DNA of 49,126 bases from Burkholderiales bacterium (GTDB lineage Bacteria; Pseudomonadota; Gammaproteobacteria; Burkholderiales; SG8-39): NCBI GenBank assembly GCA_014860445.1, contig JACZJT010000015.1, positions 1-49,126 of the forward strand, written 5' to 3'. Under the pieces are notes generated by a model. That model worked only from the letters and a program-made list of their open reading frames with translations. It did no database searches and was not told the DNA's origin. Shown here in pieces: positions 1 through 49,126 of this stretch. The number at the start of each line of letters is the position of its first letter. Position 1 is the stretch's first letter. Both the position numbers and the translations under genes were made by a program.

Positions 1-2
1 AA

Positions 3-3000
3 GTGTACGTGCACAACAAGGCGTCCGGGAACATCACGCTCGGTAAAGCGATTACGGCGCAGGGTGGTGCGGGCGGCAATGGTGCGGTGGTGACGGTGTG
101 GAACGAGGATACGGCGGGGACCATTGCGGTCGATGCGGCGATCGAAGCAAGTAGCAACGGTTCCGGAAACGGCGGCACAATCCAGTTAGTGAGTGCAGGT
201 GCGAGTTCCGCGATAACGCAGACCGGCACGACGACGGCCACAGCATTGCTCGCGACTGGTGCGGTCGGCGGTTCGCTGAAGATCAAATCGGCCGGCGCGG
301 TGACCTTGCAGAACCCCACCAATGATGTGCAGACCTTAGCCGCAACCATCAGCACCGCGAACAAGGATTTCAGCTATAAGGACGCGAATTCGCTGGATGT
401 GAGCACGGTCGCGGCTGCGGGTTCACTGACCGCGCCTTCGGGTACGGGGGCGTCACAGGCGGCAATGGATGGCATAACGACCGATGGCAATGTCACGGTA
501 ACGGCACTTGGTAGCGGCGATCTAACGGTATCGAAAGATATCATCAAGTCCGCAACGACAGCCGCTACAACTCTCACGCTGCAAGCCAACCGCAATATCA
601 TCTTCAATAGCGGCGCGGACGCAAAACTAGGCAGCGGTGCTTCCGGCACCTACACGATGGTGCTGAACTCCGATCTCGATCAGGCTACGGTCAGCGGCGG
701 CGCGATTCAGTTGAATTCGGGAACGGTACTCAGCTCCAACGGTGGCAGCATCACCCTAGGCGGAGGCGCATCGCCATCCACCACCCCCGCGATCGGTCAA
801 GGCCCCCTGGTCGAAGGCATATTGATCAATGGTGCCCAGCTGCAATCCGGTACCGGCAATATCATCCTTAATGGCACCGGGCTAGCCAGCGGAACCAATG
901 CGCATGGCATACGCATCGCCAACAGCGGCGTGGTGCAAAGCTCCAGTGGCAGTATCACCATGACCGGCATAGGGGGAGCGGGCAATAACGACGGTGTCTT
1001 GCTGGATACGAATTCGAGCATTCTCTCCAGCTCCGGCGCAATTCAGGTGAAAGGTACGCGCACCGGCAGCGGCGTCGATATCAATACCACCGGTGGCGGC
1101 AATATCATAGGCGGCGCGACCGCTTCGGCTTCTTCTTCTGACATCTTGCTCGAGGCCGTGGGAACTAGCGGCATAAGAACGGACGCAACCATCGGCACGT
1201 CGGGTAGCACGACGCTCAGAGCTTCTTCGGGCGGCGCGATCACGCAGACAGGCGGCAGTATTCTTGCCACCGGCGGCGCCAACAGCGCGTTGCGCCTGCT
1301 AGGCAATGCCGTGACTTCTACGGTAGCGAACCTGAGCTCGACGACTAACGATATCAATGGGCTGGTTGTGGATCTGTCGGGAGCGACGAGCAAACTCTCC
1401 TACCGCGACGCGAACGGATTCAATATTGGCTCGTTGAGCAAACCGATCACTCAGGGCGGTGGCAGCGTCAATCATGATGGAATCACGGTCGGCACGGCCG
1501 CAGGTGCAGGAAACAACACCCTGACCTTGAACGCCTTTGGGGCAGTAACCCAATCGCAAAAGATAACCGCGGGCGCGATGCAGCTGCTCGGCGGGACTAG
1601 CGTGTCCTACACGCTTACCAATGCGTTGAACGACATTACCACCCTTGCCGCGAGCACGGCGGGTTCGATCAGCTATCGCGACGCCAACAGCTACGCGGTG
1701 GGTAGCGTAAGCAGCACCAACTACTTCAGTGTGGCCACGATCCCGACTGGCGGGTCCACCAACGGGACGACCGAGACCGGGTCCGCTGGAAGCTATACGG
1801 CGACTACGGTGGGGATTCATACGACAGCCGGCGGCACAGTGCAACTCGACGTCCCGGGCACATTGACGATAAACAACGACATCAATACTGACGGCAGCTT
1901 TGCACAGATCAGCTCTGCCGGAACTGGCGCGGTTTCGATCAGCAGCCCGCGTTCAATCAGCACCACAGGTGACGCTGTCAGCTTTGCCAGCCCGGTCGCC
2001 TTGAATGGCGCGGGCACCACCACGATCGATACAACCACCGGCTCGAGTCCGGCTGGCGCGAATGTCACTTTCAGCAACACCCTTACCGGCACCACAAACA
2101 GCGCGGAAAACCTGACGATCACCGCTGGTAGCGGTGGCGCGGTGGCCTTCAACGGCAGTGTCGGGGCGATCCGCCTGGGCGACGTGAACATTACCCAGGC
2201 GCGCGATGTGACGGTGCAGTCGACCTTCACCGCCAAGACCCTGACCCAGTCGCAAGGCGCCACGGGCGCGCCGTCGACAACGCCATCGGTAGGCGCCACG
2301 ACCATCAACGGCGCGGTCAATACTACCGGCAATACCAGCCTTGCCACCAGTGGCGCGCTGAATGTTTCGGGCACTGGTTCGATCGCGGCCGGCGCCGGCT
2401 CGACCGTGACCTTGACCACCGGCGGCGACATGACGCTCAGTGGTAGCGTGACCGCCCCGGCCGGCGCGACGCTGAACGTGATCGGCACTGACAGGATACT
2501 CACACAAAACGGTGGAACCCTGAGTACGACAAACAGCGCGATTGCGCTGATCGCGGACGAGATGATGCTGACCAGCGCGATCAACTCCGGCAGTGGAGCG
2601 GTTACGCTGAAGCCGAACAATACCAGCGACGCAATTCAACTCGGTGTGGCCGCAGCGAACACCAATAATTCCGCGGCGACGCTGGAGTTGTCCGACAGCG
2701 AAGTTAATACCATCACCACCACCGGTGGCCTGACCATCGGAGCAAGCAACCATGTTGGTGCGATCACGGTGGTGGGTGCGTTGACCCCGACCACTGCTCA
2801 AAATGGGCTCACGCTGATTAACAATACGGGCGGCATCGCGATCAATGCGCAGCTTACCTATGCGGCAGGAAACGGCAATCTGACGCTGACCGCCAATGGC
2901 GGCGGCGTGTCGGCGGGTGCGATCACCACTAGTGGTGCCGCGCTGGACGTGAACGGCGTCTTGGCGATGAATGCCGCTACGGGAGTCGGTACCTTGGCCT

Positions 3001-5189
3001 CACCGATGGTTCTGTCGCATGGCGCCGGGACCAACATGACGGTTACCAATACCACCAGCGGCGGCGTGTTCGTGCGCGCGGACATCGGGGACCTGAACGT
3101 CACTTCCATCGAAAATAGTGCCGCGGTGAGCGGTGGCGTCAATCTGAACGTGGGCACCAATCTCAACATCAACGGCACGGTGCAGAATACTCGGGGAAAT
3201 ATTCAGTTCGTGACTGGCAACGATACGGCTTATACCGCTGCGGGTGGATTCGGCCTGTCGCCGGCTTCTGTCGCCACGGGTACGCTGGGCGCAGTGAATA
3301 TCAAGGGCCGGGTCATCGCGAAAAACGCCGGCGCGATATCCATTTTCTCGACGGGGGCGGTGACTCAGAGTATTGATGTTGCTGCCGGGCTGCAAAGCGG
3401 CGCGGTGGTGGATACAGTCGTCAATCCTGACCAAACGGTTGTTGAAACGGTCACGCAAGGCGCACTCAAGGTATACACCTTCAATAGTGGCGCTCAGACC
3501 GGCACGATCAGTCTGGTGAACGATCTCGCCGATACCGGCAACAGCATGGGGCCGATCACGCTTGAGGCGCGGCTCGCGGGCTCGATCAAACCGCCGCCGT
3601 ATGCGGAGAGCAATATCGAGTACAAGAGCGTCAATGGCACAAAAATCTCGGGCATTGGCACCGCGGCCGATTTCTCGCTGGTCGCTCCGAGCCAGACGAT
3701 CGATCTGGTGGACGGGGCCACGCTGAGTGGCGCGAACGTCAACCTGATCGCAACTGCGGGCGATGTGGTCGTGAAGTCGGCCATAACGAACGCCCAGGTA
3801 AACGACGGCCAATCCGGCGGCTCGCTCAATCTGTATGCGACAGGTAACATCATATTGAACAATCCCGACGGTAGCAGCGCAGGCGTGGTGATCGGAAAGG
3901 ATTTGGGCACGCTCGATGCGCAGGGCGACAGGGAGTTCGAGAAGTTCGACCATCAGTTGACGCTGGTTGCAACTGGCGACATCCGAATTTACGGCACAGT
4001 GCAGGTCACCGGCGATCTGGCGCTACGCGCGAATGCGAGTGCGAGCGAGGCATCCGGGCCGGGTGGCGTGGCCGGATACGGTGCGGGTGCGGGCAGCGTG
4101 ATCATCGCCGGCTCTGCGGGCAATCCGGTGGAGGTGCGGGCGCAGAATATCGTCGTCGGCGTGAAAGACGCCAGCGGCAATCCCCTGCCGGTGCAGAACC
4201 TGATCATCGACAACAGCGCGAATGCTGCCGACAGCGGAAAATTCATGGATTCGACCCTGCGCGCCGACCATAAACTCGACATTTACCTCAACGGCGATCA
4301 GGGCGGCCCCGGAACCTCCGGAAATTTCGTGATTACCGGCGGAACTGCCACGGCGACTTCCGGCGGACCGGCGGTCGCCGCTGCGAAGAGTTCGGCGCTG
4401 GCCGTGGCCCGCGGCGAAGTCGTCACCATACTCGGGGTGAAGGGCGGGGAGCAGCTTACGAATAATCCGGACAGGCAGACGGTCAATCCCGCGCTGCCGT
4501 ACACGACCAACAGCAGCAGCATCGTGCTGCAGGCCGGAACGGCCACGAGCAATACTGCCGCCGGAGGCGGCGCGCTGGCAGCGGCGGACGCGATCATACT
4601 CGGCACGGTCAGCAAGTTCATCGACATCGGCGGCAATATCGAGATGACCGGGGGTGTGGCCGATTCGAAAGACGGCGGCCAGACTTCGGCGGCGGCCAAG
4701 ATCGACCCGCCCAATCTCTGGATCAACACCGGCGGTTACATCAAGATTATCGGAGGTGAAGGTGCAGGCGCGCGCGCGGCCATCGTCAACAGCGGGGACA
4801 TGGAAATCAACATAGGCGGAAAATTCGACTACACTTATACCGATGCGACCGGAACGCATACGGTTAAAGACGTCGGCCTGTTGCTGGTGGGCGGGATCGG
4901 GTCCGGACTATACGACCGCGACAACCAGCCGATCGAACTTTACTACGACGTTTCCTCGCAGGTCCTGCTTCTGTTCCCTGCGATAAACGGCGGCCCAGGC
5001 GGCGGAAAATTGTTCCAGTATACTGACAAGGCCAAGGCATCTGCCTACATTCAGTCGCTGTCGCCGCGCGGCTTCGACGATTCACTGCTGGCGTATATCA
5101 TTTTCGCCGCAAACGAGGAAACCCGGACCGGCCGCATCAGTACGAGCACGTCGAACGCGGACGATGCGAACAAACCCTCTTGCAACTGA
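3..5189 (+). CDS. FHA/two-partner-secretion-like giant adhesin, 3' part (5' end outside window)
   Basis: At least 1728 residues are visible and the frame is open to the window edge, so the N-terminal secretion domain is not seen. The protein is very rich in Gly, Thr, Ser, Asn and Ala, in short strand-turn repeats typical of right-handed beta-helix exoproteins of the filamentous haemagglutinin/HMW type. A module with the core SYRDAN or SYKDAN recurs near residues 122, 464 and 556 (about positions 367, 1391 and 1668), each preceded by a TNDxxxL or LNDxxxL stretch. The last 150 residues are less repetitive and end in PSCN. No autotransporter beta-barrel is seen at the C-terminus, which favours two-partner secretion through a partner outside the window. 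Substrate and host are unknown. The family call is strong; the exact role (adhesion, biofilm) is inferred. Confidence 0.85.
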   Translation: MYVHNKASGNITLGKAITAQGGAGGNGAVVTVWNEDTAGTIAVDAAIEASSNGSGNGGTIQLVSAGASSAITQTGTTTATALLATGAVGGSLKIKSAGAVTLQNPTNDVQTLAATISTANKDFSYKDANSLDVSTVAAAGSLTAPSGTGASQAAMDGITTDGNVTVTALGSGDLTVSKDIIKSATTAATTLTLQANRNIIFNSGADAKLGSGASGTYTMVLNSDLDQATVSGGAIQLNSGTVLSSNGGSITLGGGASPSTTPAIGQGPLVEGILINGAQLQSGTGNIILNGTGLASGTNAHGIRIANSGVVQSSSGSITMTGIGGAGNNDGVLLDTNSSILSSSGAIQVKGTRTGSGVDINTTGGGNIIGGATASASSSDILLEAVGTSGIRTDATIGTSGSTTLRASSGGAITQTGGSILATGGANSALRLLGNAVTSTVANLSSTTNDINGLVVDLSGATSKLSYRDANGFNIGSLSKPITQGGGSVNHDGITVGTAAGAGNNTLTLNAFGAVTQSQKITAGAMQLLGGTSVSYTLTNALNDITTLAASTAGSISYRDANSYAVGSVSSTNYFSVATIPTGGSTNGTTETGSAGSYTATTVGIHTTAGGTVQLDVPGTLTINNDINTDGSFAQISSAGTGAVSISSPRSISTTGDAVSFASPVALNGAGTTTIDTTTGSSPAGANVTFSNTLTGTTNSAENLTITAGSGGAVAFNGSVGAIRLGDVNITQARDVTVQSTFTAKTLTQSQGATGAPSTTPSVGATTINGAVNTTGNTSLATSGALNVSGTGSIAAGAGSTVTLTTGGDMTLSGSVTAPAGATLNVIGTDRILTQNGGTLSTTNSAIALIADEMMLTSAINSGSGAVTLKPNNTSDAIQLGVAAANTNNSAATLELSDSEVNTITTTGGLTIGASNHVGAITVVGALTPTTAQNGLTLINNTGGIAINAQLTYAAGNGNLTLTANGGGVSAGAITTSGAALDVNGVLAMNAATGVGTLASPMVLSHGAGTNMTVTNTTSGGVFVRADIGDLNVTSIENSAAVSGGVNLNVGTNLNINGTVQNTRGNIQFVTGNDTAYTAAGGFGLSPASVATGTLGAVNIKGRVIAKNAGAISIFSTGAVTQSIDVAAGLQSGAVVDTVVNPDQTVVETVTQGALKVYTFNSGAQTGTISLVNDLADTGNSMGPITLEARLAGSIKPPPYAESNIEYKSVNGTKISGIGTAADFSLVAPSQTIDLVDGATLSGANVNLIATAGDVVVKSAITNAQVNDGQSGGSLNLYATGNIILNNPDGSSAGVVIGKDLGTLDAQGDREFEKFDHQLTLVATGDIRIYGTVQVTGDLALRANASASEASGPGGVAGYGAGAGSVIIAGSAGNPVEVRAQNIVVGVKDASGNPLPVQNLIIDNSANAADSGKFMDSTLRADHKLDIYLNGDQGGPGTSGNFVITGGTATATSGGPAVAAAKSSALAVARGEVVTILGVKGGEQLTNNPDRQTVNPALPYTTNSSSIVLQAGTATSNTAAGGGALAAADAIILGTVSKFIDIGGNIEMTGGVADSKDGGQTSAAAKIDPPNLWINTGGYIKIIGGEGAGARAAIVNSGDMEINIGGKFDYTYTDATGTHTVKDVGLLLVGGIGSGLYDRDNQPIELYYDVSSQVLLLFPAINGGPGGGKLFQYTDKAKASAYIQSLSPRGFDDSLLAYIIFAANEETRTGRISTSTSNADDANKPSCN

Positions 5190-5196
5190 GCATGGC

Positions 5197-5871
5197 ATGT
5201 CACAACCGGCGATAGTATCGAATACCCTGCTGCACAATGTGCCCCTGTTTTCCGGCCTCGACGACGAGCAGTTGAGCGTTCTCGCGCGCACGATCGTGCG
5301 CAAGAGCGTCGGTCGCAACGCCAGAATCATCGGCGCGGGCGATCCCACGGACTCGCTCTACATCGTCATTAACGGCCGTCTCAAGGTATTGATGTCCGAC
5401 GAACAGGGACGTGAAGTGATTCTTTCCATCCTCGGTCCCGGGGAGTTTTTCGGCGAGATGGGTCTGCTGGACGACAGCCCGCGCTCGGCCACCGTGGTGT
5501 CGCTGGAGCCGTGCGAACTACTCACGATTTCCAAGACGGACTTCAAGCGCAGACTCGCTGAGAATTCCGATTTGTCGCTGATGGTGATGCGCGGCCTGGT
5601 CAAAAGGCTGCGTGAAGCCGACCAAAAAATCGGCAGCCTTGCGCTGATGGACGTATATGGCCGGGTGGCGCGCCTGTTGCTGGAGATGGCCGAGGACGTC
5701 GAAGGTGAGAAGGTAGTAGTCAAGAAGATGTCCAAGCAGGACATCGCAAAAATGATAGGCGCATCACGCGAGATGGTAAGTCGCGTGATGAAAGACCTGC
5801 AGTTAAGCGGCTCCATCGTCCAGCGCGGTCGCTCCCTCGTATTGCGCAAGAATATCGTGCTCGCAGACTAG
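5197..5871 (+). CDS. Crp/Fnr-family transcriptional regulator, copy 1
   Basis: This is a 224-residue protein with a cyclic-nucleotide-binding-type beta-roll (about residues 20-125), a dimerisation helix, and a C-terminal winged helix-turn-helix with SKQDIAKMIGASREMVSRVM at about 179-198. The roll contains GEFFGEMGLLDDSPRSATV, which resembles the phosphate-binding cassette of the Crp family. No Fnr-type N-terminal cysteine cluster is present. An in-frame ATG lies upstream at 5164 and would overlap the adhesin gene. The start at 5197 is chosen because it aligns residue for residue with the start of the next gene, and both products are then 224 residues long. The gene follows the adhesin by 7 bases and may be cotranscribed with it. 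Its ligand and target genes are not evident. Confidence 0.9.
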   Translation: MSQPAIVSNTLLHNVPLFSGLDDEQLSVLARTIVRKSVGRNARIIGAGDPTDSLYIVINGRLKVLMSDEQGREVILSILGPGEFFGEMGLLDDSPRSATVVSLEPCELLTISKTDFKRRLAENSDLSLMVMRGLVKRLREADQKIGSLALMDVYGRVARLLLEMAEDVEGEKVVVKKMSKQDIAKMIGASREMVSRVMKDLQLSGSIVQRGRSLVLRKNIVLAD

Positions 5872-5887
5872 CCGCGGTTCGCGGTAA

Positions 5888-5893
5888 TATAAT
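5888..5893 (+). promoter_or_regulatory. Possible -10 box ahead of the second Crp/Fnr gene
   Basis: A perfect TATAAT lies 36 bases before the start codon, in the 58-base gap between the two regulator genes. No convincing -35 box stands 16-18 bases upstream, so an activator or read-through from the first gene may be needed. Confidence 0.35.
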
Positions 5894-5929
5894 AGCTGCA
5901 AGCCGATTAAGGCATCGAGGGGAAGAAGC

Positions 5930-6604
5930 ATGTCAGGTGTGCCACCCGTATCCACAGCGCTGCTGCGCAACGTGCCCCTGCTTTCGTTGCTGAGTGACGC
6001 TGAACTTGCCCTGCTTGCGCGGGTGGTCACACGCAAATCGTATGCGCGCGGCAACCAGATCCTGGGCGCCGGCGATCCTACCGACTCACTCTACATTCTC
6101 ATCAGCGGGCGCATCAAGGTATTGATGAGCGATCTCGACGGCAAGGAAGTTATTCTGGCCATTCTCGAGCCGAACGAATTTGTCGGCGAAATGGGCTTGA
6201 TCGACAACAGTCCGCGGTCGGCGAATGTGGTGGCGCTGGAGGCCTGCGAGGTCGTGTGCATATCCAAGTCCGATTTCAAACGCTGCCTGGCCGAGAATTT
6301 TGAAATGGCAATGACCGTGATGCGCGGCCTGGTGAAGCGCTTGCGCGACGCCGACAAGCAGATCGGCAGTCTGGCGCTGATGGATGTGTACGGGCGCGTC
6401 GCGCGACTGCTGCTGGAGACGGCCGAAGACCTGGACGGCGAAAAGGTGGTGACCAGGAAGCTGTCCAAGCAGGACATCGCGCGCATGATCGGCGCTTCGC
6501 GGGAAATGGTCAGCCGGGTGATGAAGCACCTGCAGGAGGCTGGGTACGTCGAACTGCGCGCCGATACCATTGTCATCCGCGAAAACATGCCGCTGCCGGA
6601 TTAG
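5930..6604 (+). CDS. Crp/Fnr-family transcriptional regulator, copy 2
   Basis: This is a 224-residue paralogue of the preceding gene, roughly two thirds identical by eye over its full length, so the pair looks like a tandem duplication. It has the same order: effector-binding beta-roll (about 20-125) with GEMGLIDNSPRSANVV, dimerisation helix, and winged helix-turn-helix with SKQDIARMIGASREMVSRVM at about 179-198. The recognition-helix segment GASREMVSRVMK is identical in both proteins, so they probably bind the same DNA site. The start is supported by a strong Shine-Dalgarno sequence (GAGGGGAAG) ahead of the ATG. The signal sensed is unknown. Confidence 0.92.
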   Translation: MSGVPPVSTALLRNVPLLSLLSDAELALLARVVTRKSYARGNQILGAGDPTDSLYILISGRIKVLMSDLDGKEVILAILEPNEFVGEMGLIDNSPRSANVVALEACEVVCISKSDFKRCLAENFEMAMTVMRGLVKRLRDADKQIGSLALMDVYGRVARLLLETAEDLDGEKVVTRKLSKQDIARMIGASREMVSRVMKHLQEAGYVELRADTIVIRENMPLPD

Positions 6605-6801
6605 GCCTGTTGCCAAAAATGGGCCGGAATGGGCCGGTTGGGGGGCGCCGAACGTGCGCATTTCCCGGAAAATAGCCAAAAATATGTTAATAATCGTGAA
6701 CTTGTTCCTCTTCGCTTGAAGGGAAATAGGACTAGACTAACGTTGAATATTGGGATTTTGGCGATGTGGTCGCCAGCATAAATGAACGAAGGAGCGACAA
6801 C

Positions 6802-7530
6802 ATGAGAGATTTCAGACCAAGCTTGAAATATCTGGCTTTTCTGGCGCTGGGACTGATGGCCGGCGCTGCGTGGGCCAATACCGGCACGGTGTCGCAGTTG
6901 TCGGGCACGCTCTCGGTCGTCAAGGCCGACGGCTCGATTCGCATATTGTCCCAGAAATCGCAGGTGGTCAGCGGCGATACCGTGAATACCCAGAAAGACA
7001 GCTATGCGCAGATCAAGTTCACCGATGGCGGCGTCATCACGCTCAAGCCGAACAGCAGCATAAAAATCCAGCAGTTCCAGTTCAAGACAGAAGAGCCTGC
7101 AAAGGACAGTTTCGTTTTTGGCCTGGTCAAAGGCGGATTGCGCGCCGTCAGCGGTTTGGTGGGCAAACGCGGCAATCAGGACGCGTACAGTCTGGGCACG
7201 GCAACTGCGACAATCGGCATTCGCGGCACCAGTTACGCCGCCGATGACTGCCTCACCACGCCATGTCCGAAGCCGAATGCCGACGATAACCTGGAGCCGG
7301 GCGTCTACGTGAGCGTTACCGACGGGGAGATCATCGCGACCAACAATGCCGGTTCACAGAGCTTTCTCGCGGGACAGTTTGGCGCGATTTCGGACAGAAA
7401 CAGCCGTCCGCGCTTCCTCTCCACAGACCCGGGCCTGCAATTCACCCCGCCGGCGAGCTTTATTCAGAGCATCATGACCGGCGCTGCGGTCAATTCTGGC
7501 AAGAATCAGGAGTGCGTAGTACGGCGCTGA
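6802..7530 (+). CDS. Secreted FecR-domain protein
   Basis: This is a 242-residue protein with a signal peptide (charged start, then a hydrophobic run ending AGAAWA, with cleavage probably before NTG). A FecR domain follows at about residues 28-200: an SQLSGTLSVVKADGS start, a KFTDGGVITLKPNSSIKI core, then TATIGIRGTSY. Unlike the sigma-regulator FecR, there is no cytoplasmic N-terminus, no membrane anchor, and no neighbouring ECF sigma factor or TonB receptor. It therefore belongs to the exported stand-alone FecR proteins often found near large adhesins. The start at 6802 is preferred over the upstream in-frame 6766 because GAAGGAG lies just before it and the signal peptide follows at once. 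An intrinsic terminator follows. Its exact function is unknown; a role in surface assembly is only suggested by the adhesin upstream. Confidence 0.85.
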   Translation: MRDFRPSLKYLAFLALGLMAGAAWANTGTVSQLSGTLSVVKADGSIRILSQKSQVVSGDTVNTQKDSYAQIKFTDGGVITLKPNSSIKIQQFQFKTEEPAKDSFVFGLVKGGLRAVSGLVGKRGNQDAYSLGTATATIGIRGTSYAADDCLTTPCPKPNADDNLEPGVYVSVTDGEIIATNNAGSQSFLAGQFGAISDRNSRPRFLSTDPGLQFTPPASFIQSIMTGAAVNSGKNQECVVRR

Positions 7531-7555
7531 TTCCGCTTGATTTCTCCGTACTTTC

Positions 7556-7582
7556 AAATCCCCGCCTCGTGCGGGGATTTTT
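7556..7582 (+). terminator. Rho-independent terminator after the FecR gene
   Basis: A perfect nine-base stem (AATCCCCGC with GCGGGGATT, positions 7557-7565 and 7571-7579) with a five-base loop runs straight into a T tract. It closes the adhesin-regulator-FecR unit and separates it from ftsK. Confidence 0.92.
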
Positions 7583-7606
7583 GTTTCGGGGCGCAGCGGA
7601 CATGTT

Positions 7607-7636
7607 TTGGTGGCAAGTGGGCCAAGCGGGTAAAAT
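7607..7636 (+). promoter_or_regulatory. Possible sigma-70 promoter of ftsK
   Basis: TTGGTG (7607-7612) and TAAAAT (7631-7636) are 18 bases apart and lie 27 bases before the ftsK start, just after the upstream terminator. The placement makes sense; the -35 match is only moderate. Confidence 0.4.
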
Positions 7637-7662
7637 GTGCTGACTGATGCCTGCCAGAGAAT

Positions 7663-9945
7663 ATGCGCACACTGAACCGAACCCAGACACCACCGCCGCT
7701 CCCCGGGAAGATCGCTGCTTTGCTGCGCGAATCCAAGTGGTTTGCGCTGCTGGCCCTGGCGCTCTACCTGTTGCTGATTCTGCTTACCTTTGATAAGTCC
7801 GATCCGGGCTGGTTCCACAGTACCGCAGAGGCGACTTCGAGAAATGCCGGCGGGCGTGCGGGTGCCTGGCTGTCGGAGCTGCTGCTGTATCTGTTCGGCG
7901 TATCGGCCTATTGGCTGGTGGCGCTGCTCGCTTATATCGTCATCGCCGGGTATCGCCGTCTGGACGGCAGCAGCCTGCTGGACAAGCGTTCGCTGCTGGT
8001 CGCGCTGGCCGGCTTTGCGTTGCTGATCGCCGCCAGCAGCGGCGTCGAAGCGCTGCGTTTCTACACGCTCAAGGCGACGCTGCCGCTCGCGCCAGGCGGC
8101 ATGCTGGGTGCGGTGATCAGCGCCAGCTTGGCGGCCACCATGGGCTTTACCGGGGCGACGCTGATATTGCTGACGCTGTTCGCCATCGGGGCGAGCCTGT
8201 TTACCGGCGTTTCCTGGCTGACAGTAATCGAGGTGATCGGCGCCGCGCTGGAACTGACGTATGACTTTGTGCTGAACAGCTGGCAGCGCCGGCAGGACCG
8301 CAAGGCGGGCGAAATCGCAACACAGGAGCGCGAAGCGATTGTCGAAGTGGACAAGAAGCGCATTATCGAAGACCATGAGCCGATACGCATCGAAGCGCCC
8401 GTGGTGGAGATCGTAAAGTCCGAGCGCGTGACCAAGGAAAAGCAGGCGCCCTTGTTTCAGGACCTGCCAGACACGCCGCTGCCCCCGCTGGTTCTGCTCG
8501 ATGAGCCGAAGCATGACGTCGAATCCATCAGCGATGAGACCCTCGAATACACCTCGCGTCTGATCGAAAAGAAACTCTCCGACTTCGGCGTACAGGTGAA
8601 AGTGCTGGCGGCCTATCCGGGCCCGGTGATTACGCGCTACGAGATCGAGCCGGCGGTGGGCGTCAAGGGCAGCCAGATCATGAGTCTGGTGAAGGACCTG
8701 GCGCGGGCGCTGTCGGTGGTGAGCATACGCGTGGTCGAGACCATCCCCGGCAAGTCCTGCATGGGCCTGGAGATACCCAACCCGAAGCGCCAGATCGTGC
8801 GCCTGTCGGAGATACTCAGCTCCGAGGTCTATCACGAAATGGGCTCGCCGCTGGTGCTGACCCTGGGTAAGGACATCGCCGGCAAGCCCATGGTCGCCGA
8901 TCTCGCGAAAATGCCGCATCTGCTGGTGGCGGGAACCACGGGCTCGGGCAAGTCCGTGGCCATCAACGCCATGATCCTGTCGCTGCTGTACAAGGCCGAG
9001 CCTAGCCAGATACGCCTGATCCTGATCGATCCGAAAATGCTGGAGTTGTCGGTCTATCAGGACATTCCGCATCTGCTCGCCCCGGTGGTGACCGACATGA
9101 AGCAGGCGGCGAGTGCGCTCAACTGGTGCGTGGCCGAGATGGAGCGACGCTACAAGCTCATGTCCTGGTTGGGCGTGCGCCAGCTCTCGGGCTACAACAC
9201 CAAGGTGGCGGAGGCAGAAAAGCTGGGCCAACCGCTGCAGGACCCGACCACGCTGGAGACAGGTGAACCGCAGTTCCTCGAGCCGCTGCCTTATATTGTG
9301 GTGGTGATCGACGAGCTCGCCGATCTGATGATGGTGGTGGGCAAGAAAGTGGAGGAATTGATCGCGCGCCTGGCGCAAAAAGCGCGCGCCTCGGGTATCC
9401 ATCTCATCCTGGCAACGCAGCGGCCCTCGGTGGATGTGATCACGGGTCTGATCAAGGCGAATATACCCACGCGAATTTCCTTCCAGGTGTCGAGCAAAGT
9501 GGATTCGCGCACCATCCTCGACCAGATGGGCGCGGAAGCCCTGCTCGGCCAGGGCGACATGCTCTACCTGCGGCCGGGCACCGGCTTGCCCCAGCGGGTG
9601 CACGGGGCGTTTGTCGCCGATCACGAAGTGCACAAGGTGGTCGCTTATCTCAAGAAAATGGGCCATGCCGAGTACATCGATGGCGTGCTCGACGCGGGCG
9701 AGCCTGGCAACGAACTGAACGGAACGGGTGACGCAGGCGGCGAGGCCGATCCGCTTTACGACCAGGCGGTGGAGATCGTGCTACGCACGCGCCGTGCCTC
9801 GATTTCGCAGGTGCAGCGGCATTTGCGCATCGGCTACAACCGCGCAGCCCGCCTCATCGAGCAGATGGAACAGGCCGGCATGGTCTCGGCGATGCAGTCG
9901 AACGGCAACCGCGAAGTGCTCGTACCCAACCGGGCCGAGGGCTGA
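7663..9945 (+). CDS. ftsK: DNA translocase FtsK
   Basis: This is a 760-residue septum-anchored DNA pump that clears and dimer-resolves chromosome termini during division. The first roughly 200 residues hold about four membrane helices. A charged linker follows (about 205-280), shorter than in E. coli FtsK, as is usual for the shorter SpoIIIE/FtsK form in many proteobacteria. The RecA-like motor has Walker A GTTGSGKS at 424-431 and Walker B VVVIDE with Asp550 and Glu551. The C-terminal gamma winged-helix domain (about 690-755, with [20 protein letters not shown]) reads the KOPS polar sequences. It lies directly before lolA, rarA and serS, the order known from many beta- and gammaproteobacteria. 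A weak purine run precedes the ATG. Confidence 0.97.
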
Positions 9946-9948
9946 TCG

Positions 9949-10557
9949 GTGCGAGCGCTGCTGTTCGCAACCTTGCTGCTGTTGGTGTCTTCCGCAAACG
10001 CATCGGGACTGGACGCATTGCGCGATTTCATCGCTGCTACCTCGTCGGCACAGGGCGAATTCGAACAGAAGGTCTACGATCGCAAGCATAAGCTGACGCA
10101 GGAGGCGAGCGGCAGTCTGGCTTTCCTGCGGCCCGGCAGGTTTCGCTGGACCTACGCCAAGCCCTACCCCCAGCTGATCGTGGGCGACGGCGCCAAGGTG
10201 TGGGTGTATGACCAGGACCTGAACCAGGTCACGGTCAGGCGCCTGGATCGCGCGCTCGGCTCCTCGCCGGCGGCGCTGCTCGCAGGCAGCAAGGAAATCG
10301 AACTTGCATTCAATTTGACTGACCGAGGCACGAAAGACGGCAAGGAATGGGTAGAGGCGACACCGCGCGAAAAGGAATCGAATTTCGAGACCATACGCAT
10401 GGGCTTCGGCGGTTCCGGGCTGGAAGTCATGGAACTGGTCGATAACTTCGGGCAGACCACAGTGCTCAAATTCATCGCCTTGCGCCGCAATCCGAAACTC
10501 GACGCGGCGCTGTTCAAGTTCGTCCCGCCCAAGGGCGCGGACGTGATCGGCGACTGA
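9949..10557 (+). CDS. lolA: Outer-membrane lipoprotein carrier protein LolA
   Basis: This is a 202-residue periplasmic chaperone that takes lipoproteins from the LolCDE transporter to LolB at the outer membrane. The start is GTG, three bases after the ftsK stop, so translation is probably coupled. A signal peptide (residues 1 to about 18, ending in ANA) precedes the half-barrel fold. The typical segments ATSSAQGEFEQKVYD, GSLAFLRPGRFRWTY and VWVYDQDLNQVTVRRLD are present. Length and position between ftsK and rarA match the family. Confidence 0.96.
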   Translation: MRALLFATLLLLVSSANASGLDALRDFIAATSSAQGEFEQKVYDRKHKLTQEASGSLAFLRPGRFRWTYAKPYPQLIVGDGAKVWVYDQDLNQVTVRRLDRALGSSPAALLAGSKEIELAFNLTDRGTKDGKEWVEATPREKESNFETIRMGFGGSGLEVMELVDNFGQTTVLKFIALRRNPKLDAALFKFVPPKGADVIGD

Positions 10558-10587
10558 GGCGCAGCGCTCTTAAAGCAGTCTGAATCC

Positions 10588-11895
10588 GTGACCGACCTTT
10601 TCGGCGTCCCGAAACCCGCAGCGCCGCTGGCCGAGTCCATGCGCCCGCAATCGCTGGCCGACGTGGTGGGTCAGCCGCATCTGCTAGGGCCAGGCAAGCC
10701 GCTGCGCCTGGCGTTCGAATCGGGCAAGCCGCATTCCATGATCCTGTGGGGGCCGCCGGGGGTGGGCAAGACCACCCTGGCGCGCCTGATGGCCAACGCC
10801 TTCAATGCCGAGTTCATCGCGCTGTCAGCGGCGTTCTCGGGGGTCAAGGAAATACGCGAGGCGGTGCAGCGTGCAGAAGCGGTCCTCGCGCAATCGGGCC
10901 GACACACCATTTTATTCGTCGACGAGGTGCACCGTTTCAACAAAGGGCAGCAGGACGCGTTCTTGCCTTTCGTCGAGCAGGGATTGTTCACTTTCATCGG
11001 CGCGACCACCGAGAACCCTTCATTCGAGGTGAACAGCGCATTGCTTTCACGCGCAGCCGTGTATGTATTGAAAAGCCTGAATGAAGACGAACTCGGACAG
11101 CTGCTCGAGCGCGCCCTGGTCGGGCCGCTCAAGGGCCTTGCGTTCGACGCGAGCGCGCGCGAACGTCTGGTCGGACTGGCCGACGGCGATGCGCGGCGCC
11201 TGCTGAATCTGCTCGAGATCATACAGACTGCTGCGGGCGAGGCGACGCGCAGCATCGACGGCGCGTTTCTCGACAACGCGCTGTCGCGAAATCTGCGCCG
11301 CTTCGACAAGGGCGGCGACGCCTTCTACGACCAAATCTCGGCGCTGCACAAAAGTGTGCGTGGCTCCAATCCTGACGCGGCGCTGTACTGGATGGTGCGC
11401 ATGCTGGACGGCGGCGCCGATGCGCTCTACGTCGGCCGGCGCCTGGTGCGCATGGCCATGGAAGACGTGGGCCTCGCAGACCCGCGCGCGCTGCGCCTGG
11501 CGCTAGACGCCTGCGAGACCTACGAGCGACTGGGCTCACCCGAAGGCGAGCTTGCGCTGGCCGAAGCGGTGGTTTATCTCGCCTGCGCAGCCAAGTCGAA
11601 CGCTGTGTACGTCGCGTATAATGAGGCCCGCGCGTTCATCGGGCAGGACAAATCGCGAGAGGTGCCGGACCATTTGCGCAACGCTCCGACCAGGCTGATG
11701 AACGAACTGGGCTACGGGCGCGAATACCGTTACGCGCACGACGAGCCGGATGCCTATGTCGCGGACGAAAAATATTTCCCGGACGGTATGTCGGAGGTGA
11801 ACTGGTACCGGCCGACGCCGCGCGGCCTGGAATCAAGAATAGCGGAGAAGCTCGCCTACCTGCGCGAGCTCGACAGCAAAGCGAAGAAGCCTTGA
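10588..11895 (+). CDS. rarA: Replication-associated recombination protein RarA (MgsA)
   Basis: This is a 435-residue AAA+ ATPase related to clamp-loader subunits, acting at stalled replication forks. Walker A GPPGVGKT is at 55-62, Walker B LFVDE has Asp112 and Glu113, and sensor 1 lies in IGATTENPSFE. The C-terminal MgsA-type tetramerisation region includes AALYWMVRMLDGGADALYV. GTG is taken as the start: the resulting N-terminus (TDLFGVPKPAAPLAESMRPQ) matches the family. It follows lolA by 30 bases and probably shares its transcript. Confidence 0.96.
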   Translation: MTDLFGVPKPAAPLAESMRPQSLADVVGQPHLLGPGKPLRLAFESGKPHSMILWGPPGVGKTTLARLMANAFNAEFIALSAAFSGVKEIREAVQRAEAVLAQSGRHTILFVDEVHRFNKGQQDAFLPFVEQGLFTFIGATTENPSFEVNSALLSRAAVYVLKSLNEDELGQLLERALVGPLKGLAFDASARERLVGLADGDARRLLNLLEIIQTAAGEATRSIDGAFLDNALSRNLRRFDKGGDAFYDQISALHKSVRGSNPDAALYWMVRMLDGGADALYVGRRLVRMAMEDVGLADPRALRLALDACETYERLGSPEGELALAEAVVYLACAAKSNAVYVAYNEARAFIGQDKSREVPDHLRNAPTRLMNELGYGREYRYAHDEPDAYVADEKYFPDGMSEVNWYRPTPRGLESRIAEKLAYLRELDSKAKKP

Positions 11896-11927
11896 AGCGG
11901 ATTGAAAATATATCAGCACCAGGATCT

Positions 11928-12007
11928 GTCATTCCGAGCGCAGCGAGGAATCTGCTTCTGTCTGGAAAAAAAGCAGATTCCTCGTCGCTCACGCTCCTCG
12001 GAATGAC
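11928..12007. repeat. Palindromic intergenic repeat, copy 1
   Basis: This is an 80-base element with outer arms GTCATTCCGAG and CGGAATGAC and inner arms AATCTGCTT and AGCAGATT, giving a long imperfect hairpin between rarA and serS. A second member of the same family lies at 46304-46381. It resembles the widespread small non-coding palindromes that move or are copied between intergenic spaces. It may also act as a weak terminator for the rarA transcript. Confidence 0.8.
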
Positions 12008-12053
12008 GGGTGATAGTAAATCGGCACTTGGTCAGAATTTAACTCGGATATAA

Positions 12054-13421
<1,368 letters not shown>

Positions 13422-13431
13422 ACGCGTCGTT

Positions 13432-13487
13432 CTGCGGCGGGCCACGACGACAATTGCATTGGGGCGACGTGGCCGGCCCGTTCGCAG
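13432..13487. repeat. Inverted repeat downstream of serS
   Basis: CTGCG and CGGGCC (13432-13443) can pair with GGCCCG and CGCAG (13475-13487). No T tract follows, so this is not a standard terminator. It may be the folded 3' end of the serS mRNA, facing the convergent brnA gene. Confidence 0.35.
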
Positions 13488-13510
13488 CAACAAAGGGTTC
13501 GGCGTCTGCT

Positions 13511-13810
13511 TTACCTCCTTCGGGAGTGACGTGTTACGTACTCGCGCAACACGCGATCCATTCGCGATTGCCAACCTTCGCCGGTAGACTTGAAGTACGC
13601 CAAGACTTCCGGGCTATAGCGCACGGATACGAGTTGCTTCGTGCTCGCGGACTTGGGCCGCCCGCGCAGCGCGCGGATCGGAACCATGGATTTCAACTGC
13701 TTCGGTGTGAGCGGCTGCGCATCGGGATCGGCCTTGGCCGCTGCGGTGATGAGCTTATCATCTTGCGCGGAAGGCATTGCGACGGACGTCCGCTTAGATG
13801 CTTTTGACAT
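13511..13810 (-). CDS. brnA: BrnA-type antitoxin
   Basis: This is a 99-residue antitoxin of the BrnT/BrnA type II system. The C-terminal half (about 60-95) is a ribbon-helix-helix fold, with VSVRYSPEVLAYFKSTGEGWQ followed by the family-typical RMDRVLREYV. The N-terminal half wraps the toxin and contains LTPKQLKSMVPI. Its start codon overlaps the end of brnT by 17 bases and has a strong Shine-Dalgarno sequence (GAGAGG) at good spacing, which decides for this start over an internal Met. BrnA is known to repress its own operon; a fitting palindrome lies upstream of brnT. Confidence 0.9.
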   Translation of the reverse strand: MSKASKRTSVAMPSAQDDKLITAAAKADPDAQPLTPKQLKSMVPIRALRGRPKSASTKQLVSVRYSPEVLAYFKSTGEGWQSRMDRVLREYVTRHSRRR

Positions 13811-14063
13811 AGTGCTTTACCTCTCGACGATTGGCTCGGCGCAGGCTGATGATCCTGCGCACCTCGCCACGATCCACAAAGGCCACGTAGTAGACGATCT
13901 TGGCTTTCGGCACGAGCGCTATCGCGCGCAACTCGGCGTACTCGAAGCGATCATCGATCCAAACCAGCGCGGCTTCCCAATCGAGCTCGGCTGCCAGAGC
14001 CAGAGAGACGCCATGCTTTTCCAGATTCGCGGCGTCTTTGGCTGGGTCGAACTCAATTCGCAT
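13794..14063 (-). CDS. brnT: BrnT-type ribonuclease toxin
   Basis: This is an 89-residue toxin with a RelE-like fold that cleaves RNA and is neutralised by BrnA. The BrnT signature is clear: an IEFDPAKDAANLEKHGVSL start, the central WIDDRFEYAELRAIALV, then YYVAFVDRGEVRRIISLRRANRREVKHY. The order (toxin first, antitoxin second, overlapping) is the usual one for brnTA. The predicted transcription start falls at or next to the ATG, so the mRNA may be leaderless. Confidence 0.92.
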   Translation of the reverse strand: MRIEFDPAKDAANLEKHGVSLALAAELDWEAALVWIDDRFEYAELRAIALVPKAKIVYYVAFVDRGEVRRIISLRRANRREVKHYVKSI

Positions 14064-14064
14064 G

Positions 14065-14097
14065 CATTAATGTAGCTACAGTAATGTTGCTTGTCAA
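14065..14097 (-). promoter_or_regulatory. brnTA promoter with overlapping palindromic operator
   Basis: On the minus strand TTGACA (14097-14092), a 17-base spacer and TACATT (14074-14069) form a good sigma-70 promoter. A nearly perfect 22-base palindrome centred on TGTAGCTACA (14065-14086) covers the -10 box and half the spacer. It is the likely binding site for BrnA autorepression. The predicted start of transcription is within a base or two of the brnT ATG at 14063. Confidence 0.7.
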
Positions 14098-14158
14098 ACG
14101 AGGGTAGGCGAGATGTCCTATGATGCCGAACTACTGTCTGCTCAGGCGCCGGGCTTGC

Positions 14159-14167
14159 TGATAAAAT
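14159..14167 (+). promoter_or_regulatory. Possible extended -10 promoter of tRNA-Ser
   Basis: TGATAAAAT combines a TGn extension with a TAAAAT -10 box, 37 bases before the mature tRNA, and is followed by a GC-rich start region. No good -35 box is seen. Confidence 0.45.
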
Positions 14168-14203
14168 ACGCCTCCCGGAACGCCCCTTTTGTGGGCGCGG
14201 CGC

Positions 14204-14293
14204 GGAAAGGTGGCTGAGTGGTCGAAAGCGCCGGACTCGAAATCCGGTGTACGGTTCTCCGTACCGTGGGTTCGAATCCCACCCTTTCCGCCA
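14204..14293 (+). tRNA. tRNA-Ser (anticodon CGA)
   Basis: The gene is 90 bases long with encoded CCA. The acceptor stem GGAAAGG pairs with CCTTTCC. The anticodon stem CCGGA/TCCGG encloses loop CTCGAAA with anticodon CGA, reading UCG. The long variable arm (GTACGGTTCTCCGTAC) is typical of class II tRNA-Ser, and the T arm GTGGG/CCCAC carries TTCGAAT. It sits between two toxin-antitoxin modules and close to serS. Confidence 0.97.
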
Positions 14294-14308
14294 AAATTAA
14301 ACGGGTCC

Positions 14309-14355
14309 ATACCGGGCACATGCTTTACACTTTATACCGGAGACATGTTTAACAC
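14309..14355. repeat. Tandem 25-base repeat, possible insertion-sequence end remnant
   Basis: Two near-identical 22-base units (ATACCGGGCACATGCTTTAC at 14309 and ATACCGGAGACATGTTTAAC at 14334) follow each other with a 25-base period, just after the tRNA. Such repeated CCGG-ACATG units resemble terminal repeats of some IS481-like elements as I remember them. No transposase gene is nearby, so at most a remnant is present. The attribution is tentative; the repeat itself is plain. Confidence 0.5.
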
Positions 14356-14399
14356 TCTTGTGCATCCGGTGGCTCGCGGGTTCCAACCTGAATCCTGTT

Positions 14400-14735
14400 T
14401 TACTTAAGAGCTGCTCTGACTTTTGACAATAATTTTGGCGTTACCTTGGCCTGATGTTCGACCTTGCTGATGTAGGCTTGGGTGACGTTCAGGCGCTTCG
14501 CCAGTTCCTTTTGCGTTACGTTGGCTTTGATGCGTGCCAGCGCAACGGGGCTGTCTACGTAATCCTCCAACGCGAACGGCACATAGTCGGCGTCCTTGTC
14601 CGCCACAGCTTCCAGCCCCGCAACTTCTTCCTCGATTTGTTCTCGCAATGCGTTATAGACAGCGATCGGAATCAATACGAACTCGGGCTTGCCGGAAATG
14701 GACTTGATAATCTGGAGGTTCAAGGGGGCATTCAT
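14400..14735 (-). CDS. Xre-family antitoxin of a RelE-type module
   Basis: This 111-residue protein has a Phd/RelB-like N-terminal part (about 1-50) that should bind the toxin: IIKSISGKPEFVLIPIAVYN, then an acidic helix. A helix-turn-helix of the Xre/Cro type is at about 70-100 (VTQKELAKRLNVTQAYISKV). Its ATG overlaps the toxin stop as ATGA, with GGAGA in front, so the two are translationally coupled. The order toxin then antitoxin is that of higBA-like modules. It probably represses the operon together with the toxin. Confidence 0.88.
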   Translation of the reverse strand: MNAPLNLQIIKSISGKPEFVLIPIAVYNALREQIEEEVAGLEAVADKDADYVPFALEDYVDSPVALARIKANVTQKELAKRLNVTQAYISKVEHQAKVTPKLLSKVRAALK

Positions 14736-14992
14736 TTGTAGGCATCTCCACGGGATTTGATCTTTTCAATCGCAATAATTCGAACGGCGTCCTGCCGGTC
14801 GTAAATGATTCGCCAATCGCCTACTCGCAAACGATGCAATGGCACACCGGCGAGCGCTTTGGTATCCAGCGCCGGGTTGTCCGGGTCGTGTCTGAGCTGG
14901 TTTATCTTCGCCGCCAACCTGGCCCGTTCGTTGCGGGGCAAGCTCCGGAGTTTCTTCTGCGCCTGCCTGCGGATTAAGACCGTATACGGCAT
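14732..14992 (-). CDS. RelE/ParE-family toxin
   Basis: This is an 86-residue RelE-type mRNA interferase or related toxin. The family pattern is complete: YTVLIRRQAQKKLRSLPRNE, then LAGVPLHRLRVGDWRIIYDR and a final VRIIAIEKIKSRGDAYK. Basic and aromatic residues near the C-terminus fit ribosome-dependent RNA cleavage, but the exact target (RelE versus ParE) cannot be told from sequence alone. The predicted promoter again places the transcript start at the ATG. Confidence 0.9.
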   Translation of the reverse strand: MPYTVLIRRQAQKKLRSLPRNERARLAAKINQLRHDPDNPALDTKALAGVPLHRLRVGDWRIIYDRQDAVRIIAIEKIKSRGDAYK

Positions 14993-14997
14993 GAGTT

Positions 14998-15026
14998 ATA
15001 TTAAAGGTTGTTATTAGTTATGTCCA
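14998..15026 (-). promoter_or_regulatory. Promoter of the RelE/Xre module
   Basis: On the minus strand TGGACA (15026-15021), 17 bases, then TAATAT (15003-14998). Only five bases separate the -10 box from the toxin ATG, so transcription should begin at or beside the start codon. The element GTTAT occurs three times (14995, 15010, 15017) in this stretch and could be part of an operator. Confidence 0.5.
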
Positions 15027-15134
15027 GCTTGGTCGAAGCGCCGATCGTTGCAATTGCCTCGCAATATATTCCTATGCTGCCAAGTCAATTGCTAATTCCA
15101 AACAAGGGATTAAACAATGTTTTACATCAGGCAC

Positions 15135-15163
15135 TTGACACTCCCAGGATAGCGGCCTACTCT
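15135..15163 (+). promoter_or_regulatory. Promoter of the EPS MarR-type regulator
   Basis: A consensus TTGACA (15135-15140), a spacer of exactly 17 bases and TACTCT (15158-15163). The transcript would start near 15170, about 24 bases before the GTG start codon. Confidence 0.7.
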
Positions 15164-15165
15164 GC

Positions 15166-15180
15166 GTTCAACGTTTGAAC
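15166..15180. promoter_or_regulatory. Palindromic operator candidate at the regulator's transcription start
   Basis: GTTCAA and TTGAAC form a perfect inverted repeat around CGT, directly after the -10 box and over the predicted transcription start. A MarR dimer bound here would block its own transcription. I see no second full copy in front of the polysaccharide genes. Confidence 0.6.
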
Positions 15181-15193
15181 GTATAGGGCGACC

Positions 15194-15589
15194 GTGACCT
15201 CCGCCACCCAATTGCCGCAAAGTGCGTCTGCGCCGGCCAATATCGATCCATCCATCGAGGACACTCATTTCCGCCTGCTGCGGCTGCTTGAAGCCCGGCC
15301 CGAGCTGAGCCAGCGCGGTCTCGCCCGCGAACTCGGGGCCAGTCTGGGCAAGGTCAACTACTGCCTCAATGCGCTGATCGATACCGGATTCATCAAGGTG
15401 CGCAACTTCCGCGATAACCGCAACAAACTCGGCTACGCATATCTGCTCACGCCGCGCGGCATCGAAAGCAAAGCCGCCATCACCATGCATTTCCTCAAGC
15501 GCAAGATGGGTGAATACGAAGCGCTCAAGGCGGAAATCGAGCAATTGCAGCGCGAAGTCGCCGAATTCGGCGAGCGCAGACCCGAGTGA
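15194..15589 (+). CDS. MarR-family EPS-associated transcriptional regulator
   Basis: This is a 131-residue winged helix-turn-helix protein. After a 20-residue disordered start it reads EDTHFRLLRLLEARPELSQR, then GASLGKVNYCLNALIDTGFIKVRNF, a YLLTPRGIESKA wing region and a C-terminal coiled coil (about 100-125). This matches the short MarR-like family regularly found as first gene of exopolysaccharide loci in proteobacteria. The start is GTG with AGGG in front. It has its own promoter and operator candidate and lies 245 bases before the polysaccharide operon, so it is the likely local regulator. Its ligand is unknown. Confidence 0.88.
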   Translation: MTSATQLPQSASAPANIDPSIEDTHFRLLRLLEARPELSQRGLARELGASLGKVNYCLNALIDTGFIKVRNFRDNRNKLGYAYLLTPRGIESKAAITMHFLKRKMGEYEALKAEIEQLQREVAEFGERRPE

Positions 15590-15616
15590 ACAGTTGGTAC
15601 ATAGTATTTGGTATCG

Positions 15617-15694
15617 CGGGACGCAGTCACAGTTGCAGGAGTTAGCGGGCTCGCGAATAGCAGGATAGTGCCGTAGTTGCAGATGTGCGTCCCG
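15617..15694 (+). promoter_or_regulatory. Structured leader: long-range inverted repeat before the polysaccharide operon
   Basis: CGGGACGCA (15617-15625) and TGCGTCCCG (15686-15694) are perfect nine-base arms separated by 60 bases. A small hairpin ACAC-GCAA-GTGT (15773-15784) lies further down, just before the ops element. The 244-base gap holds no credible gene and is probably the untranslated leader. No clear promoter was found in it. Confidence 0.5.
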
Positions 15695-15791
15695 AAAGGT
15701 CTCGGTCTCCCACTGAGGGACATTCGGTTTCGGGGCCACGCGGATTCTGCAGCGGAATTAAACCCATGCGAAACACGCAAGTGTGTTGCAG

Positions 15792-15803
15792 GGCGGTAGC
15801 GTG
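15792..15803 (+). promoter_or_regulatory. ops element (RfaH recruitment site)
   Basis: GGCGGTAGCGTG is an exact match to the 12-base ops (operon polarity suppressor) core, the conserved end of the JUMPstart sequence in front of long enterobacterial surface-polysaccharide operons. RNA polymerase pauses there and RfaH, a NusG paralogue, joins it to prevent premature termination. It lies in the leader, 31 bases before the first structural gene of a 28 kb cluster, which is the position expected for function. An upstream in-frame GTG at 15783 would overlap it; that start is not favoured. Confidence 0.8.
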
Positions 15804-15833
15804 TCCGAACAAACCTTGCTGGAGAAATACCCA

Positions 15834-16796
15834 ATGCGAACCTATAGCACCCGCAAACGCATCCTCGTAACCGGCGGGGCAGGCTTCCTCGGTTCGCACC
15901 TGTGCGAGCGCCTGCTGGCCGACGGCCATGACGTGTTGTGCGCGGATAATTTTTTCACAGGCACCAAGGACAACATCACCCACCTGTTGCCCAATCCCCA
16001 CTTCGAACTGATGCGCCATGACATCACGTTCCCTTTATTTGTCGAGGTGGATGAAATCTACAATCTCGCCTGCCCGGCATCGCCGATCCACTACCAGTAC
16101 GATCCGGTACAGACCACTAAGACGAGCGTGCACGGCACGATCAACATGCTGGGGCTCGCCAAGCGGGTCAAGGCCAAGATCCTGCAAGCCTCCACAAGTG
16201 AAGTCTACGGCGACCCGCAGGTCCATCCGCAGACTGAAGACTATTGGGGCAACGTGAATCCGATCGGCACCCGCTCCTGTTACGACGAAGGCAAGCGCTG
16301 CGCCGAGACTCTGTTCTTCGACTACTACCGCCAGTACAAGCTCAGGATCAAGGTGGCGCGCATATTCAACACGTATGGCCCGCGCATGCACCCCAACGAC
16401 GGGCGCGTGGTATCCAATTTCATCGTCCAGGCTTTGAAGGGCGACCCAATCACCATCTACGGTGAAGGCAAGCAGACGCGTTCTTTCTGCTATGTGGATG
16501 ACTTGGTCGACGGATTGGTGCGTTTGATGGACTCGCCGGATGAATTCACTGGGCCGGTGAATTTGGGGAATCCGGGGGAATTCACCATTCTGGAACTGGC
16601 GCAAAAAATTGTCGCCTTGACCGGATCCAAATCGCAGATCGAATTCAAACCGCTGCCTTCGGACGACCCCACGCAGCGCAAACCCGATATCGACCTGGCG
16701 AAGCGCACGCTGGCCTGGACGCCGCGCATTGCGTTGGACGATGGGCTTCCCCGGGCCATCGCCTACTTTCGCGACCCCAACGGCGGGGCCACTTAG
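15834..16796 (+). CDS. UDP-glucuronate decarboxylase (UDP-xylose synthase), SDR family
   Basis: This 320-residue extended short-chain dehydrogenase converts UDP-glucuronate to UDP-xylose (or its 4-keto intermediate) in the cytoplasm. The Rossmann motif GGAGFLG is at 14-20 and the catalytic pair is Tyr150-x3-Lys154 in CYDEGK. Family-typical segments include [47 protein letters not shown] and [13 protein letters not shown]. The match is closer to UXS than to dTDP-glucose dehydratases. The ATG at 15834 has GGAGA in front and gives the normal N-terminus. As first gene after the ops element it suggests xylose or a related pentose in the polymer. Confidence 0.92.
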
Positions 16797-16800
16797 CGGC

Positions 16801-19800
16801 ATGTGTGGCATAGCCGGCATCTACGCCTATCGCGAGTCGGCACCGCCCGTAGACGAGCAGGAACTGCTGCACATCCGCGAGCACATGATCAAGCGCGGTC
16901 CCGACGGCGCCGGCCTGTGGATTTCCCCGGACCAGAAAATCGGACTCGCGCACCGGCGCCTGGCCATCATCGATCTTAGTGCTGCCGGCGCGCAGCCGAT
17001 GGCCACGGCCGACGGCAATTTCCGCATCACCTTCAACGGCGAGATCTACAACTACCGCGAACTGCGCAACGAATTGGAAGCGAAGGGATATCGCTTCCGC
17101 TCGAATTCCGACACTGAAGTCCTGCTCCATCTCTATGCGGAGCGCGGACCAGATATGGTGCATGCGCTGCGGGGCATGTACGCGTTTGGAATATGGAATG
17201 AGCGCAAGAAAGGCATGTTTCTCGCGCGCGATCCATTCGGAATAAAGCCACTCTACTACGCCAACGACGGTCGCAGCCTGCGTTTCGCCTCGCAGGTGAA
17301 AGCGCTGCTTAGCGGCGGCGCGATCGGCAATGAAGCAGAACCCGCAGGTCACGCTGGATTCTTCGTCTGGGGTTCCGTTCCAGAACCGTTCACGCTCTAC
17401 AAGGCGATTCGAGCAGTGCCGGCCGGGGCAAGCATATGGGTGGATGGCAACGGACTGCGCGGCCCTACAGCTTTCTTCAGTATTGCAGAGGAATTCGCAA
17501 AGGCACAGGAACAGAATCCCGAGGAATCTGACGGTTCTCGTGCCGAGCGTGCTTTGGCCGCATTGCGTGACAGCGTGCGGCACCACATGATCGCCGACGT
17601 GCCAGTGGGTGCCTTTCTCTCCGCCGGACTCGATTCGGCGACGATCACGGCTTTGGCAAGCGAAGTTGCCGACATTAATTTGCGTACGCTGACACTCGGA
17701 TTCAAAGAGTACCAAGACACGCAAATCGACGAGACTGTACTGGCTGCAGATGTAGCTGCTCGTTACAAGGCGAGCCACGAAACAAGGTGGGTCACGCGCG
17801 GCGATTTCGAAGTCGAACTTCCGCGCATTTTGGAAGCAATGGACCAGCCATCGATCGACGGGATCAACACCTATTTTGTGAGCAAAGCTGCGGCCTACGC
17901 AGGAATGAAAGTCGCGATTTCTGGCCTCGGCGGCGACGAATTGTTCGGCGGCTATCCGAGTTTTCGCGACGTACCTAGAATGCGACGCGCCGCGTCTGCG
18001 TTCAGCGGTCTATCAAGGTTCGGGAAAGCATTTCGATGCGCTCTGTCGCCGCTTGTACGCCAGTTCACCTCGCCCAAGTATGCAGGTGTCATGGAATACG
18101 GCGGAAGTTACGGCGGAGCCTATCTTCTGCGGCGCGCGGTGTTCATGCCTTGGGAGCTACCCAGGTTGATGGATCCCGAGTTGGCCACCCAGGGCTGGGA
18201 GGATTTGCAGCAGTTGACTTTGCTCGAAGGCAGCGCCCGCGGACTTAGCAAGGAACGGCAAATCATTTCTGCGCTTGAACTTAGCTGGTATATGCGCAAC
18301 CAGCTGCTGCGCGACAGCGACTGGGCGGGGATGGCGAATTCTCTCGAGATCCGCGTGCCCTATCTGGATGTTTCGTTCTTTCGGAGTCTCGCACCACTTA
18401 TATCCGGTAAGCGCTCGCCGAGCAAGGTCGATCTGGCGCGCGCACTCAAGCCGCAACTCCCCGATGAAATGATCAGTCGCGCGAAGACCGGCTTCACGGT
18501 GCCGGTTCGGGAATGGTGCATCGACATGTTTGGCAAGCAAGCGGAGGCGCGCGGAATACGCGGCTGGGCGAAACATGTGATGCTGCACGACTCGCCGACA
18601 GCCGCCGATGGCATCCGGACAAAAGCACACGGCAGATCACCGGTTTACGTTTCGTCACCCCAGACGGCGTCCATTCCGTGCGATGCAGATTCCGGCGGAT
18701 CCGAGACACAAGCCTTGGACGAGGCAAGCGCGGCGGCCACACCGAACCTGAACGCTGCGTCAGACGCTATGTCGCACTCCGTTCTTGTCACCCTTGTTCA
18801 CCGATCGCAGGCGTTGCTGATATCTGCCCTCTACGATTGCATCAATGCACTGTTGTACGCCGTGGCGCTCTTGCTGTGGCCCAGGCGGCGACCGGTGTCC
18901 GCGGAACGAGTCTGCGTTTTTCGCATTGGTTATATCGGCGATATCGTCTGCGCGCTGCCTGCCATACGCAGCGTGAGACGCGCCTACCCAGATGCCCAGC
19001 TGACGCTGTTTACCTCGCCGGGTCCCACGGGGCCGGGCGCGGCAGAACTGCTCCCTGGAAACGATTGGATAGACGAAATCCGAGTCTATTATTCTGAAGA
19101 CATCCAATCCATGTCCGGGCGCTTGAAACTGCTGCGTGAATTGCGCGCGCGGCGCTTCGACGTGTGGATCGAGATTCCCAATAACCTTTCCTCGATATCA
19201 CGGCAATTTCGGGACATGTTATTTACCTGGACGGTCGGCGTTCGCTGGGCACGGGGATGGCGGATCAACGCCATCCGTCTTGCTGCACAGGCCCAGTCCG
19301 AGTATCTGCATTTCAGCAACGAAGTGGATCGAACGCTTGACGTCGTCAGACGTGCCGGCATTTCTGCGACGGAAATCGATTTCGGCCTTCCGCGCTTACC
19401 TGCCGCACAGGCACGGATAGACGAATTGCTTTTGGCCGAAGGATTGCAAAGCAAGGTGCTGATCGCGATCGCCCCGGGCGCCAAGCGCTCAACCAATCAC
19501 TGGCCGTCAGAGCGGTTCGCGGAAGTCGGGCGAATTCTTGCCGATTTCAATAGCGCTGTCGTGCTGATTGCGGGTGGTGCGGAAGCAGAACTATGCACAG
19601 GTCTGGCTTCGCAGATAGGTGCGCACGCGCACTCGTTTGCCGGTGAATTGTCGCTTTCAGAATCAATCGAACTGCTGAGGCGGTGCCGGCTGCTCATATG
19701 TGTGGACTCCGGAGTCCAACACCTTGCTGCAGCCGTAGGTACGCCCTGCATATCACTGTTCTCCTTTTGGCAGATGCGCGGAAAATGGCATCCTTACGGG

Positions 19801-20019
19801 TTGCAAAACCTGGTGCTGCAAAAGTGGGTGCCGTGCCACACTTGCCTGCTGGAGTTCTGCACTAACGACAATCGATGCATGAAGGCGATCGAGGTTGAGG
19901 AAGTCGTCGGATTTGCGACTAGGATGCTTGATCTTGGGCAGCAAAGTGTGCGGCCACCCATCTCTGGAGGATTTGCGACCGTGAGCAAGGGCCCAGCGGA
20001 GTTCCGGTCATCCGCATGA
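16801..20019 (+). CDS. Fusion: AsnB-type amidotransferase plus family 9 glycosyltransferase
   Basis: One open frame of 1072 residues. Residues 1 to about 595 are a class II glutamine amidotransferase/asparagine synthase: the nucleophile Cys2 (MCGIAGIYAY), HRRLAIIDLS, FNGEIYNYRE, and the ATP site SAGLDS at 274-279. Residues about 596-656 are a Ser/Ala/Asp-rich linker. From Met657 (position 18769) follows a complete GT9 heptosyltransferase-like protein with an N-terminal hydrophobic helix, FRIGYIGDIVCALPAIRS, APGAKRSTNHWPSERFAEVG and CVDSGVQHLAAAVGTPCISL. The two families normally sit on separate genes. No Shine-Dalgarno sequence is seen before 18769, which favours a true fusion, but a lost stop codon cannot be excluded. 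The AsnB part probably amidates a sugar acid; the GT9 part adds a sugar. The start ATG is 5 bases after the previous stop. Confidence 0.88.
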   Translation: MCGIAGIYAYRESAPPVDEQELLHIREHMIKRGPDGAGLWISPDQKIGLAHRRLAIIDLSAAGAQPMATADGNFRITFNGEIYNYRELRNELEAKGYRFRSNSDTEVLLHLYAERGPDMVHALRGMYAFGIWNERKKGMFLARDPFGIKPLYYANDGRSLRFASQVKALLSGGAIGNEAEPAGHAGFFVWGSVPEPFTLYKAIRAVPAGASIWVDGNGLRGPTAFFSIAEEFAKAQEQNPEESDGSRAERALAALRDSVRHHMIADVPVGAFLSAGLDSATITALASEVADINLRTLTLGFKEYQDTQIDETVLAADVAARYKASHETRWVTRGDFEVELPRILEAMDQPSIDGINTYFVSKAAAYAGMKVAISGLGGDELFGGYPSFRDVPRMRRAASAFSGLSRFGKAFRCALSPLVRQFTSPKYAGVMEYGGSYGGAYLLRRAVFMPWELPRLMDPELATQGWEDLQQLTLLEGSARGLSKERQIISALELSWYMRNQLLRDSDWAGMANSLEIRVPYLDVSFFRSLAPLISGKRSPSKVDLARALKPQLPDEMISRAKTGFTVPVREWCIDMFGKQAEARGIRGWAKHVMLHDSPTAADGIRTKAHGRSPVYVSSPQTASIPCDADSGGSETQALDEASAAATPNLNAASDAMSHSVLVTLVHRSQALLISALYDCINALLYAVALLLWPRRRPVSAERVCVFRIGYIGDIVCALPAIRSVRRAYPDAQLTLFTSPGPTGPGAAELLPGNDWIDEIRVYYSEDIQSMSGRLKLLRELRARRFDVWIEIPNNLSSISRQFRDMLFTWTVGVRWARGWRINAIRLAAQAQSEYLHFSNEVDRTLDVVRRAGISATEIDFGLPRLPAAQARIDELLLAEGLQSKVLIAIAPGAKRSTNHWPSERFAEVGRILADFNSAVVLIAGGAEAELCTGLASQIGAHAHSFAGELSLSESIELLRRCRLLICVDSGVQHLAAAVGTPCISLFSFWQMRGKWHPYGLQNLVLQKWVPCHTCLLEFCTNDNRCMKAIEVEEVVGFATRMLDLGQQSVRPPISGGFATVSKGPAEFRSSA

Positions 20020-20828
20020 AACTCATCATTGAACCCGGCCGAGCAGCAAGGAATTACTGGGGTGACCTTTGGCGCTACCGCGAGTTGATGTACATCCTCG
20101 CGTGGCGGGACCTGGCAGTGCGCTATAAGCAGACCGCGATTGGTGTTGCATGGGCGCTGATCCGACCCGGACTAACGATGCTGGTGTTCGTTGTTTTCCG
20201 GCGTCTCGTGGGCATCGAGCCCGGCAGCGTGCCGGAGCCGATCCTGGTACTGGCGGCTGTACTGCCCTGGCAGTTTTTTTCCGCGGCACTTTCGGAGTCA
20301 TCCGGCAGCCTGATCGGCAACGCCAACTTGATTTCAAAGATCTACTTTCCACGCCTGATAATTCCCTGCGCTGCCGTGGCCACGAGCCTTGTCGATTTCC
20401 TGATCACGCTCGGCATGCTTGCGCTGCTGATGCTCTGGTACGGGTTTGCGCCGGGCTGGCAACTGCTCGCGCTGCCGCTGTTCGTGCTGCTGGCCTTCGG
20501 CCTGTCGGTGGGATCGGGCCTGTTCTTTGCGGCGCTCAATGTTGAGTACCGCGATTTCCGCTACGTCGTGCCATTCATCGTGCAGTTCGGGCTGTTTATT
20601 TCGCCGATTGCGTTTACGACGGCCAACGTGCCGGAACGCTGGCGCGCGCTGTACGCCCTAAACCCGATGGTGGGGATCATAGACGGCTTCCGCTGGTCCG
20701 TGCTCGACGGCAGCACGCCCCTTGATCTTCAGGCGGTGGGCGCCGCGGCAGTAGTCACCGTTTCTGTTTTGATGGTGGGAGTGTGGTACTTCCGCCGCAT
20801 GGAGCGCAGCTTTGCGGACGTAATCTAG
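20016..20828 (+). CDS. wzm: ABC-2 type polysaccharide export permease (Wzm-like)
   Basis: This 270-residue inner-membrane protein has about six membrane helices and the ABC-2 pattern: an amphipathic start with [20 protein letters not shown], then [20 protein letters not shown] and a final [20 protein letters not shown]. It forms the channel through which a lipid-linked glycan leaves the cytoplasm, powered by the next gene product. Its ATG overlaps the previous stop (ATGA), so translation is coupled. Confidence 0.93.
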
Positions 20829-20830
20829 GT

Positions 20831-22165
20831 ATGAGCGACGTAATCATCCGGGCGGAGGGTATCGGCAAGAAGTACCGAATCCGCCATGAACGGGCGGAAC
20901 GCTATACGGCGCTGCGCGACGTGATCGCGGAGAAGGTGCGGGGTTTGTTTATTCGGGGTAAATCGAAAGCCATTGGTATTGCCAATTTAAATAACTCAAC
21001 AGACACTTTGATGGCGTCTGGCAAGGATGTGGAAAATACAAAGTCAGACTTTCCTTCCGATTGTAGGGTGTCGAAAGTGCCTTCGGTCGAGGATTTCTGG
21101 GCTTTGCGGGATGTGTCTTTCGAAGTTAATCGAGGCGATGTGGTCGGTATCATCGGCCGCAACGGCGCCGGCAAGTCCACGCTGCTCAAGATCCTCAGCC
21201 GAATCACTGAGCCCACCGAGGGACGGGTGGAACTCGACGGACGCGTCGCAAGCCTGCTGGAGGTGGGCACGGGGTTCCATCCGGAGCTGACCGGGCGCGA
21301 GAATATCTTCCTGAACGGCGCGATCCTCGGCATGACGCGCGCGGAGGTTCGGCGCAAGTTCGATGAGATTGTCGCGTTTGCGGAGGTGGAGCAATTTCTC
21401 GATACACCGGTCAAACGCTATTCGTCGGGGATGTATGTGAGGCTGGCGTTCTCGGTAGCGGCGCACTTGGAGCCGGAAATCCTGGTAGTAGACGAGGTGC
21501 TCGCGGTGGGAGATGCCGAGTTCCAGAAGAAGTGCCTAGGCAAGATGCGCGAGGTTAGCAAGGGGGGGCGGACGGTGTTGTTCGTGAGCCACAACATGGC
21601 CGCCGTTCAAGCTCTTTGTTCGAGCGCTATCTCCTTAGACAGCGGAAGAATCATATTCGATGGGCAATCCGCTGAGGCTGTCTCGCGCTACCTCAATGCT
21701 TCACCTTCCCATAGGAGGCGATCGGTCAACCATGCCATTAGCTCTTCCCTCTCGTTAACCCGATTCGAGGCCGATCCCTTGAACGTTCGGCAAAATGCCC
21801 AGTTGAATTTCAATATCGAATTGCTGGCGACACGCGAGGAAGTGGTATCTGACTTGGCCCTGATTATCCACTCGGCACTGGGCGAACGTGCGGCCCTGAT
21901 AGATCTTCGGTCGCAGAGAGGCCCATATCGGCTGAGAGCAGGCGGCAAACTCGCTCTTCGAACCATTATCTCTGCGGTTCCTTTCGTCGAAGCGGATTTC
22001 AACCTTGGCCTTTATATCAATTCCAATTCTGTCTCCGAAAGTTTCCCGAGCCTTCTCACCTTTACCGTCATGCCTGGCGAATCAAATGATGGCGTTGTGC
22101 CACGCGATCCGCAATTCAGAGGGTTGGTCGAATTGGGCGCATTCGTGGAAAGTCGTGTCAGCTGA
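20831..22165 (+). CDS. wzt: ABC transporter ATPase with C-terminal glycan-binding domain (Wzt-like)
   Basis: This is a 444-residue partner of the permease. The nucleotide-binding domain has Walker A GRNGAGKS at 109-116, signature YSSGM at 197-201 and Walker B VVDE with Asp221 and Glu222. The C-terminal part (about 255-444) is a beta-rich domain in the place of the Wzt carbohydrate-binding module that recognises the finished chain end. Two oddities: about 55 extra residues (38-95) separate the N-terminal strand from Walker A, and both this insert and the C-terminal domain are visibly poorer in GC than the ATPase core. This points to a mosaic gene. The ATG at 20831 is two bases after the permease stop; an in-frame start further upstream would overlap it and adds nothing conserved. 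Confidence 0.92.
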
Positions 22166-22207
22166 GCGCGGATTCCACGCGCGGTCCTTCTCTAGGATGG
22201 TGTCACA

Positions 22208-23374
22208 GTGCGCGTTCTCTTAAGCTGTCTGCAAAGCCGTCGTCGTCATCCAATCCCGGCGTATGATTTTTGGCGCGATTATTTCGTCGAAGGGTGTAGT
22301 GAGGCGGGTATCGAATGCTTGGAGGTCCCGGGTTTGGACTGGGCTGAAGGCCTCGTTTCGCTTCCAGGGAAACAACTTGAAGAGTGGCGCTCCCGAACCT
22401 GGGAAACCGTTCTCAAATTTGTTCGAAAAGAACGGGACCAGAAGCCGATTCAGTTTTTCCTAAGCTATCTCTATCCAAGACAAATCGACGTTGGAGCGAT
22501 TGCTGAGCTACAGCGGATTGGCGTCCCGTGCGTGAATTTCTTCTGCGATAACGTTCGCGAGTTTCACAAGATGCCCGTTGAATATCGTCCTTTTTCCCTA
22601 CATTGGGTGCCTGAATTTGAAGCCCTCCCGCTCTATCGAAATGCCGGTCTTCCGCACCTACATATGCCCATGCCGTGCTGGGTCCCGATCGAATTGCGCT
22701 GCGTCCCTGCCGCGGAGACTGAGGCGCCCACTTTCATTGGGTCTGCCGATATATTACGTCGCGATTTGCTCGGCCGAGCTGTACGCGCAGGTGCGGATCT
22801 TGTAATCCGTGGAACTGGTTGGACGCCTACGTCCGACTCGCTGAACTCAGAAGTTCCGACCAGGCGACTTGGCGCGATCCTTCGCAATCAGATGGCGTTT
22901 GTGCGCACCCACGGACTTGCGGGCTTCTGTCGCAAAATCGAGAATCATTTCATCCATCTTGACCCGCCGACTATTAGCGAAAACACGCTGATGCCCCAGG
23001 TATCGCGGGATGAGTATGTTCGCATCACGCGTGAGGCCATAGTTGCGATCGGTATCAATCGCGTTCCGGCGACGCGTGTTTCCAATCGGCATCCACTCAC
23101 ATACTCCCGTTTGCGCGACATCGAGGCCCCGATGTTGGGTGCTTGCTATCTGACGGAGTGGACGGCAGGACTCGGGGAGCTTTACGAATTGGGTAAAGAA
23201 ATTGAGAGCTACCGGACTCCCGAGGAACTACAATTCAAGATTGATGAGCTAAAAAAGGACGGGCCCCGCCGGAAGATAATGCGCCAGCGTGCGCAGCGTC
23301 GGGCGCTCGCGGACCACACCGCGGTACGGAGTCTTATTCGAATAGGCGAGCGTCTAGGAGCGAAAAGCGCCTAA
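22208..23374 (+). CDS. CgeB-like glycosyltransferase
   Basis: This 388-residue protein is like the CgeB/DUF3880 glycosyltransferases. The N-terminal half has a Rossmann-like start (RVLLSCLQSRRRHPI) and VPCVNFFCDNVREFHKMPVE. The C-terminal half has TFIGSADILRRDLLGRAVRAG, a RLRDIEAPMLGACYLTEW segment that stands in the usual nucleotide-sugar position, and the closing YRTPEELQFKIDELKKD. The donor and acceptor are unknown. GTG is the only reasonable start. It overlaps the next gene by one base (TAATG). Confidence 0.8.
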   Translation: MRVLLSCLQSRRRHPIPAYDFWRDYFVEGCSEAGIECLEVPGLDWAEGLVSLPGKQLEEWRSRTWETVLKFVRKERDQKPIQFFLSYLYPRQIDVGAIAELQRIGVPCVNFFCDNVREFHKMPVEYRPFSLHWVPEFEALPLYRNAGLPHLHMPMPCWVPIELRCVPAAETEAPTFIGSADILRRDLLGRAVRAGADLVIRGTGWTPTSDSLNSEVPTRRLGAILRNQMAFVRTHGLAGFCRKIENHFIHLDPPTISENTLMPQVSRDEYVRITREAIVAIGINRVPATRVSNRHPLTYSRLRDIEAPMLGACYLTEWTAGLGELYELGKEIESYRTPEELQFKIDELKKDGPRRKIMRQRAQRRALADHTAVRSLIRIGERLGAKSA

Positions 23375-24129
23375 TGAGACTCGAACTACTCTGGAACCTG
23401 CGGTTGCTTTGTGAACGCCTTGCGACAGCATCGCTCCGGCAACGGCGACTTCGGAAATTGCTTAATACGCCCGCCCGTAACTTGTCGCTTGGACACATCG
23501 AGTCCCTGGAACTACTTGAGATGGCGGCCGTAAAGGGCATCAACGTAATTTACGACATCGGAGCAAATGTCGGTACCTGGACGCTCCTCGCCAAGACTGT
23601 TATTCCAGGGGCGGTCGTAGAGGCATTCGAACCCCTCCCGGCACATCAGGATGGATTCGCAAAAACCTGCGGCGGCATGTCTGGAATCACCCTGCATCCT
23701 GTCGCGCTCGGCCCGAAGAACGCGACGATGCCGCTGCGCGTCACAAGCTTTTCAGATGCGTCCAGCATATTACCTATTGCGAAGGCAAGCCATGACCATT
23801 TCGGATTGACGGAAGTCTGCCAGGTGCCCATACCGGTCCGCCGATTGGATGATTACTGTCTTACGGAGAATTTCCGTTTTGCGGACTTGATTAAGGTAGA
23901 CGTGCAAGGATTTGAACTCGAAGTGTTATCAGGGGGCATTTCAGTACTGGCTCACACGAAGGCTTTGATTGTCGAAGTTAGCTTCGTAAAACTGTACGAA
24001 AATCAATGCACATTTCCAGAGTTATGCAGCTTTCTGGAAGAACAAGATTTCAGAATCCATGCCTTCGGTGCGTCAACACCAGTCGGCACACCGTTGGTTC
24101 AAGCGGATGTATTGTTTTTGAAATGCTAG
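23374..24129 (+). CDS. FkbM-family methyltransferase 1
   Basis: This is a 251-residue SAM-dependent methyltransferase of the FkbM family, usually acting on sugar hydroxyls. SAM motif YDIGANVGTW starts at residue 60, followed by the acidic VEAFEPLPAHQ. The family-typical LIKVDVQGFELEVLSGG is near 171-187 and YENQCTFPELCSFLEEQDF near the end. It is the first of four FkbM enzymes in the cluster; each presumably methylates a different position or residue. Confidence 0.9.
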   Translation: MRLELLWNLRLLCERLATASLRQRRLRKLLNTPARNLSLGHIESLELLEMAAVKGINVIYDIGANVGTWTLLAKTVIPGAVVEAFEPLPAHQDGFAKTCGGMSGITLHPVALGPKNATMPLRVTSFSDASSILPIAKASHDHFGLTEVCQVPIPVRRLDDYCLTENFRFADLIKVDVQGFELEVLSGGISVLAHTKALIVEVSFVKLYENQCTFPELCSFLEEQDFRIHAFGASTPVGTPLVQADVLFLKC

Positions 24130-24270
24130 GTTCGCGCAGCACCGTCTGATGCTTTATTGCGCCAACGTGCTCGCGTTCCCCAAGGTAGCAATTCGGCAGG
24201 AAGTTGCAATTGCGATGGGATATGCATATGTCCCGGTTGCGCGACCCACGAATCAATTCGGAGAGGCATC

Positions 24271-25059
24271 TTGAATCCGATCTGGTTCTATCGCAATTTG
24301 ATCGAGTGCTGGCGCTATAAGGCGAGTTTGGCCGATTTTATAAAGCGGATGCGATGGGTCTACGCCAAGAAGCACCCAATAAATGCAGTCCCCAAACAAC
24401 AGGAAATCGGATTTCTGTATCCTAGCCCAATCGGCGGAATTCGACTGGCGGTACGGGCAAACGACGGCTCGGATAGTTTTATATTCGGAGAAGTGTTTCA
24501 GCACAACTATTACCGCCTAGGTCTGCCGACGCAACCAAAAACCATCTTGGATGTCGGCGCAAATACCGGTTTTACTGCGGTCTACTTTGCGCGAACATAT
24601 ACCTCCGCTCGACTGGCGTGTGTTGAGCCAATTCCGGCCAATGTAAGGGTTCTGAGAAGAAATCTGGAACTCAACGCCGTAACCGCAGATGTATTTCCCG
24701 TAGCGATTACGGTGGAGGATGGGCGAGTCTTGATGGAGATTCTTGCCAAAGATTACGGACATCGCATATTTGACGGCACATCATCTGCGCGCGTTGAAAC
24801 GCTAGAGGTTGACGCCCTGTCCATTAAAACGATTCAAAAGCGACTTGGGTGGAGTCGAATAGGGCTACTCAAAGTCGACATTGAAGGGTACGAAAAGAAA
24901 CTGTTTTCTGCCGACTGTTCCTGGCTATGGTTGGTCGATGCCATGTGCATTGAATGCCACGAAGGATTCGGAGAGGCGGATTTGGAGAGAATTGCTGCGC
25001 AATTTGATTTCCTTTCTCCTCTTCGGCTACCGGGCATCTGGCTACTTCGCCGGAGATAG
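24271..25059 (+). CDS. FkbM-family methyltransferase 2
   Basis: This is a 262-residue SAM-dependent methyltransferase. The SAM motif is ILDVGANTGFTAVYFA with Asp94, then CVEPIPANVRVLRRNLELN, and the FkbM signature LLKVDIEGYEKKLF near residue 201. The open frame reaches back to 24157, but the extra residues are unlike the family. A TTG at 24271 with GGAGAGG four bases before it gives a natural N-terminus (NPIWFYRNLIECW), so it is preferred. The 140-base space before it holds no gene that I can support. Confidence 0.82.
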   Translation: MNPIWFYRNLIECWRYKASLADFIKRMRWVYAKKHPINAVPKQQEIGFLYPSPIGGIRLAVRANDGSDSFIFGEVFQHNYYRLGLPTQPKTILDVGANTGFTAVYFARTYTSARLACVEPIPANVRVLRRNLELNAVTADVFPVAITVEDGRVLMEILAKDYGHRIFDGTSSARVETLEVDALSIKTIQKRLGWSRIGLLKVDIEGYEKKLFSADCSWLWLVDAMCIECHEGFGEADLERIAAQFDFLSPLRLPGIWLLRRR

Positions 25060-25069
25060 GGTTCGGTAC

Positions 25070-26059
25070 ATGGGAAACGAAAGAATATGCTTGTATTATC
25101 GAGTTGAGCCTGAGCGCGATCGCTGGGCTCCGGGGGACAGGTTCATCCGACCCATCGTCCGCCGGCTTGTTCGCGGCAAGCGTCGCTTAGGCGGGGTCGA
25201 TAAAGTATTTTTCAATCTGTGTCTGGGCCTAGACCGACTTGGCATTCGTTACGAAACAAACATTCCATTCAAGCGGCTTCGTGCGGACGATCGCGTAGCG
25301 GTGCTCGGACGTGGCCGCCATTCACTGCAAGGGTACGATCGCACGAACCCGATCGTGGCAGGCATTGGATTGATGGGGCATCCAGGCGAGTGGCCCACAT
25401 TATGTACGGACTATCCGGTAGTTCGCTACCTGCAGCATTCGGATTGGGCGAACGACGTCTATAAGCCCTACTTTGGGAAGCGGTGCGGGATATGGCCAGT
25501 TGGCATAAATACACATGCATGGACACCATCTGCGGTACCTAAGGACCTTGATTTCCTTTTCTACGACAAAGTCCAATGGAATCGCGAGCGCAATCAGCGG
25601 GAACTCATTCAACCCATCAAGGACGTCTTGCGGCGGCGCAGAATGAAATTTGCCGAGATACGATATGGCGGTTACGACGAAAGCGACTTTCGTGGACTTC
25701 TCTCCCGCAGCAAAGCGATGATCTTTCTGTCGGAAAGCGAAAGCCAGGGATTGGCATATCAGGAATGCATGTCAAGCGGCGTACCGGTACTCGCGTGGGA
25801 TCAAGGATGGTGGCTTGATCCATCCCGATTCAAGTGGGGAAATGCGGACGTGCGGGCGACGAGTGTTCCATATTTTGACGACAACTGCGGGAGCACGTTC
25901 CGAAACCTTGATGAGTTTGAAACCAGCCTCGATCGTTTCCTCGACCGACTCCACCTGCAGGAGTTTGATCCTCGCGCCTACATTCTCAAGAATCTAACAC
26001 TGGAGCATTGCTCGCAACGATTCGTTGACATTCTTCGCAGGGATTTGGGGACGTCATGA
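25070..26059 (+). CDS. Glycosyltransferase, GT4-like fold
   Basis: This is a 329-residue protein. The N-terminal half is poorly conserved (ICLYYRVEPERDRWAPGDRF, then FFNLCLGLDRLGIRYETNIP). The C-terminal half has the GT-B donor-binding pattern: a KSYD-like strand, SKAMIFLSESESQGLAYQEC with the glutamate expected of retaining GT4 enzymes, and MSSGVPVLAWDQGWW. The frame is open further upstream into the previous gene, but the ATG at 25070 gives a sensible start 11 bases after that gene's stop. The donor is unknown. Confidence 0.72.
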   Translation: MGNERICLYYRVEPERDRWAPGDRFIRPIVRRLVRGKRRLGGVDKVFFNLCLGLDRLGIRYETNIPFKRLRADDRVAVLGRGRHSLQGYDRTNPIVAGIGLMGHPGEWPTLCTDYPVVRYLQHSDWANDVYKPYFGKRCGIWPVGINTHAWTPSAVPKDLDFLFYDKVQWNRERNQRELIQPIKDVLRRRRMKFAEIRYGGYDESDFRGLLSRSKAMIFLSESESQGLAYQECMSSGVPVLAWDQGWWLDPSRFKWGNADVRATSVPYFDDNCGSTFRNLDEFETSLDRFLDRLHLQEFDPRAYILKNLTLEHCSQRFVDILRRDLGTS

Positions 26060-26940
26060 CCGCGTTACGTCCGATTGCACAACGCATCCGCCACTTGCCC
26101 GGGCTCGAGCGAGCAGAGTGGTTTTGGCGGCTTTTGCGCAAACCGTATCATTGGCTTCTAAACCGTGGTGGTCGTGGCGTGAAGGTCATGGTCGGCGGAA
26201 ACTCAGCGGTATGGATGCCACCCGAGTTTTCCGGTGGGTACTGGGAACATTACGAACCGGAGGCTGTTGCAAAGCTATCAGAGTGGGTGCGGCACCATCC
26301 CGGTGGCACTGTGCTAGACATAGGGAGTTCGACCGGCATTTTCAGCGCGATTGCGCTTTTTGCCGAGCCCTCCGTCGAGGTTGTCGCGTTTGATTCAGAC
26401 CTTGCGAGTCTCGCTGCGGTGCGCCGCATGTGCCAACATGCTCAAGGCGACAGGCTGCGATTGGTGTATGGCTTTGTCGCGCGGACACCTACCGACGCGT
26501 CATCGCTTGACGCTGCTGCGAAAGCAACGGAAGTCGCTCTGGAACGCGCTGGAGATCGCGGTGATTTCGGTACAACGCGATATATCTGCCTGATCGATAC
26601 AAATGTCGACTCAATCCCTACTCGTCGGCTTGATGACCTGTTTCTCTCAGAAGACACCACAGGGCGCGCGATGCTAATCAAGTGTGACGTGGAGGGCGCG
26701 GAACTGCATGTTCTTTCTGGCGCCTCTACTTTTCTCAGGATTACAAGACCAGACCTATTACTGAGCGTGCACCCGCCGGCGTTGCCAAGCTATGGGCATA
26801 CAGTGGAGGACGTGCACGCGTTTCTGAAAAACCATGGATATGACGTGCGGTGTATTGCCGTCGACCATGAAGAGCATTGGTGGTGCCGGTGGAATCCGGA
26901 TCTGCCAGAAGCCGCGATTTCCGTTAGCGGAAAGTTGTGA
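26056..26940 (+). CDS. FkbM-family methyltransferase 3
   Basis: This is a 294-residue SAM-dependent methyltransferase. SAM motif VLDIGSSTGIFSAIA has Asp88; the usual Asn of GAN is replaced by Ser. The signature LIKCDVEGAELHVLSGAST is near 208 and LLSVHPPALPSYGHTVEDV near 235. Its ATG overlaps the previous stop (ATGA), and its own stop overlaps the next start (GTGA), so this part of the operon is tightly coupled. Confidence 0.88.
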   Translation: MTALRPIAQRIRHLPGLERAEWFWRLLRKPYHWLLNRGGRGVKVMVGGNSAVWMPPEFSGGYWEHYEPEAVAKLSEWVRHHPGGTVLDIGSSTGIFSAIALFAEPSVEVVAFDSDLASLAAVRRMCQHAQGDRLRLVYGFVARTPTDASSLDAAAKATEVALERAGDRGDFGTTRYICLIDTNVDSIPTRRLDDLFLSEDTTGRAMLIKCDVEGAELHVLSGASTFLRITRPDLLLSVHPPALPSYGHTVEDVHAFLKNHGYDVRCIAVDHEEHWWCRWNPDLPEAAISVSGKL

Positions 26941-27755
26941 AGAAACTGCTCAGATCAAGTGTGAACGCGATTCCGTCGGGGATGCGGAATTGGATCAAGT
27001 ATATTCCGGGCCTGGCCGAAACCCAGCGTTGGCTGGTAAGAAACATTTTATCCGACGAGGCATTTATACATACGATCAACAGTGGACCAGCCGCTGGATT
27101 ACGATTCGAGGTGAGCCTTCCGCTGGACAAAGCCATTTGGATGGGAACCTACGAATCTGAATTTACGGAGGCCATTTGCAAAAGCGTCGGCCGAGGCGAC
27201 GTCTGTTACGACATTGGGGGCTATCGGGGTTATATGTCAGGCGCAATGGCACTGGCCGGAGCATCCAGCGTCATTGTGTTTGAGCCGTTGCCCGCTAATC
27301 AGGAGGCGTTAAAACGTCTCTGCCGACTTAATCCGGGCCTTAGTATCGAACTCAAGCCTATCGCGATTGGAAATCTCGATAACACATTTCGCCTCCGCGT
27401 GATGCCCGATGCCAGCATGGGCAAGCTGATTTCGAGCACATTTCAAGTTGGCGCAACAGCAACAGGCGAAATCGAAGTGCCCGTTCGCAGACTTGACTCG
27501 CTTGTGCAAAGACAGGAGATTCCGCCGCCTCAGGTCGTCAAGATCGATGTGGAAGGCGCCGAATTAGATGTCTTATGCGGAGCGAACGGCATTCTAAGCG
27601 ACCATCGTCCACACATCTTCCTGGAGGCCCACTCTGCCGCACTTGATCAAGCGTGCTCGCAATTGCTAATCAGCCATGGTTATGAAATTCGAAGTCTAGA
27701 ATCATATCCGTGCGGAGAAGAGCAAGCGCGCCACTTGATTGCCTCTCCACCATGA
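26937..27755 (+). CDS. FkbM-family methyltransferase 4
   Basis: This is a 272-residue SAM-dependent methyltransferase with a GTG start. The SAM motif is CYDIGGYRGYMSGAMA with Asp92, where the usual GANxG is GYRG. Next come FEPLPANQEALKRL and the signature VVKIDVEGAELDVLCGANG near 201. The C-terminus has FLEAHSAALDQACSQLLISH. The four FkbM proteins in this cluster are clearly related but not close copies, so they were probably acquired separately rather than by recent duplication. Confidence 0.88.
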   Translation: MKKLLRSSVNAIPSGMRNWIKYIPGLAETQRWLVRNILSDEAFIHTINSGPAAGLRFEVSLPLDKAIWMGTYESEFTEAICKSVGRGDVCYDIGGYRGYMSGAMALAGASSVIVFEPLPANQEALKRLCRLNPGLSIELKPIAIGNLDNTFRLRVMPDASMGKLISSTFQVGATATGEIEVPVRRLDSLVQRQEIPPPQVVKIDVEGAELDVLCGANGILSDHRPHIFLEAHSAALDQACSQLLISHGYEIRSLESYPCGEEQARHLIASPP

Positions 27756-29032
27756 GGGTGTCGGAAAAAGAGCAGGGCATGTCGTCGATCAGCAAAATTG
27801 CGATTTTGACAGGTGCGTCGCTCGCATGGAATCCGCGAGCGATTAAAGAGGCAACGACACTGGCCCATGCGGGTTTTGATGTGATCGTCTACGGTTCTGG
27901 AACGGACCGTAATCGGTTAGAGGTCGATCAAGCGCTCGCACGTCGTAACGGATTTGCCTTTGAGTCGGTAGAATCATCGCTGAAGATCAATCTTGTACAT
28001 GAACTCTGCTCAATGTGGCGGCGGATTTGCGCTCGCGTTGGCCGGGAAACATTCAAATTCCTGCGTATTGAGAGTCACTGGCAATTCGGTCCGGCCATTG
28101 CGAGGCTCTGCCGTCAAGCAAATGCTGCGAATGCCGATTATTACATTGCGCACCTCGAACAGGGAGCATGGGTTGGCGCGAAGCTGATGCGACAAGGCAG
28201 GCGCGTAGGGATTGATATGGAGGATTGGTATTCTGAAGACCTCCCGCCGCAAGCCAGGAAAAGCCGGCCAATTGTGTCGCTACGCGCTTTGGAGCGACAG
28301 TTGTTGCAACAGGGCGCGCACTCTACTTGTCCTTCAGACGCGATGAGCGTAGCGCTGGCACGCGAGTACGCCTGCAACCCGCCGGCGGTGATCTACAATG
28401 TGTTCCCTTGGTCCGATCGCACTCTCATCGATGGTTTGTCGAAGGACAAAAGCGACAGCCGAATCCTATCGATTCATTGGTATTCCCAGACAATCGGTCC
28501 GGGTCGAGGATTGGAAGATCTACTCGCGGCATTGCCGCGCCTGGAGCATAGGGCCGAGATCCACCTTCGCGGGAATCCTGTCTCAGGTTTCGCTGAATGG
28601 TTTGCAGATCACGTTCCGGAAACGTGGCGCTCGTACGTCTTCGTGCATGACCTCGTCCCGAACGAAGAACTACTATCGCGTATAGCCGAGCACGACATAG
28701 GCTTCGCCGGCGAAATGAAATACTGCAAGAGTCGGGATCTGACAATTACCAACAAGATATTGCATTACCTGCTCGCGGGGCTCGCTGTAGTCGCCAGCGA
28801 TACTGCCGGGCAGCAGGAAGTCGCGGTGAAAGCTCGAGGTGCAGTATTTCTATATCCGTCCGGTGACCCAATGGCCCTATCGCACAGGCTCAACGCGCTT
28901 CTCGAATCGAAGGAACGGTTACAACTCGCGAAGACCGCTGCATTGCAAGCCGCAGAACAAACGTTTTGTTGGGAACGACAAGAAAGCGCATTGCTCGGGA
29001 CCGTTCGACGCGCACTAGGATCGATTTCGTGA
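27752..29032 (+). CDS. Family 4-like glycosyltransferase
   Basis: This is a 426-residue GT-B protein. The N-terminal half contains KIAILTGASLAWNPRAIKEA, like GT4 enzymes that open with a short strand and a substrate loop, and HLEQGAWVGAKLM. The C-terminal half has SIHWYSQTIGPGRGLEDLL, HLRGNPVSGFAEWF and ILHYLLAGLAVVASDTAGQQ, the donor-binding region. The ATG overlaps the previous stop (ATGA); a second ATG at 27779 is possible. The donor sugar is unknown. Confidence 0.82.
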   Translation: MRVSEKEQGMSSISKIAILTGASLAWNPRAIKEATTLAHAGFDVIVYGSGTDRNRLEVDQALARRNGFAFESVESSLKINLVHELCSMWRRICARVGRETFKFLRIESHWQFGPAIARLCRQANAANADYYIAHLEQGAWVGAKLMRQGRRVGIDMEDWYSEDLPPQARKSRPIVSLRALERQLLQQGAHSTCPSDAMSVALAREYACNPPAVIYNVFPWSDRTLIDGLSKDKSDSRILSIHWYSQTIGPGRGLEDLLAALPRLEHRAEIHLRGNPVSGFAEWFADHVPETWRSYVFVHDLVPNEELLSRIAEHDIGFAGEMKYCKSRDLTITNKILHYLLAGLAVVASDTAGQQEVAVKARGAVFLYPSGDPMALSHRLNALLESKERLQLAKTAALQAAEQTFCWERQESALLGTVRRALGSIS

Positions 29033-30150
29033 TTTTAGAGACTATCCCGAAAGACGTCGAGGACGCCACCCTGGCCGGGCACACTGAATTTGCAGACGAA
29101 AGCAAGTTGCACAGGATCTCCACAAGAAACGAACATGTTTTCGGTCTAGACGCGCTTCGTTTCTTCGCAGCGCTTTGGGTGGTCTTTAGCCACTTGGGCC
29201 CGGTTCCGGTTTTCGCCGAAGTGGATCGGTCGCATCCGATAGGTTTTGTGCTCCACGGCGCCTGGGGCGTCCTCCACTCTGGTCCTGCTGCTGTTATTGT
29301 GTTCTTTGTGATATCGGGTTTCTGCATTCACTATCCGTATACTGGCGGTGCAGCGTTTCGATGTATTCCCTATCTGATTCGGCGATATGTCCGTATCGGC
29401 ATTCCAATGGCTGCGGCGATGATTCTTACGGAATTGGCCGATATTGATTCGCTCAAGTTCTTTGATGCAATCCTATGGAGTCTGGTTGCCGAGCTGATGT
29501 ATTACACGTCTTATCCGCTGATACGACTACTTAAGGATAGATTGGGTATGGATGCTATAGTCGCGGGCGCTTTTGTCTTATCGCTTGCTGTCGTCCTTAC
29601 TGATCCCGCCGCCAAAGGTTACGGCGTTTACGGCTGGAGACTCAATTGGCTTCTCGGCCTACCCTGTTGGCTTTTGGGTGTAAGCCTCGCGGAGACTTGG
29701 CAACGTCGTACAGTTGCTGCATTGTCCGGCGAGACGAAAGACAGCGTATGGAAGTGGCGGACCCTTGTCTGGGCGTCCAGTTCAATGTGTCTGGCACTCA
29801 ATTTTCATTCCCCGATAGGGTATCCGTGGACCCTCAACCTCTTTGCGATCATCGCGTATGCGTGGATAGTGCGCGAGATTCGTCGAGCCAACGGATCAAA
29901 GCGTCCGTGGCGAGCCCTGGAATGGGCAGGTGGGTGGAGCTATTCGCTTTACCTATGCCACATGTTTGCGACGCGCTTGTACTCACGTCTGGGCGCTTCC
30001 CTGGAGGCAGGACCAATTTTGGATTGGTTCCTTCGGATCGCATTCGTGCTGGGGACAAGCTACGCGTTTTATCTTCTCGTCGAACTCCCGGCGCACTCAC
30101 TTGCCCGTCGGCTTGCGAGAGTGCGGGGTTTAAATCCGTTACGGGCTTAG
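29029..30150 (+). CDS. Acyltransferase family 3 (OafA-like) membrane protein
   Basis: This 373-residue membrane protein has about ten hydrophobic segments. The family start GLDALRFFAALWVVFSHLG is near residue 41, with the conserved Arg and His. FFVISGFCIHYPYTGG, WSLVAELMYYTSYPLIR and GWSYSLYLCHMFATRLYSRL follow. Such proteins transfer acetyl or other acyl groups to surface sugars. The GTG start overlaps the previous stop (GTGA). The next gene, convergent, is an SGNH hydrolase; in other systems this domain is often linked or fused to such acyltransferases. Confidence 0.9.
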   Translation: MILETIPKDVEDATLAGHTEFADESKLHRISTRNEHVFGLDALRFFAALWVVFSHLGPVPVFAEVDRSHPIGFVLHGAWGVLHSGPAAVIVFFVISGFCIHYPYTGGAAFRCIPYLIRRYVRIGIPMAAAMILTELADIDSLKFFDAILWSLVAELMYYTSYPLIRLLKDRLGMDAIVAGAFVLSLAVVLTDPAAKGYGVYGWRLNWLLGLPCWLLGVSLAETWQRRTVAALSGETKDSVWKWRTLVWASSSMCLALNFHSPIGYPWTLNLFAIIAYAWIVREIRRANGSKRPWRALEWAGGWSYSLYLCHMFATRLYSRLGASLEAGPILDWFLRIAFVLGTSYAFYLLVELPAHSLARRLARVRGLNPLRA

Positions 30151-30157
30151 GCACCGC

Positions 30158-30916
30158 TCAGCGCGTCGTTACACCGGCTCGGACGAGGTCTTGCCTGAGT
30201 TGGGCGGACCAGACCTCGTAGCCAAGCGGGCTCAGATGCAATCCGTCGCCTACGTGAAACTGAGGCGGCAGATGGCCTCCCACACCGGCGAGTTTTGAGT
30301 AGCCGTCCGAGTAGATGCACGCAGCCCTATCTTTGCAAAGCGCTGCAATTCGCGAATTGGCCTGCCTGACCACGTCGGGGTCGATAGTGCAGGCGGCGCG
30401 CGGCGAATTCGGATCGACTGGCAGGATCGAACTCCAGACAACCCGGACGCCGGTGGGCAGGGCGGCCGATAGCTTCCTGAGGCGCGATTCGAACTCCTGT
30501 GCACTGGGGCGTTCGCCGCACAGATCGTTTATCCCTACGCCGAGCACCACCGCCGCGACGTGATCGATATTCCGATATCCGCCGATCATAGCCGCGGTAC
30601 GCAGGGACGTGCTGCCTCCGAGCGCCAGGTTCATGGAGCGCGGGATGCCGTGAAGCGGCGGAAGGCCTTCCATTATACTGTCGCCCATGAAAACCACTGG
30701 TGATTTCCGCATCGTCTGGTCGATACGGTCAAGGAGGAATTGCGCGGACCGGAATGCGCGCGCGTCTATGGAGAACTCGTTGCCGAAACGCAGTCCCAGT
30801 CGCGCGCCGGCCCGCTCAAGGAGGTCAGTCTTCAAGATGGTAACGAAAACAAATAGATGCAACCCGACGACATAGGCTGCAGCGAGAGCAATCAAGCATC
30901 GATTCTTGCGGCTCAC
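30158..30916 (-). CDS. Membrane-anchored SGNH/GDSL hydrolase
   Basis: This 252-residue esterase- or acyltransferase-like protein has one N-terminal membrane helix (about 8-28), so the catalytic domain is probably periplasmic. The four blocks are present: FMGDSIMEG with Ser80, NLALGGS with Gly100-101, LGVGINDL with Asn130, and GDGLHLSP with Asp224 and His227. It is the only gene of the island on the minus strand, seven bases from the convergent acyltransferase. It may complete O-acetyl transfer or remove acyl groups. The start is the GTG at 30916, since residues encoded further upstream are arginine-rich and unlike the family. Confidence 0.85.
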   Translation of the reverse strand: MSRKNRCLIALAAAYVVGLHLFVFVTILKTDLLERAGARLGLRFGNEFSIDARAFRSAQFLLDRIDQTMRKSPVVFMGDSIMEGLPPLHGIPRSMNLALGGSTSLRTAAMIGGYRNIDHVAAVVLGVGINDLCGERPSAQEFESRLRKLSAALPTGVRVVWSSILPVDPNSPRAACTIDPDVVRQANSRIAALCKDRAACIYSDGYSKLAGVGGHLPPQFHVGDGLHLSPLGYEVWSAQLRQDLVRAGVTTR

Positions 30917-31030
30917 TAGTATTCTGCACGGACTGCGTGCTTTGCATCGAAGATAACGTAGCTTACTACGACTATTACGGGTTCGGCGGGCTCCATGCCG
31001 TGGAGCCGTCCTCCCAGTCAAACCCATGAT

Positions 31031-31801
31031 ATGAACTGTCCACTCTGCTCCTTCAACAGAACGTTCGTGTTTGCGGGATGGCCGAAATTTGCAGTTCGCG
31101 AGTGCCAGGGCTGCGGATTCCGCTTTGTGGACAGTTCAGCGCCGGGGTATCCACGCGACGCGCAATACGCATTCGACGAACCGCAGATCGGCCCAATCCG
31201 TCCGGACCTGCCTCATATTCAGCGGCGGGTGCGCGACATCCTGCGGTATGCGCAGCCGCCCGGCCGGGCTCTCGATATCGGTTGCGGCAAGGGCGAAGTT
31301 GCGCTGGCGCTGTGCGAAAAAGGGTTCGAATGCGCCGGCATCGACATGAAGGCGACCGTCATTTCCCATCTCCAGACCCATTTTTCGCAGATAGACTGGC
31401 GCTGCACCACGATGGCCGATCTTGCGGAAACGCCCAATTGCTACGACGTGCTTACGCTGTACCATGTGCTCGAGCATCTTTCCGATCCAAGGTCGGCACT
31501 CGCGGGCGTTAGGACCCTTGCCAGCCCGGGGGCGCTGGTCGTGATCGAGGTTCCCAATGTTGGCGGATGGGAAGCGCGTCTCAAGGGCCGGCGGTGGCAC
31601 TATTACAAGCTCGACCATGTGAATTATTTCCGTGAATCCGATTTGCGCAGGCTTGCCGCGGATTTGGGCATGATCGTCCTCGGCGTGCGTGGATATCAGC
31701 ATTTTTCGTATCCGCAGGACGTATTCTGGAAGGATCTCGTCAAGGGTGCGCTTGGTCGTTTCGGTTTTCAGGACGTGATTACTATATTTCTTAAAGTATG
31801 A
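31031..31801 (+). CDS. Class I SAM methyltransferase with N-terminal zinc ribbon
   Basis: This is a 256-residue protein. Cys3, Cys6, Cys25 and Cys28 (CPLC and CQGC) form a zinc-ribbon-like start. The methyltransferase domain has ALDIGCGKGEVALALCEKGF from about 80, LTLYHVLEHLSDPRSALAG and PGALVVIEVPNVGGWEARLK. This arrangement is common among methyltransferases of polysaccharide and nucleotide-sugar loci, but the target is unknown. The ATG at 31031 is chosen because the first Cys pair follows at once. Confidence 0.87.
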   Translation: MNCPLCSFNRTFVFAGWPKFAVRECQGCGFRFVDSSAPGYPRDAQYAFDEPQIGPIRPDLPHIQRRVRDILRYAQPPGRALDIGCGKGEVALALCEKGFECAGIDMKATVISHLQTHFSQIDWRCTTMADLAETPNCYDVLTLYHVLEHLSDPRSALAGVRTLASPGALVVIEVPNVGGWEARLKGRRWHYYKLDHVNYFRESDLRRLAADLGMIVLGVRGYQHFSYPQDVFWKDLVKGALGRFGFQDVITIFLKV

Positions 31802-32547
31802 TGCGCGCTCTCTTCCGCGCGATTCGCGAATTTACGCGTAAACTAATTTATCCGGGGCTGGATCTCCACACCCGAAATCGCGCTTCTTTGCGCCGCTATT
31901 GGAGAACCGGGCCACGCGATGTGTTGGACGCCGGGAGCGGCAATGGCTATTTTTCATGGCTGGCATATGAGTCAGGCGCTCGGGTCGTAGCGATGAATAT
32001 TGATCAAACCCAACTGGATCGCGCAAAAGACTTTTTGCTGCGACTAAAGAAGGCCGATCCCAAGCGCATTCAGTTTGAGCGATGCAATCTTTATGATCTA
32101 GCCAAGGACACCCGTACATTCGACGAAATCATTTGCTTCGAAGTGCTGGAGCACCTGCAACGCGACGGCGATGTAGCGAGGGAATTTTATCGCGTACTGC
32201 GCCCCGGGGGTATCTTGCATCTGTGTTGCCCCAATCGACTGCATCCACGGCACAGTGCCGAGGTGTTGGATTTGAACGAAACCGGAGGGCATGTGAGGGC
32301 TGGATATACGGAGCTGGATTATCGTGAACTACTTGAGCCATTAGGGTTTAGAATCAATCACGTAGTAGGAATCGGGCCGAAGTCCGTATATATTGCGGAT
32401 CGTGTTCTTCGCGCCATCCGAACGTCGGTTGGAGACATTTTTGCATTGCCCTTGCTGCCGTTAGCTCTGCCGTGCATCTGGATTGCGCGCGTAAATCCGA
32501 AAGTTCCGTTTTCTCTTTACGTCAGCGCGGTCAAACCCGTAGATTAG
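31798..32547 (+). CDS. Class I SAM-dependent methyltransferase
   Basis: This is a 249-residue protein starting in ATGA overlap with the previous stop. SAM motif I is VLDAGSGNGYFSWLAYESGA from about 42; the post-motif IICFEVLEHLQRDGDVAREF and YRVLRPGGILHLCCPNRLH follow. The C-terminus (about 205-240) is hydrophobic (IFALPLLPLALPCIWIARV) and may associate with the membrane. Together with the preceding gene it brings the number of methyltransferases in the island to six. Confidence 0.87.
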   Translation: MMRALFRAIREFTRKLIYPGLDLHTRNRASLRRYWRTGPRDVLDAGSGNGYFSWLAYESGARVVAMNIDQTQLDRAKDFLLRLKKADPKRIQFERCNLYDLAKDTRTFDEIICFEVLEHLQRDGDVAREFYRVLRPGGILHLCCPNRLHPRHSAEVLDLNETGGHVRAGYTELDYRELLEPLGFRINHVVGIGPKSVYIADRVLRAIRTSVGDIFALPLLPLALPCIWIARVNPKVPFSLYVSAVKPVD

Positions 32548-32566
32548 GCTCGAGATATTCGCGGCC

Positions 32567-33466
32567 ATGCGGCTTTTTGCCCTTCCATTGATTGGACGAA
32601 ACGGCCTCGGCAACGGACTATTTCCATGGGCTCGCGCGGAGTTGTTTGCACGTGAGTTCAACGCGACGATTCTCGCGCCGCATTGGGCACAATTCCGACT
32701 TGGCCCTTATCTTCGCAGAGAGCCAGAAAAGCGGAATTACGGCGGAGTCTTCCACGCGGAGCATCACGTACGCGGAATATCGCGTCAAATCGTCAGCACG
32801 CTAAGCCGGCGAGTTGCCGAAGACCAAGTGATCTCTGATTTTCGAGAAATCGAATCGCTTTTTCCAACGGTAGTAGAGTTCAGCGGTATCGGTGGCTTGT
32901 TTTCGCCATTGGTGACGGAACATGAGTTCATCCGTCACCGGCTTTGGACCATGACCAAGGCGCCGTTGCGATCGGCAGGAGAACTGTATGGCGGGCGATT
33001 TATCGCGATGCATGTGCGCCGGGGCGATCTCACTCGGCAGGGCTTTACGGCTCAAGAACTGAAGGAAGTCAGGCAGTTCACTCCTTTGGAATGGTTTATC
33101 GACATGGCGCAATCGATTAGGCGCTTTGTGCGACTTCGCTCCGTACCGATCGTTGTATTCACTGATGGTGCTGTTGAGGAAATCCAAGCGTTGCGGCAGA
33201 TTGATGGTGTTTGTGTGAGTCAGCGGCAACGGGCGATAACCGATTTGTGGACCATGGCCCACGCGAGTCTATTGTTCGCGAGCGGCTTCTCAACATTCAG
33301 CATGTGGGCCAGTTTCCTTGGTGGAATGCCGACAATCTACGCACCTGGAAAAATCCAGCAGCGCGTACAGTCCGGGCGACCGCATTCGATGGAACTTGAG
33401 TTGTTTGACGGTCCGAATATTCCCTCTAGTGTGTTAGAGCGCCTCTCGGCAGACTTAGTCGCATAG
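32567..33466 (+). CDS. Alpha-1,2-fucosyltransferase-like protein (GT11-type motif)
   Basis: This is a 299-residue protein. GRNGLGNGLFPWARAELFAR near the start resembles the GLGNQ-like opening of family 11. The hallmark HVRRGD is at 149-154, the motif that binds GDP-fucose in alpha-1,2- and alpha-1,6-fucosyltransferases. The C-terminal MAHASLLFASGFSTFSMWAS and PTIYAPGK match the family's last motifs. No GDP-fucose synthesis genes are in the window. The donor is therefore inferred. Confidence 0.7.
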   Translation: MRLFALPLIGRNGLGNGLFPWARAELFAREFNATILAPHWAQFRLGPYLRREPEKRNYGGVFHAEHHVRGISRQIVSTLSRRVAEDQVISDFREIESLFPTVVEFSGIGGLFSPLVTEHEFIRHRLWTMTKAPLRSAGELYGGRFIAMHVRRGDLTRQGFTAQELKEVRQFTPLEWFIDMAQSIRRFVRLRSVPIVVFTDGAVEEIQALRQIDGVCVSQRQRAITDLWTMAHASLLFASGFSTFSMWASFLGGMPTIYAPGKIQQRVQSGRPHSMELELFDGPNIPSSVLERLSADLVA

Positions 33467-33624
33467 TGTGGATTTGGAGTACCTGTATTTTGATCGTTGG
33501 ACCGGAATCGCCTTCTCGACGCACGATCGTTTATGGAAAATCGCGCCTGCCAGCGTGTGTGTGAGATCTTTGAACCTAGAACGCCATGACGCGCGACGGT
33601 AACTGCGCGGTGAATACGATTTAG

Positions 33625-34938
33625 ATGAAAGCAAAATGCGTACTAATCGTCGTTAGCACATTCAATCCTACGATGGTCGCGGACATGCAACGGGCAAGGA
33701 TGCTCGCATGGGAGTTGCCGTTGCTTGGCTGGAATGTTGAAGTGCTTACAGTTCGCGCGTCCGAGGTCCGACAAGATATTGTTGACAGTGATTCATTGGG
33801 ATTTTTCCCCGTGAATGTGCCTGTTCATTTTGTCGGGTCTCTGGGCAGGCGGTTTTGGGAAGTATTGGGATCGCGTACACATACATGGCGCACACTCTTG
33901 CCTGTGTATCGCATGGGAAAGCATTTGCTCAGGAGCGGGCGCTTTGACCTTGTGTATTTTTCGACGACGACGTTTCCGTATTTTACGCTCGGCCATCTCT
34001 GGCAGAGAAGATTTAATGTGCCCTATATAGTCGATTTCCACGATCCGTGGGTGAAAGAGGAAACCCGCGCTCCTATTGCGGGCAGCTGGAAATCGCGACT
34101 GATGAGGTTGCTGTCCGCTTACATGGAACGCTGGGCCGTCGTCAATGCAGCGGGGCTCGTTTCGGTATCGCCCAGCTACATAACGACGCTTCGTCGAAGG
34201 TACAAGGGGTGGGAGCCTGCTTGGTTTGCGCCGACTCGCCATGCGATTATCCCGTTCGGCGCGATGGAAAGGGATTTAGCGGAAACGACCAAACTGCCGG
34301 GCGTCGGTGTGCGAAAACGTGCAGACGAGGTGATCATTCACTACATTGGTGCCGGTGGCCCGATAATGTTGCGGTCCTTCGGTCTGATCTGCCGCTCCTT
34401 GAGCTTGATGCGATCGCAGCGAAACGCGCTGGTGGAACGAGTACGCATCCGGTTATATGGCACGATTTACAATTGGAAATATGGAGAACCGAAAGTACTT
34501 GAATCTGTGGCGCAGGATGCCGGGATTGGAGATTTGGTGAGTGAGTATCCCGGCCGGGTATCCTACCGACGTTCGCTAGGGCTTCTCCTTGAAAGCGATG
34601 GAGCGCTTATTTTGGGCGTTGATGATCCAGGTTACATGCCTTCCAAGCTATTTGGCTATGCGCTTTCCGGAAAGCCATTGCTCGCGTCGTTACGACGGGA
34701 CGGTCCTGCGTTCACGTTATTGAAAAAAAATCCCGTTGTGAGCCACGTGATCTGGATTGATTCAGATAGTGAAATGCCCTTGGCCGAGGCGGTCAAAGCA
34801 GTCGACTCATTCCTGCGGGAGGCAGAAAGCCGGTACACTTTTGATCGCGCGCGCGTTCTGGCACCATACCTATCCACCGCGATGGCGCATCGCCATGTAA
34901 ATTTATTCAATGCCTGTCTGACGCCATGGAATGATTGA
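33625..34938 (+). CDS. Family 4 glycosyltransferase
   Basis: This is a 437-residue GT-B protein. The N-terminal domain has VLIVVSTFNPTMVADMQRAR, the WNVEVLTVRASE strand and PYIVDFHDPWVKEETRAP. The C-terminal domain has IHYIGAGGPIMLRSF and GALILGVDDPGYMPSKLFGY followed by ALSGKPLLASL. The PSKLFGY segment is typical of WcaI- and WbpH-like enzymes. The 158 bases before it hold no recognisable gene. Confidence 0.85.
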   Translation: MKAKCVLIVVSTFNPTMVADMQRARMLAWELPLLGWNVEVLTVRASEVRQDIVDSDSLGFFPVNVPVHFVGSLGRRFWEVLGSRTHTWRTLLPVYRMGKHLLRSGRFDLVYFSTTTFPYFTLGHLWQRRFNVPYIVDFHDPWVKEETRAPIAGSWKSRLMRLLSAYMERWAVVNAAGLVSVSPSYITTLRRRYKGWEPAWFAPTRHAIIPFGAMERDLAETTKLPGVGVRKRADEVIIHYIGAGGPIMLRSFGLICRSLSLMRSQRNALVERVRIRLYGTIYNWKYGEPKVLESVAQDAGIGDLVSEYPGRVSYRRSLGLLLESDGALILGVDDPGYMPSKLFGYALSGKPLLASLRRDGPAFTLLKKNPVVSHVIWIDSDSEMPLAEAVKAVDSFLREAESRYTFDRARVLAPYLSTAMAHRHVNLFNACLTPWND

Positions 34939-35007
34939 CTTCGGCCTACCGCACGTGAGTGCAAGCCTTGGCTTTGGTTCAAGGCCGCATACTTTAATCG
35001 CTCCGCA

Positions 35008-36216
35008 ATGAGCATTCTGTTCGGCCACCCGACAGGCAATCCAAATTCACACCAGGCGGCGCTCGCGCATTTCGACTCAGGGCGCTTGGAAGCATTTTGC
35101 GTTCCATGGATGCCATCCGCACGCACATTGGGCGTGTTGCAAGGCATCGAACCGCTGCGGACTATGGCGCAGCGGCTTGCGCGGCGGCAATTCGTGCCTC
35201 TCGCGACTGCGCCCAAGATTCAGGGACGGATGGGGGAATTGCGCCGGTTGTTGATCCGTGCCGCCGGCGGGGGCGACGAAAGCCTGTCCTATGAAGCGAA
35301 CGATTGGCTCATGCGTACCATGCGTCGTGAGTGCAAGCGTCGCGCGGTCACTCTCGTTCACGCCTACGAAGATTGCTCCCTATCGCAGTTCGAGGAAGCC
35401 AAACGAATTGGTAAGGCTTGCGTATACGACATGCCGATCGGCTATTATCCTGCGTGGGAAAAAACCCAAGCGGAACTCGTGAGGAAATATGCCGACTGGT
35501 TGCCTGCGGAGGGGCTGCCCTCCAGCCGGCACGTGCGTCCGGAGCAAAAGATAAGAGAAATGGAATTGGCCGATCTGGTACTCGCGCCCAGCCATTTTGT
35601 CGAAAGAACTATTCGCACGTTTTATCCCAACAAAACACTTGCGCGTGCCCCGTACGGGGTGGATTTGGAATTCTGGCGTCCGGCAGCGCAAAAGCCTAAG
35701 GGAGTTCGGCTACGATTCATTTTTGCGGGCCAGCTTTCGTTGCGCAAGGGAATTCCGCTGCTCCTTGAGGCTTGGACAAAGGCTGCGCTGCAGGATGCGG
35801 ATCTCCAACTCGTCGGGGGTGGAAATTTGGCGCAGGCCAAATTGGCCGCGTTGCCGCGTGGAGTAACTTGGGCGCCGCCATGCTCTAGCGAAGCGCTTCG
35901 AGCCAGATTCTTATCAGCCGATGTTTTCGTTTTTCCATCCTTTTTTGAAGGATTCGCATTGTCACTACTTGAGGGAATGGCGTGCGGCTTGCCCGTGATT
36001 GCCTCGGAAGTCACCGACCCCGATGTCTTGCCTGCTGCCTGTGGGCGACTAACGCCAATTGGAGATCTGGATGCATTAGTGGAAGCCCTAAGATGGTTCA
36101 ATACTCATCGTGACGAGATGGCAGTGATGCGGCTTGCTGTCAGAGCGCAGGCAGAGAGATTTACCTGGGAGAATTACCGGCGCTGCGTAACCGAAGCTGT
36201 CACACCTTTTGTCTAA
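35008..36216 (+). CDS. Family 4 glycosyltransferase
   Basis: This is a 402-residue GT-B retaining glycosyltransferase. The donor-binding half has FIFAGQLSLRKGIPLLLEAW, LQLVGGGNLAQAKLAALPRG, and the E-x7-E motif in FFEGFALSLLEGMACGLPVI. The N-terminal half includes VTLVHAYEDCSLSQFEEAKR and CVYDMPIGYYPAWEKTQ. It lies 69 bases after the previous gene. The donor is unknown. Confidence 0.9.
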   Translation: MSILFGHPTGNPNSHQAALAHFDSGRLEAFCVPWMPSARTLGVLQGIEPLRTMAQRLARRQFVPLATAPKIQGRMGELRRLLIRAAGGGDESLSYEANDWLMRTMRRECKRRAVTLVHAYEDCSLSQFEEAKRIGKACVYDMPIGYYPAWEKTQAELVRKYADWLPAEGLPSSRHVRPEQKIREMELADLVLAPSHFVERTIRTFYPNKTLARAPYGVDLEFWRPAAQKPKGVRLRFIFAGQLSLRKGIPLLLEAWTKAALQDADLQLVGGGNLAQAKLAALPRGVTWAPPCSSEALRARFLSADVFVFPSFFEGFALSLLEGMACGLPVIASEVTDPDVLPAACGRLTPIGDLDALVEALRWFNTHRDEMAVMRLAVRAQAERFTWENYRRCVTEAVTPFV

Positions 36217-36246
36217 ACTGGAACTACCGGAACGCATGTGATTCCG

Positions 36247-37425
36247 ATGAAGACGCGACTCGCAGTTATCGTTTCTCATCCAATTCAGTATTACGTTCCA
36301 CTTTACAAGCGGCTGGCACGAAGGGACGAAATCGATCTCAAGGTATTCTTTACTTGGCACGCGGGCCAGACTGCAGTGCAGGATCACGGATTCCGGCGGC
36401 CAGTTGTTTGGGATATCCCGCTGACCGAGGGCTATGAGTGCGAATTGGTGCCCAATATTTCGTCCGATCCAGGTACCCACCATTTCTTCGGCCTGAGAAA
36501 CCCGTCCCTGGTCAATCAACTATTGGCATGGTGCCCAGACGCGGTGCACATCACCGGCTGGGCTTGGATGTCCCACTTTGTTGCACTGCGGTCTGTTTCA
36601 TTGCGAGGCATACCGACGCTCTTTCGCGGCGATTCGCATTTGCTGGATTCTTCCAGAAACGGACTCCGATGGTGGTTTAAACGCGCCGTGCTGGAACGCG
36701 TATATTCCTTGCCCGCAGCGTTTCTGTACGTGGGTGGGGCTAACCGCGCTTATTACGAAACATTCGGCGTCAAACTGGACCGTCTGTACCCGTGCCCACA
36801 TTCGATTGACGTCGCCAGATTTTCTGACTCAAGCGGTCAGTTCGAACGGGAGGCGGCTCAGTGGCGGCAGCAACTCGGGATTCAAGAAGGCCGTCCGGTG
36901 CTTTTGTTTGCCGGGAAATTTGAGCAAAAAAAACGTCCGTTGGAATTGATGCGTGCCGTGCAGTCTCTGGGAGACCCGAATCTTGTCTTGGTATTGATCG
37001 GCGGCGGGGAACTGGAAAGCGAAATAAAAGTACTTGCGGCTGCCAATCCGGATCGCTTTCGTGTGCTTCCTTTTCAGAATCAGAGCCGGATGCCTATAGC
37101 TTACCGGCTGGGAGATATTCTTGTGCTTCCATCGGCGTTCGGAGAAACTTGGGGATTAGCAGTGAACGAGGCCATGGCCTGCGGGCGTCCGGTGCTGGTT
37201 AGCGACCGCGTAGGTTGCGCGAATGACATAGTCGATGCCTCATGTGGGCGCGTGTTCCCGTGGGGCGACATTACGCTGATGATGCAGGCTGCAAACGAAA
37301 TGAGCAGAGATCGGGTAAAGCTGTCGGAAATGGCGCGGGCTGCGGCTCTTCGAGCTTGGGCGTTCGACGTCTCAGTCACTGAGAATGCGCTGATGGATTG
37401 CTTGCTTAAGGTTCGCGCAAAATGA
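36247..37425 (+). CDS. Family 4 glycosyltransferase
   Basis: This is a 392-residue GT-B enzyme. The start TRLAVIVSHPIQYYVPLYKR is typical of a GT4 subgroup that acts in O-antigen and capsule loci. The donor domain has LLFAGKFEQKKRPLELMRAV, LIGGGELESEIKVLAAANPD and the E-x7-E motif in SAFGETWGLAVNEAMACGRP. An in-frame GTG lies nine bases before the ATG used here; the ATG is preferred because it directly precedes the first strand. It ends in ATGA overlap with the next gene. Confidence 0.9.
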   Translation: MKTRLAVIVSHPIQYYVPLYKRLARRDEIDLKVFFTWHAGQTAVQDHGFRRPVVWDIPLTEGYECELVPNISSDPGTHHFFGLRNPSLVNQLLAWCPDAVHITGWAWMSHFVALRSVSLRGIPTLFRGDSHLLDSSRNGLRWWFKRAVLERVYSLPAAFLYVGGANRAYYETFGVKLDRLYPCPHSIDVARFSDSSGQFEREAAQWRQQLGIQEGRPVLLFAGKFEQKKRPLELMRAVQSLGDPNLVLVLIGGGELESEIKVLAAANPDRFRVLPFQNQSRMPIAYRLGDILVLPSAFGETWGLAVNEAMACGRPVLVSDRVGCANDIVDASCGRVFPWGDITLMMQAANEMSRDRVKLSEMARAAALRAWAFDVSVTENALMDCLLKVRAK

Positions 37426-38864
37426 TTACATCGACCTCCTACGGACCATACCCCCAGGACCGTCAGGTGACTCGCTCTTTGGCTATAGGAATAGCCGTGC
37501 TTGTCTTGGCTGGATTCGTATGGCGCAATTCAGCGGATCAGTTGATCGCATACCTCGTCGTTTTAGCCGCGGCTGTTTTGCCGAGTACGCTATGGATTCG
37601 ACTCGGCTCGCGAGGAATTCCCATTTATCCAATCGTCGCTCTTGTCTACATACCTTATTTTGCGCGGCCTATTCTGACTGATAGGGACCTGATTCTGAAT
37701 TACTCAGAATCGGAAATAACGCGCGCGAGTCTTACTGTCGCGCTCTTTTTGTTAGCCGCAACTGTCACTTGGCGACTGATGGCAGGCAATGCGTATTCGC
37801 AGCGTCACATCACTTCAAATGAAGTCGACGCTTCAAAAGCAGTTCAGCTTGCACTGGCCGGATTGGCGGTTGGGATTATATTTCATATTGCTGTTATTTC
37901 TGGTTCGCTGGCCTGGTTGGGTTCGTTCTATGGATTGGTACGCATCATCGCAATTACGTTTGTCACTGTCGCCTTGTTTCTAGCTGGCGTTTCACGGGCG
38001 CAAGGCATCCTTCGAGGCAAAGCATGGGGAGTGCTGATCATTGGGGTAGCGTTATTAGTCATATTAAGTTGGAGTTCTCTGTTCCTGGTCGGCGGTATGA
38101 TCTATATGCTAGCCATGCTGTTTGGCTACGTCATCGTTTCAAAGCGGGTACCTTGGCTTATAGTGGCCTTGGCGTTGGCGACGGTTACGGTTTTGCATGC
38201 TGGCAAGGCGGAGATGCGCGAAAAATATTGGCTACACAACACTAATTATGGTGGAGTAACGTCTGTAACTCAGTTACCTGCACTAGCAGTCGAATGGGTG
38301 GCGTACGGCATCACTGCCATTGCCACTGATTCGGTAGGTCAGAGCGTAATAGAGCGTGCCTCACTACTTCAAATGATCTTGCGAGCTCAGCGCGAAACAC
38401 CGGCTCGCATAGACTATCTTCATGGCGAAACCTACGCTCTACTACCCGCGATTCTAGTTCCTCGTTTCATCGACTCCGACAAGCCGGCAAGCCAGATAGG
38501 TATGGATTTACTCAACAGGCGATATGGCCTCCTCGGATTCAACGAAGAGTCGGTTACAGCGATAGGTTGGGGCCTCGTTGCCGAGGCCTATGCCAATTTC
38601 GGTTACTTCGGTGTGATCGGCATGGCATTTTTGGTGGGAGCATTTTGCGGGCGACTTGAAAACTGGAGCAAAACCGCGGCAATTATTTCTTTACCTACTT
38701 TGCTAAGCATGGCTGTGACCATGACTATGATTAACGTTGAAGCAGATTTCATTCAATTATGCTCGACGCTGTCTCAGGCGTTTGCGGCAGTGCTTATATT
38801 CCTTTCCGTCTTCAGGGTATTTGTGGTTAGACGTAATCCAAGCACCCGTAATTCCAGCTGGTGA
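37422..38864 (+). CDS. Wzy-like O-antigen polymerase/ligase-type membrane protein
   Basis: This is a 480-residue inner-membrane protein with about eleven hydrophobic helices and a larger soluble loop (about 265-365) containing ERASLLQMILRAQRETPARI and a GETYALLPAILVPRFID stretch, as seen in oligosaccharide repeat-unit polymerases. Sequence conservation in this group is low, so polymerase versus ligase cannot be decided. A Wzy would be expected to work with a Wzx flippase, yet only a Wzm/Wzt exporter is present here. It overlaps both neighbours by four bases (ATGA at the start, GTGA at the end). Confidence 0.72.
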   Translation: MITSTSYGPYPQDRQVTRSLAIGIAVLVLAGFVWRNSADQLIAYLVVLAAAVLPSTLWIRLGSRGIPIYPIVALVYIPYFARPILTDRDLILNYSESEITRASLTVALFLLAATVTWRLMAGNAYSQRHITSNEVDASKAVQLALAGLAVGIIFHIAVISGSLAWLGSFYGLVRIIAITFVTVALFLAGVSRAQGILRGKAWGVLIIGVALLVILSWSSLFLVGGMIYMLAMLFGYVIVSKRVPWLIVALALATVTVLHAGKAEMREKYWLHNTNYGGVTSVTQLPALAVEWVAYGITAIATDSVGQSVIERASLLQMILRAQRETPARIDYLHGETYALLPAILVPRFIDSDKPASQIGMDLLNRRYGLLGFNEESVTAIGWGLVAEAYANFGYFGVIGMAFLVGAFCGRLENWSKTAAIISLPTLLSMAVTMTMINVEADFIQLCSTLSQAFAAVLIFLSVFRVFVVRRNPSTRNSSW

Positions 38865-40021
38865 GAATCCTTCACGTTGTACCTTCCTACCTTCCCGCTG
38901 TACGCTACGGTGGGCCGATACTCTCCGTGCACGGGCTTTGCAAAGCGCTGGCAGCACGAGGCCACGAAGTCGAGGTATATACGACCAGCATTGACGGGTC
39001 GGGAGATTCCGACGTTCCATTTGGCGTTCCGATAGATTTGGATGGGGTCAAGGTTTGGTATTTTCCAGTACCAATATTTCGAAGAATTTATTGGTGCCCA
39101 ACGATGGCTGCCGCTTTGCGGCGAAGCGTCAGTAGTTTCGATGTTGTCCATACGCACTCCATCTTTCTCTGGCCTACGTGGGCCGCGGCGCGAATTGCAC
39201 GAAGCAGGCGCGTCCCTTACATACTCGCTCCGCGAGGCATGCTAGTGCAGAATCTCGTCCGTAGAAAAAGCCGTTTGATCAAACGCTTTTGGCTCGCGTC
39301 AATCGAGCGGGGGAATCTGGCGAATGCCGCCCTAGTTCATTTCACCAGTCGCCTCGAGGCGGAGGAGGCCGCGAAACTTAGCGTGTCTATACGGAAATCG
39401 TGCGTTGTTCCTAATGGTATCGATATGCCGAGCGAGAACGTCGGAAATCATGGCGTTCTATCTTTAAGCGGGGATGCGGACAAAGAACCATTTCTGCTTT
39501 TTCTAGGCCGGATCAATTGGAAGAAAGGCCTGGACCGGCTCATCGCCGCTCTGCCGGGGATTCCGAATTGCCGCTTGGTTGTAGCCGGAAACGATGAGGA
39601 ACATTACCAATCAAAGTTGGAGTCATTGGCCGTTAAGAACCGTGTACGGCAGCGCATTTCATTTATCGGTCCGATCTATGGTGCGGAAAAGGAAGCGCTT
39701 TATCGCCGGGCACTCATTTTGGTGTTGCCATCCTATTCCGAGAATTTCGGCAACGTGGTGTTGGAGGCAATGGCTACGGGGTGTCCCGTTGCCGTGACCT
39801 CCGAAGTCGGCGCGGCCGATATCGTGCGCGAAAGTGGCGCGGGAGCGGTGTTAAACGGCGACCCGAAATCCCTGGGCGCAGGTATTTGCAGCCTTATTGC
39901 CGATCCAACAGCACTTAAGCGCATGGGAGAGAAAGGGCGCAAGTTTGTGTCGCACCAGTACAGCTGGGACGCCGTTAGCATTCAAATGGAAGACGCATAT
40001 CGACGCGCGATTTCCGGATGA
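38861..40021 (+). CDS. Family 4 glycosyltransferase
   Basis: This is a 386-residue GT-B enzyme with a GTG start. The N-terminal half has LHVVPSYLPAVRYGGPILSV, the glycine-rich acceptor loop common in GT4, then VVHTHSIFLWPTWAAARIAR and PYILAPRGMLVQNLVRRKS. The C-terminal half has FLLFLGRINWKKGLDRLIAA, ISFIGPIYGAEKEALYRRA and PSYSENFGNVVLEAMATGCP with both catalytic-site glutamates. The donor is unknown. Confidence 0.92.
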   Translation: MRILHVVPSYLPAVRYGGPILSVHGLCKALAARGHEVEVYTTSIDGSGDSDVPFGVPIDLDGVKVWYFPVPIFRRIYWCPTMAAALRRSVSSFDVVHTHSIFLWPTWAAARIARSRRVPYILAPRGMLVQNLVRRKSRLIKRFWLASIERGNLANAALVHFTSRLEAEEAAKLSVSIRKSCVVPNGIDMPSENVGNHGVLSLSGDADKEPFLLFLGRINWKKGLDRLIAALPGIPNCRLVVAGNDEEHYQSKLESLAVKNRVRQRISFIGPIYGAEKEALYRRALILVLPSYSENFGNVVLEAMATGCPVAVTSEVGAADIVRESGAGAVLNGDPKSLGAGICSLIADPTALKRMGEKGRKFVSHQYSWDAVSIQMEDAYRRAISG

Positions 40022-40056
40022 ACAGCTATTGTTTGCATGTTTCTGGAAACTGGTAA

Positions 40057-40845
40057 GTGCTTGATCAGGTCACGCCTCTAATCTTGACTTTCAACGAGGC
40101 GCCCAATATAGGGCGTACGCTGGAGCGTCTATCTTGGGCGAAAGACTTGGTCGTCGTCGACAGCTTCAGTGCTGACGAAACTCTGGAAATCGCGAACCGG
40201 TTCTCGAACGTCCGCATTTTTCAGCGCGAATTTGATACTCACGAAAACCAGTGGCAATTTGGCGTTAATGCGACCGGGATCTGCACCGAATGGGTGCTCG
40301 CGCTGGATGCGGATTACCAAATCTCCGAAGATTTTCTGGACGAAATTCGATCGCTCGCCCCCGAAGCTGATGTTGGGGGGTATCGGGCGTCATTTAGATA
40401 TTGCATCGAAGGTCGACCCTTACGCGCGACGGTATATACCCCTGTCACCGTACTATTCCGGCGGGAACACGCAACATACGACCAGGACGGGCACACACAA
40501 CGTGTCAAAGTTCGCGGAAAGATTGCGGCCTTGTCAGGGATGATTTATCACGACGACCGAAAAACCTTATCGCATTGGGTTGCTTCGCAGGATCGCTACA
40601 TGCGTCTGGAAGCGAAAAAGTTGCTCGATTCCGGCTGGGTGGATCTCGGCTGGCCCGACAGAATTAGAAAACTCCGCGTAGTCGCACCGTTTGCCATGCT
40701 GTTTTATTGCCTGTTCTTGCAGGGCTTGGTATTGGACGGTCGCGCAGGTCTGTTCTATTCATTTCAGCGCGCATTTGCAGAACTGCTACTGTCGCTTCAT
40801 CTTCTGCAACATGACCTGTCGTCGGGAAGTAAAGCATCGAGTTGA
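40057..40845 (+). CDS. Family 2 glycosyltransferase (WaaE/KdtX-like)
   Basis: This is a 262-residue inverting GT-A enzyme. LILTFNEAPNIGRTLERLSW opens the fold, VVVDSFSADETLEIANRF follows, and the DxD-type metal site is LALDADYQ. TQRVKVRGKIAALSGMIYHD and the following WVASQDRYMRLEAK match the WaaE-like branch. The C-terminus carries a hydrophobic segment. GTG at 40057 is used. Its last codons and stop (AGTTGA) may take part in the RNA switch upstream of the next gene. Confidence 0.9.
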   Translation: MLDQVTPLILTFNEAPNIGRTLERLSWAKDLVVVDSFSADETLEIANRFSNVRIFQREFDTHENQWQFGVNATGICTEWVLALDADYQISEDFLDEIRSLAPEADVGGYRASFRYCIEGRPLRATVYTPVTVLFRREHATYDQDGHTQRVKVRGKIAALSGMIYHDDRKTLSHWVASQDRYMRLEAKKLLDSGWVDLGWPDRIRKLRVVAPFAMLFYCLFLQGLVLDGRAGLFYSFQRAFAELLLSLHLLQHDLSSGSKASS

Positions 40846-40896
40846 CAGTGGATATTCTCAACTATCCCGGTTTCACCGGGTGGCGATCGAGTTGAG
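40836..40896 (+). promoter_or_regulatory. Possible three-arm RNA switch over the carbamoyltransferase ribosome-binding site
   Basis: The ten-base repeat ATCGAGTTGA occurs at 40836-40845 and 40886-40895. Between them CTCAACT (40857-40863) can pair with either AGTTGA copy. Pairing with the downstream arm (40890-40896) encloses a strong inner hairpin (CCCGG-TTTCA-CCGGG, 40866-40880) and hides the TGAGG Shine-Dalgarno sequence. The upstream arm overlaps the stop codon of the preceding gene, where a terminating ribosome would cover it. The pairing is visible; regulation is inferred. Confidence 0.5.
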
Positions 40897-40902
40897 GTTT
40901 GC

Positions 40903-42708
40903 GTGACCTACATACTCGGACTCAACGCCCACCACGCCGACTCCTCAGCCTGCCTCGTCAAAGACGGTGTACTGGTCGCCGCAGCAGAGGAAGAGCGCTT
41001 CCGCCGCATCAAACACTGGGCTGGTTTTCCATCCGAGGCTGTCCACTATTGCCTGACCGAAGCGGGCATCCGTCTAGCTGACGTCGATATGGTAGCGATC
41101 AACCAGGACGCGGGCGCGAACCTGTGGAAGAAAGTGGGCTATCTGGCCGCGCGGCGGCCGGATCTGTCGCTGATTCTCGATCGAATCCGCAACAAGCGCG
41201 AGCGCGTTGGCATTGCTGCGGAATTCGCGCGCGCGTTTCCCGGCGAGGGCCTGCGGGCGGAGATACGAGAGATCGAGCATCACCTTGCTCATCTGGGATC
41301 GGCGTTTCTGGTTTCTCCGTTCGAGGAAGCAGTCGCGGTTTCGGTGGACGGCTTCGGCGATTTTGCCAGTGCCGCCTGGGGTCGCGGCCGCGGTAACCGC
41401 GTCGAAGCCGAGGACAAAATCTATTTTCCGCATTCGCTCGGCATTTTCTATCAGGCGCTGACGCAGTATCTGGGTTTTCCGAACTATGGCGACGAATACA
41501 AGTTGATGGGCCTGGCGCCCTATGGCGAGCCGCGCTTCATGGCGGACATGCGGCAGATCATGACGTTGGAGCAGGACGGCTCGTTCCGCTTGAATCTGGA
41601 CTATTTTCGCCATCATCGGGAGAAGATCGCTTATGAATGGGAGAACGGCGAACCTGTCTTCAGCGACTTGTATTCGCCTCGCTTGGCCGAGTTGCTGGGG
41701 TCGGCGCGCAAGACAGGCGACGAACTGACGCAACGCCACAAGGACATCGCGCGCTCGGTGCAGGGGATGTACGAAGAAGCATTTTTCCATCTGCTCAATC
41801 GGCTACATGAGCGCTATCGCCTAGATTCGCTGGCGCTCGCTGGGGGCTGCGCGATGAACTCGGTGGCGAATGGGAAGATCTATCGCAATACGCCTTTCAA
41901 GCGGCTGTATGTGCAGTCGGCGGCGGGGGACGCGGGAGGGGCGATCGGAGCGGCGTTTGTGGTTTGGGCTGGGATGCAGGGCGGCCGCACCTCTCCGCGC
42001 TCGCAGGGCAAGGGAGAAAAACCAATTGGAGAGGGAGCAGTAACTAATAGGGTCGTGATGAACCACGCCTATTGGGGTCCGCAGTTCTCTGACGCGGAAA
42101 TCGGGGCGTTGCTCAGTGTGAAAAATGCCGAGATCGCGGCGCAGGCTTGTGTGGTCAATCGGCTGGAGAATGAGGCTGCGCTTTGTTCTCAGGCCGCCAG
42201 GGCGATTGCAGACGGCAAGGTGGTGGGCTGGTTCCAGGGACGCATGGAGTGGGGGCCGCGGGCGCTGGGTAATCGCTCCATCCTTGCCGATCCGCGGCGC
42301 GCCGACATGAAGGATATCCTCAATCTCAAGATCAAGCGGCGCGAATCGTTCCGGCCGTTTGCACCCTCGATTCTGCGAGAGGCGGTGGCCGAGTGGTTCG
42401 AGGTCGATGACGATGTGCCATTCATGATGCAGGTGTATCCGATCCGCGAGGCCAAGCACGTACTCATTCCGGCGGTGACCCATGTGGACGGCTCCGGGCG
42501 GCTGCAGACCGTCACGCGCGACACCAACTCCCGCTACTACGCGCTGATCGAGGCATTCCGCGAACTGACGAATGTGCCGATGGTGCTGAACACTTCCTTC
42601 AACGAGAACGAACCGGTGGTGTGCAATCCCGAGGAAGCGCTGGACTGTTTCCTGCGCACGAAAATGGACGTACTGGTGATGGGGAACTGGGTGGTGGAGC
42701 GGGAATAG
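40903..42708 (+). CDS. NodU/CmcH-family O-carbamoyltransferase
   Basis: This is a 601-residue enzyme that transfers a carbamoyl group from carbamoyl phosphate, via carbamoyl-AMP, to a sugar hydroxyl. The N-terminal Kae1-like domain has ILGLNAHHADSSACLVKDG, EIEHHLAHLGSAFLVSPFEE and VSVDGFGDFASA. The C-terminal domain has WFQGRMEWGPRALGNRSILA, RRESFRPFAPSILREAV and LNTSFNENEPVVCNPEEALD. About 25 extra residues (359-383) interrupt the usual junction before NHAYWGP; the DNA there looks like a captured palindromic repeat. The GTG start has TGAGG in front, which can be sequestered in a hairpin. This implies a carbamoylated polymer. Confidence 0.94.
   Translation: MTYILGLNAHHADSSACLVKDGVLVAAAEEERFRRIKHWAGFPSEAVHYCLTEAGIRLADVDMVAINQDAGANLWKKVGYLAARRPDLSLILDRIRNKRERVGIAAEFARAFPGEGLRAEIREIEHHLAHLGSAFLVSPFEEAVAVSVDGFGDFASAAWGRGRGNRVEAEDKIYFPHSLGIFYQALTQYLGFPNYGDEYKLMGLAPYGEPRFMADMRQIMTLEQDGSFRLNLDYFRHHREKIAYEWENGEPVFSDLYSPRLAELLGSARKTGDELTQRHKDIARSVQGMYEEAFFHLLNRLHERYRLDSLALAGGCAMNSVANGKIYRNTPFKRLYVQSAAGDAGGAIGAAFVVWAGMQGGRTSPRSQGKGEKPIGEGAVTNRVVMNHAYWGPQFSDAEIGALLSVKNAEIAAQACVVNRLENEAALCSQAARAIADGKVVGWFQGRMEWGPRALGNRSILADPRRADMKDILNLKIKRRESFRPFAPSILREAVAEWFEVDDDVPFMMQVYPIREAKHVLIPAVTHVDGSGRLQTVTRDTNSRYYALIEAFRELTNVPMVLNTSFNENEPVVCNPEEALDCFLRTKMDVLVMGNWVVERE
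41976..42050 (+). repeat. Repeat-like insertion inside the carbamoyltransferase gene
   Basis: The segment has arms CCTCTCC (41990-41996) and GGAGAGG (42028-42034) around GCGCTCGCAGGG and AAGGGAGA. It resembles the CCCTCTCCCG palindromes seen at the right window edge (49055 on). Its length keeps the frame open and adds about 25 residues. Confidence 0.5.
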
Positions 42709-42777
42709 CCGCTGCGGAGCACCGATTCTGCAAGACGCTGCTCCTACAATTGAGGCGTCTGCCATAATCTCCGGACC

Positions 42778-44025
42778 ATGCCTATCCGCCCCATGAGAGT
42801 CATATTCACCAACCGCTACTTCTACCCCGACCATTCTGCGACCAGCCAGATGCTTTCCGATCTGGCTTTTTTCTTGGCCGGGGCGGGGCACGAAGTATGT
42901 GTGGTCACGAGTTGTCAGCGCTACGATGACGCGGCGGCGGGGCTGCCGCCGCGTGCGCGTATCGACGGGGTAGACGTGCATCGTGTACGCACCACGCGTT
43001 TCGGTCGCGACAAACTCGTCGGCAGGGCATTGGACTACGTGACGTTCTACCTGGCCGCCGGCTGGGCGCTTTGGCGACTCACGCGCGCGGGTGATGTACT
43101 CGTCGCCAAGACCGATCCGCCCTTGATCTCGGTAGTGGCGGCCATGGTCGCACGCTGGCGCGGCGCGCGGCTCGTCAACTGGGTGCAGGACGTGTTTCCG
43201 GAAGTGGCCGAGGCACTGGGCGTACGCGCGCTCGGCGGGCCGCAGGCTGAAGTTCTGCGCTGGCTGCGCAACTGGGCGTTTGGCGCGGCGGCGGCCAACG
43301 TCGTGCTGGGCGAGCGCATGGCGGAAGTGGTGGGGCGTGCGGGTCGAATGCCGGAGCGAACGCGCGTGATCCCGAACTGGGCCGACATGGAGGCGATTCG
43401 CCCGGTTGCCGCGGCGGACAATCCCCTGCGGCGCGAATGGGGGCTGGATGGCAAATTCGTCGTCTGCTATTCGGGCAATATGGGCCGCGTGCATGAGTTC
43501 GATACCATCCTCGATGCCGCGCAAGGCCTGGCGGGCGGGGCAGCGGCGGTGGTGTTTCTGTTCATCGGCGACGGCGCGCAGCGGCGCATGCTCGAAGACC
43601 AAGTCCATCGCAGGGGGCTCGCAAATGTGCAGTTCCGGCCCTATCAGGATCGCGCCGGCCTGTCGTTCAGTCTGTGCGTAGGCGATATGCATTTGGTGTC
43701 GCAGCGGCCCGAAGTCGAAGGTTATGTCTTCCCGAGCAAGCTCTATGGCATTCTCGCCGCCGGGCGACCGGTAGTGTTTGTCGGCGATCCAGAGGGCGAG
43801 ATCAGTCAGCTGATCGAACGCGATGGAATAGGCGCGGCGGTGCGCCAGGGCGACGCGGTAGGTTTGGCCGAACAATTGCTGCGGCTGCAAGGCGATGCCG
43901 CTCTGCGCGAGGCGATGGGTGCGCGGGCGCGCGCGCTTTTGTGCGAGCGCTACGACAAGAGGATAGCGTTCATGGCCTGGGCGGCGCTGTTGGGCGATTT
44001 GCCTGCGGCAAAGCTTACCGGCTAG
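42778..44025 (+). CDS. WcaI-like family 4 glycosyltransferase
   Basis: This is a 415-residue GT-B enzyme. The start RVIFTNRYFYPDHSATSQML, then EVCVVTSCQRYDDAAAG and VNWVQDVFPEVAEALG, is typical of the WcaI group. The donor half has FVVCYSGNMGRVHEFDTILD, QFRPYQDRAGLSFSLCVGD and YVFPSKLYGILAAGRPVVFV. A second ATG at 42793 is equally likely as start. It is the last gene of the island, followed by a strong terminator. The 69-base gap before it can fold into alternative hairpins (GGAGCA/TGCTCC at 42716-42744 and AGACGC/GCGTCT at 42733-42760). Confidence 0.91.
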   Translation: MPIRPMRVIFTNRYFYPDHSATSQMLSDLAFFLAGAGHEVCVVTSCQRYDDAAAGLPPRARIDGVDVHRVRTTRFGRDKLVGRALDYVTFYLAAGWALWRLTRAGDVLVAKTDPPLISVVAAMVARWRGARLVNWVQDVFPEVAEALGVRALGGPQAEVLRWLRNWAFGAAAANVVLGERMAEVVGRAGRMPERTRVIPNWADMEAIRPVAAADNPLRREWGLDGKFVVCYSGNMGRVHEFDTILDAAQGLAGGAAAVVFLFIGDGAQRRMLEDQVHRRGLANVQFRPYQDRAGLSFSLCVGDMHLVSQRPEVEGYVFPSKLYGILAAGRPVVFVGDPEGEISQLIERDGIGAAVRQGDAVGLAEQLLRLQGDAALREAMGARARALLCERYDKRIAFMAWAALLGDLPAAKLTG

Positions 44026-44046
44026 ACTGTAGTCATCGACAGATCA

Positions 44047-44075
44047 AAAAAAAGCGACAGATGGTCGCTTTTTTT
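44047..44075. terminator. Bidirectional intrinsic terminator ending the polysaccharide operon
   Basis: AAAAAAAGCGAC (44047-44058) and GTCGCTTTTTTT (44064-44075) form a perfect 12-base stem with loop AGATG and T tracts on both strands. Confidence 0.92.
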
Positions 44076-44110
44076 ATTGGCTCCGGCCACGCTTCGGCTA
44101 TTCTTGACCC

Positions 44111-44953
44111 ATGTTCGCATCAGCCGCCACCTCAGGGCTCGTACAACAGCTACGACAGGAGCGCGTTTTGCTCTGGTGCGTGCTGGCGTCGATCGTCCTG
44201 CACGTGGCGCTGTTACTCAGTCTGGACCCGCGCATTGCGCTCGCGCCGCCGGTAAAGGCGCTGTTGGTACTGACGGCGCGGCTGGCGCCGGTTGCGACGA
44301 CCCCATCAGCGACGCCGTCGGTACCTAAGCCGACACCGGCGGCTACCCCGGAACCCGCGTCCGTGCCGCCGCCACCGAAACCCACCCCCAAGCCTCGCGT
44401 TGAAAAGCCGGCCCCAGCGCAACGTCCTGTGCTGCGTAAACCCGAGGCCAAGCCCGCGCCCGCACCGCAAAAGGCGGCTCCAGTCGAAACGACCAAGCCT
44501 GCGCCGCCGGAACCCCCCGTGTCTGCACCGGGGACTGCAGCGCAGGACATGCGGCCTGTGGCGCCAGGTCAGGCAAGTTCGTCTCCGGCCGGGCCGGCCG
44601 GTGCCGTCACGACTGATTCGGCGGCAAGTTCCGGCAGCGAGATCGACAAAGGAACACTGGAACAATACCGCCTGGCCCTGATCGTCGCGACCCGGCGCTA
44701 CAAACGCTATCCGGCGATTGCGATGGAAAAGGGCTGGCAGGGCAAGGTCGAAGTGCGTCTGCGGATCGGCGCAAACGGTATGCTCGCCGGTGTTTCAGTC
44801 AAGACGAGCAGCGGTCACGAGATTCTGGACAAGCAGGCGGTGAGCATGCTCAGGAAGGGCAAGACCACGGTGCCGATCCCTGCCAATTTGCGCGGCCGCG
44901 AGTTCGCCATCGATGTCCCGGTGATTTTCAACCTGGATAACCCGAACTCCTGA
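44111..44953 (+). CDS. TonB-family energy transducer
   Basis: This is a 280-residue periplasm-spanning protein. One N-terminal membrane helix (about 20-38, LLWCVLASIVLHVALLLSL) is followed by a Pro/Ala/Lys-rich spacer (about 60-165) and a TonB C-terminal domain (about 195-275) with RRYKRYPAIAMEKGWQGKVE and GHEILDKQAVSMLRKGK. TonB passes proton-motive energy from ExbBD to outer-membrane receptors; exbB and exbD are not in the window. It is convergent with an iron permease, ten bases away, which suggests iron uptake. Confidence 0.92.
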   Translation: MFASAATSGLVQQLRQERVLLWCVLASIVLHVALLLSLDPRIALAPPVKALLVLTARLAPVATTPSATPSVPKPTPAATPEPASVPPPPKPTPKPRVEKPAPAQRPVLRKPEAKPAPAPQKAAPVETTKPAPPEPPVSAPGTAAQDMRPVAPGQASSSPAGPAGAVTTDSAASSGSEIDKGTLEQYRLALIVATRRYKRYPAIAMEKGWQGKVEVRLRIGANGMLAGVSVKTSSGHEILDKQAVSMLRKGKTTVPIPANLRGREFAIDVPVIFNLDNPNS

Positions 44954-44963
44954 AGCGCGAACC

Positions 44964-45818
44964 TCAGCGGGAGGCCGGGCTCGTCGCGCGCGCGGCGGGT
45001 AGGAGCCTGGCGCCCGGGTTGCGGTCGACGATTTTCATCAGCGCCAGAATCACGCCCAGCGTGGCGAGATAAACCAGCACCTGGATTCCGTAAGGGCGCG
45101 CAGTGTAACCGACCAGCGTGTGCAATACCCGGCCCAGGACGCCTTCGTCCGCGATCAGCGCACTCGTATCCCACAGGGTCTGACCCAGCGCCGGGAGGAT
45201 GTCGGCCTGTACCAGGAAGGCAGCGCCCTGACCCGCCATGCCGGCTGCGAGTAGCAGGATCATCCAGCCGGTCACCGCAAACAGCCGCGAACTGGGGATG
45301 CGCAGCAGCCCCAGGTATAGCGTTGTGCCGATAGCTGCGCCGGCGCCGACGCCGATGAGGGCGCCACCCAGCATCCCGCCGGTATTGCCCGATGCCGTTG
45401 CGGCTACCCCGTACAGGAACAGCACCAGTTCCGAGCCCTCGCGCAATACGGCCATGCCCACCACTGCGGCAAGTACGTACATGGGGCTGGTGCCGCCGCG
45501 CACGGCCGCGCCGACATGCTTCAGGCTGCTCGCCAGTTCGCGCCCGTGCCGGCTCATCCAGACGTTGTGCCAGCCGAGCATGATCACGGCGGTGAACAGC
45601 ACTGCGGCATTGAAAACTTCCTGTCCGACTCCGGAGGCGGCCTCGGCTATGGCCTCGGCAAACCAGGCGACGATGGCCGCGCCGAGCAGACCCGCGAGTG
45701 CGCCGCCGCTGACCCATAGCCCACGATGGAGCACGCCGCGCGTGGCGGCAAGCACGATGCTCATCACCAGGGCGGCTTCGAGTACTTCGCGAAAAACAAT
45801 AATGGCAGTGGCGAGCAT
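44964..45818 (-). CDS. FTR1-family iron permease (EfeU-like)
   Basis: This is a 284-residue inner-membrane protein with about seven helices. The two REXXE iron-binding motifs of the family are present: REVLE at 10-14 and REGSE at 126-130. The length matches EfeU/FTR1. It lies 20 bases after the cupredoxin gene, with GAGAGG before its ATG, so both form one Fur-controlled operon. Unlike efeUOB, no DyP peroxidase or full EfeO gene follows, so this is a minimal two-gene version. Confidence 0.94.
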   Translation of the reverse strand: MLATAIIVFREVLEAALVMSIVLAATRGVLHRGLWVSGGALAGLLGAAIVAWFAEAIAEAASGVGQEVFNAAVLFTAVIMLGWHNVWMSRHGRELASSLKHVGAAVRGGTSPMYVLAAVVGMAVLREGSELVLFLYGVAATASGNTGGMLGGALIGVGAGAAIGTTLYLGLLRIPSSRLFAVTGWMILLLAAGMAGQGAAFLVQADILPALGQTLWDTSALIADEGVLGRVLHTLVGYTARPYGIQVLVYLATLGVILALMKIVDRNPGARLLPAARATSPASR

Positions 45819-45838
45819 TTGGGTGGCCTCTCGTTAGT

Positions 45839-46180
45839 CTATTTGGCGATGATCTGGCCTTGCGCCGTGCTTTCGTGGTATTCGCCCACGAACTTGTAGG
45901 TGCCGGGTTTCAGCGGCCCGATGATGATTGTGGCCTTCCCGTTGCCGGCGATGATTTTTTCGCGCTTCAGCTCATGGCTTTCGAATTCTTCCGGTGTCGG
46001 ATCCAGGTTCTTTACCAGCAGTTTGATTTTTTTTCCGGCCGGCACCTCGACTTGGGCTGGGTCAAAGCGGTGGTCCTTGATGCTGATGGTAAATGTGTCG
46101 CTAGCCGCAGCCTCGGTTGCCGGAAGTCCGGCGCCAAGCGCGACCAACATCAGGGGAATGGAAGCAAGCAATCGTTTCAC
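45839..46180 (-). CDS. Periplasmic cupredoxin-domain protein (EfeO N-terminal-like)
   Basis: This is a 113-residue exported protein. The signal peptide is residues 1 to about 26 (ending EAAA). The rest is one cupredoxin fold with IKDHRFDPAQVEVPAGKKIK, TPEEFESHELKREKIIAG and GPLKPGTYKFVGEYH. It matches the stand-alone cupredoxin that accompanies EfeU-like permeases. The Cys of a type 1 copper site is missing, where the sequence reads GEYHEST; His69 and His102 remain. A GTG two codons upstream (46186) is also open, but GAGG is well spaced only for the GTG at 46180. Confidence 0.88.
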   Translation of the reverse strand: MKRLLASIPLMLVALGAGLPATEAAASDTFTISIKDHRFDPAQVEVPAGKKIKLLVKNLDPTPEEFESHELKREKIIAGNGKATIIIGPLKPGTYKFVGEYHESTAQGQIIAK

Positions 46181-46211
46181 GGCCACCTCGTTTTAGATGA
46201 GAAGATGGCTA

Positions 46212-46241
46212 AATGATAATGGTTCTCATTGCTGGTGTCAA
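46212..46241 (-). promoter_or_regulatory. Promoter with overlapping Fur box for the cupredoxin-FTR1 operon
   Basis: On the minus strand TTGACA (46241-46236), 17 bases, then TATCAT (46218-46213) is a near-consensus promoter. The plus-strand AATGATAATGGTTCTCATT (46212-46230) is close to the Fur-box consensus and covers the -10 box and most of the spacer. Iron-loaded Fur should repress here. Confidence 0.88.
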
Positions 46242-46303
46242 GGGGGGCGGAACCGAGGCGCCGTTCCAGCAAAAAATTATTAAACCCTATTTCCGAACGA
46301 GTT

Positions 46304-46381
46304 GTCATTCCGAGGCAGAATGCCGAGAAATCTGCTTTTTTCTTGATTTGACGGCAGATTCCTCGCTTTGCGCGGAATGAC
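46304..46381. repeat. Palindromic intergenic repeat, copy 2
   Basis: This is a 78-base element of the same family as 11928-12007: outer arms GTCATTCCGAG and CGGAATGAC, inner AATCTGCTT and GCAGATT. It lies between the NlpC/P60 gene and the Fur promoter and may stop transcripts of the former. Confidence 0.8.
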
Positions 46382-46413
46382 GTTTTTCGAAATCGTTATT
46401 TCGCAGGGGGTGT

Positions 46414-46941
46414 TTAGCCAGGCGGGATGATGACGCGGCGTGCGCCGCTATAGCGTCGCATCCAGTAGCGGGAATGCAGGTTCTCTACGCGCACTTCACC
46501 GCCGCTGGAAGGGGCGTGGATGAAGCGGTCTTCGCCCAGATAGATGCCCACGTGGGAGTACTCGCGCTGCTGGGTGTTGTAGAACACCAGGTCACCGGGG
46601 CGGAGCTCGTCGCGCCCGATCGCTTCGCCGAGTTGACTCAGATCCTGCGTATTGCGCGGCAGCGCAAGTCCCGCGCCTTCGCGATAGACGTAAGCGACCA
46701 GACCGCTGCAGTCGAAGCCTGTGCGCGGTGACAAGCCGCCCGTGCGGTAGGGTGTGCCCAGGTGGGCCAGGGCCTGCAGCGCGACGCCGCTCGCCGCGTC
46801 GGTGGCACTGATGACGGGTGGCGCGGCTGCCGCCGGCTCGGGCTCGGCTTCTGCGCGGGAAATGTGCGATGGCAGACCGGCGCAGCCGGCCAGAAAAAAG
46901 CTAAGGAAGCTTATTAAAAACAGTAGATTATGCTTCTGCAT
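46414..46941 (-). CDS. NlpC/P60-family lipoprotein endopeptidase
   Basis: This is a 175-residue lipoprotein. The signal peptide ends in lipobox LAGC with Cys20 as lipid site, so it is probably held at the outer membrane. A short linker rich in Ala, Glu and Pro leads to the NlpC/P60 domain (about 50-172). The triad is Cys78 (FDCSGL), His130 (YSHVGIYLG) and His142 (IHAP). Such enzymes cut peptidoglycan stem peptides, usually between D-Glu and meso-diaminopimelate, like E. coli Spr/MepS. It is transcribed away from the dinG-like gene. Confidence 0.93.
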   Translation of the reverse strand: MQKHNLLFLISFLSFFLAGCAGLPSHISRAEAEPEPAAAAPPVISATDAASGVALQALAHLGTPYRTGGLSPRTGFDCSGLVAYVYREGAGLALPRNTQDLSQLGEAIGRDELRPGDLVFYNTQQREYSHVGIYLGEDRFIHAPSSGGEVRVENLHSRYWMRRYSGARRVIIPPG

Positions 46942-47065
46942 TCAAGTAATCTAGGAGATATTCTGGAAAAAGTAAAGAAATATTGCCGCTCACCGCGTGC
47001 GACAGGCGACCGCGCCGGGCGTTAAGCGGATACTGTCGGTCGCACCAAACCCAAGATTTTCACCC

Positions 47066-49015
47066 ATGTCTCTTCCCGCAGATGATCAGCTCGAGGCGGT
47101 GTTCGGCGCCGATGGCGCCTTGAGCAGCGCGATATCCGGCTATCGCCTGCGCGCGCAGCAGGTCGAGATGGCGCAGGCCATCGCCCAGGCCATGCGTGAC
47201 AACAGCCTGCTCGTGGCCGAAGCCGGCACCGGCACGGGCAAGACCTACGCCTATCTGGTGCCCGCACTTCTCTCGGGCGGCAAGGTCATTATTTCGACCG
47301 GTACCAAGAATCTGCAGGACCAGCTCTACAACCGCGATTTGCCCACGGTGCGTGACGCACTGCAGGTCCCGGTTAGCACGGCGCTGCTCAAGGGGCGCGC
47401 CAATTACGTCTGCCATCACCATCTCGCGGGTGCGCTCGCCGAGGGGCGCTTCGCCAGCCGCGAGGAAGTGACGCAGCTGCACAAGATCGCCAGCTTTGCC
47501 AAAGTCAGCAAAAGCGGCGATCGGGCCGAACTAGCCGACGTCCCCGAAAATGCATCGGTCTGGCAGTCGGCGACCTCGACGCGCGAAAACTGCCTGGGCC
47601 AGGACTGCAAACAATACGCAGAGTGCTTCGTCATGGCGGCGCGGCGCGAAGCGCTCAGTGCCGACATCGTCGTGGTGAATCATCATCTTTTTTTCGCGGA
47701 TGTGATGCTCAGGGACGAGGGCGTGGCCGAACTGCTTCCGGCCTGCAATGCGGTGATATTCGACGAGGCGCATCAGCTGCCGGAAACCGCGACGCTTTTT
47801 TTCGGCGAGAGCCTGAGCTCGGGTCAGTTGCTCGACCTGTGCCGCGACACCCTGGTCGAGGCGATAGCGAGCGCGGGCGACGCACCGGCCTTGCGCCCGG
47901 CGGTGGCGGCGGTGGAGAAAGCAAGCCGTGACGCGCGGCTCGGTCTTCCGCTCGACGCCGCGCGCCTTGCCTACGCCGCCGCGACCGCCAAGCTTGATTT
48001 CAAGCAGGCGCTCGCTGTCCTGGATACGGACCTGAAGAAACTCGCCAAGCTGCTCGAGGCGCAGGCACAGCGCGGCGAAGGCCTGGAGAATTGCTGGCGG
48101 CGGGCGCTCGACATGCAGTCCCGGCTCGAACGCTGGGTGGCCGAGGAGTCCGAAGGCATGGTGCGTTGGGCCGAAACATTTAGCGCGAGCTTTCAGCTGA
48201 ATGCGGCGCCGCTGGATATTGCAGACATTTTTAGAAAACAGTTGCAGGGCCATCCGCGCGCCTGGATCTTCACCTCGGCGACACTCGCCGTGAATCGCGA
48301 CTTCGCCCATTACACCGGAGAGATGGGGCTGGAGGAGGCGCGAACCGCCTGCTGGGACAGCCCCTTCAATTACCCGGATCAGGCGTTGCTCTATGTGCCC
48401 GAGCGCCTGCCCCCGCCCAACGACGCGGCGCACACCATTGCTGTGGTGGAATCCGCCTGGCCGGTGATCAAAGCCAGCGGAGGCCGCGCTTTTCTCTTGT
48501 TCACGACGCTGCGTGCAATGCGTCAGGCGCACGAGCTCCTGCTGCAGCGCTTTGAGTCCGAGGGGGTGGATTTTCCGTTGCTGCTGCAGGGCGAGGGCAG
48601 CCGCAGTGAGTTGCTGGAACGCTTTCGCCGGCTGGGCAACGCGGTGCTGGTGGCAAGCCAGAGTTTCTGGGAAGGTGTGGACGTGCGTGGCGCAGCGCTG
48701 TCGCTGGTGGTGATAGACAAGCTGCCGTTCGCCCCGCCAGACGATCCGGTGCTTGCGGCGCGGATCGAATATCTATCCAAGCAGGGCAAGAACGCCTTCA
48801 TGGAATACCAGCTGCCGCACGCGGCGATCAGTCTGAAGCAGGGCGCAGGGCGTCTGATTCGCGACGAGACGGACCGCGGCGTGCTCATGATCTGCGACCC
48901 GCGCCTGATCAGCAAACCCTACGGCCGGCGCATCTGGCAAAGTCTGCCCGCGATGCGGCGCACGCGCGTACTCGCAGAGGTCACGGATTTCTTCGCTGCG
49001 GCTCCGGTAGAATAG
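47066..49015 (+). CDS. DinG/YoaA-like ATP-dependent DNA helicase with iron-sulfur cluster
   Basis: This is a 649-residue superfamily 2 helicase of the XPD/DinG group. Walker A AGTGTGKT is at 53-60 and the DEAH box at 233-236. Four cysteines (116, 176, 181, 187) lie between them in the pattern of the 4Fe-4S cluster of this family. The C-terminal helicase motifs include QSFWEGVDVRGAALSLVVID and HAAISLKQGAGRLIRDETDR. It probably unwinds 5'-to-3' at D-loops, R-loops or damaged forks. The ATG at 47066 follows an upstream region with inverted repeat GTGCGAC/GTCGCAC (46997-47045); an upstream GTG start is less likely. I see no LexA box. Confidence 0.94.
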   Translation: MSLPADDQLEAVFGADGALSSAISGYRLRAQQVEMAQAIAQAMRDNSLLVAEAGTGTGKTYAYLVPALLSGGKVIISTGTKNLQDQLYNRDLPTVRDALQVPVSTALLKGRANYVCHHHLAGALAEGRFASREEVTQLHKIASFAKVSKSGDRAELADVPENASVWQSATSTRENCLGQDCKQYAECFVMAARREALSADIVVVNHHLFFADVMLRDEGVAELLPACNAVIFDEAHQLPETATLFFGESLSSGQLLDLCRDTLVEAIASAGDAPALRPAVAAVEKASRDARLGLPLDAARLAYAAATAKLDFKQALAVLDTDLKKLAKLLEAQAQRGEGLENCWRRALDMQSRLERWVAEESEGMVRWAETFSASFQLNAAPLDIADIFRKQLQGHPRAWIFTSATLAVNRDFAHYTGEMGLEEARTACWDSPFNYPDQALLYVPERLPPPNDAAHTIAVVESAWPVIKASGGRAFLLFTTLRAMRQAHELLLQRFESEGVDFPLLLQGEGSRSELLERFRRLGNAVLVASQSFWEGVDVRGAALSLVVIDKLPFAPPDDPVLAARIEYLSKQGKNAFMEYQLPHAAISLKQGAGRLIRDETDRGVLMICDPRLISKPYGRRIWQSLPAMRRTRVLAEVTDFFAAAPVE

Positions 49016-49054
49016 CGGCTGCAAATAGATGGAACTAACGCTCCTGCGCTATGC

Positions 49055-49126
49055 CCCCTCACCCCAGCCCTCTCCCCCGTTTCCGGGGGAGAGGGGGGAA
49101 GACCTCCTCCCTCTCCCGCTCGGGCG
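49055..49126. repeat. GC-rich palindromic repeat at the window edge (cut off)
   Basis: CCCTCTCCCCCG (49068-49079) and CGGGGGAGAGGG (49084-49095) form a perfect 12-base stem with loop TTTC, preceded by CCCTCACCCCAG and followed by a second CCCTCTCCCG arm. This is the common intergenic CCCTCACCCC/CCCTCTCCC repeat type of many proteobacteria, and the end lies beyond the window. Confidence 0.75.

Follow-up and report, generated by a model that had tools for sequence, protein, structure and literature searches.

Introduction

The closest described counterpart of the leader reported here is the RfaH/ops/JUMPstart system of E. coli (Rfam RF01707). There, RNA polymerase is described as pausing at U11 of ops, the opsPEC as distinct from an RNA-hairpin pause, and the cycle as one of ops and RfaH alone (passages of PMC11001881). 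A conserved stem-loop among JUMPstart elements was described by Weinberg et al. (PMC2864571), and RfaH is reported to suppress hairpin-stabilised pausing (PMC6391919). RNA duplexes that form 11-12 nt behind the 3' end are reported to make pauses about 10-fold longer, and in the NusG pauses of B. subtilis a hairpin lying 11-12 nt upstream is described as combined with a motif in the non-template DNA (PMC12288461). LoaP of Bacillus velezensis is a NusG paralogue associated with a leader RNA hairpin and long biosynthetic operons (PMC12691694). RfaH genes near envelope biogenesis genes were described in mBio in 2020 (PMC7593976), among them the cluster CL4 with a helix-turn-helix regulator; section 11 of that paper states that the detailed recruitment mode is known for E. 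coli RfaH only, and it gives no leader signals for its RfaH clusters. Stem-loops have been described elsewhere in a capsule cluster (PMC3438125). In the passages of the open PMC literature that were covered, we found no function reported for a hairpin beside ops and no hairpin-ops leader in Betaproteobacteria.

Here we analyse a leader in a stretch of 49,126 nucleotides from a Burkholderiales bacterium, hereafter the window; genomes, contigs and sequence stretches are given with the handles G, C and L, the window's own genome being G000. As in E. coli, an exact 12-base ops has a polysaccharide cluster downstream and an RfaH-family protein is encoded elsewhere in the genome. The JUMPstart of E. 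coli K-12 (60 bits, L140) has the 5-bp Rfam stem followed by GGGCGGUAGCGUG, and the identical bases follow the stem here, but the two stem sequences are unrelated and the window scores below the Rfam cut-off. The window differs further in that a MarR_EPS gene and operator precede the leader and in that rfaH is linked to a presumed target of its own. The B. subtilis pauses are described with a T-rich motif and the housekeeping NusG, whereas here we find ops and a specialist RfaH; for LoaP, the passages cited describe neither ops nor a hairpin pause, whereas the window has an exact ops and its genome an RfaH match.

An exact ops element precedes an interrupted polysaccharide cluster

A sequence-only reading of the window had pointed to an ops element at the head of a 28-kb polysaccharide cluster. 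The element, GGCGGTAGCGTG, at 15792-15803 on the forward strand, matches ops exactly, and the window has no second exact copy; from the pause of the E. coli element, its pause base U11 is predicted at 15802. At up to two mismatches the window has 7 matches, where 6.1 are expected, and only the exact one is unusual. Genome-wide (4.6 Mb, 73 contigs) there are three exact copies, and the reversed control does not occur. Besides the window copy, one lies on C49 at 20152, downstream of rfaH, and one on C56 within a 549-residue open frame with a TPS secretion domain, where folding found no adjoining hairpin. Across 60 genomes (our own and 59 relatives) the 12-mer occurred 51 times and its reversed control 113 times (summed by hand). 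Since the control was the commoner of the two, we dropped the 12-mer count as evidence; the 12 bases of ops alone are not diagnostic and prove little.

The first biosynthesis gene (15834-16796, forward strand) belongs by profile match to the NAD-dependent epimerase/dehydratase family. Its ATG at 15834 lies 30 bases past ops, with GGAG ahead of it by eye. The open reading frame as listed opens at GTG 15783, in frame with this ATG. We regard ATG 15834 as the likelier start, and if it is the start, ops lies in an untranslated leader.

The cluster continues on the forward strand from 16729 to 30150 with an amidotransferase-heptosyltransferase-like fusion, an ABC exporter pair, FkbM methyltransferases, glycosyltransferases and an acyltransferase, and from 30995 to 44025 with methyltransferases, glycosyltransferases, a carbamoyltransferase and a match to an O-unit polymerase model below its cut-off. 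Between these parts a GDSL-like hydrolase gene (PF13472, 44.2 bits, cut-off 32.9) occupies 30158-31027 on the reverse strand, so the earlier description of the 28-kb cluster needs correcting: it is not uninterrupted. This leaves about 0.85 kb (30151-30994) without a sense gene. A transcript common to both halves would have to cross it, and Rho would there be expected to act in the absence of RfaH. A consensus scan of the forward strand from 29800 to 45000 found no sigma-70-like promoter. The terminator that had been placed at 44047 is borne out by sequence and fold: an A-run, GCGAC-AGATG-GTCGC and a T-run at 44047-44075 on the forward strand, with a fold z of -3.5, which the consensus scan did not list. 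In the fusion, a single frame (16729-20019) encodes both an asparagine-synthase-type amidotransferase and a heptosyltransferase-like domain; G007 (L190) has the amidotransferase as a separate gene of 617 residues.

An RfaH-family protein is encoded on another contig

The element had led the sequence-only reading to predict a NusG-like specialist factor encoded elsewhere, and a PF02357 search of the genome found two NusG-domain proteins, on C49 and C59. The C59 protein is NusG (225 bits). The C49 protein scored 159.5 bits on the RfaH model TIGR01955 (curated cut-off 144.5) and 137.6 on PRK09014 (cut-off 124), against 45.5 on the NusG model (cut-off 135.7) and 57 on the LoaP model NF033641, under its cut-off of 125. 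Among proteins of solved structure it is matched best by RfaH entries (E 6e-24), and 57 of 153 positions are identical to E. coli RfaH. It keeps K10, R40, E48, T66, T68, T72, R73, F130 and R138 of the E. coli protein and changes H20 to N, R11 to P, R16 to V, Y8 to C and I93 to M. The side chains of E. coli RfaH described as directly contacting ops are K10, H20, R23 and R73 (PMC5995543); the C49 protein keeps K10, R73 and, by eye, R23, and has N for H20. For the C-terminal domain, which in RfaH is autoinhibited, alpha-helical and able to refold, an AlphaFold2 model of the G004 relative (90% identical to the C49 protein) from a 10-row alignment is of low confidence and was given no weight, with a mean pLDDT of 68.7 and block means of at most 54 from residue 111 on, where it has a helix at 144-157 and short strands.

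On C49, rfaH comes after a second MarR_EPS gene, and about 140 bases separate the end of rfaH from the second ops, which lies downstream. Past this ops, the C49 cluster begins with an SLBB/Poly_export exporter and a chain-length-type protein. Given this place between a second MarR_EPS gene and a second hairpin-ops, the C49 rfaH probably serves its neighbouring export cluster and, at a distance, the window cluster. A 2026 preprint describes rfaH beside long operons as often constitutively active, ops-independent and without some ops contacts (PMC13015549). This pattern would count against recruitment by ops here, as the C49 rfaH adjoins a long operon, yet by its sequence the protein appears to keep K10, R23 and R73.

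Small frames lie between ops and the SLBB exporter on C49 (L002, 1676-2586), resembling ParD, DUF7387 (just below cut-off) and HicA. In G005 (C216; L047/L066) the final 30 residues of rfaH recur at 90% identity between rfaH and ops, a partial duplication. One genome, G120 (L236, L250), encodes three proteins of the RfaH family, with about 4 kb between two of the genes.

A MarR_EPS regulator has a putative operator at its own promoter

A MarR-type gene with its own operator had also been proposed upstream of the leader. The gene at 15194-15589 (forward strand) scored 154 bits on TIGR04176 (cut-off 88). A candidate sigma-70-like promoter precedes it at 15135-15163, with TTGACA at 15135-15140, a 17-nt spacer and TACTCT at 15158-15163; the consensus promoter scan did not list it. 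Directly after the second hexamer stands a putative operator of the form TGCGTTCA-N4-TTGAACGCA, with one mismatch in the window, where the palindrome reads TGCGTTCAACGTTTGAACGTA (15163-15183). TTGACA, the second hexamer and the palindrome align across five genus loci of the MarR2 type, the window included.

At up to one mismatch, TGCGTTCA-N4-TTGAACGCA occurred at 8 distinct sites in the 60 genomes (reversed control 1), seven of them just upstream of MarR_EPS genes over the cut-off and the eighth upstream of a MarR_EPS fragment in G001. This version of the operator is absent from 13 of the 20 MarR_EPS genes over the cut-off; MarR1-type genes, such as that on C49, have TACAAT and TTTTGAAC in common instead. 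The comparison supports a MarR_EPS operator at the regulator's own promoter, as the earlier reading had it, and this candidate site is unlike the leader hairpin described below.

Seven aligned leaders, inspected by eye, share no promoter in the interval from marR to the hairpin; this suggests that marR, leader and cluster are transcribed together. A terminator-like match between marR and ops (15705-15721) counts against such co-transcription. Just upstream of marR, the reverse strand has a pair of genes (14400-14992) for a helix-turn-helix protein (PF01381) and a ParE-type toxin (PF05016).

A hairpin ends one base before ops

Folding of the window leader showed a 24-nt stem-loop at 15767-15790 (forward strand), TGCGAAACAC-GCAA-GTGTGTTGCA, with one internal A.G mismatch, whose 3' end is one base short of ops; the distance from the last base of the stem to U11 is 12 nt. 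The structured leader that had been proposed is thus confirmed for this stem-loop, while the whole 101-nt leader is unremarkable against shuffles (z -1.3). The minimum-energy fold of the window adds CCC/GGG pairs that extend the stem into the first two bases of ops, an extension not common to most other sites. On the Rfam JUMPstart model RF01707 the window leader scored 21.1 bits, under the gathering cut-off of 35; four of seven other element loci scored 21.5-23.6 bits and three had no match. Most hairpins of the window's kind, here called class I, have an ATG at the foot (window 15766-15768). A leader peptide starting there was considered and rejected, as changes of loop length in the alignment break any common frame.

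The hairpin and ops occur together within the genus

We compared 14 genomes of the genus, our own included. A 20-mer spanning the junction of hairpin and ops gave, at up to two mismatches, 14 matches in 8 of the 14 genomes and none when reversed. The hairpin is present at 12 of these matches, spread over 7 genomes, and missing at the second ops of G001 and at a two-mismatch site in G003. The window and C49 copies both read ATGCGAAACAC-NNNN-GTGTNTTGCAG-GGCGGTAGCGTG. The 20-mer, like the pattern of 3' arm plus ops used below, includes part of the class I 3' arm and cannot prove that arm's conservation. Three data sets are free of this selection: the exact 12-mer sites, the rfaH loci and an ops-blind hairpin search. 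The last found 13 distinct places in the genus (reversed control 2). All 10 hairpins at up to one mismatch lead straight into ops on the same strand, as does one of the three at two mismatches. Conservation in related leaders, on which the sequence-only reading had made its proposal depend, was found, with the element in 7 of 14 genus genomes and at rfaH loci of other families.

A MarR_EPS gene lies just upstream at 10 of the 12 genus elements, with rfaH as well at five of those 10. Downstream genes could be followed at 10 of the 12, the contigs of G012 C194 and G004 C257 ending too soon, and all 10 have sugar-nucleotide or polysaccharide export genes: an epimerase in the window and at G004 C186, G007 C58 and G001 C152, a UDP-sugar dehydrogenase at G010 C146, an aminotransferase about 4.6 kb downstream at G001 C66, and an SLBB exporter at G000 C49, G005, G007 C410 and G010 C30. 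An RfaH over the cut-off is encoded in five of the seven genomes with hairpin-ops (G000, G004, G005, G007 and G010) and in none of the seven without. The other two, G001 (170 contigs) and G012 (260 contigs), are each 96% complete and have the element and MarR_EPS, yet no match to RfaH in them rises above the NusG background.

Hairpins of differing sequence precede ops in other lineages

We found an RfaH match (E<=1e-25) in 44 of 399 genomes of the order. The 14-mer GGCGGTAGCGTGCC is present in 14 of the 44 with a match and in 21 of the 355 others (Fisher 2e-6, shared ancestry uncorrected), its reversed control in 3 and 49, respectively (hand tally); the remaining 30 RfaH-bearing genomes have no such 14-mer. 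The class I covariance model, run on the 399 genomes with stricter filters, gave 6 strong sites in 4 genomes, and weaker matches pointed to other hairpin classes, which were later found independently through rfaH.

The rfaH-locus set comprises 45 of 47 rfaH places (G000 and G045 omitted) with up to about 4 kb on each side, and hairpins were ignored in its selection. Exact ops is present in 18 of the 45 stretches (17 distinct sites), always in the sense of rfaH and never antisense; one site lies 2.4 kb upstream of rfaH and the others downstream. The other 27 stretches, several of them cut by contig ends, have no exact ops. The bases before ops group into a few classes, whose frequencies are uncorrected for shared ancestry: the class I stem in G322 and G351; TGCYG..CRGYA in G041, G077, G120, G161, G233, G248, G291 and G418; GTGCC..GGCAT in G324 and G353, with G266 similar; TTGGA..TCCAA in G414 and G271; and one further class in G121, with a related form in G320 that came from the covariance-model search.

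Class I, in which 95% of cells are paired, has a strongly conserved stem sequence, its 3' arm being partly fixed by the search patterns, and a loop of variable length. Two of its 10 pairs change on both sides, which 21 of 500 shuffles matched, a modest covariation. The 11 class II sequences have every one of their 55 pair cells paired; one position shows U-G, C-G and U-A, and no pair is changed on both sides relative to the commonest pair.

To compare spacing, we forced the number of bases between the hairpin's 3' base and ops (k) at 20 distinct sites; four of these (L047, L051, L056 and L059) were fetched by the 20-mer but are also rfaH loci, and one is E. coli. The mean hairpin energy was -7.2 kcal/mol at k=1, -5.6 at k=2 (mostly the k=1 stem minus one pair), -1.9 at k=0 and -2.5 at k=3, and shuffles at k=1 gave -0.6 kcal/mol (sd 0.4). 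The best k was 1 at 14 sites, 0 at three, 3 at two and 8 at one.

From the 51 exact 12-mer places in the 60 genomes, 33 were taken regardless of hairpin. A k=1 hairpin is present at all eight with a MarR_EPS or RfaH neighbour (-3.9 to -12.7 kcal/mol) and at three of the 25 without (L025, L030 and L022); neighbours, here and around the genus elements and ops-blind hairpins above, were called by tblastn with three own-genome query proteins over limited stretches and can be missed. L025 and L030 are class I elements that head epimerase clusters, with no rfaH or MarR_EPS found nearby. Twelve representatives were refolded at two lengths, and seven (L001, L226, L016, L229, L244, L170 and L100) showed k=1 pairing at both, with 0 to 0.08 of shuffles as good. 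G271, G320 and E. coli showed it at one length; the E. coli hairpin is weak, about 0.11 of shuffles being as good. G121 and Chromohalobacter (L112) had no hairpin one base from ops at either folded length.

Searched with one genome per species, the pattern of 3' arm plus ops occurred in 26 stretches, whose titles include Betaproteobacteria, Burkholderiales, Nitrosomonadales, Competibacteraceae and Chromohalobacter. Some of them have a different 5' arm, and that of Chromohalobacter does not pair at this place. Another class I element, L105, comes from a metagenome assembly titled Bordetella parapertussis, where it follows an rfaH match at a distance of about 75 bases. Hairpin sequences thus differ by lineage, and their place is mostly constant, 12 nt before U11. 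The working element is probably larger than ops and consists of a hairpin and ops at near-fixed spacing, with an exchangeable hairpin sequence.

Discussion

We consider it likely that the window leader is the loading leader of an RfaH-dependent polysaccharide operon, with a MarR-repressed promoter, a hairpin followed by ops, and RfaH supplied in trans from C49. The promoter before marR would be repressed by MarR_EPS at the operator over the start site, and marR, leader and cluster would form one transcript. Having passed marR, polymerase would transcribe the hairpin and then ops. With polymerase at U11 (15802), 12 nt would separate the base of the hairpin from the RNA 3' end, as for a pause hairpin in the exit channel; from this observed spacing, the hairpin should lengthen the ops pause. 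Ops bases of the non-template strand would then recruit the C49 RfaH, as its family and most of its contact residues suggest. If it behaves like E. coli RfaH, it would stay on polymerase, keep NusG and Rho away, and carry transcription through the cluster, the gap at 30151-30994 included, towards 44047-44075. A pause held by the hairpin could be released by the arriving RfaH, since RfaH is reported to suppress hairpin-stabilised pausing. The description of the E. coli opsPEC as unlike a hairpin pause, and as requiring ops and RfaH alone, counts against this part of the model.

The analysis supports the overall interpretation of the sequence-only reading, in which transcription kept up by RfaH to 44047 stays a prediction; of the two outcomes that this reading had named as refuting it, lack of a NusG paralogue and lack of conservation in related leaders, neither was observed. 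New here are the identity and location of the RfaH gene, support for the MarR operator, the break in the cluster and, probably, a combined element of hairpin and ops; the hairpin one base from ops, the C49 rfaH upstream of a second ops and the reverse-strand gene in the cluster were absent from that reading.

The explanation that competes best is that ops alone recruits RfaH, and that the hairpin blocks backtracking of the RfaH-bound complex, protects the cluster RNA, or prevents base-pairing between upstream RNA and the ops transcript. For E. coli, ops and RfaH are described as determining the cycle, with backtracking as the limit on escape from ops (PMC11001881); a hairpin just behind polymerase would hinder backtracking, and some sites have no hairpin at this place. 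RNA protection would need no one-base spacing, however, and a constant offset of unrelated hairpins in several lineages fits a position measured from the pause site. We hold this explanation to be unlikely, if still the one to be taken most seriously after our own.

Less probable again, and in our judgement doubtful, is that a protein, either this RfaH or a partner, binds and reads the hairpin RNA in the manner of LoaP. LoaP is reported to need its hairpin (PMC12691694), and the class I stem is strongly conserved with a variable loop, its 3' arm being partly fixed by the search. Against this, quite different hairpins take the same place at rfaH loci of other families, and the LoaP hairpin is reported to give no discernible pause (PMC12691694).

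The palindrome at 15767-15790 could also be a DNA operator of MarR_EPS rather than an RNA hairpin, being palindromic and usually near MarR_EPS genes. We disfavour this as very improbable: MarR_EPS has another palindrome at its promoter; within the genus the hairpin at up to one mismatch is never without ops, has one orientation and varies in loop length; and hairpins without a MarR_EPS gene found in the stretch occur at L025, L030 and several gammaproteobacterial loci. A chance match to ops, as the C56 copy is and as a 12-mer not above its reversed control in 60 genomes would allow, is rejected, with hairpin-ops in seven genus genomes, mostly with MarR_EPS just upstream, and no match to the reversed 20-mer.

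Returning to the loading leader, the presence of a hairpin one base from ops across lineages, with differing sequences, suggests a further part of the loading signal. Tentatively, and with less than even confidence, we propose that in many Proteobacteria RfaH loading is read from an exit-channel hairpin 12 nt behind the pause together with the non-template ops bases. The hairpin would hold polymerase until scarce RfaH arrives, RfaH would relieve the pausing, and lineages would swap the hairpin sequence while keeping the distance; the enterobacterial JUMPstart would be one instance. In practice, chance matches swamp the 12 bases alone outside enterobacteria, and RfaH targets there can be sought by a simple rule: ops with an adjoining hairpin, near MarR_EPS or rfaH.

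Two loci have ops in duplicate. On G001 C66 (L186), two exact ops 879 bases apart (78782 and 77903) follow one MarR_EPS gene, with a class I hairpin at the first only, and G045 C28 (L185) has two hairpin-ops elements 1026 bases apart.
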